A stretch of 64,000 nt of DNA from Protonemura montana (taxonomy: Eukaryota > Arthropoda > Insecta > Plecoptera > Nemouridae): positions 7,951,660 to 8,015,659 of the forward strand of contig OX387609.1 in assembly GCA_947568835.1 (NCBI GenBank). Direction: 5' to 3'. Positions 1 through 64,000 of the stretch are shown here, piece by piece. Made by a program: the position numbers and the translations under genes. Numbering within the stretch: the stretch's first letter is position 1; the number at the start of each line of letters is the position of its first letter. The notes below the pieces were generated by a model. It was not told where the DNA came from and did not search any database. It saw only the letters and a program-made list of their open reading frames with translations.

Positions 1-540
1 CAATGCATTTACAAATAGTACACCAATCACTTGCATTGCTGCATTGAATGGATATTGCTGTAATTACACGAGCATGGAGCACGCACTTGTGAGCAAATTG
101 TTTATAATTTAATAGTTATTGTGATTAAGGGGTAGCTGCTATCGGTCGGATTTTGATTTATTATTCATGGTAAAGCGCATGATACGTTACTTGGAGGTAT
201 GATAGGTTAGTTTTCAACTTCCAGCTTTAGCTAGTACGCATTTCAATGTGCTCTATAATTTTAATGTACTAGCTTTAGTGAAAAGTAGCCCTGTGTTTTA
301 TGAAACTGAGTTTCAAGCCTCCATTTCGCTGTGGTATCCATCCTATCACCACATTTCAACAGCTGTTTGGACCCACAGACACCCTCTTATATATTTTGCA
401 AGAAACCGTCAAGATCTCAATGTACATTCCCAAAGAGATTGCATGACAGTAGCAACATGAACACTTTACCACAAGAATAACAAAACCAACCACATAAAGA
501 CAAACACGGAATGTCAATTCTGCTTTAAAATTTAATTTTT

Positions 541-690
541 TTTGTCCGATTTCACCAAAATCTCAACTTCTAGTTGAAGTATTAGTTGAAATTATTGCCA
601 TTGCAACTTCCAAACACATCCAGTGAGATTAAAATGTTTCTGTGAGCTAGAGGTACAACTCATAAATTAACATTTTGGTAAACCCAACCT
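541..690. mobile_element. MITE copy 1 (TIR MITE family)
   Basis: About 150 bases bounded by imperfect inverted repeats (left GTCCGATTTCACCAAAAT, right ATTTTGGTAAACCCAACC) and followed by TA. Clearly homologous to 17127-17274 over its length, including GTTTCTGTGAGCTAGAG. No coding capacity. Confidence 0.7.
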
Positions 691-1720
691 AAGCACGAGA
701 AATTTCAGATACCATAAAATCAAAAATAATTTGGAACTCGTCCAATTGACGACGTTGGTCTCACTGGCGCTGCCGATCATTGCTGTACAGTTCTCTCTGT
801 CTAACCCGTGGATCACTCGTCACGATGCTAACGCACTCTGTCGACTGATTTCTAACCTTCTAGAAATATTAATCTTTGGGAGAAGTGCTTGTGATTCCAT
901 GTCAAATGGCTGAGACATGCACTACATCTCCCCATTCAGATGTCAGCCGAGATCGTCAAAGCTATTTAACCCCGCTGTAGAGACTGAATTCTGAAAAGAG
1001 TTTTAAAGGTCGATCCATTCAGGCGCTGAAAAATGCACTCTCGTGGTGCATTTTCACAACGTGTACCTCACCTTTCACACTCGTGTGCTTCACGTTTTTA
1101 TGGTAAAGGGGTGGAATCCTGGAAAGTTCCTTTCATGTCGCTATCCATATAGAATCTAAAGTAAATATGAAATCTTTAAATTCTACAAAAAACCAGGGTT
1201 CGCCGAGCCTGGAGCGGGTAAACAGGGTTTTTGAAAGATCTATTTGTCGAATGGTTCTAGAATGGGGAAAAGAAAATACCCCTTGAGAGTTTAAGCCTGG
1301 TGGTCTGGTGGTATATAGGCGTAAAACCCGGTTTGCAAAACTACTGTAGTCCCGAAGCTATATCAAACGATTTGCTGGTTCGTCAGATGGAAAGAAAGAA
1401 AACGTAATGGCGGCGATGGACGGGCGAATTCTTGTTCTATTTTCTATTTTCGCGAAGAAAACTCGCGTGGAAAATGTTCACAATTTTCTATGGCAAAGTT
1501 TGTTTTTAAAGGGCAATTTTCTTTAAACTGCTTTTGATCCCGCTCTGATTGCTTGTCATTTGGGAAAAGCAATTAATTTTTCTTGTCTAAGCTAGCACAA
1601 GAAAAAAAAAAATAGTATGCAAATAAAATCGCCGTCTTAATGTCAAAATCAACGGGGCTGCAGTATTTTCTTATTAAAGCTACCAGTTATAATGGTCGAC
1701 AGCACCGCAGCTGAAATATT
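691..1720. other. Intergenic, no feature recognised
   Basis: AT-rich DNA with only short open frames broken in all phases. No repeat shared with the rest of the window was noticed. The first 540 bases of the window are similar. Confidence 0.5.
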
Positions 1721-2150
1721 GTGTTTGACGACGCACTGTTTTGAAAACGCGTCCTGTGGCGTGACACTAGTCTTATGGAGTCGGTGAATGAGTAGGTGGT
1801 GATGGGGACAGTTAAGAGCTTCACCTAGCCTAGAAGGCAGAAAGGGAAACTCGAATTCGGCTAGTCGACTTAGGCAAAAAGCACCAAGGGGGCAACCGCC
1901 TTAACGTCCCTTCTGAAGGACGGTACAACGCGAACAGCAGAATTCCTTCACAAATCCATGTCGTCGAGAGGTTGATAAGCAAGGCGAGTGAAGTTGTTGT
2001 ACAAACTTTCATCTTTACGACCAATAGAAACTGGTCAGGAGTACCTCTGATGGTCACCCATCCAATACTTGACCCAGCGCAGTTTTGCTTAACTTCGGGT
2101 GTCTCTAAAACTCCAAACCGTTCGGTTCCACCACTGATCTCAAAATGTTA
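1721..2150 (-). mobile_element. 5S-headed SINE copy 1
   Basis: Minus-strand copy. The tail (GTTTGACGACGCACTG, complement of CGTCGTTAAACA) is at 1721, followed by the body (CACCAAGGGG, AACGTCCCTTCTGAAGGACGG, CCATG.CGTCGAGAGGTTGATAAGC), with the 5S-like head at 2050-2100 (GGTCACCCATCCAATAC, TTGCTTAACTTC). See copy 11 for the best intact head. Confidence 0.8.
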
Positions 2151-2159
2151 TGATAAAAT

Positions 2160-5100
2160 GTTATAAGAAATCTTAAAATCGGTCTGGCCTCTTCAAAAGT
2201 AAAAACACTGCAAGAAATTCCTTCACTCGAAAGCCAATTATGAAAACGAGTCGCTACAATTTCACGCGCAGAGTTTTCTTCCAAGACCTCGCTCGAAATG
2301 ACGGAAGTCGTCATCAAGATGGCCGCGATGTACCGGGAATTTAATTAGCTCGTCCTCTTTATTCATTTTTTTCCCTCTCGTGCGAAAAGGTTCGCTGGGG
2401 TCGTTGATAATTAAGAACACTCGAACGTCACCGCCTTGGCAAATTTCCGTCAGACAGTCTTGCCAAAGTAACCGTGGCTCGGGATATCATTTGAAAAAAA
2501 AAAGAAAAACTCGTTCCTTTTTTAGCAGTCGTTAAAACAAACTTTTATCGCTCATAATATAAACGCTGTTTCGTGTTTTATGGATAATCTTTATGGTTTC
2601 ACAGCATACGTATGGGTGTATCAAGCAGTCAAAGAACTAATCAACTTTATTTTATACTGGTAGACCAACCCTTCATCAAAGAGCCATAGAAATATCTCCT
2701 CATTATGCAGACAGCGAACGAAGGGAAGGGAAGCCTTTTTTTTTGGCAATTTTAGCATAACAAATGCTACGCAAACACATCCATGGTAAGGTACACGAAA
2801 CCACGACTTCAACAAAATATTTTTTACGTATATGATGTGAAATTTTTAAATTAGTTTCTGGTCTCGCTGTCAGATCGACAGAATATCAGATCGTGGTAAT
2901 TAATAATTGTACCTAGCTCAAAGAATGGCCGAGTATATTGTTACTTAGACCGAAATTGCATGCAATTCATCCGCTTATTGAATGAGTGGAACGAGTGAAG
3001 AAAAAGATTAATTTTGACTACCCAGAACAAAAAAACACTCATTTTTAATTGCGATTCTTTACTATATCTACATGCCAAATGGCTGGACCAATTTGGATGA
3101 AAATTGTAGGAGACATTTTTAATCTTTAAACTTACATCTGCCACGGTTTTTATTTTCATAATCAGCTAAATCGTTTTTTCTTTTCTAAAGATTCACGAAC
3201 ATTTGCAACAAATTGCGATCGCGAAGCCCCAGTTTAATTTCCATGTGATAAAATACAAGATTTACCCCCCCCAATACGCTCAACGAAACTAGGATAGAAC
3301 GTAAAACCCCCATATATTTTAGACACACAGAGCATTAAAACTGTTACCGAACAACGAAGCACACATTTTTCATTTCCACATCTCTTTCACAATGCTATTC
3401 GCGTCATCCACACGCAAGAACACAGAACATTAATGCATCATCTTTCCCTTAAACAGCAAAAAAAACAGAAAAAACACACGCTCACTCAAGGTTCGTGCTC
3501 TATGCTATATCAGATACAGTGTACCAGGGGAGCAGGGGGGAGGGGGGGGGGGGGGGGACAAATTTTATAACCCTCTCCTAGTAGTTAGTTAATTATTTAA
3601 AGCATAAAGGGAGAGCTTTCGTTTTTATCAATACTTCACGTAGAACTTACGACAAGGGCACACAGACGTGGCCCCCCCTTATAGCGCCGTCTCTTTCACG
3701 CTCATGTAACAACGTATATATCCCTCTGTGTTTTGTCTATCAAATGATTACTTTTTTAAATTACTTTAGTAGCCTGTTCGGGGTGTGTATTTATGTTAAT
3801 GGCCATCAGCTTCGCTTTTTTTTCCCCTATGCACTTCCCGTTCGATCGGGCGTTTTTCATTCTGTTGTAGTTATACATTGTAATTCAGTGCGTGTGTTGA
3901 AACGAATTTTCATGAACCAAGTTTTTCCCTAAACAGAGAAAGGCGGTGAAAATCAGTGGAAAATTCGAGAATGCATACCGAAATATTTAGAATTATTTCT
4001 GAATACCGTCGAAGTTTAGTATACGTGTAAATTTTAACATGATTTCAGTTTAACTGAACTGTATTTTAAAATAAAAATAAGGTAAATATGCGCTATGTAA
4101 ATATATTTATAAATTAATTCACGATACGAACCTACTTGCTTATATAAATCCATATAAAAGCGACTTGCTAAACTATGGTAAACATGTTATGTATTTAAGC
4201 TATAAGTACACTGAAATTATTCAATTACATGGATAGTTTCGACTTGTTAACGTTAATTTGCTTCATGCCGGCTCGTATTTCGAAATAACTAACATTAAGA
4301 AAGAAACATCAAGATAAATTTACACGCAAGTTCAGTGCACCTTGGGCCGCATCATGGATTTCCAAGACAAAAGCGTCATTTTTATCCCATTTTTCGCAAA
4401 AAAAAAACGTTTTAGAGCCCCTAGTTTCATCAACAAACGATGCTACACCAATTAACAAGCTGTACCGCGTTGATGGATAAGCTTACTAAAATGGCACACC
4501 GTTTTTTTTTTTTTTTACAGCACGGCGGGCTTTAATTTATTGTCCTGGAAATCCAGTCCTGTCATGCTAATACCAGTGAAAAACGCCCCTTTCAGAAAAC
4601 TACATATTTTATCAATACCACGCAAGCGACCTGAAGGCACATAAAAAGTCAATTATTACCATATTTACTAAACATTTGAGCCAACGTCCCGACGCCATAT
4701 TGAACCAAACGAACTTCCGTTGTTCAAATGTCAAAGTCACCGCATTGTGAACACTGGGCAGCTATCAACCACCGCCTCCTGGAGCGTCGAGGGAACGAAA
4801 ATCGAAAGTCCATCGCGCTGTACCGTAATGCCGGCTGACAATTTACATCCCCTCCCACCCCCCTAGATCCACAGGGCGTAATGATCCAGTCCGCCGTGTT
4901 ACGGCGGTGGTGCCCTGCGGATTCTTGTACCTACAGTACAATACAAGTGGAGTACGGTGGGCATGGTGGTGCACTTTGTAAGGCATTGAGGGTAAGCGTG
5001 GGTATACGACGAACCGTTTTACTCAACACATGGGAAAGGTTCCACTGCCATTGAAACCTAAAAATGTTTTCATGTACCGAAAGCTCTTTTTTTCATACAT

Positions 5101-5500
5101 ATGGACCGAAAATAACACAAAATCTTCTAGACCAACTAAAAACCTCTTTTGATGTTTGCGGCCGCGAAGTCCACCAATCGGACGAGACTGTTCAAGGTCA
5201 GCCAGAGCCGATTGACCTTGAAATCTAACTTTACAGTGATTTCTGGCAACTTTCAAACCTGAACAACTAACCACCCATGGTATTTACCAGGTTTCTCCCT
5301 CAAATTTTGATCAAATTCATAAATTTTCTACCATTAGATTATTTAATAAGTTTGCACCAATAGTGATCTACCAAATCTAGTTTTTGTCTCTCACTGAAAT
5401 GTCCCAATTGTAGCTGATTCCAGCTGTTCAGCACAGATCTTAAGCAGGATCACCAAAGAAAATGGCCAGATAAACAAAGTACAAATACAACGAAATGTAT
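2160..5500. other. Intergenic, apart from the poly(G) tract
   Basis: No reading frame above about 83 codons and no recognisable protein. A short hairpin CCGCCGT-GTT-ACGGCGG lies at 4891-4907. Homopolymer A/T runs are frequent. Confidence 0.5.
3529..3559 (+). repeat. Poly(G) tract
   Basis: A near-pure run of G in which only C and A interruptions occur near the start and 17 or so Gs run uninterrupted. It could form a G-quadruplex. Length may be unstable or affected by sequencing. Confidence 0.9.
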
Positions 5501-5507
5501 TTGTATG

Positions 5508-5610
5508 CCCTTGGCCGAACGGTCGCAATCCCAACCACACTTTGACTGACACTCACTGTACACCTTAACGTCTGGTATCAGCGGCACGTTGGTTCAAATC
5601 CCTTGCAGAC
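5508..5610 (+). repeat. tRNA-like sequence (tRNA-derived SINE head or pseudo-tRNA)
   Basis: TGGCCGAACGGTC at 5513 resembles the A box of class II (Leu/Ser) tRNAs, and GGTTCAAATCCC at 5591 is a good B box. The boxes are farther apart than in a tRNA and no cloverleaf stem pairs, so this is not a functional tRNA gene. Confidence 0.4.
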
Positions 5611-6139
5611 ATCTGCAGGCGATAAATAGCGTCGTCCAAAGCCTAGTTGTACAGAACAGCATTGTGGCCACACACTAAGACGGCAACAGGGACGGGAAAG
5701 GCAGAGGTAACGGGAACACAACCGCTAATAACGGTTTATCAAGACGACGAGACACTAGCGCTGTCGTGCAATGCGGCCGGGGGTCAATATCGTTGTGAAT
5801 TAAGGGTGGAAGCTGCCACTTGCAACAGGGGTTGAACATAAATGAACGAAGCTTTAATCGGGGGTTTGTTTTTTTGTCAGGGTGTGTCGATGTGAAGCGT
5901 CCATGTTGCACCGGAGTGTCTACGAGGTGGTGAGAGGTCAAAATCTCAGCCAATTAGGGGATGAGAGACAACAAACTGACCTGGGGGTTGGAGATGAGAG
6001 GTATTTGTAAGGACCAGATACGTTTTCTCATGCTTTTATGCGGTACGTTGCAGAATTAAGTGACTTCAGAGAGTTCTAATTTGGCCAGATCAAACATTAA
6101 ATTCGCGATAAGTCTTATTCAGCGCCAGACTAGAAATTG

Positions 6140-6510
6140 ATTGATTTGTTGACGCTTTGAAAATAAGTTCTGTGATACTGGTCTAATTAGAATTTGATAA
6201 TGAGGATGAGGATGACGAACCTTACCTAGCCTAGAAGGGAAGAGGGAAAATCAGGTGCCGGCACGTAGCCTACTGTCGAAGAGCACCAAGGGGCCCACCG
6301 GTTTAACGTCCCTTCCGAAGGACGGTAGAACGCGAACAACAGGATTCCTCCACAAATTTATTCTGTCAAGAGGTTGATAAGCAAGGCGAATGAAGTTAAT
6401 GAAGTAACTTTCATCCCCTCCAACCTCACACCCAATAAGAACTGGTCCAAGAACTCATCCAATACCTGACTCAGCGCAGTGTTGCTTAACTTCAGTGATC
6501 ACACAAAAAC
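6140..6510 (-). mobile_element. 5S-headed SINE copy 2
   Basis: Minus-strand copy. The body runs from CCTAGCCTAGAAGGG through TAACGTCCCTTCCGAAGGAC and GAGGTTGATAAGCAAGGCG. The head is shortened: part of the C box is lost, but TGACTCAGCGCAGTGTTGC and TTCAGTGATCAC remain. Confidence 0.8.
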
Positions 6511-6963
6511 CAAGAAAGAAATTACCGACCCCTTTGGGCAGATTTAATAAAACCAACCGTGAAATTCGAGCCTTAACGCGAAGAAATTAAAGGGCATACC
6601 TTGAAACCCACGGCAAATCCCAGCCAACTTGACAAAATTAACTCTCCGGTTTGGTTACCTCGTTCTAGTCGGGTCACCATGGCATTATGGTGATAAGATT
6701 CGGTGCAAGCCCCTGGCACAGCGAACCATCCACCACGTGCCCAACGCTATCTTAGCACCGTCTTGTTAACACGGGGAATAAATTGTCCTGGCTCGAGCTA
6801 ATAGCATGTTTGCTTGGTGTGCAACTTGATCCTAGAATAAAGTGTCCCTTATATGCTGGCGTAAAGGGGACCATGGACACGCTTTGATAGAAACAGAAAG
6901 ACACTGAATCATTATGATGGTTTTTAGACAAATGTCTACTTGATTTATCCTTAGCACTAGTTT

Positions 6964-7164
6964 TAAGAAAAACTATTTGAAATGGGTTTTAAATGCTAAG
7001 TAAAGGACAACAAAATTTCCCGACGTTTCGTAACATGTACTAGTTACTTCTTCAAGGACTGCTCTAACCCTTGAAGAAGTAAATAGTACATGTTACGAAA
7101 CGTCGGGAAATTTAGTTGTCCTTCACTTATAGCATTCAAAACCCATTTCAAATAGTTTTTCTTA
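6964..7164. mobile_element. Fold-back (inverted-repeat) element
   Basis: Two arms of about 95 bases (6964-7057 and 7069-7164) are near-perfect inverted copies around an 11-base spacer. Core motif AAATTTCCCGACGTTTCGTA on the left, ACGAAACGTCGGGAAATTTA on the right. Near-identical 13-base words (ACACTGAATCATT) occur at 6902 and 7166, which may be a target duplication or part of a larger element. No coding capacity. Confidence 0.8.
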
Positions 7165-7237
7165 ACACTGAATCATTGTTCATTTTCGTATTTGAATTGT
7201 GCAAGATGTATAACTGAGTTTTAGCGATGCTCTATCT

Positions 7238-7365
7238 TGACAGCGGGTCATGTGACACTGGTCTTAAGGCGCCGATTAATGACTGGAGTGATGATTAGGA
7301 TGATGATGAACCTAACTTTGCCTAGAAGGGATGAGGAGAGATCCGAAGCCAACTACGCAGCAAGT
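7238..7365 (-). mobile_element. 5S-headed SINE copy 3, 3' part only
   Basis: Only the tail-proximal part is present (GTGACACTGGTCTTAAGGCG, GATGATGAACCTAAC, GCCTAGAAGGGA). The 5S head is missing, which is the usual outcome of 5' truncation. Confidence 0.7.
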
Positions 7366-8880
7366 TTTCAACACCACGACTGAACTTTACCGAAGAGAAC
7401 AAATTAAAAACAAAATTAAATTAAAATTGTGTATTGATAGATACAAATAAAAATAAAAAATCTAGTTTTAAGCATTTGTTTGATGGGGAAAAATCAATGT
7501 TGCTGGAAGGCAGGCGTTCTAAAATCAAGCGAAAGAAAATCGCCAGAAATAGCTGAATTGATAACGAGTCATCGCCAACTGCGATGGTCAGGTTTTATGA
7601 AAAGCACAGTTTATTTTGTTTTTAAAATCAAATAACTCGAAAGCAGATTGCAAACTTTGTAATGAAAAATCGAGTGCGACCGACTCTATAAATATCTGAA
7701 ACTCATCAAAAATCTATTCGCAAAGTTTCAACATCGCAGCACCTCGTTTGCCCACAATTGAAGCCGACAAATAATTTATCTTGTGCACCTGACCTCACGC
7801 TTATACACTCCACTCATCAACAAAGGAAAGCGCCCGCTCGAAAAAAAAACTCCATTTTCCAGGTTTATTCGCCTAAAGACGGGGTGTAACGTTCCCTTAA
7901 GGACGCGTCAAACGTTAAATGATTGATCGCTGATCACCGGGACCAAGACTTCAAAACACCGGAGCACAAAAACTTTTTTGACAGCGGCGGCGACTTGCCG
8001 AGAAACGGACGCGTCAATTTATTATACCAAGCGTCGAGACGCCTGAACCGACGCTCTGTTTCGACGCCTGGACCCAGACGCATTAAGCGACGCTGGATTG
8101 ATTTCTGGTCATTGCCTTGAAGGTAGAAAACAGAATGGGGAGCATTTTCCAATCATTAGCAATGACAAACAAGAGAATACACATTGCTTTCGCAGAAATT
8201 AAACAGATGACAATTATTTGTAGTTTTAAAACATTTAGCACATGATACAGCCTAGTTAAACATTAAATGTTAAATTTTTTTTGGTTTTTTTTTTTCTAGC
8301 AAGTCTTGAGTTGTATCAGAAACTAAGATTGATTTCACGAATGCATCCCAATGTTGTAGACAAAAATCGATTATCTTTTGTTCGGAGTGAACGATTCAGC
8401 ACAAATTGCGACGACTTAGGCTCCTCAGCGCCGACTAATGGACCTATCAAAGCAGCGCGCACTGTCAATGCACGTGCACAATCGAGGGCTGCAAATTTTC
8501 ATCAACTTTCCACTCGGCAGGGCCAATTGACGGGCGTTTTGTCAGACGATAAAAGGGTCGAGGTCGACGACAGGATCTCTCTCACATCACCCTTCAAAGG
8601 ATGATGCGATTAACTGTGTAGCACGCCCACAATTACATTTTGATTGAAACAGTGTCACGATTTTCCTTTTCACATAAGTTCGGCAACGACATGGTAAGAT
8701 AAAGCAAAAACGCGGACGGAAATGTCTGACGGAAAAGTGGGCATAAAGGATTTCGTTCCCTTTGAGCGATGTAAATGACAAGGTATTTTACATTGAATAG
8801 TTAAAGAAAATCGAATGGGGAAAATCTCTTTTGGTCACCAGTACCAACCATTAGACCTAAATCCAAGGCAGATTCCTGAT

Positions 8881-9352
8881 TTGTTGTTTTTAACGACACA
8901 CTGTTTTGATGAAGTTTTGATGTAGTTATCTAGAGACGACGGTGGAAGAGTAGGTGATGTTTAGGATGATGATGAACCTTACCTAGTAGAGAAGAAAGGA
9001 GAGCTAACCCGGAGACGGCAAGCCTGTTCCCGTCGAAGAGCACCAAAGGAATTACCGGCTCAACATCCCTTCTGAAAGACGGTACAACGCGAACAACATG
9101 ATTCCTCCACAAATCCATGCGGTTGATAATCAAGACGAGTAAAGTTGCTGTACTAACTTCCATTCCTCCAATCTCACTTCCAAACAGAATTGGTCATGTA
9201 ATTAAAAGTGGTCACCCATCCAATACATGACCCAGTACAGTGCTGCTTAACTTTCAACACGCTAAATAGTTCAGTGGTCACCCGACCAATACATGAACTA
9301 GAGCAGTGTTTCTTAACATCGATAATAGCACTAGAACCAGTGTTTTACGCTA
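8881..9352 (-). mobile_element. 5S-headed SINE copy 4, with two heads
   Basis: Full body. There are two successive head units, GGTCACCCATCCAATACATG at 9210 and GGTCACCCGACCAATACATG at 9276. The first is internally deleted, so the spacing is 66 rather than about 90 bases. Confidence 0.8.
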
Positions 9353-9359
9353 GCAAGGC

Positions 9360-11720
9360 AGACTGGCATCAAACGACAGGGCAAAACTGTACAACCACTT
9401 CATGAATTAAACCCGGACACCAAAACTAATTACCAAGACAATTGTAAGACCATAACCAACTCACATTGGACGAAGATCAATGAATAAATCAGACGGAACC
9501 GGCGAGTGCGTTCGTAATTCAAGCCATGTGCCCGTTTAATTGTCATGTCGTATGGTTGCGTTCACAGCCAAGACGTTTAGCCACGGCCGCCCTAATCACT
9601 ATTAAGCGTAGTGCGTGGACAATTAAAGCAATGCCAGGTGCTTGAAGTTGTCTAATTGTCACGCAGCTGTTGTGTTATTGTACGTTTAGTCCAGAACTTC
9701 ACGTCTTCAGGCTATAGAGGGGCTTTCCCGTTGTGTTGAGCGAGTCTAAAGTTTCGACGGCGTCCATGTCTAGAGCTGCAAGCATGGGAAACTTGCACGT
9801 TTTCAAACTGTCAACTCGTTCAGCGGATTACGGAAGGTGATTTTTTAATAATAAAATCAACAAAAGTGTAACCAGATTAAGTTTGAAGTGCTTAAAAAAA
9901 ATCAGAAAGAAAAACAATCGATAAAAAGACACATCCGAGACTTGCGACCTTGATGTAGCCTTGAAATTGACCTTGAAATGATTTTTTTGTAAATGGCCTT
10001 GAAACTTATGACGATTTTACCGGCAATTTTCGCCGTTGATTAAATAAATTCCAAAACGTTGTTTATATCACCACACTAACCTATAAGGTCACTCCTATCA
10101 CCACACTAAGCTCAAAATAGGAGCTCTGCACTAACCAATCTCCATAAATATGTTAATTTTTTCCATATTTGTCGCTCGGTTTCCAAACAACCAGTAGTTA
10201 GTATGTATTGCAACTATGAAGACTTTAAAACAGATTTGTATGTTTCTCGATACGCCCAGCCACCAACGCGACAATACTTGCATACCAATTTTCCCTTCTG
10301 ATCTGAGTTTTATGATGGACTAAGACTTAAACAAACTCTCACCTCCAACGTATATCACACCAACATGCCTACAACTTATATCATATGTCGACTTCTTATG
10401 TCGTGCCGAACACGCAAACATATCGACGCTGACATTTACCACCAAAGCGCTCTTTGCTCGTTCCTAAGACGTGATTGATCGTCATCTTGGGGCAGGTCGG
10501 GGTACCTGCCATGACGGCTAGACATACTGATCGATGCAGTATCGATTGCAGGGTACTCTGTTTAATGGCCGGCCCTGAGATCTGACACTCGATGCTCGCA
10601 GATTAGGGGTAGATGGCCGATACGCGAATAGCTTGTCAAGACTGGCAAATGAGTGCAGGCATTAGCTTGTGAGTTATGGATCGTGAGGGATTTATGATAG
10701 GCGCAAATGAGAAGAGTTTGACGTTAAGACTGATAGGTTTTTTTTGTGCTAACTAAGTATTAAAGGGGCACACGAGAAGATGTTTGGTTTTGATGATTCA
10801 CGAGTGTGCTTTTCGCGTGTGCCATTCGCCCCACTGATGACGACATAGCTACACACTCCCCGGTCATCAGTCCACAATCAACGCACGTTGAGGCGGAACA
10901 CGCATTCAAATTATAGTTTTCGTCTCAAATTTATCTTTCAAAGCTGAAAAGTCGAGACTTTTTGTGGGAGCGCTTTAATATGTAAGAAAAAAGTTTGTTT
11001 TAATCTCAATTTGCCAAATATTTAGATGTGAGACCGTTTTCATTTTGCTTCATTAGCAATAAACTGCGAAAATGTAAATCATTCTACTGCATACTATTAA
11101 AGTATGTTGTTGTTGTAAAAGTGTCCCTCGCGGGAACCGACGTATTCCACTCAACAAATACCAAATCAAAACGTTGTAAATCAAATTTGACAGCGCTCCT
11201 TGACCACAGGCTAAACTGAAATGCCATGGGGTCGCGACATGTCATATTCTCTCTAAAAAAAAACACAACACACACAGCAAAGAGCGTGGGGTTTGGGGTG
11301 TTCACGACTGGACAGCCTGTGAATTTCGTGCCTCAGGGGTTGATATTTGTCGGAGCGCGACCTCGACGTGACACTCGACTCGGGCAGCGCCGAAGGGGTC
11401 GACTCGAGAGGGTGAAACGGGTGCATTGTCTGCTCTAATAGGTCAAGATATCACGGCTTCCAGGCGAGGGCAGCAGAGCGGCAAAGTCGAGAGACACTTG
11501 GTTCGCACCGACGACTGGAGTGTCTTTTGTATTGTGAACTGTAAGCAAGTTGTTGCGACTTGCACAGGGAAAGCGCGATTTATTGGAAAATGGAAATCTT
11601 TTCAACCACGTCGTGAGTCTTTTCGTAAAAAAAAAATATAAAACATATGACCAGGAAAGTGTCTTTTGCTTGTGCTGTATTGCATTACCTCATAAGAATC
11701 AAGTAGGATTGATTTTACTT
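9360..11720. other. Intergenic, nothing recognised
   Basis: Mixed composition, short frames only. The frames at 11226-11438 and 11426-11641 have no resemblance to known proteins and overlap frames on the other strand. Confidence 0.5.
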
Positions 11721-11722
11721 GT

Positions 11723-12183
11723 GTTTAACGACGCACTGTTCTGACAACAGACCCTGTGGCACTGTGTGGAGACTACCAGCTTGATGTCCCTTCTGAAGGA
11801 CGGTGCAACTCGAACAAAATGATACCTCCACATATTCATGCTGTCGAGAGGTGGCGAGCAAGGCGAGCGAAGTTTTTGTACAAAATTTCTCCCGAACAGA
11901 ACTCGACGTGTGTATTATGGTCACCCATCTTACATCTAACACGACGCAGTGTTGCTTAACTTCAGTAATGTCACGATAACCGGTGTTTCTAACACGCTAA
12001 GCCGTTCGGTGGTCACCCATCAAATACCTGATCCAGCGCAGTGTTGCTTAACCTCCGTAATGTCACGAGAACCTGTGTTTCTAACACGCTCCGTTTGGTG
12101 GTCACCCATCCAATACCTAATCCAGCGCAGAGCTTAACTTCAGAGATCTCAATGTTTCTAACACGGCAGACCTTTCGGTTGAG
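11723..12183 (-). mobile_element. 5S-headed SINE copy 5, with three tandem heads
   Basis: The body is internally deleted between tail and CTTGATGTCCCTTCTGAAGG. Three consecutive head units start at 11919, 12011 and 12100 (spacing 92 and 89). Each has GGTCACCCAT..., a GTTGCTTAAC-like or shortened A box, and AGAACC.GTGTTTCTAACACG. Confidence 0.85.
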
Positions 12184-12931
12184 AAATAACTTTCCTATTT
12201 GACGAGATGGCCGTTCGATATTCCCAGGCTACTCCGATGAGGATGGGGACGCCAGCCTCATGGCTTCACGACGCGGGAAAATCTCGTCAGGAGCATGTAG
12301 GTGCCAAGAGACCCTCAGGGGATGTCCCTCGTCATCGAGCCAGGACCTCCACGAGGGGGTTGGGGGAATGACGTCACGCACAGCGAACAGGTGTTTTCAT
12401 TTTTCTCTCCCGGAGATGGGGAAGGGAAAAAAAAAGAGGTAAATTGTGACATCAATTTTATTCCTGTTTTGTTTCTCTGCCGGGTGGATTGATGCCTGCG
12501 GGATTGTTTTGTGAATTTGTGTGCATGGTTTGGTTCTGGAATATATATTTTTTGTGAGGTAGGAACGAGTTGGTGGAAAGGGAAGGGGTAGTGGGATATA
12601 ATATGTTTTTGCAGGAAGCCCGTCTAATAAAATTGACATTCACATTGGTTTTTTTTTTGGGTGCCTGTCAAAACGAAGAAAAAATGGAAAGTCTTTCCCA
12701 TCTTTTTTTTTGCGTGGCAAACTATAGATGGAAATGATTTTAAACTGTGTTTTTTTCCGATGAGCTATTATAGATGTTACACAAAACATATTAGATGTTC
12801 GAACATCGTAGACGTTGGCAAAAATAAGAAAAAATACAAAACTTAGAAAAGGTGCGATACACAAAAAAAAAATCCCATTGATAATTGTAATATTATTTGG
12901 TAAAATCATACACGAACAAGATTTTTTTTTT

Positions 12932-13285
12932 TTCAACGACCCATTGTATTTAGAGTGTGGATTACCTAACCTAGCCTAAAACGGAGGAAGGTAACCCGGT
13001 GCCGGCACGCAGCTTACTTCTGTCGATGAGCACCAAGGGGACTACCGGCTCAACGTGCCTTCTGAAGGACGGTATAACTCGAACAACAGGATTCCTCCAC
13101 AAATCCATGCTGTCGAGAGGTTGATAAGCGAGACGAGTGAAGTTGCTGTACTAACTTTCATCCCTCCAACCTCTCTCCCGAACAGAACTGGTCATTTGTA
13201 TGATGGTCGCCCATCCAATACCTGACTCGGCGCAGTGTTGCTGAACTTTTGTGATCTCACGAGAACCGGTGTTTCCAATGGAGTA
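12932..13285 (-). mobile_element. 5S-headed SINE copy 6
   Basis: Tail TTCAACGACCCATTG, body GGTGCCGGCACGCAGC, GAGCACCAAGGGGAC, CTGTCGAGAGGTTGATAAGC, single head ending GATCTCACGAGAACCGGTG, which is the complement of the 5S segment CGGTTCTCGTC.GATC. Confidence 0.82.
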
Positions 13286-13289
13286 CGAC

Positions 13290-14329
13290 AATTTGTTCGG
13301 TCTCTACAAACTGTGAAAGCAAGACATAAAAGTCTCCATTTGGCGTGAAGATACTTAACTAGGGCAGTGATCAAACTAACTTTAAGTGTTTTTTTTTCCT
13401 GTGAAAGGATCTTTGTAAGTACAAAGATTCTCTCAAAGTGGACCGAAAACCGCAACAAAGGCGACTTAAGACTTTTAACAACTGAAGATCGGCGGAAAAG
13501 TTACCGAGAAATCTTAGTTCCTAAGATTTGCTCAATGCTTTTCAAAACCTTCAGAAACTTAAAAAAATGAGTACCACCATAAAAAATTAGCCCTAAAAAC
13601 AACCCTTATTTTCATATCGCTTCATTCATGTCAAGGTGAATCAAAATTCAGAACTAAATAAAACATAAAAATTATTACTTTCCCTGAAAAGGAACAATCC
13701 ACCAGCACACACAATGGCGTATCTCTCCAGAATATTCCCTTTTCCGGGATGGCATCCCGAAAAACGGCCTGGGAAGAACAAAAGGAATAAAGTAAGAGAG
13801 AGTATGTATAAATTCTTGGTCTGTTAACGCTGCCGCTATCCTTTCTGGATGGTAAATATGGGGGGTGGGGGGTAAAGTAACTGGCTGACGAGAGCACTAA
13901 AGTGTTCCAGAGCGGTTTACTTGGAATGTGGTCACCATGTTTGGTCAGGTCTGGAGATGGAATGGAAATGTTTGCATAGGGAAGTATTTTTGAGATCAAA
14001 GCGTCTGCGTATTTGCTTAGGCTTCGGCAACGAGGAAGAGTACGAGGAAAAGCGGGACGAAACGTAGAATGTACGTAGGTAACTTTCTTTTAAATATATT
14101 TTTTTTTATTTATTATTTTGCTTTATGTTACAGAGCTTTATTTCGCTCTGATCTGCAATCTTTTGGCAGGATCCACGGAAGTTAGAAATCAGCCATGTTT
14201 TCAAACTGACAACAAGGCATACATTGAATTGTTTAGCTATAAAGCTTATATCAGTAACAGTATAGAATGCCAGTTGGAATCAACAAATGAAATTTCTTCC
14301 TTTGAATGAAATAGAGTACAAAAGGTCTA
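13290..14329. other. Intergenic, nothing recognised
   Basis: The longest frame (122 codons, minus, 13631-13999) has no recognisable domain, biased composition or splice context, so I do not call a gene. Confidence 0.5.
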
Positions 14330-14630
14330 AATAGCATTTTACAACTGCTTCAATAAACTTTTCCTGTACTGTAATTAAATTAAATAAAAGCAGGGATAAC
14401 TTTAAAAAAGAAGTAAAACACTATTTAATTATGCATAGCTTTTACACTATCGACGAATTTTTAAAGACAAAAGATTGTAAGTGCAAGGAATGCACATGAG
14501 TATTAGTTTTAAGATCTTGACAAGTTTCAAAGCTTGTAAAACATTTTTTAATGATTTACGCCAAGGGCATTTGCAGAAATATGTACAATGAATTGTATTG
14601 TAATAAAATAAATAAATGAGAATGAGACTA
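14330..14630 (+). mobile_element. Non-LTR retrotransposon 3' end, 5'-truncated
   Basis: Reads NFKKEVKHYLIMHSFYTIDE then FLKTKD, the typical last residues of Jockey/CR1-like reverse transcriptase ORF2, followed by a short 3' UTR ending in AATAAAATAAATAAATGAG. Only the extreme C-terminus survives; the upstream frame is broken. Confidence 0.6.
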
Positions 14631-15974
14631 TTTTTAGCAAGTTTGTGAGTGAAGTTTATGGGGTGATGATTACGGGTGATGATATTGCTGTTTCAAACGA
14701 TTGCGAGTACGGTTTATTACACAAAAATAAAGAAAATGAAGTGATATTACGCTTTTTGTGGTCTATCAGTGTTTGCTCTTTCATATAGGGTTTGCAGCTG
14801 TTAGAAGAACCTCTTTTCCCCGAAGTGGTTTCAGTGACAAATTTCGGTCGTAAAATTGTAAAAAATAAAAAAATCCAGGAGTTTTTTTTGTTGTAAAATC
14901 CAAACAAAAAAAGACAAATACATTTTTGAAAGAGAAAAGATTGCCAGCTATTTTTTTAAACATTGTAGTTCACGTGAATTACCGAAATCTAACAAGATCA
15001 TCTCAAGTCCCTAGCCAGTAACAATTTAACCAACTCCCTGTCAAGCAAGGATCTCAAGACTTTGTTAAGAAGTTGGGACGACGAACGCAAAACAGTGTAA
15101 CAAAGTCATTTTGCGCCTGGCCTCTTGGAATACTTCCAAAAAAAAAGGGGGACACGAGCGTGCACGATGCTATTTAAATTATTTCGGATTACAGAATCGG
15201 ATAAACTCGGCACCGTTCGATACACGATAACTCGGCCACCAGCTACGTACCCGTACGTTCACAAATATATATATGTACATCTCATGAACGGGCATGAACG
15301 CGCGAATTTAGACCAATGTTGTTAAAAAAAATATGGCTGGTGTCCAAAACGAGTTTATTCACACATTTATTAACTCGTATCGAAAAAAAGCATTACAAAA
15401 ACCAGTAATTTTTTTGTTTGACTTTTACGAAAGTGTCTTGCGCTATTTTTTTCTACCCTTTTACAGGCGAAATTTGTCGTGAAAAGCACTAAATTTCTCT
15501 TTGTTTTCGTTCAAATCCACTGTATTATAAGCCCATAACGAACCTATAAACAAGAGTTTGCTGAAATAATCAGCGTCTCATTGCTAGCACTTGAAAAGCC
15601 AATTAAATTGCATACTCGAGAATGCCACGAGAGCTAATTAATTCTAATGATTTTCACAGGCAGCTAATGGCGATGCTTTACATTGTGATCGCACAAAGCT
15701 ATCAATCTTAAACAATGGAGAAAGATGACTGTCACATACGGGAATATAACCTATAAGTATTTTTGAGTTAGTCACCAGTCAACAATCGAATAATTGTACT
15801 TGAATATAATGACAAGGTTTTGTTGCCATTGGATTGAGATTTTTAATCAAGAGTACCAGCGCTAATGTTGAACTGTCGTCGCGAAATAATCAACCGATCA
15901 AGCACATACCGATAAAGATGGTAGTTACTACTAGGTGGAGGTACTGTCGGTTAAAGTAATGAAAAAAATCACAG

Positions 15975-16235
15975 ATAAGTCGCATTTGAGACTAGTTTAC
16001 GCTTAATTAATCTTCATTAATGCTAACCTCAACGATCGATATACATGTCTCGATGTGCTAAGTAATAATTTATTAACTGTAGAGTTTTTTCAAAGACGGT
16101 CGCAAGCGCCATCTAGTGGCACCTACCGTTACCACGCGCTGCCAGCTCCGTAGCTCAGCAGAAAGTTTAACATTTACGCTGGTCCTCTGATTATACCTAT
16201 AAACTCAACAGTGTTACTAAATAAAAACATCTTAG
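15975..16235 (+). repeat. Dispersed pol III-like repeat, copy a
   Basis: Contains GCATTTGAGACTAGTTTACG, TTAATTAATCTTCATTAATG and, at its end, GTAGCTCAGCAGAAAGTTTA then ACGCTGGTCCTCTGATTATA. Shared with 47215-47480. TAGCTCAGCAG resembles a tRNA A box. Confidence 0.65.
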
Positions 16236-17126
16236 AATTTCCGAAAAGTCCTGTTTAGGACTTTTTCCCAACTCCCTCTTAATTACCGGGCCAATAAAGG
16301 AGGTGTCGATTTTAACCCGATCCACCACGAAAACCGAGCGTTCGCACGAGTTGCTTTCTACACAGATCTACTGGCACCACAAGAACAATGAAGTCGTCAA
16401 GTCAGCTAAGATATGCATCTTGGTTGTTCGCCAGACAATGCATTTGTCGCCCCAAGTGCTTGTCGGAGAAGACCAAAGAGAAGACCGTCTTGTACGGTGA
16501 CTGATAACACGTGCTGTTGTTCTGTTCAGTTGGACTCCAGCTAAGAGATTCCGTACGGTAAGTACCAAGGCGGTGTGTACAGAAGATGATAAGGATTTGA
16601 AAGTGTTATAGTGTGTGTTTGAATTTCCTGTTTAATTGGATTGAGACCAGTGGTAGTTTTAGACCAATGTTGGCTTACTTATTCTAATTGAATTACCATT
16701 GAAATTAGAAGGCTAGAAATCGAGTAACGGACCGTTAACAATGTCCAGTTAAAAAGATAACTGTCAGTTAAAGACTACTCTCTATGTTGACAGCCAATCA
16801 GATACTGTTATGTTCATCTTAATCACCGTTTGGTTATTGAACTTAATATTCTAAAACTGATCCTAAATTTTAAATGATTACATTGGTGACAAACGGACTT
16901 TTTTCGCAAATGTATTTGCTGTGTATGTTGTTCTGAACTGGAGTTAACAGGGCGTTAACAGGCGTTAACAAGGCGTTAAAGAGGGGTACTTTTTGGGAGC
17001 GGAAAAAATAGTTCAGAAAAATTACCAGCTGATCTTTCAAAATGTAATTCTTTATTTTACAACATTCTCGATTTCTGACGTTGAGTTGGGTGCAAAAATT
17101 GGTTTAAAACCAGCAGAGATCTTTTA

Positions 17127-17274
17127 GGTCCGGTCTTACCAAAATCTCGCCTCCTAGTTGAAGTGTTAGTTGAAACTATTGCCATGACGACTTCAAATCA
17201 CATGCAGTGCAATTCAGATGTTTCTGTGAGCTAGAGATCCAACTTATAGTTGAACATTTTGGTAAAACCCGACC
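17127..17274. mobile_element. MITE copy 2 (TIR MITE family), flanked by TA
   Basis: 148 bases with about 20-base inverted ends (GGTCCGGTCTTACCAAAAT and ATTTTGGTAAAACCCGACC) and TA directly on both sides, as expected for Tc1/mariner-type insertion. Non-autonomous. A decayed relative lies at 19727-19810. Confidence 0.75.
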
Positions 17275-18694
17275 TATAATTTGAACGGTAAAAACATAAG
17301 CAAACACGCACCACTTCCTAGAACACTAAAACCAGAAGTATCCCGTTATCAGCGCCAAAATATCTTAATCTTTATCGAAAACCCATTACTTCAATCGGGC
17401 TCCATACTCAATAATAATAAAAAATCAAGATTTGCACCACATTTTCCTCGCACGGAATTTAAAGCCGATATCTCAGTCGCCACATACGAAGTTGCCATCA
17501 TACATATTCCCCTATAAGATTTATTTCCAGTTTTTTTTTTTTACCACGGGAAAATTATTCACCTTTGCCAACTACGTTAAGCCAAGTGGCTTTTCATTAC
17601 ATGCGCCTCTACGCCACGACCCACGCGACTTTTCTCAGGGGAGTTTTCCACCATTTCCATCTGCGTTGCTATAAAACGTATGTAGAATATGCTACACATA
17701 AACCTAGACAAGAACGAGGCTCGACCTATGGTGCACGCAGCTAAGAGACATAGCGAAAGCCCCAGCATATACCTAAACTTAATTCCATCACGAATTAATG
17801 CAATTACACGAGATTTCTAATTAGAACTAAACGCGACTCTAGGACGTCTCCACCTTGCTCGTGACGTATTTTTACGCCGTAATTGTCTACCCGACTAGTT
17901 ATGTGAAGTGGGACATTTTCCTTTTTCCTGTCATTTTTTCCATATACACGATTGAAGCACCTAGTTTCTCTGCTTTCATGAATCAAACGACATTCATTGA
18001 ATCTAAATTCAACAGCCTTATAGTAATTGCGTACCGATTAGCTGCGTTTAACGACGGAGTCATGCGTGACTTCCATTTATTCGCTGAATCGGGAATGGCA
18101 CAGGTCGGAGAATGTACTGATATTGTGATCCATTTCAGAGATCTATTGGCATGAGCATAAAAAAATCGTTTAAACCCTCAGAATAAGTAAGCGTCCGCTT
18201 GTTACCGAGGGTCGAAACCCACGAAAAACTAGCCTCCTCTTAGACGACATCCCAAAGACATGGGTAACCTCATCCTTTAGCTACGAACCTAGTTACCATC
18301 CAGATGCAGCAGCCAATTAGGACAGAATACCACCCTCAGGGCTATATGTGAACGTACCGAGTCTCACACATTCTAATTTGCATACCACATAGAAGATCGC
18401 ACGTTGCTGGTTCAATTTATTCGCTGCCACGAAGCGAGTGGGACCTAGAGGTGGATGGTAGGAGTAGGGATCGAAATGGATACATATAGGTACAGTCAAA
18501 GGGTAGTCGGCCACTGGTGGCAAAGAGGGGGACTCCATCAAGAGTCATACGGTTGAGCAAAATCGCATATGATTTTTTTTTAATTATGAAGATCACTAAA
18601 AACATTTTAAAAATTGGTGCGCAACCAGGGAAACCCCGATATTCGCCTGTCGAGGGTGTTGCTTTTAAAATCAATTAAACGAATTGGCCATAGC

Positions 18695-18785
18695 CTGTTT
18701 AATTAGCTCAACAGAAAGTTTAACATTAACGCTGGCCCTCTGAATACAGCTGTAAACGCTACGGTTTAATTGCGGTATATAACTT
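18695..18785 (+). repeat. Dispersed pol III-like repeat, copy b, partial
   Basis: TTAGCTCAACAGAAAGTTTA then ACATTAACGCTGGCCCTCTG match the end of copy a. A weaker related piece (GCGCTGGCCTTCTGACTATG) is at 19318. Confidence 0.55.
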
Positions 18786-19726
18786 GTAACTGGTGTAGTA
18801 CGTTTAACTTCGATGCTGTGACTCTGACTGACTATACAGCCAATTAGTGTAAAGCACATACAGACACTAACGCTAATATCTTGGAAAGGCGACATTACCA
18901 TGCCATCAGTCCCCGAATCCTGCTGAGCAGTTGCACTATCTTCAAAGAGCATTATCATACGGAGGTACAGAAGCTCGCACCACTCCGCCAGAGTACTGTC
19001 ATTGAGTTTATAGGTGTAGTCGGAGGGCCAGACGTTAAACTGCCTGCTGGGTAAACGAGGCGGCAGCACGTGGTAACGGTGGTGGCCACCCGATGGCGCT
19101 TGCAACCGTATTTCATAACAAATCTATAATATTAAATAATTTGGACTCAAAATATATTAACATGTATATCAATCGTTGATATTAAAGGTTGATTGAGCGT
19201 AAATCAGTCTCATATTTCTTAACACTCTAAACGACGGTGGCTCTGTCTAGTAGCATCCTCCATTTCTGTCTTAGTAATGTAGTCGTTGATAATTTTTCGC
19301 GAATACAGTTTTTCATAAGCGCTGGCCTTCTGACTATGCCTATACGTTCAGTGGCACCATACTGTACGATATCGCCCACCACAACATGGGACAGCCTGCA
19401 ATCGATGTTCGATACATTGAAACCCTCATTATCACACAAAGTGCATTATCGTAACCCGAACACTTTAGCCCACCCACTGCAGATAATGGTTTGCATGTCT
19501 TACCACCTCAAGTGCTATCGGTTCTGTTGTGTTGAGCTTCGTAGCGTGCTTTATATGATAGGATCAGAACTCTCGGGCAGAATCGGTACACGAGAGAACA
19601 TGCCGGCAGAAGCGCCACCGGTCGTTTTGGGATGACTAGTGGGCCAACTAACATTTGAAAAAAAAAAGCATTACAAATCATTATTAATGACCTGTTAAAA
19701 AAAACAGATGCAGTGTCAGTAGGTCG

Positions 19727-19810
19727 TCATTGGCGACTTCCAATGACATCTATAGTGATATCCAGACGTTTCTGTGGGTGAAATCGGTTGAAAAAATGGT
19801 AAAATTTTGC
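19727..19810. mobile_element. Decayed MITE relative
   Basis: Partial match to the two TA-flanked MITEs: GGCGACTTCCAATGACAT, then GTTTCTGTG, then ATGGTAAAATTTTG at the right end. The left end is not recognisable. Confidence 0.4.
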
Positions 19811-19845
19811 AAATCGCGCCACTGAAATGTAATTCATGAGTTGGT

Positions 19846-19905
19846 AGCAATGCTGGGGGGCAGTCCATATGCTGGTATCAACTCTCGCGGGCTAGACTGT
19901 AGCGT
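19846..19905 (-). repeat. Solitary inverted unit of the 54-bp minisatellite
   Basis: Reads AGCAATGCTGGGGGGCAGTC, then GCTGGTATCAACTCTCGCGG and GCTAGACTGTAGC, the complement of one array unit with several substitutions. Located 4.7 kb from the array. Confidence 0.75.
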
Positions 19906-20439
19906 TGTGACCGAATTCCCTGACTTTGTGCAGAGAAAAATTAGCTATGCACGATAACCTATCCGATAGCCTATAATGCAAGTGGCATGAATAAGCTAGT
20001 CGTTTGAATCAGTGATTAAATCACTTCCTACGCGCACCTCTTCTAAACTATCCAAGCTTCTAAGAAACCGATCAAGACAAGTATCACCCCTCTGTATCTT
20101 AAGCCTACAAATAAGACAGGAAGTTGCGAAGTTTGTCATTCGTTCATAAATAAGCAAGAAAAGATTGACTCGAGTACGTTTTATGAATTGATAAGAGAGG
20201 GACATGAAATACACGTTGCGGAATACAAGGAACAGCAATCTAAAGTACATAGGCTTGACCTGATTGCTAAACAATGGGCGAATCACTTGAATGTGCACCC
20301 TTTTCTTGAGTTGGCTGGCTTCGAGCCTTGGGCCTGCAGACAAAAGCGTAAGGATGGAAAGAATTCATGGAGTTCCTCTCGTGAAAAATAGATTGCATTC
20401 AAGTAACCAAGAATAAATTGAGGGTTAAGGGTAATTTAA

Positions 20440-20592
20440 GTTAGCCAACACTGCGGTGGGTCAGGTTTTGAATGGGTGACCATCATACTTTTGCCCGCAG
20501 TTCTATTCTGGATACACGTCGGAGGGATGAAAATAACACAGGGCTCGTTATCAAAACAGTGCTTTGCTAAAACAACAAAACAACAAAACTTG
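20440..20592 (+). mobile_element. 5S-headed SINE copy 7, internally deleted
   Basis: Forward copy: CAACACTGCGGTGGGTCAGG then GAATGGGTGACCATCATAC, then a jump to the 3' end (AACAGTGCTTTGCTAAAACAACAAAAC). Most of the body is missing. Confidence 0.7.
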
Positions 20593-22109
20593 GGTCTGGC
20601 ACCCACATCATTTTATTTACCCTGACTACAGCTACAATTTGCGATAAAATTAGTATCCGTATGCGGCCCTCATACCATTTGAACGCAGAAATGTTAGTAA
20701 ATCATTAATTTGTCTTCATACCAACAGGAAAATCAAAACTCCTACACAGTGCTTGACTTGGCAGCCGGTGCACGATGCGACGGGACTAAAAACGAACAGT
20801 CAACGTCCAACTCTATTTCGGCCTATCGTTCAAAGTGTCTGCATGTTAGTTTTCAAGTCTTCCAAAATCCATAAAGCGAACTCTTTTAGTTATATTGCAG
20901 CTTATTTGTACTGCTTTATCGGACGCATTCATGCACCCTTTCCACGCGCAGTGTATATAGGTACATCTTTTGTGGAAGTGGCTCATAAAAATTTGCGTGG
21001 TTACAATCTTGGAACGAGCTCCGGTAGTCTACACGATTTTCATCTTGACTATCGACGATCACAAGCAAATTTCTTACAGGAAATTTCCTGGTTTTTTGAC
21101 ATGCCTACAGGTATAGTCTAGTTTGCATCCATCCATCAGCTATCTATGGATCTATCTTGGATTTATGGATCTATGAATATATGGATCTATCATCGATCTG
21201 TATTAATACCAACTTCTGAATGATATTTGATTGGTGACTTCAACGGCAAGACCACCAAAGACATCTGCAAAACTCCATTATAAACATTGTTATTTCTTCA
21301 TTTAATTTTATGTATTTGACAGTATTTGATGGCCGATTTCGACAGCAACGGTTCAGTTTTGTTTTTTTTTTATTCTGAACGGAAGGTTAGTTTTTCCCTA
21401 GTAAACAACCGGTGGCGGCTGTTAGAAAATAACGTTCTCTTGCTTAGCGGCTTTTTTTTACTAAAATACATAAAAAATATGGTAATTGATCAATATTTTA
21501 TGACACATCCGATAAAATTCCCAAAACTTATCAAGAAATGTTTATTGACACTCAGATTTGGTCTTATCCCATTCAGTTTCTGTTTTTATCAAAGGAAGCC
21601 TTAACACACAGATTATAAATATCTCGGTCATCAGATAATTTTAAGAATTTTAACAATTTCAAGGTAAAATTTTCAAAAAAAAAAAAAAAAATCGATTCGC
21701 GTAGGGACAGAATATGATAACGTCGATGACGACACACTGGTTCCAAATAGCACTCGGTTTATGATGACATAAACTCGCTAATCTCGTACCAAATTGCGGC
21801 TAACATTTCATATTACAACACAGAGATAAGCTGAAAGCAACACTCACATACTAGGGCCTCATTTTTACAATCGGCTACCCTCTCTGATATCGCACCGCCA
21901 CGATAAGACCTGATCGGACAAGTGTGATAATGCATGCATTCATTTCTGAATACCAAGTTTACAATTGCACTTTTCTGTTTTGCATATTCACAAATAACAA
22001 TGCCTGTGTAGGTACGCAGTTTAGGTGTTATTGCACCGTTTTTTTTTTGTTTTTTTTTGCAGTCTTTGCAGGTCATATTCGTCAGTGAATAGCTTTGAGT
22101 TTGTATGCT

Positions 22110-22510
22110 TATAGTCAGAGTCTCAGCGCTAATGTTAAACTGTCAAATTACCGACCGATTGCAGGTATTCGATCGACAAAAATGATTCGCCCTCGTTTTG
22201 AGTGTTAAGAAATGTAATTTTGTGTATTCTCGAAGATTTCTCAAACTTTTTTTATTGATAAGCATGTATCTGAAATCTTATTTAAATTGCAAACGCTTGC
22301 AATGCGCGGGTTATTTTATTATTAAGACCACTACTACCCTCTCAAAAACAAACGCCCAAACGGGTAATCGAACCCCGATTTCCACTTATCGCGTTAGTAA
22401 CGGATGCCGCAAGTGCTATCGGGTGGTCACCACCGGAACCACGTGTTGCCGGCTCGTTAGCTCAGCAAAACGTCAAACATTATCGCTGTGACTCTGACAA
22501 TACCTATAAA
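22110..22510. repeat. Dispersed pol III-like repeat, copy c, with tRNA-like B box on the minus strand
   Basis: GTTAGCTCAGCAAAACGTCA then CTGACAATACCTATAAATCC matches the end of copies a and d. On the minus strand, GGGGTTCGATTACCC at about 22360 is a good B box. Upstream in that direction AGCACTTGCGG...GTTACTAAC suggests a tRNA-derived head. Confidence 0.5.
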
Positions 22511-22863
22511 TCCAAACGAAAATGTGTTAACCCGAAAGCATGTACTACGAATGTAACTGATAAGTCAGGTGTTTGATAGCGCTAAGATAAGTTGGGAACT
22601 TTGTTTTGTTTATATTACTTTGCACTCTACTCGGTGTACACCTTTTTACCCAAGTTTTACAATGGCTATTGTAAAGCGTTTAACTAGTTTATAACTAGTT
22701 TTATATGTAGTAGAGCGAATGACGATAGAGCGATATTTTTAAAGCAAATAGTAAGTACACATATCTGATTGATAGGAAAAAATAGTAATTCTTGCTTTGA
22801 TTAAATGCACTGATTGGATGAGTGTGCTGCAATGGTCTCTCTGGGAAGATATTCGAACAATTT

Positions 22864-23765
22864 TATACCCGTGGTAACATAAGATAGCAGAATTGAGAAG
22901 CTCTGTCAGGCGATCTCAGCATCTCCATGGCTACCAAACGTTGAATCTACCATTGAACCTCCTATACTAGGCCATAATATACCCGTGGTAACATAAGATA
23001 GCAGAATTGAGAAGCCCTGTCAGGCGATCTCAGCATCTCCATGGCTACCAAACGTTGAATCTACCATTGAACCTCCTATGCTAGGCCATAATATACCCGT
23101 GGTAACATAAGATAGCAGAATTGAGAAGCTCTGTCATGCGATCTCAGCATCTTCATGGCTACCAAACGTTGAATCTACCATTGAACCTCCAATGCTAGGC
23201 CATAATATACCCGTGGTAACATAAGATAGCAGACTTGAGAGGCTCTGTCAGGTGATCTCAGCATCTTCATGGCTACCAAACGTTGAATCTACCATTGAAC
23301 CTCCTATGCTAGGCCATAATATACCCGTGGTAACATAAGATAGCAGAATTGAGAAGCTCTGTCAGGCGATCTCAGCATCTTCATGGCTACCAAACGTTGA
23401 ATCTACCATTGAACCTCCTATGCTAGGCCATAATATACCCGTGGTAACATATGATAGCAGAATTGAGAAGCTCTGTCATGCGATCTCAGCATCTCCATGG
23501 CTACCAAACGTTGAATCTACCATTGAACCTCCTATGCTAGGCCATAATATACCCGTGGTAACATAAGATAGCAGAATTGAGAGGCTCTGTCAGGCGATCT
23601 CAGCATCTCCATGGCTACCAAACGTTGAATCTACCATTGAACCTCCTATGCCAGGCCATAATATACCCGTGGTAACATAAGATAGCAGAATTGAGAAGCT
23701 CTGTCAGGTGATCTCAGCATCTTCATGGCTACCAAACGTTGAATCTACCATTGAACCTCATATGC
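22864..23765. repeat. 114-bp tandem array, about 8 copies
   Basis: The word GTGGTAACATA recurs at 22871, 22985, 23099, 23213, 23327, 23441, 23555 and 23669, a strict 114-base period. Units differ by only a few substitutions (for example CTCCATGG/CTTCATGG, AGAAGCTC/AGAGGCTC). The final unit stops early at CATTGAACCTCATATG. Stops in all frames; no sign of coding. Confidence 0.95.
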
Positions 23766-23779
23766 TTCACATTTTTTTT

Positions 23780-24615
23780 AGCTTTTGAAGATGGACACGA
23801 AGAAGAGTAAACATTGCAGTTTAACGGTCATGCTGTTAATTTTATATTTTGTGCGCACCAAATTCCGAAATGAGCGAACCTAAATCGACCGACAGTTGAA
23901 ATGTATTTGTTTCAACCTAACCTAACAAAGTGATCGCTCAAACAAAATGTACAAATTCTAGTGTAGAAAACGTCCAGTTAAAACTGCAATCCATCGCTCA
24001 AGTACACAGTCAAGGAGCCCGGAACCTCGTTCTTCTGTTCCAACTCCTTCCTTGTTCACAGTTCACTAGAAATCGACACACAAACTTTTCCCCATCGGAA
24101 AACGAGAAAAGTCGACTTTAATTTTCCAGTCGGAAAAGTTGCGAAGTTTCCATGCGAGAAATTTCCAACTAACTCGTTACGCTTTGTCCGATTTGTTCTC
24201 GCGACAAGGTTTGAAAAAAAATTACTGATTAGTTCCTCGGATGTACATGGCCAGCAGCGAAATAAAGTGGCGGGAATTATCGAGCAGTCTTTTTCAAATC
24301 TAGTGCGTCCCAAAAAAAAAGAAAAAACTTGAACTAACTGCTAAATCGATGTTTGAGACTTATTTGTAAGCCGGTGCTCGCGTTAGCCACAATCTCCTTA
24401 GAAAATGTGTTTTTATTCCAACGACTTGCTTATAAAAGTCGGTTCCTCTCTATGTTCAACGGAAACTGAAAGCTAAACGCCTAAGCCGCCTATTTAGCAG
24501 GTCTTAAAGTTTTTAATTCTAAGCTCTTTTTTGTCGACAAACTCGAACCCCTCCGCCCACTAGGTAAACCAATAACTTCACAATGGGACATTACGTTTGT
24601 AAAGTTTGACTAAAT
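23780..24615. other. Spacer between the two tandem arrays
   Basis: About 0.85 kb of unique-looking DNA separates the 114-bp and 54-bp arrays. No coding region recognised. Confidence 0.5.
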
Positions 24616-24619
24616 TCCA

Positions 24620-25230
24620 CATTGCTACAGTCTAGCCCGTGAGAGAAGATACCAGCCCCAGGGACTGTCCCCTGCATTGCTATAGTCTAACCCATGAGAG
24701 AAGATACCAGCCCAGGGACTGTCCCCTGCATTGCTACAGTCTAGCCCGTGAGAGAAGATACCAGCCCAGGGACTGTCCCCTGCATTGCTATAGTCTAACC
24801 CATGAGAGATGATACCTGGACAAGGACTGTCCCCTGCATTGCTACAGTCTAGCCCGTGAGAGAAGATACCAGCACAAGGGCTGTCCCCAGCATTGCTACA
24901 GTCTAGCCCGTGAGAGAAGATACCAGCCCCAGGGACTGTCCCCTGCATTGCTATAGTCTAACCCATGAGAGAAGATACCAGCCCAGGGACTGTCCCCTGC
25001 ATTGCTACAGTCTAGCCCGTGAGAGAAGATACCAGCCCAGGGACTGTCCCCTGCATTGCTATAGTCTAACCCATGAGAGATGATACCTGGACAAGGACTG
25101 TCCCCTGCATTGCTACAGTCTAGCCCGTGAGAGAAGATACCAGCACAAGGACTGCCCCCTGCATTGCTACAGTCTAGCCCGTGAGAGAAGATACCAGACC
25201 AAGGACTGCTCCCAAGCATTGCTACCATCA
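24620..25230. repeat. 54-bp minisatellite with 271-bp higher-order period, about 11 units
   Basis: Units begin CATTGCTAC or CATTGCTAT. Two subtypes alternate (GTCTAGCCCGTGAG and GTCTAACCCATGAG). A block of five units (C, T, C, T with GATGATACCTGGACAAGG, C) repeats at 24620, 24891 and 25162, exactly 271 bases apart. Because 54 is divisible by 3, the minus strand stays open with an 18-residue repeat, but I regard this as incidental. Confidence 0.95.
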
Positions 25231-25234
25231 CATG

Positions 25235-28200
25235 GATGACATTTCAGCAATGATTTTAGTGGCGGAATTTCAAAATATTTGTTATCTGCAATAATATGCA
25301 CACAGGATTGTTATAATTGGTAGAAATATTCTTATAACAACTCGAAAAGCAATAGATCTAAGCACGACAAAAGCTTTAGAGCAAAAGGAAAATGGCAGAC
25401 ATCAGCGGAGATGATTTCCTTTGCCGGTAAAGTGTGTTCAATCGCTGAATGGAGCATAAACGTTCGCAGAGTTTTTGGAGCACAAAAACATACACACAAA
25501 TTCGATTTTCTTGCACCAAAAAAATAAATAACAACTCCCACCACAGGTAATAAAAAACCTGCTCTATCACACTATCATCAAACTAGTCCCAAAAAACATC
25601 AAAGTTCGTCCGGTCATGCTAAAATTCATTACCACAGGAACTCGCCGCGTTCGCTAAATGTCGCTAAGCTAGTAAAAATTCTGACAAAGCTAGTCTAATG
25701 ACCTTTGGCTGTAGTCCAAACGTGCTACACATTTCTACTGGCAATATCGCTATCAAAGGATATGGTGCGGTTTTTGATAATAAACATTTTATCATTCTCG
25801 ATTTTCTGCAAGCCTATTGTAATATTACGATTCGGGAATTGGTTTGTTCACATGTTGATGTGCGTTGGCATTTAATGTCAAATTTAAACAAAGGGTGGCC
25901 AATAAATCAGCTATCAGCAATGCGGTACCGATTTTCGATTAGCTATTAAAACTTGTAATTGCTTTTCGTATCTGAAAAATTTTGCCGGTGGTATTATTAT
26001 TAAATTGAGTCTAAGATAATTACCCAATCATTTGGATTAATGGTGATTACGAAAATTCCAGTTTAAAATTGATTTTAGTGACGAAACTCTCCTCGGAAGT
26101 GTCCAAAAGGTAAGAAGTTATTTTAATACTCACTTTTAGCATACTTTTCATCATTTTTGTGTATATATCCTTACAAGGACGTTAGCGAAGTGGGATCACG
26201 CCTCTGGCAAATTTAGACAATATTTCATCCGCGTCATTGTACTAACTCGCGTCTGAATAATTTCTTTGATGATTTATCATTTAGACATGTAAGATCTAGC
26301 TGTGAGGTACGAGTTTCTTTGACTCTTTTTTACATTCTGTCTATTGCCAATTGATGCTAGCACGGTTATTTTTATTTAGGTTAAAAATAGAGCCCCACAA
26401 GATCGTTTGTATCTTGAAAGGCATCGGCAGTGTGGTTTTATTTCAAAATATTCAGACCGGTTTTTGCTGTATGGTAGAAGAGAGGTTCAGACTCTGTGAT
26501 ATTTAACATTGCTTGACACTTGACTAGAGTCACTTAATAATTGTTGTACAGAGGTTAAGCTGGTTGTTTTGCAGTATTAGTAGAAATGAAGTGGATTTGT
26601 TGAGTACTAAACTAAATCCAATAATCAAAACTTACGTGGTTGTGTAGTACAGACTTTCCACGATCTGGCAACTTCGATGGCAAAGGGGGTACCGACAACT
26701 AGTGATCAAATATTTATCAAAGTTGTTTAGAGCAAGAACTTAGTAATCATGTCCCTTTGAATTATTGAAATGTTGTGCTGAGATTTACCATAAACTACAC
26801 ACCAAAATTCATCCTATTTTCTCATGATTAATTAATGGTATTCCCCATTAGACATTAGTGGCGTTTTTAGTGTAGAAAAATATTCTTTTCATTCAAAACA
26901 CCTGAAAAGTTTCGTCTCGCTGACAATTCCAACGACGTGGTACACGCACCTAGTTTTCATTTTTCGTAATGAACAATCACTCATTCGCATCTGTCAGTAA
27001 TTTAATTCACACGTCAATTAGCATCTAACTGGTATGTCAACGTGAAATCTCACGTGACAGATGTGTAATCTGCGTTGTGCCAATTATTTTTTAGCAAAAC
27101 TATGACCACAATTTACAGATTTCTTTATGAAACCGGTGACACTAGAAAAATTATGACAGCTCGCGATTCCGGGACCAGGATTCCCTTTTTAAGCGTATTA
27201 TACGGTTGCATGTTAAGACACTGTAAGTGCAAGACTGAATGTAAATGATGAATGGATCGTGATATCATCATACCAGCCTTGAGAAAGTAAGGTTAAGACT
27301 CACTCGACTCCCACACAGAAATCACATCGTGCTTTTGACAAACGGTGAACGAACTACTTGCTGTAGTTTCATCTGCCCATCCCATTTCGCTTTGACATCT
27401 CCCAGATATAAACGAGATGTCACAAACTGTCGACACTGTTGAAGATTTATGTTGGACTTACCTGATTGCATGGACTAGCACCAATGAAATATGACAAACT
27501 AATAACACGATTAAAATCAATTAATAATAGCACTTTAGACCGACACACTAAACCGCCTGCCGCCATTGCTGCCTCTTTCCAACTAGTTGCTTACTATTCA
27601 ACCCGCCAGGACGGGTTCGCGATCGCGTGCGGAAACGAACGAACTTGACCGACCGAAGCCGAAGTTTGAAATATAAACTTTTTGAGGGTGTTCGTTATCT
27701 TGCTGATTATCTGTTTTCTTAGTTTCTTCTTTACTTCGCGTTTGTTTCACTGTCAGAGATATTTCAGGCGGAAAACACTTGAAAATGCTGCATTGCATGT
27801 ATTGTTTGAACTTTTCTCCTGTCTTCAAGAGGAATAGAAAACAAGTATCGATATTCGATGGCATGAATAAAATATTTAGATTCTAGTATCAAAAAAATAA
27901 TAACAACGTCGGATCGTAAATTCCAGATAACTAAAGCACGTGGCATGTGAGATTATTATCTGATCAAGGTAAATTTACGACTGGGGAATAGACTAACAAC
28001 AATACGTTTCTATTTAAATAAAATTTCCAAATTTCTCACTCCAATTTAGAAAAAAATCAAACTTTTTCTCATGAGATTAATACAAAAATCCCTCAATGGA
28101 TATATTTAAGCTGCGTAGAGATGTTTCTTTTAACATAGGTACACAGCTAAAACATCCTGGAGCACCCGAGTTTGATGACTTACTGCTAAGAAAGGTTTTT

Positions 28201-28430
28201 AAAGATGTGGAAATTGTAATACTCACAAAATAAAATGAACCTGCAACGAAGTTGATTAAGAATCAACAGTGTATGATAAAACGCAAAAAGTCAGCCTAAA
28301 ATTTTAAACTTCCCTCTGGCTGCTGACGCCATGTTGCGATTATTCTTAACAATGGTCCAGAAAAACAAACTACAATCGCAAATAAATCGATACACAGATA
28401 CTTCATTCTCGCAAGACAGTGGTCACGTAA
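25235..28430. other. Intergenic, upstream of the Amt pair
   Basis: AT-rich, no repeat family seen. Regulatory elements and any 5' UTR of Amt copy 1 probably lie at the right end, but I see no TATA box or initiator that I would defend. Confidence 0.5.
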
Positions 28431-28433
28431 AAC

Positions 28434-29741
28434 ATGGCGTTCTTCGAGGAAATAGACGTTTTCTGGATCATTTTAATCCGTGCTCTTCTTTGCGGAATCA
28501 TTCTTCGAATGGGCTACATGATAGTCCAAATCGGAGAGAGTTCTTCAACTAAAATCCATACGATTCTCAATCAAAACCTCATCGAATTGACTGTTGCTTC
28601 AGTTTCGTTCTACGTATTCGGTCGCAGTATCATTTTCACCAACGAAGATGATAAACCACAACCATCAGATTACGACGACTTCTTCGACATTAACGATGAA
28701 GAAAACAACAAAAATGCAAGTTTCTTATACGTTTGGACTGCAATGATATCAACAACAACGATTTTCACAGCAGCCACCGCAGGTAGAATCCATAAAATCG
28801 GTCACATCGTTTTGACAGTTGCCATTGCTGGTTTCATCCATCCTTTAGCCATGAGTTGGACATGGAATTCAAACAGCTTCATGAAAGACTCGTCATTTCT
28901 CGACTACAACGTTACTTACCTGGACTCGGGAAGTTTCTCTCACGTGCATTTACTCGCCGGCACTGCTGCTCTCTTCACTGCTGCGTTTTTGGGGCGCGAT
29001 TTACGCAAGAAAAACAAAAATGAATCCGAACTAACCACAACACACATCAGCATCGGGTACTTCTTAATTATGCTGGGAACATTTGGCTTGACAGTTCCAC
29101 TGACAAGCAAGTTGAACGAAATCCAACCACCCCAGTGGACAAATTTCTATCCTGAATCTTACGAATCTCTGATAGCAAACAATATCGCTGCAGCTATTGG
29201 AGGCTATTCAGTGTCTTCATGTTCCCAGCTGATATTGCGGTCTAAGAAACACAGGTGCTTCGTTCAAAGTCTTCAAGCAGCTTTGGCAGGAATGGTTACT
29301 GTTTCATCTGCTATTTATCTATTCACACCGTTCACTTCAATGATAGTAGGAGCCATCGGTGGATTTACCTTTGTTGTAGTTCACTCTCACAGCATCAAAT
29401 CTGCGCCCATCGAAGACCACTGCAATGTCATCACAACTCACATGGTTTGTGGATTGATTGGATCGTTGTATCCCAAGAAGATGACCGAATTTTCGATGAC
29501 GTTTGGTAGAGAAGCCGTGGTCAATTTCTTGTGGGAAGTTGTGTGTAATTTGGGTATGCATGCGATGTTTAACGTTTCTTTGGTGGCGATTTTGGTGTCT
29601 CTGGATAGACTTGGGTATGTCAGGAAGAGTTCTAAAGAGGGAAGACGTTTGCATAGGAGGAACGGTGGACTGGTTGAACGAGACGAAGAATGGGGTGGAA
29701 AATTTGGATGTAAACGGTATCTGCGGATCAAGAAAAGATAA
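28434..29741 (+). CDS. Divergent ammonium transporter (Amt) family protein, copy 1
   Basis: A single uninterrupted reading frame of 435 residues, starting at an ATG in a good context (AAAACATGG). It is predicted to be an integral membrane protein with about 11 hydrophobic segments (roughly 11-33, 47-69, 99-117, 122-143, 168-187, 203-225, 246-268, 277-297, 299-318, 330-348, 362-388) and a basic tail of about 45 residues. Family assignment rests on Amt landmarks in order: the FG near 62-63, the AGR at 116-118 where Amt has AER, the D164 to H172 block (DSGSFSHVHLLAG against DFAGG..VH), and EDHCNVITTHMVCG at 327-340 against DDP...VHGVCG. H172 and H336 align with the AmtB twin histidines H168 and H318. 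Positions matching the Phe gate (F107, F215) are A103 and L219, and S219 is L223. So the fold is Amt, but ammonium transport is not assured. An AATAAA lies at 29870. Copy 2 lies about 0.9 kb downstream. Confidence 0.85.
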   Translation: MAFFEEIDVFWIILIRALLCGIILRMGYMIVQIGESSSTKIHTILNQNLIELTVASVSFYVFGRSIIFTNEDDKPQPSDYDDFFDINDEENNKNASFLYVWTAMISTTTIFTAATAGRIHKIGHIVLTVAIAGFIHPLAMSWTWNSNSFMKDSSFLDYNVTYLDSGSFSHVHLLAGTAALFTAAFLGRDLRKKNKNESELTTTHISIGYFLIMLGTFGLTVPLTSKLNEIQPPQWTNFYPESYESLIANNIAAAIGGYSVSSCSQLILRSKKHRCFVQSLQAALAGMVTVSSAIYLFTPFTSMIVGAIGGFTFVVVHSHSIKSAPIEDHCNVITTHMVCGLIGSLYPKKMTEFSMTFGREAVVNFLWEVVCNLGMHAMFNVSLVAILVSLDRLGYVRKSSKEGRRLHRRNGGLVERDEEWGGKFGCKRYLRIKKR

Positions 29742-29869
29742 TGGTTGTTGTTGTTGTTGTTTGCGACATAATTACAGATTAGGTTGATAGAAATAGAAAT
29801 AAGAAGCTCAAATTAATTATAATAAGTACCTACCACACATATGCCTAATCATATGCATACGATTATAAC

Positions 29870-29875
29870 AATAAA
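29870..29875 (+). terminator. Poly(A) signal candidate for Amt copy 1
   Basis: AATAAA about 130 bases after the stop codon. A second AATAAA is at 29970. Position and hexamer are the only evidence. Confidence 0.5.
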
Positions 29876-30566
29876 TAGAAGATGATTACTACGAAATTTC
29901 GTTGTTTTTTATCAAAATGTTAACCAAAATTTGCTCTCCCGCCTTCTAATTTCCGTGTCAATGTGTGAGAATAAAGTTGACTGGTGAATGAATGGCTTTC
30001 ATGTACGTGGTGTTCAAGTGATGGCTGTATATCGATTTACTTTACGAAACTACGCAACAAGTGGTTGCAGAATCATAAAAATACATCAGATTTTATGTTG
30101 ACCCAATATCATAAACAATATTCTTCTTCACAATAGGAACTTACCTTAAGGATTATATCAATAGACGTTTGCATTTTTTGCATATGCTACTGCTTTCCAT
30201 ACATATGGTTTCGTTTTGTAGTTGAACACCCATCTTATATGATCACATCTCCTCTTGAATTAATCAAACAAATTCTATCTGCTAGAGATTTAATTAGACA
30301 TGGCACATTAGATTCACAATTTTGAGCTGAGATCGCTAAAAACAAAAGATTTTCTTACTCAAATTTAATCGACGCGTGCGAAACGATGTCCTTTGAAAGT
30401 ACACATACTAATCTTCTAATTCATCAAAAGTGATATCATATATTGACAGTCGATATCAAGGTTTACTACTATTGAGGGTATGCTTGCTTTTTACTATGAA
30501 ATACTATGTTATACTATGATAACATACATAATCGTGATAAAAATTATCTCTGCTGAATGGTACTTT

Positions 30567-30583
30567 TCTGATATCTTTTTCAG
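30567..30583 (+). promoter_or_regulatory. Probable 3' splice site upstream of Amt copy 2
   Basis: A branch-like CTGAT is followed by a T-rich run and CAG ending at 30583, 22 bases before the ATG at 30606. It suggests a non-coding 5' exon further upstream in the 0.86-kb gap after copy 1. I did not find a convincing partner donor. Confidence 0.45.
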
Positions 30584-30605
30584 GAATTTGGTCTATGGTC
30601 ATTCA

Positions 30606-32633
30606 ATGAATCATACCCAAATAATGGATGAAACGTCACCGGAATTTTTTATAAATAAAAGCATGCTTTTCGTACGAGTAGCCCTTGCTGTCCTGTTTCG
30701 AATCGGCTCGATACTTATCCAAGTAAGTTCGATCCCAGTCAACGACGTCAACACGATATTGCTGCAAAATATCATCGAGCTCTCAATTGGAACCATAACG
30801 TTCTTCGTCTTTGGCCACTTGGTTGTATTCGGAGATCATACCATGTCAGAATGGAGTTCTATATTCACCACAAGCAGCCAAACAGAAATTGAATACGCAG
30901 TTTACGCTTGGACAGCAATCACGACTACAACTGCAATATTTACTACGATGACAGCAGGACGAATCCACGCCGTAGGCTACATTGTCATTACGATGCTAAT
31001 ATCGGGATTACTCCAGCCTATAGCTATGCGTTTGGCTTGGACACCAGACAGTTACGCAAGAAACCAGACAGTATTCGGCATTCACCTAAAGTACGTTGAT
31101 TTTGGAGGAATCGGCCACGTTCATCTTCTTGCCGGTACCGCCGCATTCCTAGCAACAATATTCATAGGACGGCGATTGATCAGACTGAAAGACATCGACG
31201 AAGCATCTTTACCTCCAAGCTCCGACACCTCTTTGACCATCGGATACGTTCTCGTCATCTTAGGAACGATTGGTTTGACATTGCCTCATCCGATAGTAGA
31301 AGAAGCCATTAACGATCCTTTTGGAATAAAATGCGGCCTTGCTGTAAACGGAGGTATCCTAGCGGCATTAACCGCTGAAGTCATCTTCATTCGAAAAAAG
31401 TTAAACTCCTGGGCGATAGCGAGATGCCTTCAAGGTGGTTTGGCAGGAATTATCCTCGTATCTAACGGGACACTCGCATATTCCTCGATGGTGTGTTTGG
31501 TGCTGGGTGCTTTGGGAGGACTTATATTCTACTTCATGCAACAATTGATGTTTAAGTCGCCGCTAGAAGATTACTGTAACGTGATACCAGTTCACTTCTA
31601 CTGCGCATTTTTCAGCGTGCTTTTAACTCTGCGTCCAGTCGATGTCTTGTTCCGGGTCCTGATGCAGTTTGGGTGGGAAATCATTGTGAATACCTGTCTT
31701 ATCGGATTTTACATAATCTGTCTCGTACCGGTCTTCCTTTTGTTGATGGTCTGCGGATTATTGCGCAATCGGCAATGCGCTATCGACCACAGTCGGGCGA
31801 TGAAAGTGTTGCGTAGCCAGAAAAGCAGCGGATGTTTGTCGAGGCTTTTCCCACCCGGTTTGAATCCCGAACTGCTGGTGCCCAGATCCAGGGTGAGACA
31901 TGAAGAGTACCAGGACCAACGGCTTACTGAAGAAGTGGAGGTCGAACTGAAAACCTTCGGGAGTTCAACGAATCGGAAACGAGGAGTAGAAGACGATGAA
32001 GCAGGAAACAAAAAGAAGGTGAGTCGGGGTAATTTTGACGAAGTATTTGATGAATTGGAAGATTTGCCGACTACTTCAAGGAAGAAACGATTTGCTGCTA
32101 CTAGAGACATCGAATGTAGGTTTGCAATGGTGAATCGTACGCATCCGCTTACGTTTAAGAAGAGTTGCAAGTACCAGCTGCACGGAAAGAAGCGGGCGTG
32201 TTTGGGAGGGGGTGATGCCGGGTTTACGCTTGAAAGCAAGAAGGGGAATGCAAGAAAGTGGTTTAAGAACTACGAGGATTTGCCAGATGAGCGCAGAGCT
32301 GAGGTGCTGGTGGAAATGAAGGCAAGATCGAAGGGGATAGGTCAAATCCTTGAAGGAAGTAATGCTTTACTAGGTGTCGAAAGTAAGGGTGCACCAGTGA
32401 AAGGTAATGAAAGCTTTGAATTTGCATATTATGAGAATCTGAACCTTCCGGAGGGAAGATTTGATGGAGTTTGTGATCTTGAGATAGTTGCTGGTGATGG
32501 AAAGAAAGACATGGAATCGGGAAGCCAAAAGGAATGTCTTCAAACCTCTCAGTCTGTTTGGTCTTACATGAAGGCTGATGGCAAGAAACCTAATGAGGAT
32601 GATGACAAAGAAGCTTATCAAGAGGATAAATAG
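30606..32633 (+). CDS. Divergent ammonium transporter (Amt) family protein, copy 2, with long cytosolic tail
   Basis: A single coding exon giving 675 residues from the ATG at 30606. The open frame runs upstream to an ATG at 30480, but a strong 3' splice site (pyrimidine run then CAG, ending at 30583) lies between. The upstream part is therefore probably intron, and the true start is 30606 or 30624. Residues 17-386 form an Amt-like core with about 11 membrane segments. D165 and H173 sit in DFGGIGHVHLLAG; H330 sits in EDYCNVIPVH. The twin histidines are kept. The Phe-gate positions are A104 and L224, the S219 position is H228, and AER is AGR (117-119), the same changes as in copy 1. Residues from about 387 form a hydrophilic tail of some 290 residues rich in Lys, Glu and Asp, with no domain that I recognise. 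Shared motifs and orientation indicate tandem duplication followed by strong divergence. AATAAA signals lie at 32761 and 32828. Confidence 0.83.
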   Translation: MNHTQIMDETSPEFFINKSMLFVRVALAVLFRIGSILIQVSSIPVNDVNTILLQNIIELSIGTITFFVFGHLVVFGDHTMSEWSSIFTTSSQTEIEYAVYAWTAITTTTAIFTTMTAGRIHAVGYIVITMLISGLLQPIAMRLAWTPDSYARNQTVFGIHLKYVDFGGIGHVHLLAGTAAFLATIFIGRRLIRLKDIDEASLPPSSDTSLTIGYVLVILGTIGLTLPHPIVEEAINDPFGIKCGLAVNGGILAALTAEVIFIRKKLNSWAIARCLQGGLAGIILVSNGTLAYSSMVCLVLGALGGLIFYFMQQLMFKSPLEDYCNVIPVHFYCAFFSVLLTLRPVDVLFRVLMQFGWEIIVNTCLIGFYIICLVPVFLLLMVCGLLRNRQCAIDHSRAMKVLRSQKSSGCLSRLFPPGLNPELLVPRSRVRHEEYQDQRLTEEVEVELKTFGSSTNRKRGVEDDEAGNKKKVSRGNFDEVFDELEDLPTTSRKKRFAATRDIECRFAMVNRTHPLTFKKSCKYQLHGKKRACLGGGDAGFTLESKKGNARKWFKNYEDLPDERRAEVLVEMKARSKGIGQILEGSNALLGVESKGAPVKGNESFEFAYYENLNLPEGRFDGVCDLEIVAGDGKKDMESGSQKECLQTSQSVWSYMKADGKKPNEDDDKEAYQEDK

Positions 32634-32760
32634 TTTGAAAATGCTTAAATGCAACAAATTTCAATTGCTCAACGCGATTTTAAAGTTTGTTTACATTAGA
32701 ACACCTGCGTAATACGTGGAAACTGTCAACAAAATGAGGTGATTTATGTGATATTTAAGA

Positions 32761-32766
32761 AATAAA
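32761..32766 (+). terminator. Poly(A) signal candidate for Amt copy 2
   Basis: AATAAA 128 bases after the TAG stop. A second hexamer lies at 32828. Confidence 0.5.
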
Positions 32767-32839
32767 GCATGAATTTGTATGCAAGTAGCAGGTTTTTATT
32801 TTGATAACATGTTTTTGATCCACATTTAATAAAATATGC

Positions 32840-34745
32840 GAGGTTTTTCTCTGATTTAAAAAAAAAAGTAATTTCGGAGTTCTGGACGTAAAGCTTTAGA
32901 AAAGAGGACGTTTTATATTTCTAAATTGAACACAAATATCAACAAAGTAATTGATTTCACTGTCATAAAATGCAATTATATACGGTCATGTACGCACTAA
33001 CATCTGGGTTTAGGTAGGTACTTGAAAATTGAGCACAAAACATAAATTTAAAAAATAATACTCCGAAGACATATGTGGATCGTTTGCGCACAAAAAATGC
33101 AATGCTCTGAATTTATACACAGATATATTTCATTTTACATAACGAATGACGAGCAATCAACATTTAAAAATTGAGTATTCTTCTCAATTACCATGAAACA
33201 TTAAAGCTGCGAATTTGAAAACGTTAATTTATAATTCGTGTCAACAACTTCATTTAATTAGCTGCCCTTGCGTCATTCCTTTCGTACAGAATTTCTCTTC
33301 TTCGATCGTAACACGCAGTTAGTTCACAAAGCTCCGAGAACTTTTGTCTCTCACTCGTTTTGTCAAAACAAATTCAACAACTGGGCGGAAAAAGAACTCA
33401 CAACAACTTGTTCGTCTCGACTTTAAACGACGTAAAGTCTCTGTTCTTCATAACCTCAAATTGACGGTCTAGCTAAGTATATACATCGCCCACCTGTCAC
33501 GTTCCCAGCCGACTCAATAAATTCAATGCCGAATGCCGCTATATCCTACTTGGTAACAGATTCTAACTTTCATTATTTACATTTAGTTATTTCATTTATT
33601 TAATTGGTCAATTTGTTGGAGATTTGATTCGGTGAACCATTTTACATTGGTCCGAGTGTCATTTTAAACTTTTAAACGTAGATTCCGTTTAAACGATGGT
33701 GTTGGCAAAAAAAAGGTATTAGGTACGAATACGACAATACCCTTATTTTAAGATTACTGATGTCACGAGAAGTTTTGCCCTTGTCGTCGTCTCAGTCGCG
33801 ATGTATTACACGACAGCAGACATTTGGGCTACGCTTACGTTTCGATTCAAGCTCATAGCTACCAAAAGGAAGTCCAGGCTAGACAAGAGCGGTTTTTATA
33901 GATTTATGGATAACCTTAAAATTGCCCTTTTTAGATTATTGACGAAGTTCTTCTATGAAAAAGTACTGGAACGCCGTTTAGCTATTTATGCTTATGCCAC
34001 AGATAGATTTATATAGATTCCTGACTAACTTCGGTGATCTCATGAGAACCGTTGTTCCAACACAGGTTAAATACCTGTACAAATATTGGTACAGTAAACT
34101 AACTGATATTGACGTAACTTTCTGTCTTGTGAAAGATTTGTCCAAGCCTGATTGGTCTGTTTTTTTTAAGTTATTTATCAGCCACAGAAACAAAGTCTTG
34201 CCCTTGACTTACCACATACCTAGTAGTTGAGTGGGAAAACTGCAGTCCTTTGAATATGAACAACTGTTCAATTGCCTTAGCTTGACAAAGTTGAATTTAT
34301 CTGGAAACACAACTTATCAGCAACATCTGGACTTCCTTGCTTTGAATCAATCGACGATTCACAGAAATCCGAGCCTTCCATAAACCGATCGCTCCAGAAA
34401 AACCTGGACTCTTAAAGACGTTAAAGTTTTTTTTATATCTTGTCTACTTTAAATCATGTCTTACGTGTCTTCCTTTCAAAGTGAGCCTCTATACCATCGT
34501 CAATTTGCGTAAAATTGCACCCAATCACCTCCATAACTCTACGTTTCTGCAAAATTGGAACACATCCTTAGAGAATGAGTATTGAACCGTGCGTCAATTC
34601 AGATATCCGAGAGCTCCAACCGTACACTCCCGCATTTATAGCCGTCGACGAAATTCCCTCGTGAAGTACGCTTCGTTCCAAGTCACGGATAATTGAGGCT
34701 TGCGTGCTTGCGGCGCGAGCGGCGGCGGGATTGGCGAAACCGATG
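32840..34745. other. Convergent 3' region between Amt copy 2 and sfl
   Basis: Holds the 3' UTRs of both transcription units. No clear poly(A) hexamer for sfl immediately after its stop; the nearest good minus-strand AATAAA is near 33590-33605. Confidence 0.45.
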
Positions 34746-34856
34746 TCAGGCGGTTACCGTGTCGCTGAGGTCGTCCTTCAGCCATTGCGGCACGTTGCGA
34801 TAGCCGAGGCGTTTGAACAATTTCACCAGCGCTGTGTTGTGGGAGAGATAGTAGCG
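34746..34856 (-). CDS. sfl: sfl coding exon 16 and stop
   Basis: 36 codons and TGA. Reads [18 protein letters not shown] then [10 protein letters not shown]. This C-terminus resembles the insect orthologue ([21 protein letters not shown]) more than vertebrate NDSTs. Confidence 0.94.
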   Translation of the reverse strand, partial: RYYLSHNTALVKLFKRLGYRNVPQWLKDDLSDTVTA

Positions 34857-37800
34857 CTGGAAAGAAACACGACGGCAGTTAGAATAGAGTTGCAAACATA
34901 AACAATTTTTTTTTTACGTTGCGATGGATTGTTTTTTAAGTTCATTGATTATTGCAAAGAAAAGTGTATCTAAATGAGGGGTGTTCTATGACTCAGTCTC
35001 GAAAACTACCTTTATAAAGTGTGCAAAATAACCTCCATGAGTAGACTGTGCTAACCCTTGAAAGTACTGTTTACCAAACTGTTCCAAAGCCTTCAGTAAG
35101 CCGGTACAATACACACTTAACTACATTGTGATAGTTAGGGAATAAATCCAATAATATTTTTTTAATGGCCTTGTAAATTCAGTACATTTTGGGACGCAAC
35201 ATTTGAGGAGATGTTGCACTCCTATCAACTACTTAATTGGTTCTCCAACTGCAATACTCGAATTAGTCAAGAAATAACAAAATTTAGGTTACCTGCAGCA
35301 ATTTGTAGCTCTTGTCTTCCATGGGCGGATATTGGCGACCTTTGCTTCTGCCAAGACACTTAGTGTGGTCGCCGTTGATTACTTGGCAGAAGAAGCCCTT
35401 TTTTGGATCGTACCTGCCGGACAAACAATTCATGTTGGACGTGCAGAGATATAAATAATAAAGGGAACAATCAACCACAAGGGTCTATAATCAATGACCG
35501 CATCGAGAATCCATACTAAGGATTCAATGATCTTTTTAGGAATGGAGTAGTGATTGGACATTATTATTTTATGAATAGCATCGAGCTACTGGTTAAGTGT
35601 GGTAAAACCAAATAGTGAAACCAAATCAAATGCCCTCTCTGTACCAGCTGTTCTTTACGATAAATGTATACTATTTACTTTGTTGATTCTTTAATGAGTA
35701 AGACGAGGCTTAGCAGAATTTGAGTTTCTGAAACTTGAATAGTTATGGGACTCTTTAAGTATAGTGAAATACAAAGATCTGACACTGAAAACATCACCTG
35801 AGGCTAGATCCTCAAAGTGAGGTTATATTGGACTCATCATGGCAGCATGAGTAGCCAATGAAATGCTGTGAACAACGCCTGTACGTTGGCGTTTATATTT
35901 TAACATAGAAACATTTCTATACAAAAACCACACCGCAGGTAGCCCAGAAGAGTACTGGGTATTCATCCATCATCATGTCATTCTCATACCTGAGATGTTG
36001 TAGATAGTCAAAAGGAGGAGTGATCTTGAGAAATCGCTGGAGTTCGTTCATCGTGTCAGCGGGACTCGATCGCAGCTGGTCCCCGTCGATGATCAACAGC
36101 TGTTGCGGTGGGTAATACGACAGCCACCGTTCGAGGTGTTGGGAGTACTTTCCCGGGTTCAAGCAGCTGTCAAAGAAACATGACGGGTTGTCAAACATCT
36201 GCCTCTCAGATTTGGAGATTTCAACATGAGAGATAATTTATTAATCCAATTAAGATTATTTTGAATTGAGAATTATAAGTAAATACATGCTGGTTTGGGT
36301 GCCAAATAGCTTAATCACCAAATTGATTGTCGATAATTAATATTTATTAATTAAACAACGTTTATTTAGGCATGGGTGAGGTGATGTATATGTTGACAAA
36401 TCCTTTTTAACCTGCCAATTATTACAAGCTATAAAAAGTGCAAGGTATGCATTGCCTGGTCTGTAATGCAGGTCAAGAATTAAATAGTAAAATATGTGTG
36501 CCACACAACCAAAAAAGGCTTTTGGTTTCATACTTTTGGCTATTCAACTTCCAACAGAATACTTTTATCTCTTGCCAGTTCATAGTCCTTCATAAATTAG
36601 CAACCAAGTTGTCATATATTTATCTCTGTTAGTACATATTTTTATGCACATTTTTCACATAAGAACAGTTGGTTTGAAACCATTGTAGGTACTGACCGGT
36701 TCCTGAGTTCTCGGAGTGGCTTCGGGGCAGTATCGCTCGCCGTGATCACCTGGTGGAACGAGTAGTTGAGAGCCAGCTGATCGCCGTGCGCCCGCATGTG
36801 CTGGTACCAGCTGTATGCTCGTCTTGCAGGAGATATCAGAATCGTTACCTGGCGACAAGAAGAAACAATCGTCACTTTAGTAACTTCAATAGATAACCTC
36901 AGGGCAGCCACACTCTTAAAGACGACGTTAAGATTGCACGTATCATTAATTAATTAATTTATGCTACTAACGTACAGGGTATTTGTGAGAAATTTTATGC
37001 TAAAAACTAAAAAGGTCTTCAGCATAAAGTTACGTTAAGTTATTGCATTTCATTAAAATCTGTGTTTACTCCTTTAAGGAGTTAAAAAAGGATTTGAGAA
37101 AGGAGTAATAGGCTCAAAGCACAGCTGTGCCAAGTCTATCTGTGCCCAAAGCATATAATTGTGACACAAAGCAAATCCTTTTTGCAGAAAAATATCTTTG
37201 GTACAAAATTATTGCAGTATATTTTGATAAGTCAAGTCTATCTTCAGGCCGTTACGTGGAAGTAATCAAAGCAGGGGTGAAGAAACTAGAAAGGACAAAA
37301 AGTTGACGGTTTGGACAGGATTTTGGGTCTCTTATGGATGTGATACAGTATAATTAGAGCCAAGATTTTACGGTGTTATGATTTCGATAATTTCGTGGTA
37401 AGCTTTTTGGATTTCGGTGTTATGGCGGTGTTATGGAAAAAGTACAGAATTTCATGTCTATAACAGATTTCAGACATAGGTGACGAAAAAAAGAAAAAAC
37501 ATGTTTTTACCATTAGTTTTATCGAAATTTTAGTGCTAATTATTTGAATTTTAGCGTTTATAGCTAAATAGAAAAAAGGGGTTTTGCGATCTACATTCGA
37601 AAGGAATGAAGATTTAGGGTAAGCACTGGGATCTTTAATAAAGAAGTGATCAATAATAATTACAATAAAGCAAATATTTAGTGTAGGTCCTCAACATCGG
37701 TATTTGTTAGGGACTTGGAACAAAATTAATAGCACAAATAAATATTTTACATAAATGCCAACATGAAATACATTGTATGGCAGTAAGAGCGACACCTACC

Positions 37801-40800
37801 ACTTGTTAAACTGAACATTGAACAAGTTTCAATGGTAGCTTCCCTAAAAAACCTCTCTGCATCAACACTGTTCACTGGGGCCCAAATAGTTTGCTAAGTC
37901 AGAACTGCAAATGAGAAGTTTGAGATTTTTATATCCATTAGAATTTGAATTAGACCCACTGCCTGGTACTAACAACATACTTTGCAAGATTGTCTTTTTT
38001 CTCCCAGACAAGTCTGGTGTTCCAGATTCCACACATCAAAATATATCCATCACTCACAAAGAGTTGCTTTGTTTGATCCTCAATAGTCAAAGATTTATTA
38101 CACCCCATTGAAATTTGAAATCCCAGCTAATCTCTATATAGACTGAATGCATGTGGTGTCGGTGCTCACATGGCAAGGAGGGGAAGATTCAGCCAACCAA
38201 TGGCAATGGTTTCCTACTGCAAACATTTTGCCCCACTACTTCTACCCCCTAAGCTTAGGAATGTTGACAGCATTTGATGAGAAACAGACCTGAATATGAC
38301 AAATTCATGGAAATGTGTGTTTAGAGAGATAAAATAAACATTTTAAATATTTTGCATGGAAATAAGTGGCTATTTCGCAAAATACACATATTTCAGTGAA
38401 ATAGCTTCATTATCTCTTAATTTAGCATAAAAACAAACGGGTTATTTTATTTGTTTATTTATTTTCCGTGAAATATGGTTTGATAAAAATGAAAAAAAAA
38501 ACGATTATCTGAAATTTAAGATAATTGGATGGGAAAAGGCTCATTTCGTGATGATTTCGCGGGAAATAGTTGATTTCGGTGTTATGGATGATTTTTCGTG
38601 AATTTCGCGTTTTGTCGCGATGAGCTTCTTACATATTTGAGTTGGGAATTCAATGAATCGCACTCATTTGTAAGAATAACAAGAGATAAGAACAATTCGC
38701 AATTTCGCGCATCACCATATAATCGTGGCTCTAAGTATAATGAATGGATCATTCTGAGGACTAAATTTGACTCTCCTTGACTGGGAGCTGATAAGTAGCA
38801 AGCAATGCATTTCAAGCGATAAATGATACTGCTATAACTACAATAGTCGCAGCAATAGTCGTCACCATTGCAAGTCTCACCAGCTTTGCGTGCGGCAAAA
38901 GGGCGTGTGCACGCCGGGGCACGAGGTCTCCGTCGAAGTAGGTTGCGCTTTTCTCGAAGAGGTAGCGCCCTGTGGCGTTCTTAGGCACCGGGAAAAAGCT
39001 CATGTACCAGTCCAGCCCTCTGGAAACAAACATGGCACCATGTAAGATTAAAATTCTTAGCGTAACAAAGTTTGTTCTTGTTCACAGCTAAAACTTTACA
39101 ATTCTTCCGCCAATTTTGGTTTGTTGCATGCATCATGAATCACATAAAGGAAAAAATAATTAAGCAACTTTCTAAGACAGCTGTTTTCTTCAAAAAGTCT
39201 GTGTTGGCACTTTCTAACAATTTTCAATCGATCTCTTGTCAAATTAATAAAAAGACAAGGGTTTGTAAGGCAAAACAGTTGAGAATTCTTCTCTGAAACA
39301 TTGTACAACTCTTTACGTCAACCACAGCCAGCTTTTTCAAGCTCTATAAGTTGCGTTACCTCTTTCCTTTACCCCGGTGCACGGACCTTTTGATACTTTT
39401 ACCGTTTATAAAATTAGCCTTCACACATAGATAGTTCTACCCAGCAAATTAAAGTCAAGAAGCTAAGTCTACCTTAACTTAGTCCCAACTCTACCATACA
39501 GAACCAACTAATCAGCTACGAGCATGTACACACCTGTAATAGTTCTTTCCGTTGAAGAACTGTATCTCCTCGAACGTGTCCGGGCTGGGAAAGTTGGAGC
39601 TGACTTCGTTGTGCATGGAGAGGAACGTATAGAGTGCCGTCGTGCCGGTCTTTTGCGGTCCGATGACGAGAAACCGTGGCAACTGGTCGCACGTTTTGTT
39701 GCGTGACCAGATTTTCTGATGGCGCGAGTCGTCACACGGGTTCTGCAAACGTAGACAGAAAGGTTAGGTTAATAGGTACCCGAGGAGAGAACGAAGATTT
39801 CTTGACCGAAAGATTAAGCTGGAGAGTTTTCTTTACAAATTGGCAAATTGATGTTATTGATTGATGTGAAGAAAAACTACCGCTCTCTCACTTAGTAATT
39901 CATGGTATTTTGCCGCTTGTCAGGAAAGATCAATGGCTAATCTTATGGGAAATTCAAAGTGTAGCATTTTAGCAACTACGAATTGATATAGGAAAAAACA
40001 TTCTGTCTAATTGAATAATTCTTTTCCTGTAATTTCTATTGTGAAATGTAACGGTTCAATTGTTCTCAAAAAATATTGCTGATTTGACATTTTAAAAGTT
40101 TGAAAATAAACAAAATTCAACTACAACTCTTGTAATCTGTAAATTAAACAGCAGATTAGTTTAGAATTAGAATAAAGAGGAAATTTTTTAAGTTAGATAT
40201 AGTAATGACATATACATGTATTTTAACTAAGCCACGGAGCGATAAACACGATAAATAAATTATTACAAATACAAAATGAAGACTATCGCTCAGACATCAG
40301 CCTCAAAAGTCGAGTGCTCACCCCCCAAACCGGGTCCCCCTCCTCGGGGTACATCTGAAAGTACTTGTCAGCGATCTGGAGAGGAGGCGCGGACACCAGC
40401 CTCAGGTTCGTCCAGCACTGGAGAAACTTGACAACCGACTCGAACGTGTAGAGCGCTAGGCGGTCGTTGCCGTAGTTACTCATGTGGGACATGAAGATGT
40501 TGATCTAACGGGCGAAAAATGAAGAGATTAGTAAAATGGGTGTTTTAAATGTTTTAGTTTTGCTCTGCGTTGGCAAATTTTTGTAGCAATGATGGTAATG
40601 TTTAATAGTACCTTTGAACCAAAGAGCAAGTCTGATGCTTTTCTTGACATTTTATTGAATTGGTTAGTTTGTAATGGAATGACCGGGAAATGATCAGAAC
40701 AAGAAAATGTCAATGATACGCAAATTGATAAGCAGGCACTTATGGATTGTTTCTGTTTTTGAATACATTTTTTCTTGACTTCACTTAATTTTCAACAAAA

Positions 40801-43800
40801 TCTTAATTACACAGTTCTATTTTTGTAAGGACTGAAAGGTTAGATAAAATTGAAGTTCTTTGGTTTTTTAATTTCACTAAAGTGTGTTTAAATTTTTATG
40901 CTAAATCAACTTGCTCTCTCAGTTATTATCATCTTGCTGATTTATAGAACGTATTTGCATTAGCTCTATACAAACGCGGATGTAAATTCACCAAGAATAC
41001 TGGAAAATTGGCCACAGTGCGGGTTTAAATTGTTTGCCTACTTGTTGAAATATACAATTGCACATCACATCATTTTAACTCAGGTTTGTCCCTGCTAGGT
41101 GCCTAAATGAGTAGCACCAACTAACCGGATTGTAAACTATTGTCTGGAACAGTTCGCCACCCTGTATGGACTCGTCCAGCTTGGCCCGGCCTCCCGGGTA
41201 TCGCTCGATCATGATCGTGTGCGTGAACAAGCCACACGTCTGTCGTGGCAGCACCTGTAAGGAAAACAAAGCACTGTTAGATGCCGAGTCAGGTACCTGC
41301 TAGTCTAGGAGATAAATCTTAGATGAATCTTATTGCAGGTTGAGGTTACGTTCACAAAACGATGCTGGCCTTCCCTCTCCCCTAGCATTAAAAAATATTT
41401 TACATCCGTACCTGATGTGTGTTAGTATGTGTTTGCCATATTTGAATCGTATCAGAATTGAAATTTTCCATCCAGTAAGCTGAGCATTTCTTCTCATTTT
41501 AAAGCAAGCCCTATCTTCAAATCATAATCAGGTCCCTAATCATAAAATCTCTAACAATGACAAAGATACTCGCCAAAAAATAAACATTTTCTGAAGTTTT
41601 AAAAATTTCTAGACAAGTGCACCAAGCAATGCCAATTTCCTACTTCGGTAATTTGCGCTCCCTCTCTCTTTCCTTTGTTACCACAACAATTCTCTTACAA
41701 GAATCTTCTTTAACATGCGCTTGAGCTTCATTCAACTCATGTTTCAGTCAGATTCTACGAACCAGTTTTTCAGTGGCACATTAAGTAATTGATGGATTGG
41801 TAAGAAAGCACTTGGCTGTCACCAAGTTAATAACTAATAAACAGACAGTTAGAATCTTAATGGACCTTTGAAAAAACGGCAGCAAGTTTTAACAAGTGAG
41901 CGTCGTCACAAAATGTCACAATAAAAAATGTGTTTTTGGATTGAGTCTCGTACCATGATGTTCCTGTGGATAAAGCCTCTTCTTAGCCGTGCTGGTCGAA
42001 GGTGTGGATACTCCTCAGTGGAAGTCACGCGGACGTTCCACACTCGTTTCCACGCCTGCAACGAAAAGGAAATGGTTACAGTAGATCCAATCGATGAGAT
42101 GCCGAGGTAACACAATAAATTCTGGAGTCCGTCACATTGTACTTGTCAAGATGAATGTGTTATATACCATCAGCTGACCAAGCAAACTGTCGAAATGTAT
42201 TTTTATGTAAAAGAAGGTCAAAACCAATTTATTTGTTTATTTATTTATTACTTCAAAATGGAACAAGTATATAAACAAGATGCATCATTCGATGCTCAAT
42301 GCTGTAGAGCTAGGTAATTATCCTCTTAATTAAGCCAAGTACAGCTCATAATACAGAATCTATCAAAATCTAGCACATTAATTTTTTTTAAATTTTAACC
42401 AGTTTCTGTTTAAAATGGATAGAAACTAATATAGCATAGGAATTATCTTTACAAAATGTCTGCCTCTTCATGTTCTGCATCATTCATATCCTTCCTTGAC
42501 AGAATTTTTTTCCATTTATCTCCATCTGTTCTACTTCCCTTGTCTTCAACTTCACTTTAATTTAATACTTTAATAAAAAATAGTAATTCAGCCCAGATAA
42601 CCACTCTACAAATGCCACCGATGCCAACCGATGCCAACTAATGATTCAATATTGCCGCAGCTAAACTTGCACCACCACCCACCTGATATAGAAGCTCGTG
42701 TACGGGATAAACTCCCGAATGATGCGGCGCCACCGAGTATCCCGAGTCGGTCGGGATTCCGTGAGCAGCGGCAAAATCCCGATTTAGCGTCATGTCGGCC
42801 TCGAGCTGCGTCGCGTTGTCGTAGAGGTGCGGCTGCTGGTGGCTCCACATGTGGCTGAACCATAGGAACTGGTCGGCGTTGTCTGCGAGCAGTCGTCAAG
42901 AGTTAGATACAAAGAGATTTTGCTTTTGGATGTGGGCAGAGTATTATACTTAAAGCCATGTTAGGGGTTATCTAAGGGTTGGATCTTCCTATTAATGTGC
43001 CATATTGCCATTGGCAAAGTAACTATCCCAGCATTTGCCTGTAATGGTTGCAGAAAACAAAGCAAGGCCATTTTTAGGTTTCCAAAATTTTTAGATTAGA
43101 TTATACCTTTCCAGGTTTTTACCATTTTCAGGTTTTTAGGTTTTTTTAGGTTTTTAGGATTCCAGGATGGAGCCCGAGATCTTCTAGAAGCATGGTACGC
43201 AAGCTTTGAAAAATCTTCATCTTGGGTAAGATAAGTAATTCACATTCTCTTTTACAGTTGGTACTAGGTACTATTTGTTTTTTATGATGAAGATCGATTT
43301 TGTAACAATTTGAAAAATGTTGCAATTTTACGCCAAATTGACTTAAAAAAATCTTTGATTGTAATGCTAATTGATTCCCTGGTGTGACATCAAGCTTTAC
43401 TTTTATACCAAGAACTAGTTCGTGCACCAAAATGTGATCTCGAAACTGTTGCTTAACTTTTATCCTGTCACAAAAATGACAAATGACACAATAGAAATGA
43501 AATGCAAAGCTCAAATGATGCAAGTTCTATCACCACATTGAGTTCTAGGCCTGCAGTGAATTGATAATAAATCGAGACCAAGCCTGCAGCCCAAGCTCGT
43601 GTTAATTTAATATCTGGAGATGTGTATTTCTTACCAAGCAGCATGTCGTCTCCTTGGTTCTCCTCACTTGTACCGTGGTGGAAATATTTTCCCGAGAAGC
43701 CCAAGTTAAATCGGAACCCAGGAACCAGCTGTTGGATTCGGTTTTGCGTTGCTATCAGCGCCTGGAAGGGATGGAAGAACACGTGTCAGTTTGGCTTGTT

Positions 43801-46800
43801 TGAAATCAACGCGTTAATTACCTCGGGCCGAGGTTATAAGTTTAGAGTTTGGCCGAATTTCTCTTTCCACTGAGTCGGAAAAAACGGTTGATGATTATTG
43901 ATTACGCTTTGCTTTTGTTACTTGGTGCATTTTTTTTTTAATTTTTGGGAAATTTTTGTGCTAAGATAATTGTTTATGCCTCTTCACTGAAAGTGAAAGT
44001 GTGTAGGCAGTCAGATAAAATAAAGTGTGAAGATGTGACGAGAATGATGGGGCTGGTATCTGAAATTCTTTCAAAAAATGTTTGCAAAACATTCTAGGAT
44101 CTCCCTTAAAGACTTTTTACAGAAAACATTTTAACAAAAAAGCTACGGCTTAGTTCGCCTAGCTAAAACTTGTTGTTAGTTCTACAGAGTAGTCCCCATT
44201 ACAGCGAATCTAATAAACTCACCGAGACGTCGTCCTGCCTCAGCCGTGTCCCGCGCTCGCCGACAAAGATGTCGTCCACGTCCACGAGAATGTGTCGTTG
44301 AAGGTTGACGCTGAGCTGGCCATGCGACAGGTAGGAGAGCGCGTCTAGGAACAAAAGCTTGTGCAGCCAGAACCGCAGTCCTCCGCCGAACAGCACACGT
44401 TGGATTCCGTCGAAAAGTCCGTGGTCCTGCGTAAGAGATCGATGAACAGTGTTAGCTAGCAAATATTACTTGCCGTTTCTTGCACAATACTCATTCCCTA
44501 CAAATCACTGGCCACTGTTATTGCTGACCATGGGAATGGTTCAATGAAGTCTATCTAACAGGTAGAGTACATTCTGATTCCAGATAACTGGTACCTAAAT
44601 TAATTTCGTTACAATATAATCTTCCGATAAATTCCAATTGTCTTGAGATTTTAAATCTCAATAGACTGAAGGTGCCTTACACTGCAAACTATATTTTAAG
44701 CAGGATTTTTGTTATCTTTTGCGTTTTCCATATTACATCTCAAACCAGCATTCAATAGATGGAAGAGAGCTAAGCTGGAAAAATGTCTGATGGAACTGGA
44801 ATACCAACCCGGGACCTTCAAAAGACAATTAAAAGGTTCCGAGTTCGTATCCCAGTTAGTTCGCCCATTTCCCCAGGTTTTGCTTCCGTTCCACTTCGAT
44901 CAGAGATAACGGCTACGCAATGAATGCCTTGCTGACCTGCAGAACGGTTGGCAGCGGTGTCTTGGCCTCGTCGCGTGGAAACCCGTGGTGGTTGCGAGTG
45001 GCCCACGCCAGTGGCTCGTAGCTCGAGTGGTTGGCGGAAAAGATGGTCCAGTCGTCACCGGGCAATGCGCCCCAAGCTGTCTCGCCAGCACGAGTCAAAC
45101 GCAGGACAGGAGACGCTGCATTCAAGGCGGCATCCTGATCAGAGACCAATGGCTTGATAAGTGGCTTTGATGGATTTATTATCAGAAATATATATTTGCA
45201 ATGGCAATCAATTCTTCAGAAAGTAATCTGTTGCATTAGGGTTTATTGGTTGAGGAATTGGAGTTACTTAAAATAGTTTTCAGGGACTTCACTGCAATCA
45301 GATCAATTTTTAATTTACTGTAAGGCCCTATTGACTTATTTTGCAAGAATGTCAATCCACTTATGTTGAACAGCAACAAATTTGTCTTCAGTTATCTTTA
45401 ACAAGTGAGTAATTGTCATTTCATTGACACTAAAATCGTCTCATCAAAGTCTCAAATCAAAACATCCGCATCACAATAAAAATTTCGATGATCAGAAAAG
45501 CACGACCTGACTAAATTGCAAAGAACACCATCTATCGAAAGAAGTCTATACTATTTTAGCTTGTTAGCTAGGAGGACGCTGTAGAATGGGCTCCCCTACC
45601 CAAAGGTTTTGCATAGCAATTTAACATAAGGGTGGAATACCTGTGTAAACTACATCTGTGCTATTACTGATTCACTGAAGTAGAAACCGTTTTAATTGAA
45701 AAACCCCGTAGAGCCACTGTTCCAGTGTTCCGACCGCGTGACCAACCTTAAGCTGCAAGTTCGTGTGAATGAACAGCGGGAATCCTCGCAGCTGCGCTCC
45801 GACCAAAGTTTCCTCGCTGGCCGGCTGGAAGCCGACGACGCCGACGCTGTACTCGCGGCAGTACTTGTCTAGCAGCTCGCGATTCCACTTGTCCATGTTC
45901 AGGTACTTGTTGAGGTTCTCGAAGACGACCACGCCGTACTTGCCCTTGTCCAGGTTAGTGAGTACCGGCAGACTCTTGCCGGACACCTCCAGTTTGTACC
46001 TGTGGAGGAGCCGAAGTTTAGCTACAGGTGTACCGGAAATTAACAAGTAGTGACAGTGTTTTGAGATTTGGCATTTTTGTGGATTTTAGTCTGTGTGTGT
46101 TGATTCATTCCCAATCCATGTTTGTTTTCTAAAAATAAGCAGAAATTTGCTTTGCTGTTTCATATCAACTGGGCAACATTAATAAATTTGATTTGTTTTT
46201 GGGAAAAGAAAAATAATTTTAAGTGGAGTTTTGAATGCTAAGTAAAAACAAATATTTTTCCTGATGTTTTGTAAAGTATGACCATTGCTTTATTAAGGGT
46301 GACAGCTCCACTGACCTGATTTAACGTTACGAAACTTCGGGAAAATTACTTAATTTTTACTTGGCATTCAGATTTCCAGTTTAAATGATTTTTTTTGAAA
46401 CCTAGTTTTGGGATAAGATAAAGTAGACATGAATTACTATAGTAGCTTACTTTTTTGCAGCTGTAATTCAAAGTTGAGATTTTCACTTTTAAAAGTGGTC
46501 TACAAGTTCATGTTTTTGTCTAGAAAGTACTTTCCTGGTCCCATCTCTTGCGATGTGATAATCATCGGTAAAAATTCACATTGAAAACCTCGTTTGCACT
46601 CCGATGATCGCGTGCCACTCACTTAATCCGGTTGTAGACGAGCAGCTCCGCAATCTCACGGCCCAGCCGAGAGTAGGTGGTCTCGACGAAGACCAGCACC
46701 TTCGGATCGATGCGCAGCCGGGCAGCTGACCGGTGATCTGCAGCCAACGCTGGAAGTCGGTTCACGCCGTTGAGCACTGCACACCGGATCACCGGCTCGG

Positions 46801-48594
46801 GTCGAGTGTCTCGGTGGATCAGGCTGCAAAAACAAAGGTGGCTGTGATATTTTTGAACGGACTAGTCAAGTTATTTTAAGTCGGTTAAGCTTCTATCTTT
46901 GATAAAGTAATTAGTAAATAGTACAAAACATTGGGACGTCACTTTGGCTCGCTTTTAGGAAACTCACCAACCCTGCTTTAGCTCCTTATTCATTTAAACA
47001 CATGAATTTTAATGAGTGCAATCTGAAGTTGCCTGAAGTTTCCATAAAAAATAATAAATAAATAAAAAAGCTAGGACCTAAGTTTTCAAAACCTGCCTGG
47101 AAAATAAGTTTCTGTTGTAGTAGTTGTAAGGTTGTAGTGTCGATAGAATTTTGTGACTCAAAAGTATATCTTGGAAGATTTCCATTGCAAAAAAATTATG
47201 ACGAATCACAGTCGTTTCGAGTGTTAAGAAATTCCATTTCGTTATTTCTTGCAGTTTACTCGCATTTGAGACTGGTTTAGGTTTAATTAATCTTCATTAA
47301 TGCTTACCTCAAAGATTCATGTACATGTATAAATCTAGTCTTGACTATTTAACTGTAGAGGTTTGTTAAAAAGGACGACTGCACGGGTCATAGGATGGCA
47401 CCGACCATTACCTAGTTTTGCGGCTCGTTTGCTCAGCAGAAAGTCAAACAATAACACTAGCCCTCTGACTAAACATATAAACTCAATGCCTTTACCAAAG
47501 GTAAGAGCAATACGTAGACATGCCACATGTATGTACAATTGAAATGAAAAATCAAAAGAAAAAGGTGTAAAAGCTGAATAATCCTGGGGCTATTTGAACG
47601 CCAGGAAAATTGTGTTACACGGGCTTCGTCAGGCTAAGAACCTGCCACGCAAATATTTAGACAAGCCATAGAATGCCCGGGTATTTTCTGTATGATTTCG
47701 AGTAAAGCAATCTCTATCTAAACCATGTAGCAGTCATTTAGTAAATAAGTCATTAGATTCAGCAAACAGAAAGCACGGGGATGTAGAGTCAGATTGTTTT
47801 ACCCCAAGGGCCAAACTTTGTATTCAAATTCCGAGACACTTGCGGTACTCTGAGCAAGCCTGGTTAATTGACTTTGAGTACTTTTTGGTGTTTGTTGATA
47901 TTTAATTACTTCAAATGGTTAGTTATTTCCATACGTCCGGCATGCTTTAAGTGCATGAAATGGAAAAGTACCTAGACCTATTCATTATGAATGAACTGCA
48001 AAAGGAATTACTAAACGGTTAGTAACTCGATTGTAACAATTTCGCAATCTGTTTTGAATGTTTTTCTGCACATAAGAAGCGGAACAATTTTGTTGCATAG
48101 TTTGACATAATCTTTTGGGTCAACTCTTGCCCTTCCACCCCCTGTTCCATTCTTGTTTAGCCTAGCTCTTGTAAATAGTTTTGAAGCAAAAATCCAACTC
48201 TAAATTCGCCCTCTAATCCTTTAGTGTATTTACTCAACGGCACTTTGTGGACCTTAGTTCTTTGCTCTCTAAGCCATTTCGAGAGCAACAACTGTATGCA
48301 AAGATTGTTCAAACAATGAATCGGGGTTAAATTAAACAATCTTTCTACAACTACATATAAAACACCTAGCAAACCCACAGCATACCTGTAAGACGAATTG
48401 CTAACGTAGTAGTACAAAACGAACATCGTGACGAGGGCGAAGCAGATGATGAAGCCGACGCTTTTCTTCAAGACGTTGTAGTTGGAAACCCTCCGGTACC
48501 AAGGTCTTTTCCAGGTAACTTTTCGCGAGGTCAGAGCGACTCCGCTGTCCCGTCGATCGTTGCTCCAACCGGGAGATAGCAGCGGCGTTTTCAT
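34746..48594 (-). CDS. sfl: Heparan sulfate N-deacetylase/N-sulfotransferase (NDST, sulfateless), complete 16-exon coding region
   Basis: Golgi type II membrane enzyme that removes the acetyl group from GlcNAc of heparan sulfate and then N-sulfates it using PAPS. I joined 16 exons on the minus strand: 48594-48386, 46823-46623, 45999-45747, 45134-44937, 44426-44223, 43761-43635, 42882-42683, 42055-41954, 41254-41126, 40504-40322, 39742-39534, 39019-38881, 36848-36697, 36166-35990, 35413-35293, 34856-34746. The total is 2715 bases, 904 residues plus TGA. Every junction is GT-AG and in frame. The protein has a cytosolic N-terminus, one membrane anchor (about 45-64), the deacetylase region with [16 protein letters not shown] and [12 protein letters not shown], and the sulfotransferase with the PAPS loop [12 protein letters not shown]633 corresponds to catalytic K614 of human NDST1; EEIQFF and AYSWYQH are kept, as is the Cys pair in FFCQ...TKCLG. 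The length is close to human NDST1 (882). Exons are more GC-rich than introns. Nothing suggests a pseudogene. 5' UTR exons are not identified. Confidence 0.96.
35293..35413 (-). CDS. sfl: sfl coding exon 15
   Basis: 40 codons. Contains [11 protein letters not shown] and [15 protein letters not shown], with the two conserved cysteines that form a disulfide in NDST1. Confidence 0.96.
35990..36166 (-). CDS. sfl: sfl coding exon 14
   Basis: 58 codons between split Arg codons. Contains [12 protein letters not shown] and [10 protein letters not shown], matching PGWYATHIERWL and ILVLDGKLLR. Confidence 0.95.
36697..36848 (-). CDS. sfl: sfl coding exon 13
   Basis: 50 codons plus two bases. Contains [19 protein letters not shown], the 3'-phosphate-binding Arg/Ser and catalytic His region. 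Preceded by the largest intron (2,032 bases). Confidence 0.96.
36849..38880 (-). other. sfl: Largest sfl intron (between coding exons 12 and 13)
   Basis: 2,032 bases, no recognised element. The phrase GGTGTTATGG recurs within it (37428, 38579). Other introns are 436-752 bases except the first (1,562). Confidence 0.8.
38881..39019 (-). CDS. sfl: sfl coding exon 12
   Basis: 46 codons after one shared base. Contains [11 protein letters not shown] and [17 protein letters not shown], matching FEKSANYFDSEVAPRRA. Confidence 0.96.
39534..39742 (-). CDS. sfl: sfl coding exon 11
   Basis: 69 codons plus two bases. Starts the sulfotransferase domain with the PAPS 5'-phosphosulfate loop [14 protein letters not shown] (catalytic Lys at residue 633) and the conserved [10 protein letters not shown]. 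Confidence 0.97.
40322..40504 (-). CDS. sfl: sfl coding exon 10
   Basis: 61 codons, phase 0. Contains [19 protein letters not shown] and CWTNLRL, the end of the deacetylase domain and linker. Confidence 0.95.
41126..41254 (-). CDS. sfl: sfl coding exon 9
   Basis: 43 codons, phase 0. Begins [13 protein letters not shown] and contains YPGG and GGELF, as in NDST1. Confidence 0.95.
41954..42055 (-). CDS. sfl: sfl coding exon 8
   Basis: 34 codons, phase 0. Contains [20 protein letters not shown], nearly identical to the vertebrate block. Confidence 0.95.
42683..42882 (-). CDS. sfl: sfl coding exon 7
   Basis: Two bases complete the split Asp, then 66 codons. Contains [33 protein letters not shown]: histidine-rich deacetylase segment. 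Confidence 0.95.
43635..43761 (-). CDS. sfl: sfl coding exon 6
   Basis: 42 codons plus one base. Contains [16 protein letters not shown], matching FTFNLGYSGKFFHTGT of NDST1. Donor G/GTAAGA. Confidence 0.94.
44223..44426 (-). CDS. sfl: sfl coding exon 5
   Basis: 68 codons, phase 0 at both ends. Contains [21 protein letters not shown] and the acidic deacetylase motif [11 protein letters not shown]. Confidence 0.95.
44937..45134 (-). CDS. sfl: sfl coding exon 4
   Basis: 66 codons, phase 0 at both ends. Contains [19 protein letters not shown], matching GEDWTVFQSNHSTYEP of NDST1. Confidence 0.94.
45747..45999 (-). CDS. sfl: sfl coding exon 3
   Basis: 84 codons after one shared base. Contains [20 protein letters not shown] and [10 protein letters not shown], both diagnostic of NDST. 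Donor AAG/GTTGGT is unusual but in frame. Confidence 0.94.
46219..46402. mobile_element. Decayed fold-back element in an sfl intron
   Basis: Homologous to the 7.0-kb fold-back element: TTTTGAATGCTAAGTAAAAA at the left, ACGTTACGAAACTTCGGGAA and TTACTTGGCATTCAGATTTC at the right. The arms have diverged and the left arm is partly scrambled. Lies in the intron between coding exons 2 and 3. Confidence 0.65.
46623..46823 (-). CDS. sfl: sfl coding exon 2
   Basis: Acceptor TTTTTGCAG, donor AA/GTGAGT. Contains [22 protein letters not shown], the first block that is strongly conserved with vertebrate NDST (DPLVLVFVES in NDST1). Confidence 0.93.
47215..47480 (+). repeat. Dispersed pol III-like repeat, copy d, in sfl intron 1
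   Basis: GCATTTGAGACTGGTTTAGG, TTAATTAATCTTCATTAATG, then TTTGCTCAGCAGAAAGTCAA and CTAGCCCTCTGACTAAACAT. Same order as copy a. Antisense to sfl, inside its first coding-exon intron. Confidence 0.65.
48386..48594 (-). CDS. sfl: sfl coding exon 1
   Basis: Starts at the ATG at 48594 in the context CCAAAATGA. An open frame extends further upstream but contains no earlier ATG. Encodes a basic cytosolic segment and the single membrane anchor ([16 protein letters not shown]). Ends phase 2 at AG/GTATGC. Weak similarity to other NDSTs, as is normal for this part. Confidence 0.85.
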
Positions 48595-49374
48595 TTTGGC
48601 AGCTTTTTCGTCGTAAATGTCACAGTAACGTAATCTCGCAGTAGGTATATCGCGCTTACCTTGACTAATTACGCGACTGGTGGTGCTAATATGGCAATCA
48701 AATTTGTGGCACACGATAAAACACTGGATTTGTTGAGTGCTTCTTTATCTTCTTTCCGTTTAAGTTATAATATATTATATTGGTAGGTTTATATGGTAGG
48801 TATATATAAATAATAATTGACTTTAAATTATTTTTCCTCTTCACACTTTGCTCCTAGGGTAGAAAAGTTTTCAATGGCAGTTTGTTATTGCACGCTTGGA
48901 ACCCCAATATGAGGTCACGGGTACGTCACTTTTATGCTTTAGCTGCGCGGCAATTATTCTTCCTAATTACCCACTCTTCATGTAGGAAGTTGTATCAGTC
49001 AGATATGATTCAATTAATTGTCATTGGATTATTCGTTTGAATGTGTTTCTTTTTTACGAAAAGCACCGAAGAGTTTTTTTTTAACTAAAAAAATGACGAA
49101 ACGTTGTTTTATTTTATACCAACGGAAAAGCACAGAAGGTAAATTCATTCCTTTCAAATTATACGCATATAAAAAATAATTCGATTAACACTTGGAATGC
49201 AATTTTTTTTTATATATAAAAAATTGTTCACAATGATTTAATAAATACAACAATATGACTAATTTAATTTAAAAAAAAATCTCTCACGATGATCTATTTT
49301 CATTACTTAATCTCGTTAAATTTGATAAAATAGGAAAAACTCCTGATTATCTGTCTATAACCGACTCAGTCCGC

Positions 49375-49640
49375 CATTTTGAGTGTTTCCACACGGAGTT
49401 GAAGCTACGCTTCGGGTTGTCGGCCATTTTCTGCGGCCACCGAGATGGAATCGCGCGTCGGAACTCTCAGATCCGGCTCTGCTCGGCACGCTTCATGATT
49501 CCGACTTCTCGCCGTAAGGGCACAAAGCATCACGCTTTCCGTTGTGGCCGTTTTCTTGTTGTCACGACGACTGGCGTTGGACCGCTCTCTACTGGCTGAT
49601 GAATGTGTTGCTATGACAACATCGCCGCCTGGAAAAGAAA
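49375..49640 (-). promoter_or_regulatory. CpG-rich stretch; candidate promoter or 5' exon upstream of sfl
   Basis: GC- and CpG-rich island in AT-rich DNA, about 0.8 kb upstream of the sfl ATG. It holds two YY1/Pho-like motifs read on the minus strand (AAAATGGCGGAC, AAAATGGCCGAC). A good minus-strand acceptor (TTTTCTTTTCCAG) ends at 49629. It may be an sfl leader exon or a separate promoter. I found no clear donor or long coding frame. Confidence 0.35.
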
Positions 49641-49856
49641 AGATAACATTTATTAGATGATTTAATGTGGATTTTCACTTATAAGTTCTCTATGAACTGA
49701 GATTTTTTTTCACTTCTAGAAAAAGAGGTAAAGGAGTTTTAATACACTATCCATACAAAATAGTTGATATCAAAAATATTATAATTTGTAGCATGTTTAT
49801 CCTTTGCAATCTTTATTCATGTTCGAAGCACTGGTTCTCATTAGATAACAGAAGTC

Positions 49857-50195
49857 TAGTAACACTGCACTGGGTCAGGTATTGGATGGGTGACAATCAT
49901 ACACCTGACCAGTTCTGTTCGGGAGAGAGGCTGGAGGGATGAAAGTTAGTACAGCAACTTCAGTCGCCTTGCTTTTCAACCTCACAACAGTATGGATTTG
50001 TGGGAGAATCCTGGTTTTCGTGCTGTACCCTCCTTTGGAAGGGATGTTAAGCCGATGGTCCCCTTGGTGCTCTACGACAGGAATACGCTTAGACACCTGA
50101 TATCCCTTAATCCCTAGCTTTGGTTTACCATCATCCTTATAATATCACCCTTCGATGACGTTATCAGACCAGAGTTTCACAGGGACACTCAATGA
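49857..50195 (+). mobile_element. 5S-headed SINE copy 8
   Basis: Forward copy from inside the head (AACACTGCACTGGGTCAGG, TATTGGATGGGTGAC) through GTTCTGTTCGGGAGAGAGGC and CCCCTTGGTGCTCTACGACA to CAGACCAGAGTTTCACAGGG. Confidence 0.8.
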
Positions 50196-50516
50196 ATTCA
50201 AGTGCAGATAAAGTGGTTTCAAGGTTCAAGTACTGACACAGGAAATAAAAATCCCACTTGTAGATTTGAAGACGGACATCAATGAAAAGAAATTACAGTC
50301 ACTTTGAGATAAGTAGGTATTGATTCTTGATATGAAAATCGATCTCATTTGATAATCAATATCAACACGATAGAAACATTTCTATTCAAACATATCAAGT
50401 TAAATACTTCGATACTGCCTTTAAGCATTCCTGCGATGTTTTACTGGTTGCATTGGCGATGTTATTACATTATTGATTGCTCTGTGGAATTTACGAACTG
50501 AAATTTCTTGTTTAAC

Positions 50517-50812
50517 GGTGAGTAAGTGGGTTGGGAGGGAAACCGGGAGCCGACACGTAGCCAACTCCTGTCGAAGAGCACCAAGGGATCACAGGTGATA
50601 AGTCCCTTCCGAAGGACGGTTCAACTCAGTTCCTCTACAAATCCATGCTGTCGAGAGGTTGATAAGCAAGGCAAACGAATTTGTACTAACATTCATCCCT
50701 CCAAATTCTCTCCTGAACAGAACTGGTCATGTAAATGATGGTCACCAATCCAATACCTGATCCAGCGCAATGTTGCTTAACTTTGGTGTCTAGTACGCCA
50801 GATCGTTGGGTC
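50517..50812 (-). mobile_element. 5S-headed SINE copy 9
   Basis: Minus-strand copy lying 0.3 kb from copy 8 in opposite orientation. Body CGACACGTAGCC, GAGCACCAAGGG, AGTCCCTTCCGAAGGACGG; head CCAATCCAATACCTGATCCA. The tail end is absent. Confidence 0.78.
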
Positions 50813-50814
50813 TG

Positions 50815-53800
50815 TAAGTATCCCTATGATGCAATTATATAAACAAAGTCATCATTTATAAGAATATCATCTTCGTATTATCACGAGGTCACGCTATGGG
50901 ATGACCAATGACAGTGGATGTGGTTTTACTTTAATTACCAACAAGGATATTGTGACTCAATATGCGACATTGAAGGCGATAATCTATAATTAAACTCATT
51001 GCACAATTACACAACAACACTGTGCAATTTACACTGAGCACAATTCATCAAATGGCAAATTGTGATAAATTTATGGAAATTGTAAAAATGGATGGCAATT
51101 GGTTGCTTTATTTCTTGACATTTTTTATAACTTTGGTATGGCTTATTAGTTAGTGCGTAGGACTTGAAGAAGGAAATTTTTTAGTTTTAAAATGCGGTCT
51201 AAAAAATTTATTAGGTAGTTAAAAAATCAATCTGTGAAATTGTGGAAAAAATCGGGTTTTTCCGATTAATAAAGTTTCTAATTAACAATGCAAGGCAGAT
51301 TTTGCTGAAAACGTAGCTGTAGAGTGAAAAAACTGTGTGCTGAACTTGTTTTGAAAATTGTATCAGCCGCTAGCCAGCTAAAATAATATTAAAAAAAAAA
51401 TTGTTATTTAAGTTGAAATTTAAGTTTGCGTTTTTTTTAGACCGATTAACTCATTTAATAATGCTGCAAAACCATTTGCTAGCTCTAAATAGCCCTTAGT
51501 AGGTACCTACGCAACTGTCACCACACCTGAAACGTCATCTGCATAAATACTAAGCGAGCAATTAAAACTTTCGCGCTAGAGTGCGTCCAGTCGGGAAACT
51601 AACTCGCATGATAATAAACGTCAATCGCTCGACAAACGAGTTCCACAAGCCACATAAACATTTTATAGACGTTCGCTAATGAAAACTACGAAACGAGCCG
51701 CCATTTCGAGCTTATTTTCTACGTTAGCATTGTCGAACGACGCCATTTTAAGAGACAATAGCTATCAGTACAACAGCGCACCCACGTGGAAATTCCAAGC
51801 ACCTTTATAATGAACTCTATTCGCTTGGTCGACGAAATTGTCTAAAAGCATCGTTGGTGAGTTAAATTTGCGACCGAGGTGGATCGATAGCTTAGGCAAG
51901 AGAATAAGGATTGAGAATCGACGTCATGGCGCTTCTGCCATTCTCTTGATAGCATGCGCTCATTATACCTGCCCCAGGTCAATGTGCATGCAGTGCATAA
52001 AGGCGAATGCTTATGGGGTAGACCGTAGAAATTCAACTAATTTTAGCCCTTCGTGCCACGCGATAATTACTATATCAAATGCAAATCTTTGCAATATTTT
52101 TATTTGAGTTTGACATGTAGACTAGAAACATTAAAAATAGAGCGCAGAGAAAAAAGGTTGGAGCAAATTTGCACACAAAAGCATGTAGTGCTCTGTAGAG
52201 TGGTAGGTGGATGATTAAAATTCAAGGAGTCTGTTTTTGCAATTAGTATGTTAATGAGGGAAAATGTTAATCTCAGTTAGCGACTGAGCTATGAGAATTT
52301 TCCGGCAGAGTTTTCCACAGTTTTCATCAATCACCGAGAGCAATGTTATATATGTGTATGTGCTGAGGCCCCCGCTTTGTAGCGAAGTGACGAATTAGTC
52401 AAGGGCCCAAAATGCTAAAAGCTCTGCTGAATATTTATTCTATGCTGAAAAAGCTCGTATATGGCTTGATTATGTTTTAACAAGGTGAAGATGAATGATG
52501 GATGAAAGATGTTTGTATCCCTTAGACTTGGCTAAGGGGAAAAGCAATGAAAAAAAATGAACGCACGCGCCTTAAAGTACGGCAAAGGAGATCAAGTCGA
52601 TTTTTTAATACAAAATAACATTACAAAGTCCAGGTGAAATGACATTACGGGAAAAAAAAAACAAAAAAAAAATTATTCTGTGTATTAATATAAAACAAAT
52701 TCTGACATACAGGAAAAGTTTTGACTCGATTAAAGTAGCAAACGCTAGAGGCTCGTAGAAAATTCTGCATAAACTTGAAGGGAAAAACTTGCTTTTCTTT
52801 TTCCAGTTTGCACGAATTGAACTTTTCGATTAACTAAAGTTTCTCTCACAGATTTTTTTGATTCGTCGCCTTTTTCTATTATTTATTCTTGAAAGTTATA
52901 GCATCACATGTGCAGTGCATGAGATTGTATTTTATTGCGATTGGCCATTGCTTTTCAACTTGAGCGGTTTCCCTAGCAACGAAAATGGTTTATATTAAAA
53001 TAGCAACTCCACACATATTTGAAAGACATGACGTACAACTATGGCGGTGTAATTTGAAAAATTCCAGCGCCCTCTATATGGTATCACGTGAGTGAAACCG
53101 TCGCCGCTGTCTGTCGCTGTATCAGAATTCAAATGAAAAAAACATCAAATAACAATGAAAAAAAAAAACATCAAGAAATGTATCTGTCAGTTATTTAAGT
53201 CACGCCAACTCGAAGTCTAACACTTATGACAAAGAATGAAACGGTGCGGTTTTTAAAAAAGCCGTTCACAAATCATAGAAGCGAACATACGTTATCATGC
53301 GAAACTCTACGCATATAAACGTAGAAAAACGGTAAAGATACTTGTCATAACACCGGAAAAAGACAACGAAATTGGCAAATAACACAAAACAATATTAAAC
53401 AAAAAAAAATTACGACTTACAGTCTAAAAATACGGCACCGATACCAATTTGTCATCCTTTTAGTCCGTCTACCGCCCCCGTTTGGCAGCACGAGCGCAAG
53501 CAAACCTTTCATTTGGCGCAATCCTTCACCGAAAAAAACGAAAATAACTACCCTTAGCAAGGGCTGATGGCCGCCGGGCTGCGGGGGTTGGGTATACAGA
53601 AAACACACAAGAAGCAGACTAAGTCACGGTCCCTTGGGCAAACTCTATTCGCACGACGCGAGCGAGCGAACGCCGAGCTGAGCGCTAGTAGACATCCAGT
53701 GGCGAGACTGAGCGACATTTCACGGTGTTGTAAGTTGGTAAATAAATGTGTGTGGTGGCGGCTTAGAGAAAAGAATACGGGTATTCTTTTCTCTAAGGTG

Positions 53801-54425
53801 GAGGTGGACAATGATTTGATCGTTGCAACAGAAGATGCATTTCATTATGACTGGCATTTCAGATGAATTCATATGTGTTTGAATTGTTTTTTTTGCAGAG
53901 TTAAAGGGCGACTCGCTTTAAATTTTCAAAAAAGTGTTTTAAAAATTCTGGATCGCAGCAGACCTGTCATTTTCGATAGTAAGAATATGCTTGCCAGTTG
54001 TTTTATCTGTAAAAGTCAATTACTAAAGCTTTGCAGACCCCTTGAAAATGATCGAAAAACAAGTAACCCGTGCCCGGCAACGGCCAGTTCATTACAATGT
54101 AATGGGTGAGTTAAACAAGAGTTGTCTCGGCAAACTAAGAGCGGTATTTGCTGAAAATGAAACCTGGAACGCGGTTTTAAAATCATAATGTTCAAACATT
54201 ATCAAACAGGAGTTGAAGAAAAATTAAAAAAATTTCATTTATTCATTGATCTATTTGGTCAAGATTGTAAGGAACTGGTTAAACTCCTAATATCTTCAAT
54301 AAACCTCGGAGCCAGTTGTAACAATCGAGATTCTGCAAACTCTACAGAAGTGAATTGAGATGTTAACACTGATAATATCATTGATGATTTAACACTTTTA
54401 TACTTTTTTGGTTTGGAATGACGAA
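50815..54425. other. Intergenic, apart from the palindrome
   Basis: Contains two close YY1-like motifs (GCCGCCATTTCG at 51698, ACGCCATTTTAA at 51740) and many A runs. No gene recognised. Confidence 0.45.
53762..53797. repeat. Perfect 36-base palindrome
   Basis: Arms CTTAGAGAAAAGAATAC (53762-53778) and GTATTCTTTTCTCTAAG (53781-53797) are exact complements with a 2-base spacer. It could be a fresh inverted duplication or a fold-back footprint. No matching second copy seen in the window. Confidence 0.9.
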
Positions 54426-54427
54426 AC

Positions 54428-54787
54428 ACCGGTATTCGTTCGATCGCCGATTTAAGCAACACTTCGCTGGGTAAGGTATTGGACGGGTGACCACCACTCA
54501 CATGACCAGTTCTGTTCGGTAGAGAGGTTGGAGGGATGAAAGTTAGTCCAACTTCACTCGCCTTTTAGTTAGTCTGCACTCTAGTCCTTCGGAAGGGACG
54601 GATACCGGTGATCCCCTTGGATTTCTTTCACTAGACCGGGACCGGGTTTCCCCTCTTCACCATTCTATCCCGGGTTTGGTTCATTACCATCCTCATCAGC
54701 ACCGATTTATTAATCAACGCCGTTAGACCAGTACCACAGAAACCGTTTTCAGAACAGTGTGTCGTTAAACACCACAAATCAACCAAC
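54428..54787 (+). mobile_element. 5S-headed SINE copy 10, tail complete
   Basis: Forward copy with head (GATCGCCGATTTAAGCAACA, TATTGGACGGGTGACCA), body, and complete tail ACAGTGTGTCGTTAAACACC followed by CACAAATCAACCAAC. Confidence 0.82.
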
Positions 54788-56051
54788 AACTTTTAATCAC
54801 TATTTTCCAGCTACCTCACCATAGCGCCACTGCGAGTGCATGAGCCAATCTCAGCAAAATCCATGCTTTCAAGAAAACGTACCTTCTACTGACATAGAAC
54901 CTCGGCAACCAATTTATTTCCGAACCCAACTAATAAGGTATCGGCCGAACGACCTGAGCACCAAGCCATCCAGATACTATATAATTAAACTCAGTCAAGA
55001 TGGTCCCACGTATATACCTACTCTTAACTCTCACTCACAATCTCACTTTCGAGTTACCGAGTTAGCCTCGTGATTGACGAACGCGCGAACGCGACTTGCC
55101 GTGAATGATTGATTGGAGATGGAATCGCTTGCGATTTGCAGATGCCGTCGAGTCGTCAATAAGATATGGTTGGCGCGTTCACGGGTAGGCAAGGCGTTTG
55201 GTGCGATTTATTTTGTAGCTGCTCTCAATTAGTGTTAGCGTTTCGGTGAAAAATGAGGGGCGTTTTAAGGTGCGAGGTTAGCTATGCCTGAAATTAGGTA
55301 ACTAAGTTTGTTGATTTTAATTGGAATGTTGCGTCATGCGTTTATTTCATGGTATTGCGGGTCTCTTCATGACTTTCGTTTCATTCACAAGGAATTTTAT
55401 TTGTTCACAAGGGGTTCGGATATTTTTTTGATGCATCCACTCTCTTCGAAAGATAATATATGTATATATTTATTTTTTATTTATCTGATGCTGTAAGAAG
55501 CAGGATTGACAGAAGGCAGTATTGACAGTAGAAACTCGAAGGTAACTAATTCACAGAAAAATATTCTCCGAAAAATATTAACTGATAAAATATTTAAAAC
55601 ACGGATATGAAAAACGTTTCAAGTATTTAATCAAACACGCTACGTGGATTTTTACTGATTTGTTATTCCATAAATAAAACTTTCTTATGACAGGTGATTA
55701 TCGATTGAGTCCTTTAGTCTTGACTTTGAGCTAATATAGCGTTCACTCCCTGTGAAAAACAAGCTGAAAGTGTAGTTTCTGTACAGCAAACATTTCTCAT
55801 TCGAGCTAGCAATGCACACACGCCCTTTCAGAAATCTCCTTTACAACGAATCTCGTTTCAATTTGCCCGAAATAGGGATCCACTCAAAACGCAATTATCA
55901 AAACTTTGCTCAGAAAAAAATATATTAAATTTTCTTCAAATAATAAACTTGAGTCGACTGAGGAATACGGCGAGACGAGACGAAAAGAAAATTGCTTCCA
56001 TAAAAAAAAGGGATATCTCGCAGAATTACATAACCGAAAAGTTTGGCGCGT

Positions 56052-56482
56052 TAGAAACACAGGTTCACCTAATATCACTGAAGTTAAGCAACACTACGCT
56101 GGGTCAGTTATTGGATGGGTGACCATCATACACAAGACCGGTTCTGTTTGGAAGAGGCTGAAGAGATGAAAGTTAGTACGTCAGTACAGTAAGTACGTTA
56201 ATACCTTGCTTATCAACCTCTCGACAGCATGGATTTGTGGAGGAATCCTATTGTTCACCTTGTACCGCCCTTCTGAAGGGACGTTAAGCCGATGGCCGCC
56301 TTGATGCTCTTTGACGGAAGTGTAACAACTTGCAGGCACTGGGTTTACTCTTCTCCCTTCTAGGCCACGATATGTTCATTATCGTCCTCACCTTCACCCA
56401 CTAATTCACCGACGTCATTAGACCAGTGCAACAGGGACTATTGTCAAAACAGTGCGTCGTTTAACAACACAAGCCAATCAAC
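56052..56482 (+). mobile_element. 5S-headed SINE copy 11, near full length
   Basis: Best forward copy. The head reads ATCACTGAAGTTAAGCAACA, then GCTGGGTCAGTTATTGGATG and GGTGACC. This follows the 5S rRNA internal promoter (A box AAGTTAAGCA, C box TTGGATGGGTGACC). Body of about 330 bases; tail ACAGTGCGTCGTTTAACAAC. RNA polymerase III (TFIIIA-type) transcription is inferred from the head. Confidence 0.85.
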
Positions 56483-56489
56483 CACCCAT

Positions 56490-59215
56490 CGGTCATCCAT
56501 AAAAAAGCCTCACTAAATTGATAGATCAATAAATGAAAACTTCAATGAAAATTAAATCCCAGAGAAGCAAAACCTGCTTTAAGTATTACACCCAAAAAGA
56601 CACGATATCTCCAAAAAAAAAAAAAAAAAAATTGCCCGTTCAGCTGGCCATTTCCACACGGTATCTTTTATAAAGCGAGGCGAAGATTTTATCCGCGCGA
56701 GCAAAGCGTTTGATCGTTAATCACAAAGACCTCCCCCAACCTCCAACCTCCGATGTCAGTTGTAGCAGGAAGTATAGCTTCTTTACGGGGTAACAGATAG
56801 GACAAGACGGCGCATCCGGGATGTAGACCGTGAAGGGTTGACCCTCTAGGTCGAAAAAGAGGGTATTAGGTACGCACAGAGGGGCATGGTGGAATTATCC
56901 ACCTATTTCTTGTTTGGCGAGCCGGTTTACGCAGTGTTTGACAGGGTTAAAGATGGGAAAAAGTTACCAAAGTCGCAATTGAAATACTTGGTAATACAGA
57001 GTGGTATGTAGGTATGATGGCTTTGCAGAGCGGTTATATTTGACGATAAAAACCACACTGGCTTTCCCTATATTATATTCAATCGAGAAGATTAGGAGAT
57101 TTCGATTATTCTCTGTACCGCTATTAGTTCGACAAACTGCTTATCAAATGGTACTCATTAGCTTTTATATCTTGAAAACTTGAGAACAAGGCATCAAAGA
57201 AAAACTACAAAACAAAACGGTAAACATAATATGATCACTGAAGTCGTAGTAAGTTGAATGTAGTAGTGAGCTGGCAAGGCTGGTTCTGTGTAACTTTCAA
57301 CATGGCGGCCTTGCGTGTAGATGACCGCTCTCTGACTACTAAGGGAGTCGCTTCTGGTCGGTGTTTAAGACGAGAACGCTCTCTGGGCCGGGCCGCAAGT
57401 GAATTACACCCGATAACGCCTTCAATGCAGTGTGAAGACAGGGAAGAGCCCCTTCGATGAAGCCGTCCCGATGAAATGACCTGCAGTGTATTAACTCTGC
57501 CATCGAATCAGGAAGCGATTCCACGGGACGGTGTATTTCATCGCTTTCATGCGACATGAAAAATGACAGGAGATTTTTATTCCTGGTCGGTATGTTTTGA
57601 AACCAGCGAACATTACCTTGCAAGTGTGTTTTTATGAAATTATATAAACGCTAAGCCCATCCTCTCCGTTTCTTCGGAAGTAGAAGGGTGGACTTATATC
57701 TGGCATTTAATTTATATAAAGTGACAATGCTGCGTACACTGACACATAACCGAAATCATAATAACTTTCGGTTCAGATCAATTTTCCAGCTTCAGAAATG
57801 ATTTGTTAGTTAAGTAACTGAACTTCAGGATATTTATAAAACATGGAATATGAGCAATATATAAGCAACTACAGTCGAAAAGGTGTGATGCAAAATCTTG
57901 TTTGTCAACTTTTTTGTACTAATAACAGTCCTATCGTGCTAAAGGCAAAATTCTTACGGACGCCTCAAAGAAGATCGAAATTAAAATTCGCAAGTTGAAA
58001 AGGTTTTGGGTTATGGTACCATTAGAATATACCTTCAATTACCGCGTACTCGGTACTACCACTCCACAGAAAGTAATTCACCACGAAAACGACTAAGAGA
58101 TTTCATCACGCTCACTATTATACCAAGTCTTTATTATTGTTTATTACCTCGTAAAATTGGGGTTAAAACACTCGTAAAAGTCGACGAGACATGCCTTACT
58201 CTACGACACGTGAAAATGACGAGCCGTTAAACTCGTCTCGTTAGACGACAAAGTTTAAATATTTACAGAGAACCAGGAAATGATCTGGCCATGTCAGTTA
58301 AAGGTGCCACGTTTCGATGACAGCCAAGCTTTAATAACAGCCAACCGGGAAACCGAATACATTTAATATTAACTGATGCACGGAAGTTGGGAGTCAAAAT
58401 TAGTGTCATTACAACCACTAAAACAAGCTTTTTCGGCGCATGTTTACAACAAAATTGGCAATTTTAAGCATGAAAACACCAGAGTTATTTAACAGTTTCA
58501 TTTCGACCATTTAAAGTAATTATGTGAGGGCTACAAAATGGCCGAGATCACGGCGACGTCCATTAAACCTTTTTTGTGACATTTGACCAGCCTAATTGAA
58601 CATGCAGCAAAAAGTCGAATATGTCACTGCAGAAAAAAATCGCAATTAACTTCATTTACAAAGCTGAGTAATTACGGTGTGATGACCAAACCGAATAGTT
58701 CTTTTTTGACCGTAACATGGCTAATTAGTTTGCCAGAAAGTGTCAGGGCGTAATATGGGACTACTTTTCACCGAATTTGTATGGCTTTTAAATTTGTGGG
58801 AGCCATATTAGTCAAGTTATTTTGACAAAACAGTCAACCACGAAAAAAACGCGCAAACCATGAGAACGAAGTGAATAAATACTGCACCAATGTAGCGGCC
58901 GAGTGCTTCAACTCCATGCTATCTCAATCCGTAACAGACTATAGCAGATATCTCAACCATCATTAACGTACACCATCATACCAAACCACATCACGCTAAT
59001 GCCGCCTCTTGGTCTTGGACATCCCCCCCTAACCCTCAACTAATGCGTCTTTAAACGCGGGGGTTGCCACCGTATGGTGGTCAGTCCGAAGGGGCGATGA
59101 GGGGTGTCTACACTCACCCAAAAAGAACGCTTGTCCATCAGATAAGGAAGCTAACGACCAGTCTGCAAGCCCACAGCCAATATCTCTTGCACGCAGACTC
59201 CGTTGCTGGCAACCT
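56490..59215. other. Intergenic, nothing recognised
   Basis: Scattered ATGGCGGCC/ATGGCCG words (57302, 58541). No frame with protein character. Confidence 0.45.
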
Positions 59216-59217
59216 CA

Positions 59218-59510
59218 GCGGCCATTTATGAGAGTTTTGCTAGTTAAAGAGTGGTTGAGTGGTCAAATTCCAATCCTGAACACATCCACGGCCATTTTTG
59301 GAACCGTACATCGACCATATTGTACATATGTGGTAGCATAGCGAATGTCTAAGTTGGACATACTTTTTTTTTTAATAAATCCACGGTCATTTTTTCAGTT
59401 GAAGAGTTAAATACTGGAAAGATCCCATCCCTGAACATCATTATGGCTATTTTTGGAATCGTATAGCGGCCATATTGGACTGATTTGGTTGTTGGAGGGT
59501 TGAACCAGAT
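59218..59510. repeat. Two degenerate tandem copies of an about 156-base segment
   Basis: ATTTTTGGAACCGTACATCG with ACCATATTG at 59293 and ATTTTTGGAATCGTATAGCG with GCCATATTGGAC at 59449 align over the whole unit, with the flanking CCTGAACA also shared. About 75 percent similar by eye. Confidence 0.6.
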
Positions 59511-59514
59511 ATAT

Positions 59515-62220
59515 GCTGACCTAAGAGTCAGAGTCAATGATTGCTGTTGGTATCAAAGTTGCCGTATTCTAATCATTGCGGACACCAAACAATATTTTTG
59601 AACGCAGAGTTGAAACTGCTGACTTTCACTTCATGTGATTGGTTGTTGGCATGGAAATGAGTTCAACTTACACTTTCTTTAGGAGTTATGAAAATTGTAA
59701 TACTGGGTCTTAGCAGAGAATTATACGGAAAAGAAATGCATAATACTGGTCGAAACGAACTACAACTTATTCTTGGGCAGGAAAAACAATTCTTCATGGA
59801 TCTATGTTGTAATCGCCAAGCTAAGACAGGGTTGGGAGAGAAAAAAAAAAACTCGGGCAAAAAAACAGCTGAAGGAATAGATCGGTGTCCTGGAAGAAAA
59901 TGCAAACTTCAATCAAAGCTTCAAAGCACTCAAACTGCAATTACAATTGAACGGATGTTTGAACAACTGCAGCACGCAATTGCAATCTCGAGTGCTTGAA
60001 AACGAGGTCAACTAAAAATGCAAGTTGCAAATGCAATTGCAACGAGGATAAACACTTGAAGACACTAGCACCTCGGAATAAGTGGGGTGCAGACGTTTTC
60101 TGACAAATAAAATAAAAATATTTCTGTCGTACGAATTTGATTCCGCTAAATTATTTGGTGACAACGATGACGTTAAAGCTCAGCTGCCTCAAGCTTTATG
60201 ACTTATCATAGAATACCTACGTGAATTTAATTATAAGACAAATTATTTATTTTATTATTGTTGGGCAGATCTTTTGCTATTTGCTATTTATCTTTTTTGA
60301 TCTTTTACTGTTATTTTTCTTCTTTTTTTACTAAATGCATGCTAACTGATTTTTTAAACTTTAGTTTTGTTTCTCAATAAAACCCGTTGAAATGAAATCG
60401 AATCCCTAAAAAAAAAACACAATCAATCGAAAAATATGAATAAAAAAATTCCAGAATTGCAGTTTGGACATCTGTCTTCAACATCAAAACCTAATCAGCA
60501 TCTCCAACCAGTGCAACCAGCCATATTACAAACATCGCATCCATAACCGTCCAGTCCACAACTCTTCCCCAACCACAGCCCTTACTAACATACCAGCACG
60601 AACCACCCAGCGAACAGAGAACGCCAAAGTCCTTTAAGGGCTGCTTTTTTGAGGGCAGTTTTATCGCTCCAGCTCACGTACGGTATGCCTTCTAGACAAG
60701 GCACGCACGCTGGCAAAACAAATATCCGTCTCCTAATTAAATGAAACTAACACAAGCCCAAAATGCGTTCACATTTGAGTCAAAAAGTACTTATGCAGGT
60801 TGCACACGGTTACGTATGGAAACTTTCACGTGTCATACTTTGAAACGTAATATAACTAGAGTGTGGTATTGTATTAATTCAGGAGCGTGGTGTCGGTTTG
60901 TTTGATAATTAGGGGCTGAAGTTTCTCGGGCGAGTACGCGATGTGTGTAGTATGTGTGTTCTGGGAACCGAGAGATGTAAATTACTTTTTAAAAAGCCCG
61001 TTATAATATTGTCTGTCTGTAGCGCTTTGAATGGCTAGCACGTGGTACTGGCGCCTAAAATGCCACGGGGGTCGCGCTAGATGGTTCTGTCACATTCCCT
61101 GACTTTGCAAAGCGAATGCTTCGGGGAGTATGATGGAAGTTGTGGACTTTCAAGGTTTTGGTAAAATCTCGGGGCTGGCTGTGATTTTTTTTTTTGTTAC
61201 TTGTACAGATTTAGTTGCTGTAATGTACCATATACCCGTATGTTCACGATGAGAAATTAAATGTCGAATTGTTCTTATCATATTCATAAAAAAAGGCAAC
61301 GATGACGTATTTTGTTTGGTTTTCTTGGGAAAGAGCATGATGAACTATCAGCACTGGGCTATTCACCAATTGCTTTTCGTATTTTAGCCCATGACCCAAT
61401 TCAGGTTGAATTGTTTAGTAAATTCATACGGCAGTTTCCATAAGTTCTTTAATACCTTCCTGGTAAAGTAACACCATTATGATAAATATCAACCAGGATT
61501 GAAACTCATAAAGTACGCCATACCATAAATCCATCGCCTGTAGAATTTGCGATAGCCCAAAGCAAATATTTTTTGTTTGTGTTTAAAACTTTGCAAAAAA
61601 TCCACATAAAGCAGAGCCTAGCGTGCCCGATCGAACCGCTCGCCACTGCTCACGCTAATGTTCCGCCCAAGTGTGCATCGCTATTCGCGATATCAAAGCT
61701 TTTCGTTCGCCTCGCAAAGGCAGCGCTTGCATATTGCCTTGCCCGTTCTACCATGCCGAACTGAAAATTTCTTGTCCAATAATGTCAACGGCGGATTCGT
61801 CTTTTTCTGTGTGATTTTGCCAGAGAAAAAAAATCAACAATGGCTTTCTGTCGTTTGCTGCGCGGCTCTACACAAAGGGGTGTGTAGATATTAAAATCGA
61901 TCTATTTGGTGAAAAAAACGTCGAAGTTTGTGGCTGAAAATTGGAATGGCTCCTGGCGGCATGAAATGTCGGTATTTGGGACCCTGGAGGCATTTGCCTA
62001 TTCGTTCTTTAGAGCGGCCATTTGACAGTGTAACCATGGTGCTACATAATACGACTGGTGGTATTATGCAACCCAGCCGATGCTAAAGTTTGTTGATTTC
62101 AGCACAACTAGCACCCGGTATTACGGAGGTGCTACAGTGGTAACATTGTCAAGAAGGCGTACTGGGTTTCAGTTGATCATCACAGAGCAGTGAGGACAAA
62201 GCAACCAATCGCATGAAGCG
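59515..62220. other. Intergenic, nothing recognised
   Basis: The frame at 59688-59999 (103 codons) is Lys/Gln-rich and partly spans a self-similar CAATTGCA-rich stretch. I do not consider it a gene. Confidence 0.45.
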
Positions 62221-62225
62221 TTACT

Positions 62226-62930
62226 TAATTTATTTATTTATTTATTATTGTTTTTAACAAGAACATTGTTTTAACAATTTGTACAATACATACATAGTTA
62301 TAATAATACAATAAAACACAATAATCCTTTACTCCCTTACCATGCCTAAATATGATTTAAATTCTTTGACGCTGTAAAAGGCATTCTTGATTAAAACATT
62401 TTTGATTTTAGTCTTAAAAATACATGTTGTCTGGTTTTTAAAATCATTTGGCAGTGCATTGAACAATTGTTGACCTAAAAAATTAACAGTTTTTTGACCT
62501 TTCACCAGAGGCTGCATGTCAATGTATAAATCGTGCCGTTGTCTGGTTGCATGAGGATGTATTTCACTTGTTGTAGTAAAATCTTCAATATGTAATTTGA
62601 TAAAAACAAGTAACTTATAGATAAAAAGGCATGGCATTGTCAGAATCAGTAAATCTTTAAATATTTCTTTACACGAGGTTCTCCTTGGTAAGTGTAACAT
62701 ATACCTTATGGCTCTTTTCTGCAGCTTGAAAATTGCCTTACACTCAGAAGCGTTGCCCCAAAAGACTATGGCATAGTCCATTGTGGATTGGAATAGTCCA
62801 TAATATATAGTGCGCATTGTTTGGGGAGTGGAGATGTATGACATGACTCTAATGGCTCTGCATAAGCCTGAAAGTTTTTGCCGAAGTAGCTTGATATGAT
62901 CTTTCCAGCTTAGTTTGTGCCAGAGTTACT
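62226..62930 (-). mobile_element. Non-LTR retrotransposon (Jockey/CR1-like), 5'-truncated, with RT C-terminal ORF
   Basis: The minus-strand frame is open from about 62920 to 62329. It reads KLSWKDHIKLLRQKLSGLCR, then AIRVMSYIS, then STMDYAIVFWGN and KLQKRAIRYMLHLPRRTSCK, the thumb/C-terminal region seen after the RT domain in non-LTR ORF2. The 3' end carries an A/T-rich UTR and a (AATA)n-type tail at 62226-62250. The catalytic RT core and endonuclease are absent, so the copy is dead on arrival. GCCAGAGTTACT occurs twice near the 5' junction (62918, 62936). Confidence 0.85.
62329..62930 (-). pseudogene. Reverse transcriptase C-terminal fragment
   Basis: Roughly 200 codons without interruption, ending in TKIKNVLIKNAFYSVKEFKS and a stop. 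It resembles the end of the 14.3-kb fragment. It is too short to be functional. An uninterrupted frame suggests fairly recent insertion. Confidence 0.75.
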
Positions 62931-64000
62931 CTGAAGCCAGAGTTACTGGATATGGTGCTGAAGAATACTGCCGCTCTAGGTCGGTGTTACTGGTTGGTGC
63001 TATGGTGGTGCTACTTAGCATGGTGCTACTGACAATAATGCAAGGGTTAGGCTGAGGCCCCAGACTAAATTTGTTTAATTTGAAATAAAAAAATTTCACT
63101 CCAAACGAACAATTAAAAGCATGTTTACAAAAAAAAATAAAAAAAAAGTTTCTCCCGGATGGCTACGTTTTTGTCAAACGTGAGTGTTGAAAAAAAAGAA
63201 GATTTTACGAAAAGCCATTTTGTTCTTTCTAAATCTCACTTTTCTCATGTAGCCAGGTAGCTTTGGTGGCACGTTCTGCGATCAAACAAGGATAGAAAGA
63301 AGAACACCCGAGAGGCGGACGAAAAATCAGGTAATCTGTATTCTCAGCTCATATAAAGAAAAACCACGCTAAGCCCAAGTAAAAACTTTACTCATAATAA
63401 ACCCTGTTTTTTAGTAGCACGGTCGTAATGGACGCGCAGCATATTTATTTTGGGAATTTTTAAGATCATAGGGCCGATAAAAAAAAAGATCACTGCCAGT
63501 TAAAGACACATCTACACGGTCACAGCCCTCTAGACGTCAATTTTCATTAGCCGGACATACGTTTTCTATAGAAAAACAAAAATATTGACAAGTAGCCCTG
63601 TAGTGATTGCCAATGCGTGGCATGCGTTAATGAACAGAAAGATTTTCAAATGGATCAAGGGAAAAGGAACAACTAACTTTCTCAACATCCCAAAAAACCA
63701 ACATCACCATTAAATCAAAGCACCGCTCAAAATCAATCGCAGCAAAAATACCGCTTCCTCAAATTGGCGGCACGCCACACAAACAATTCAAAAGTCCACA
63801 AAATAAAACCAAAAAAGAAACAATCACGCAGCATCCTTCCAAATCGACGTCCTCCAGTATAAAGGGGACAGCCATTCGGTAGCGAATCCAATTTCCTCAT
63901 ATATTATTTATACGCACGTCCAGATATTCCCAAAAGCGAAAGGTTACAACTCCCGTTCACGTATAGGTACTTCCTGGTTCCAGTACGGCGGTCAGGGTGT

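Follow-up and report, generated by a model that had tools for sequence, protein, structure and literature searches.

What can an Amt-fold protein do once both phenylalanines of its pore gate are gone and the twin histidines remain? The question is raised by two neighbouring genes in a 64,000-nucleotide stretch of Protonemura montana DNA (contig OX387609.1; hereafter the window, meaning the whole stretch analysed), which an earlier note, made from the sequence alone, described as a tandem Amt pair with altered conduction or a sensory role. The Phe gate is highly conserved, and its mechanistic role was called 'presently not understood' in a 2024 review (PMC10794816). That role could be tested directly with natural proteins that lack the gate and retain the twin histidines, and the changes accompanying its loss in the pair provide an evolution-supplied set for gate tests. 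No natural gate-less Amt was noticed among the matches listed in searches of the insect Amt and Phe-gate literature, which is no proof of absence in print. Our analysis confirms that the pair is real and partly supports the interpretation first placed on it.

Two intact Amt-family genes

Both genes are intact (Table 1). The start of gene 2 may lie downstream of that of the longest ORF, at the in-frame Met 43 (30606) or Met 49 (30624); residues were originally numbered from Met 43, so those numbers equal ours minus 42. The C-terminal tail of gene 2, about 274 residues long, is charged. The description of the pair as intronless stands for the coding ORFs of both genes, while gene 2 may have a non-coding 5' exon. 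A tblastn search found no third copy within the window, gene 1 and gene 2 being the only matches. Only short, weak repeats flank the two genes. The neighbouring heparan-sulfate N-deacetylase/N-sulfotransferase gene, present as five minus-strand fragments at about 36-46 kb of the window with Pfam matches to HSNSD_N, HSNSD-CE and Sulfotransfer_1, points to animal DNA.

Table 1. Coordinates of genes, candidate polyadenylation signals and pore codons in the window
Feature	Position	Strand	Remark
Gene 1: gate-less Amt-fold protein, 435 aa, single ORF	28434..29741	+	
Ala103 codon, gene 1 = AmtB F107, outer gate Phe	28740..28742	+	alignment
His172 codon, gene 1 = AmtB H168	28947..28949	+	alignment
Leu219 codon, gene 1 = AmtB F215, inner gate Phe	29088..29090	+	alignment
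His336 codon, gene 1 = AmtB H318	29439..29441	+	alignment
AATAAA past gene 1, possible own polyadenylation signal	29870..29875	+	string match only; another at 29970
Gene 2: Amt-fold protein, 717 aa longest ORF, charged tail	30480..32633	+	
Ala146 codon, gene 2 = AmtB F107	30915..30917	+	alignment
His215 codon, gene 2 = AmtB H168	31122..31124	+	alignment
Leu266 codon, gene 2 = AmtB F215	31275..31277	+	alignment
His372 codon, gene 2 = AmtB H318	31593..31595	+	alignment
AATAAA past gene 2, possible own polyadenylation signal	32761..32766	+	string match only; another at 32828

Family membership is clear and divergence strong, as initially proposed: the proteins score 134.6 (gene 1) and 104.9 bits (gene 2) against PF00909 (Amt/Mep/Rh; curated cut-off 23.2), miss the 343.3-bit cut-off of TIGR00836 amt by over 230 bits (111 and 89.1 bits) and sit on a very long tree branch. 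Predicted structures of both show the 11-helix Amt fold, a match that is not independent of homology because the alignment behind the models (the pair plus 57 of 97 reference loci) was full of Amts. Searched by sequence against the PDB, the pair scores best against Amts (1.4e-14 and 1.5e-14), and the receptor Amts KsAmt5 (6eu6) and Sd-Amt1 (8qj3, 8qpf) rank first by sequence and by fold alike. For gene 1, a PARP match of 14.9 bits, below the cut-off of 26.7, was taken as chance. The motif that follows TM11, EGLDVNSHG in AmtB and GADLMEH in BdorAmt, is not recognisable in either tail, although the alignment is at its least certain there and a shorter EG...H stretch occurs in gene 1.

Loss of the gate and further changes in the pore

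In AmtB mature numbering, the twin histidines are kept at H168 (H172 in gene 1, H215 in gene 2) and H318 (H336, H372), in agreement with the H173 and H330 first reported for gene 2 once the offset is applied, and D160 is kept as D164 and D207 (formerly D165). The gate is lost in both copies, with Ala for F107 (A103/A146) and Leu for F215 (L219/L266). S219 is replaced by L223 in gene 1 and H270 in gene 2, where one MAFFT mode (FFT-NS) places Val instead, and AGR stands for AER (E121 = G117/G160). Of the 29 landmarks compared, all but S219 of gene 2 are placed alike by the four MAFFT modes used. Misaligned motifs, which the earlier note had set beforehand as a refuter, do not account for the gate loss: the four modes and a 97-reference profile concur at F107 and F215, ruling misalignment out. 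The extra histidine of the HVH motif is present (V166 = H170/H213) and is probably less telling than was thought, because position 166 is variable, the references having V, I or L there and BdorAmt P.

Beyond these residues, the first description had missed that W148 is kept and that W212T, N216T, G218P, A162G and F103Y are common to both copies. Altogether, the pair retains W148, D160, V167, H168, D310 and H318, and shares A107, L215, T212, T216, P218, G162, G121, Y103 and S273; Q263 is also found in both copies, at a position that is Asn in most references and Ser in AmtB, and Y140 is His in gene 1 and Gln in gene 2. In AmtB, site S1 consists of F107, W148 and S219, and site S2 of F215, W212 and H168 (PMC10433425). 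Both copies keep W148 as the sole S1 residue and H168 as the sole S2 residue.

In the reference set of 141 Amts, which come from bacteria and from viral contigs, F107 occurs in 139, none lacks both phenylalanines, and F215, W212, N216, S219, A162 and E121 occur in 141 of 141, counts that favour conserved Amts because the references were fetched by motif and retained for likeness to bacterial Amts. The fetching motifs include W148 in the first set (80 of 454 kept), Y140, D160 and A162 in the second, and W212, F215, D160 and A162 in the third (80 of 169 kept); F107, S219, N216 and E121 are in none of them. The landmark alignment holds all 97 loci of the first and second sets, and the four-mode comparison 93 references, four partial loci having been left out. 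The 141 comprise 89 sequences (the 93 minus identical rows) and 52 from the third set, of whose 80 loci 69 were used, minus two with a stop and identical rows, the other 11 lying on contigs of the second set.

Gate loss is not general for insects, because BdorAmt (sequence taken from PMC11433543) keeps F107, F215, W212, N216, S219, W148 and E121 (AER), of which the pair has lost all save W148. The pair nonetheless has in common with the canonical insect Amts (AgAmt, DmAmt, BdorAmt and AeAmt1/AeAmt2) that they are animal Amts with 11 transmembrane helices, the twin histidines, D160 and W148, as judged from the BdorAmt alignment and, for AeAmt2, from its published description. The residue of BdorAmt equivalent to D160 is A189 according to PMC11433543 and Asp in our alignment.

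Selection on the pair and its origin

Alignment of the two copies over 389 codons gives 30% identity. At 73 positions near-invariant in the 93 references, both copies keep the residue at 21, carry the same change at 18 and differ in their changes at 19, and only one copy keeps it at 15; because of the 19, the copies may differ in function. Of the nine pore positions that PMC10433425 names, eight carry the same residue in both copies, whereas the overall figure is 114 of 361 aligned positions (hypergeometric p 5.5e-4); set against the 72 near-invariant positions with letters in both copies, p is 0.026, and chance as the cause of this identity is rejected. Since the gate changes are common to both copies, they probably predate the duplication.

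Whether these genes are simply decaying is a natural concern, with so many near-invariant residues changed and 19 of the 73 altered in a different way in each copy. Identity by codon position is, however, 0.445, 0.640 and 0.319 (chance about 0.26, 0.28 and 0.25), and pN is 0.473 against a pS of 0.728, which is near saturation and so allows no exact dN/dS. These values, the two long intact ORFs and the preservation of the twin histidines, D160 and W148 in both copies support purifying selection on the protein sequence and make a pair of decaying pseudogenes highly improbable, as the earlier note had argued.

Single-ORF genes and BLASTP scores that are higher for the top-scoring bacterial references (98.6 and 80.5 bits) than for BdorAmt (55.1 and 47.4 bits) might suggest that the gene is no arthropod Amt paralogue but arrived by horizontal transfer before its duplication, an origin compatible with any function. 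The pair forms one fully supported clade on a very long branch in both trees, the first built from 35 of the 141 references (under 60% identical), AmtB and the pair, and the second from the same taxa plus BdorAmt. With this one insect Amt, the pair is neither joined to nor separated from it (AU p 0.48), so that a single insect clade is not rejected and the arthropod subfamily proposed in the earlier note is no more than possible; the branch of BdorAmt is also long, which lowers its BLASTP scores. Close bacterial, viral or plasmid relatives were not found either: pattern hits confirmed with the pair profile numbered 0 of 40 in the prokaryote collection genome_contigs and 0 of 120 in viral_contigs, scans of limited sensitivity because they used short exact peptide patterns, and tblastn with gene 1 found no close relative in the plasmid collection. 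We consider such a transfer quite unlikely. Three viral contigs matching the DNA pattern for HVHLLAGTA include no credible relative (best E 0.14), and gene 1 had no match in BFVD at E 0.001 or better. As for copy number in insects, a single Amt is reported for most genomes examined (PMC4238959, PMC4814505), two for Aedes, and AmT1 and AmT3 plus Rh50 for Triatoma infestans. AgAmt is described as having introns in its gene, in contrast to the coding ORFs of the pair, and as carrying ammonium and methylammonium currents.

Channel, receptor or transporter

The analysis supports homology, the predicted fold, changes common to both copies and purifying selection; altered conduction or sensing we infer from published mutants. 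Neither AmtB nor AtAMT1;2 transports ammonium or methylammonium once both gate phenylalanines are lost, and F215A alone has this effect in AmtB, where F107A is tolerated, as is single Phe loss in AtAMT1;2 (PMC6856177, PMC10433425). A Trp change added to double Phe mutants gives partial rescue, mainly of methylammonium transport, and the S219 equivalent is required in AtAMT1;2 (PMC6856177). Conversely, AmtB F107A/W148A/S219A moves methylammonium like the wild type, and S219A exceeds it (Javelle 2008, as cited in PMC7256485). Because S1 loss alone thus leaves AmtB methylammonium transport in place, the strongest argument comes from the absence of F215, and of the two phenylalanines together. With no gate and both S1 and S2 broken, canonical ammonium-ion uptake would be gone, and it is unlikely in the pair unless other changes compensate.

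We favour, at a probability of roughly 0.4, a channel that lacks a gate, has low affinity and admits neutral NH3 or some small amine, built on the Amt fold with a pore rebuilt before duplication. One ancestral Amt gene would have had the extracellular half of its pore rebuilt and would then have been duplicated in tandem; the Phe gate would have gone (A107, L215), S1 would have been reduced to W148 and the S2 aromatics lost (W212T, F215L), while the twin histidines and D160 were retained throughout. Neutral NH3 or a small amine might then pass the twin histidines ungated and with low affinity, convergently with Rh channels. Those channels (RhCG, NeRh50) have the twin histidines; PMC10794816 describes them as lacking S1, and the outer Phe of RhCG as leaving the pore unobstructed. 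They differ in keeping both phenylalanines (PMC10433425, PMC10794816), which speaks against the channel reading, and the pair in turn keeps W148 and scores best against Amts in the PDB.

The published mutants closest to the pair, AmtB F107A/F215A and AtAMT1;2 F147A/F271A, likewise have both phenylalanines replaced and Trp and twin histidines intact, but they are otherwise wild type, and inactive, whereas the pair has many further shared changes. That these Trp-retaining mutants are dead rather than leaky (PMC6856177), and that the pair keeps its Trp, favours as much as a channel a non-conducting receptor or transceptor, in which the pore would be closed, the outer Trp, Asp and twin histidines would bind ammonium or an amine, and gene 2 would signal through its tail. 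Such a receptor, which would add to the use of Amts in insect ammonia sensing, is a tentative possibility, not far behind the channel. It would suit the charged tail of gene 2, the first rank of receptor Amts in the PDB and the description of insect Amt as an atypical olfactory receptor for ammonia (PMC11433543). KsAmt5 and Sd-Amt1, the closest solved relatives, resemble the pair in their Amt core and C-terminal extension but retain the gate and S1, and their first rank may reflect only the general closeness of their group; Pfam matched no signalling or output domain in the tail of either gene, and long tails are also reported in other insect Amts (AeAmt2, 585 aa).

Compensation could instead have come by evolution, with W212T, N216T, A162G and G218P restoring physiological conduction in an ordinary ammonium transporter. 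We regard this as unlikely: the retained fold, twin histidines, D160 and W148, the tolerance of single Phe losses and the methylammonium transport of AmtB without S1 residues are all compatible with it, but AmtB cannot do without F215, double Phe mutants are inactive, no reference lacks both phenylalanines and the TIGR00836 cut-off is missed widely. A broader proposal, which we hold as doubtful, is that the pair represents an undescribed conserved class of animal Amts, in which the gate was given up along with both ammonium sites, with the twin histidines and D160 kept, leaving a gate-free pore or cavity for a new ligand, perhaps a volatile amine.

A 5S-rRNA-like interspersed repeat

An interspersed repeat with a 5S-rRNA-like match occurs at ten places in the 64 kb, in copies that are diverged and in some cases incomplete, and looks like a 5S-derived SINE family.

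Positions of the repeat copies within the window
Feature	Position	Strand	Match
5S-rRNA-like match inside a repeat copy	11891-12009	minus	47.5 bits
Repeat copy	about 1880-2096		
Repeat copy	about 6254-6511		
Repeat copy	about 8997-9345		
Repeat copy	about 12980-13278		
Repeat copy	about 20440-20532		
Repeat copy	about 49820-50089		
Repeat copy	about 50534-50811		
Repeat copy	about 54423-54563		
Repeat copy	about 56032-56345		

Tandem arrays and an open frame

A 114-base unit is repeated in tandem at 22864-23766 (7.9 copies, matches 96%). A second array, at 24620-25225, is built of a 54-base unit present 11.2 times and shows a higher-order period of 271; its minus strand stays open over two long stretches, 110 aa in one frame and 115 aa in another. 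By eye, a 198-aa open frame at 62332-62925 (minus) resembles part of a retroelement ORF; a Pfam search with it matched no family, and no second copy was found within the 64-kb window.

Gene 2 tail and a sulfotransferase gene

The tail of gene 2, an Amt-fold protein gene, spans about 274 aa (31809-32630), is highly charged (K+R 49, D+E 49) and matched no family in a Pfam search. The minus strand at 35920-46085 carries five pieces of a heparan-sulfate N-deacetylase/N-sulfotransferase gene.
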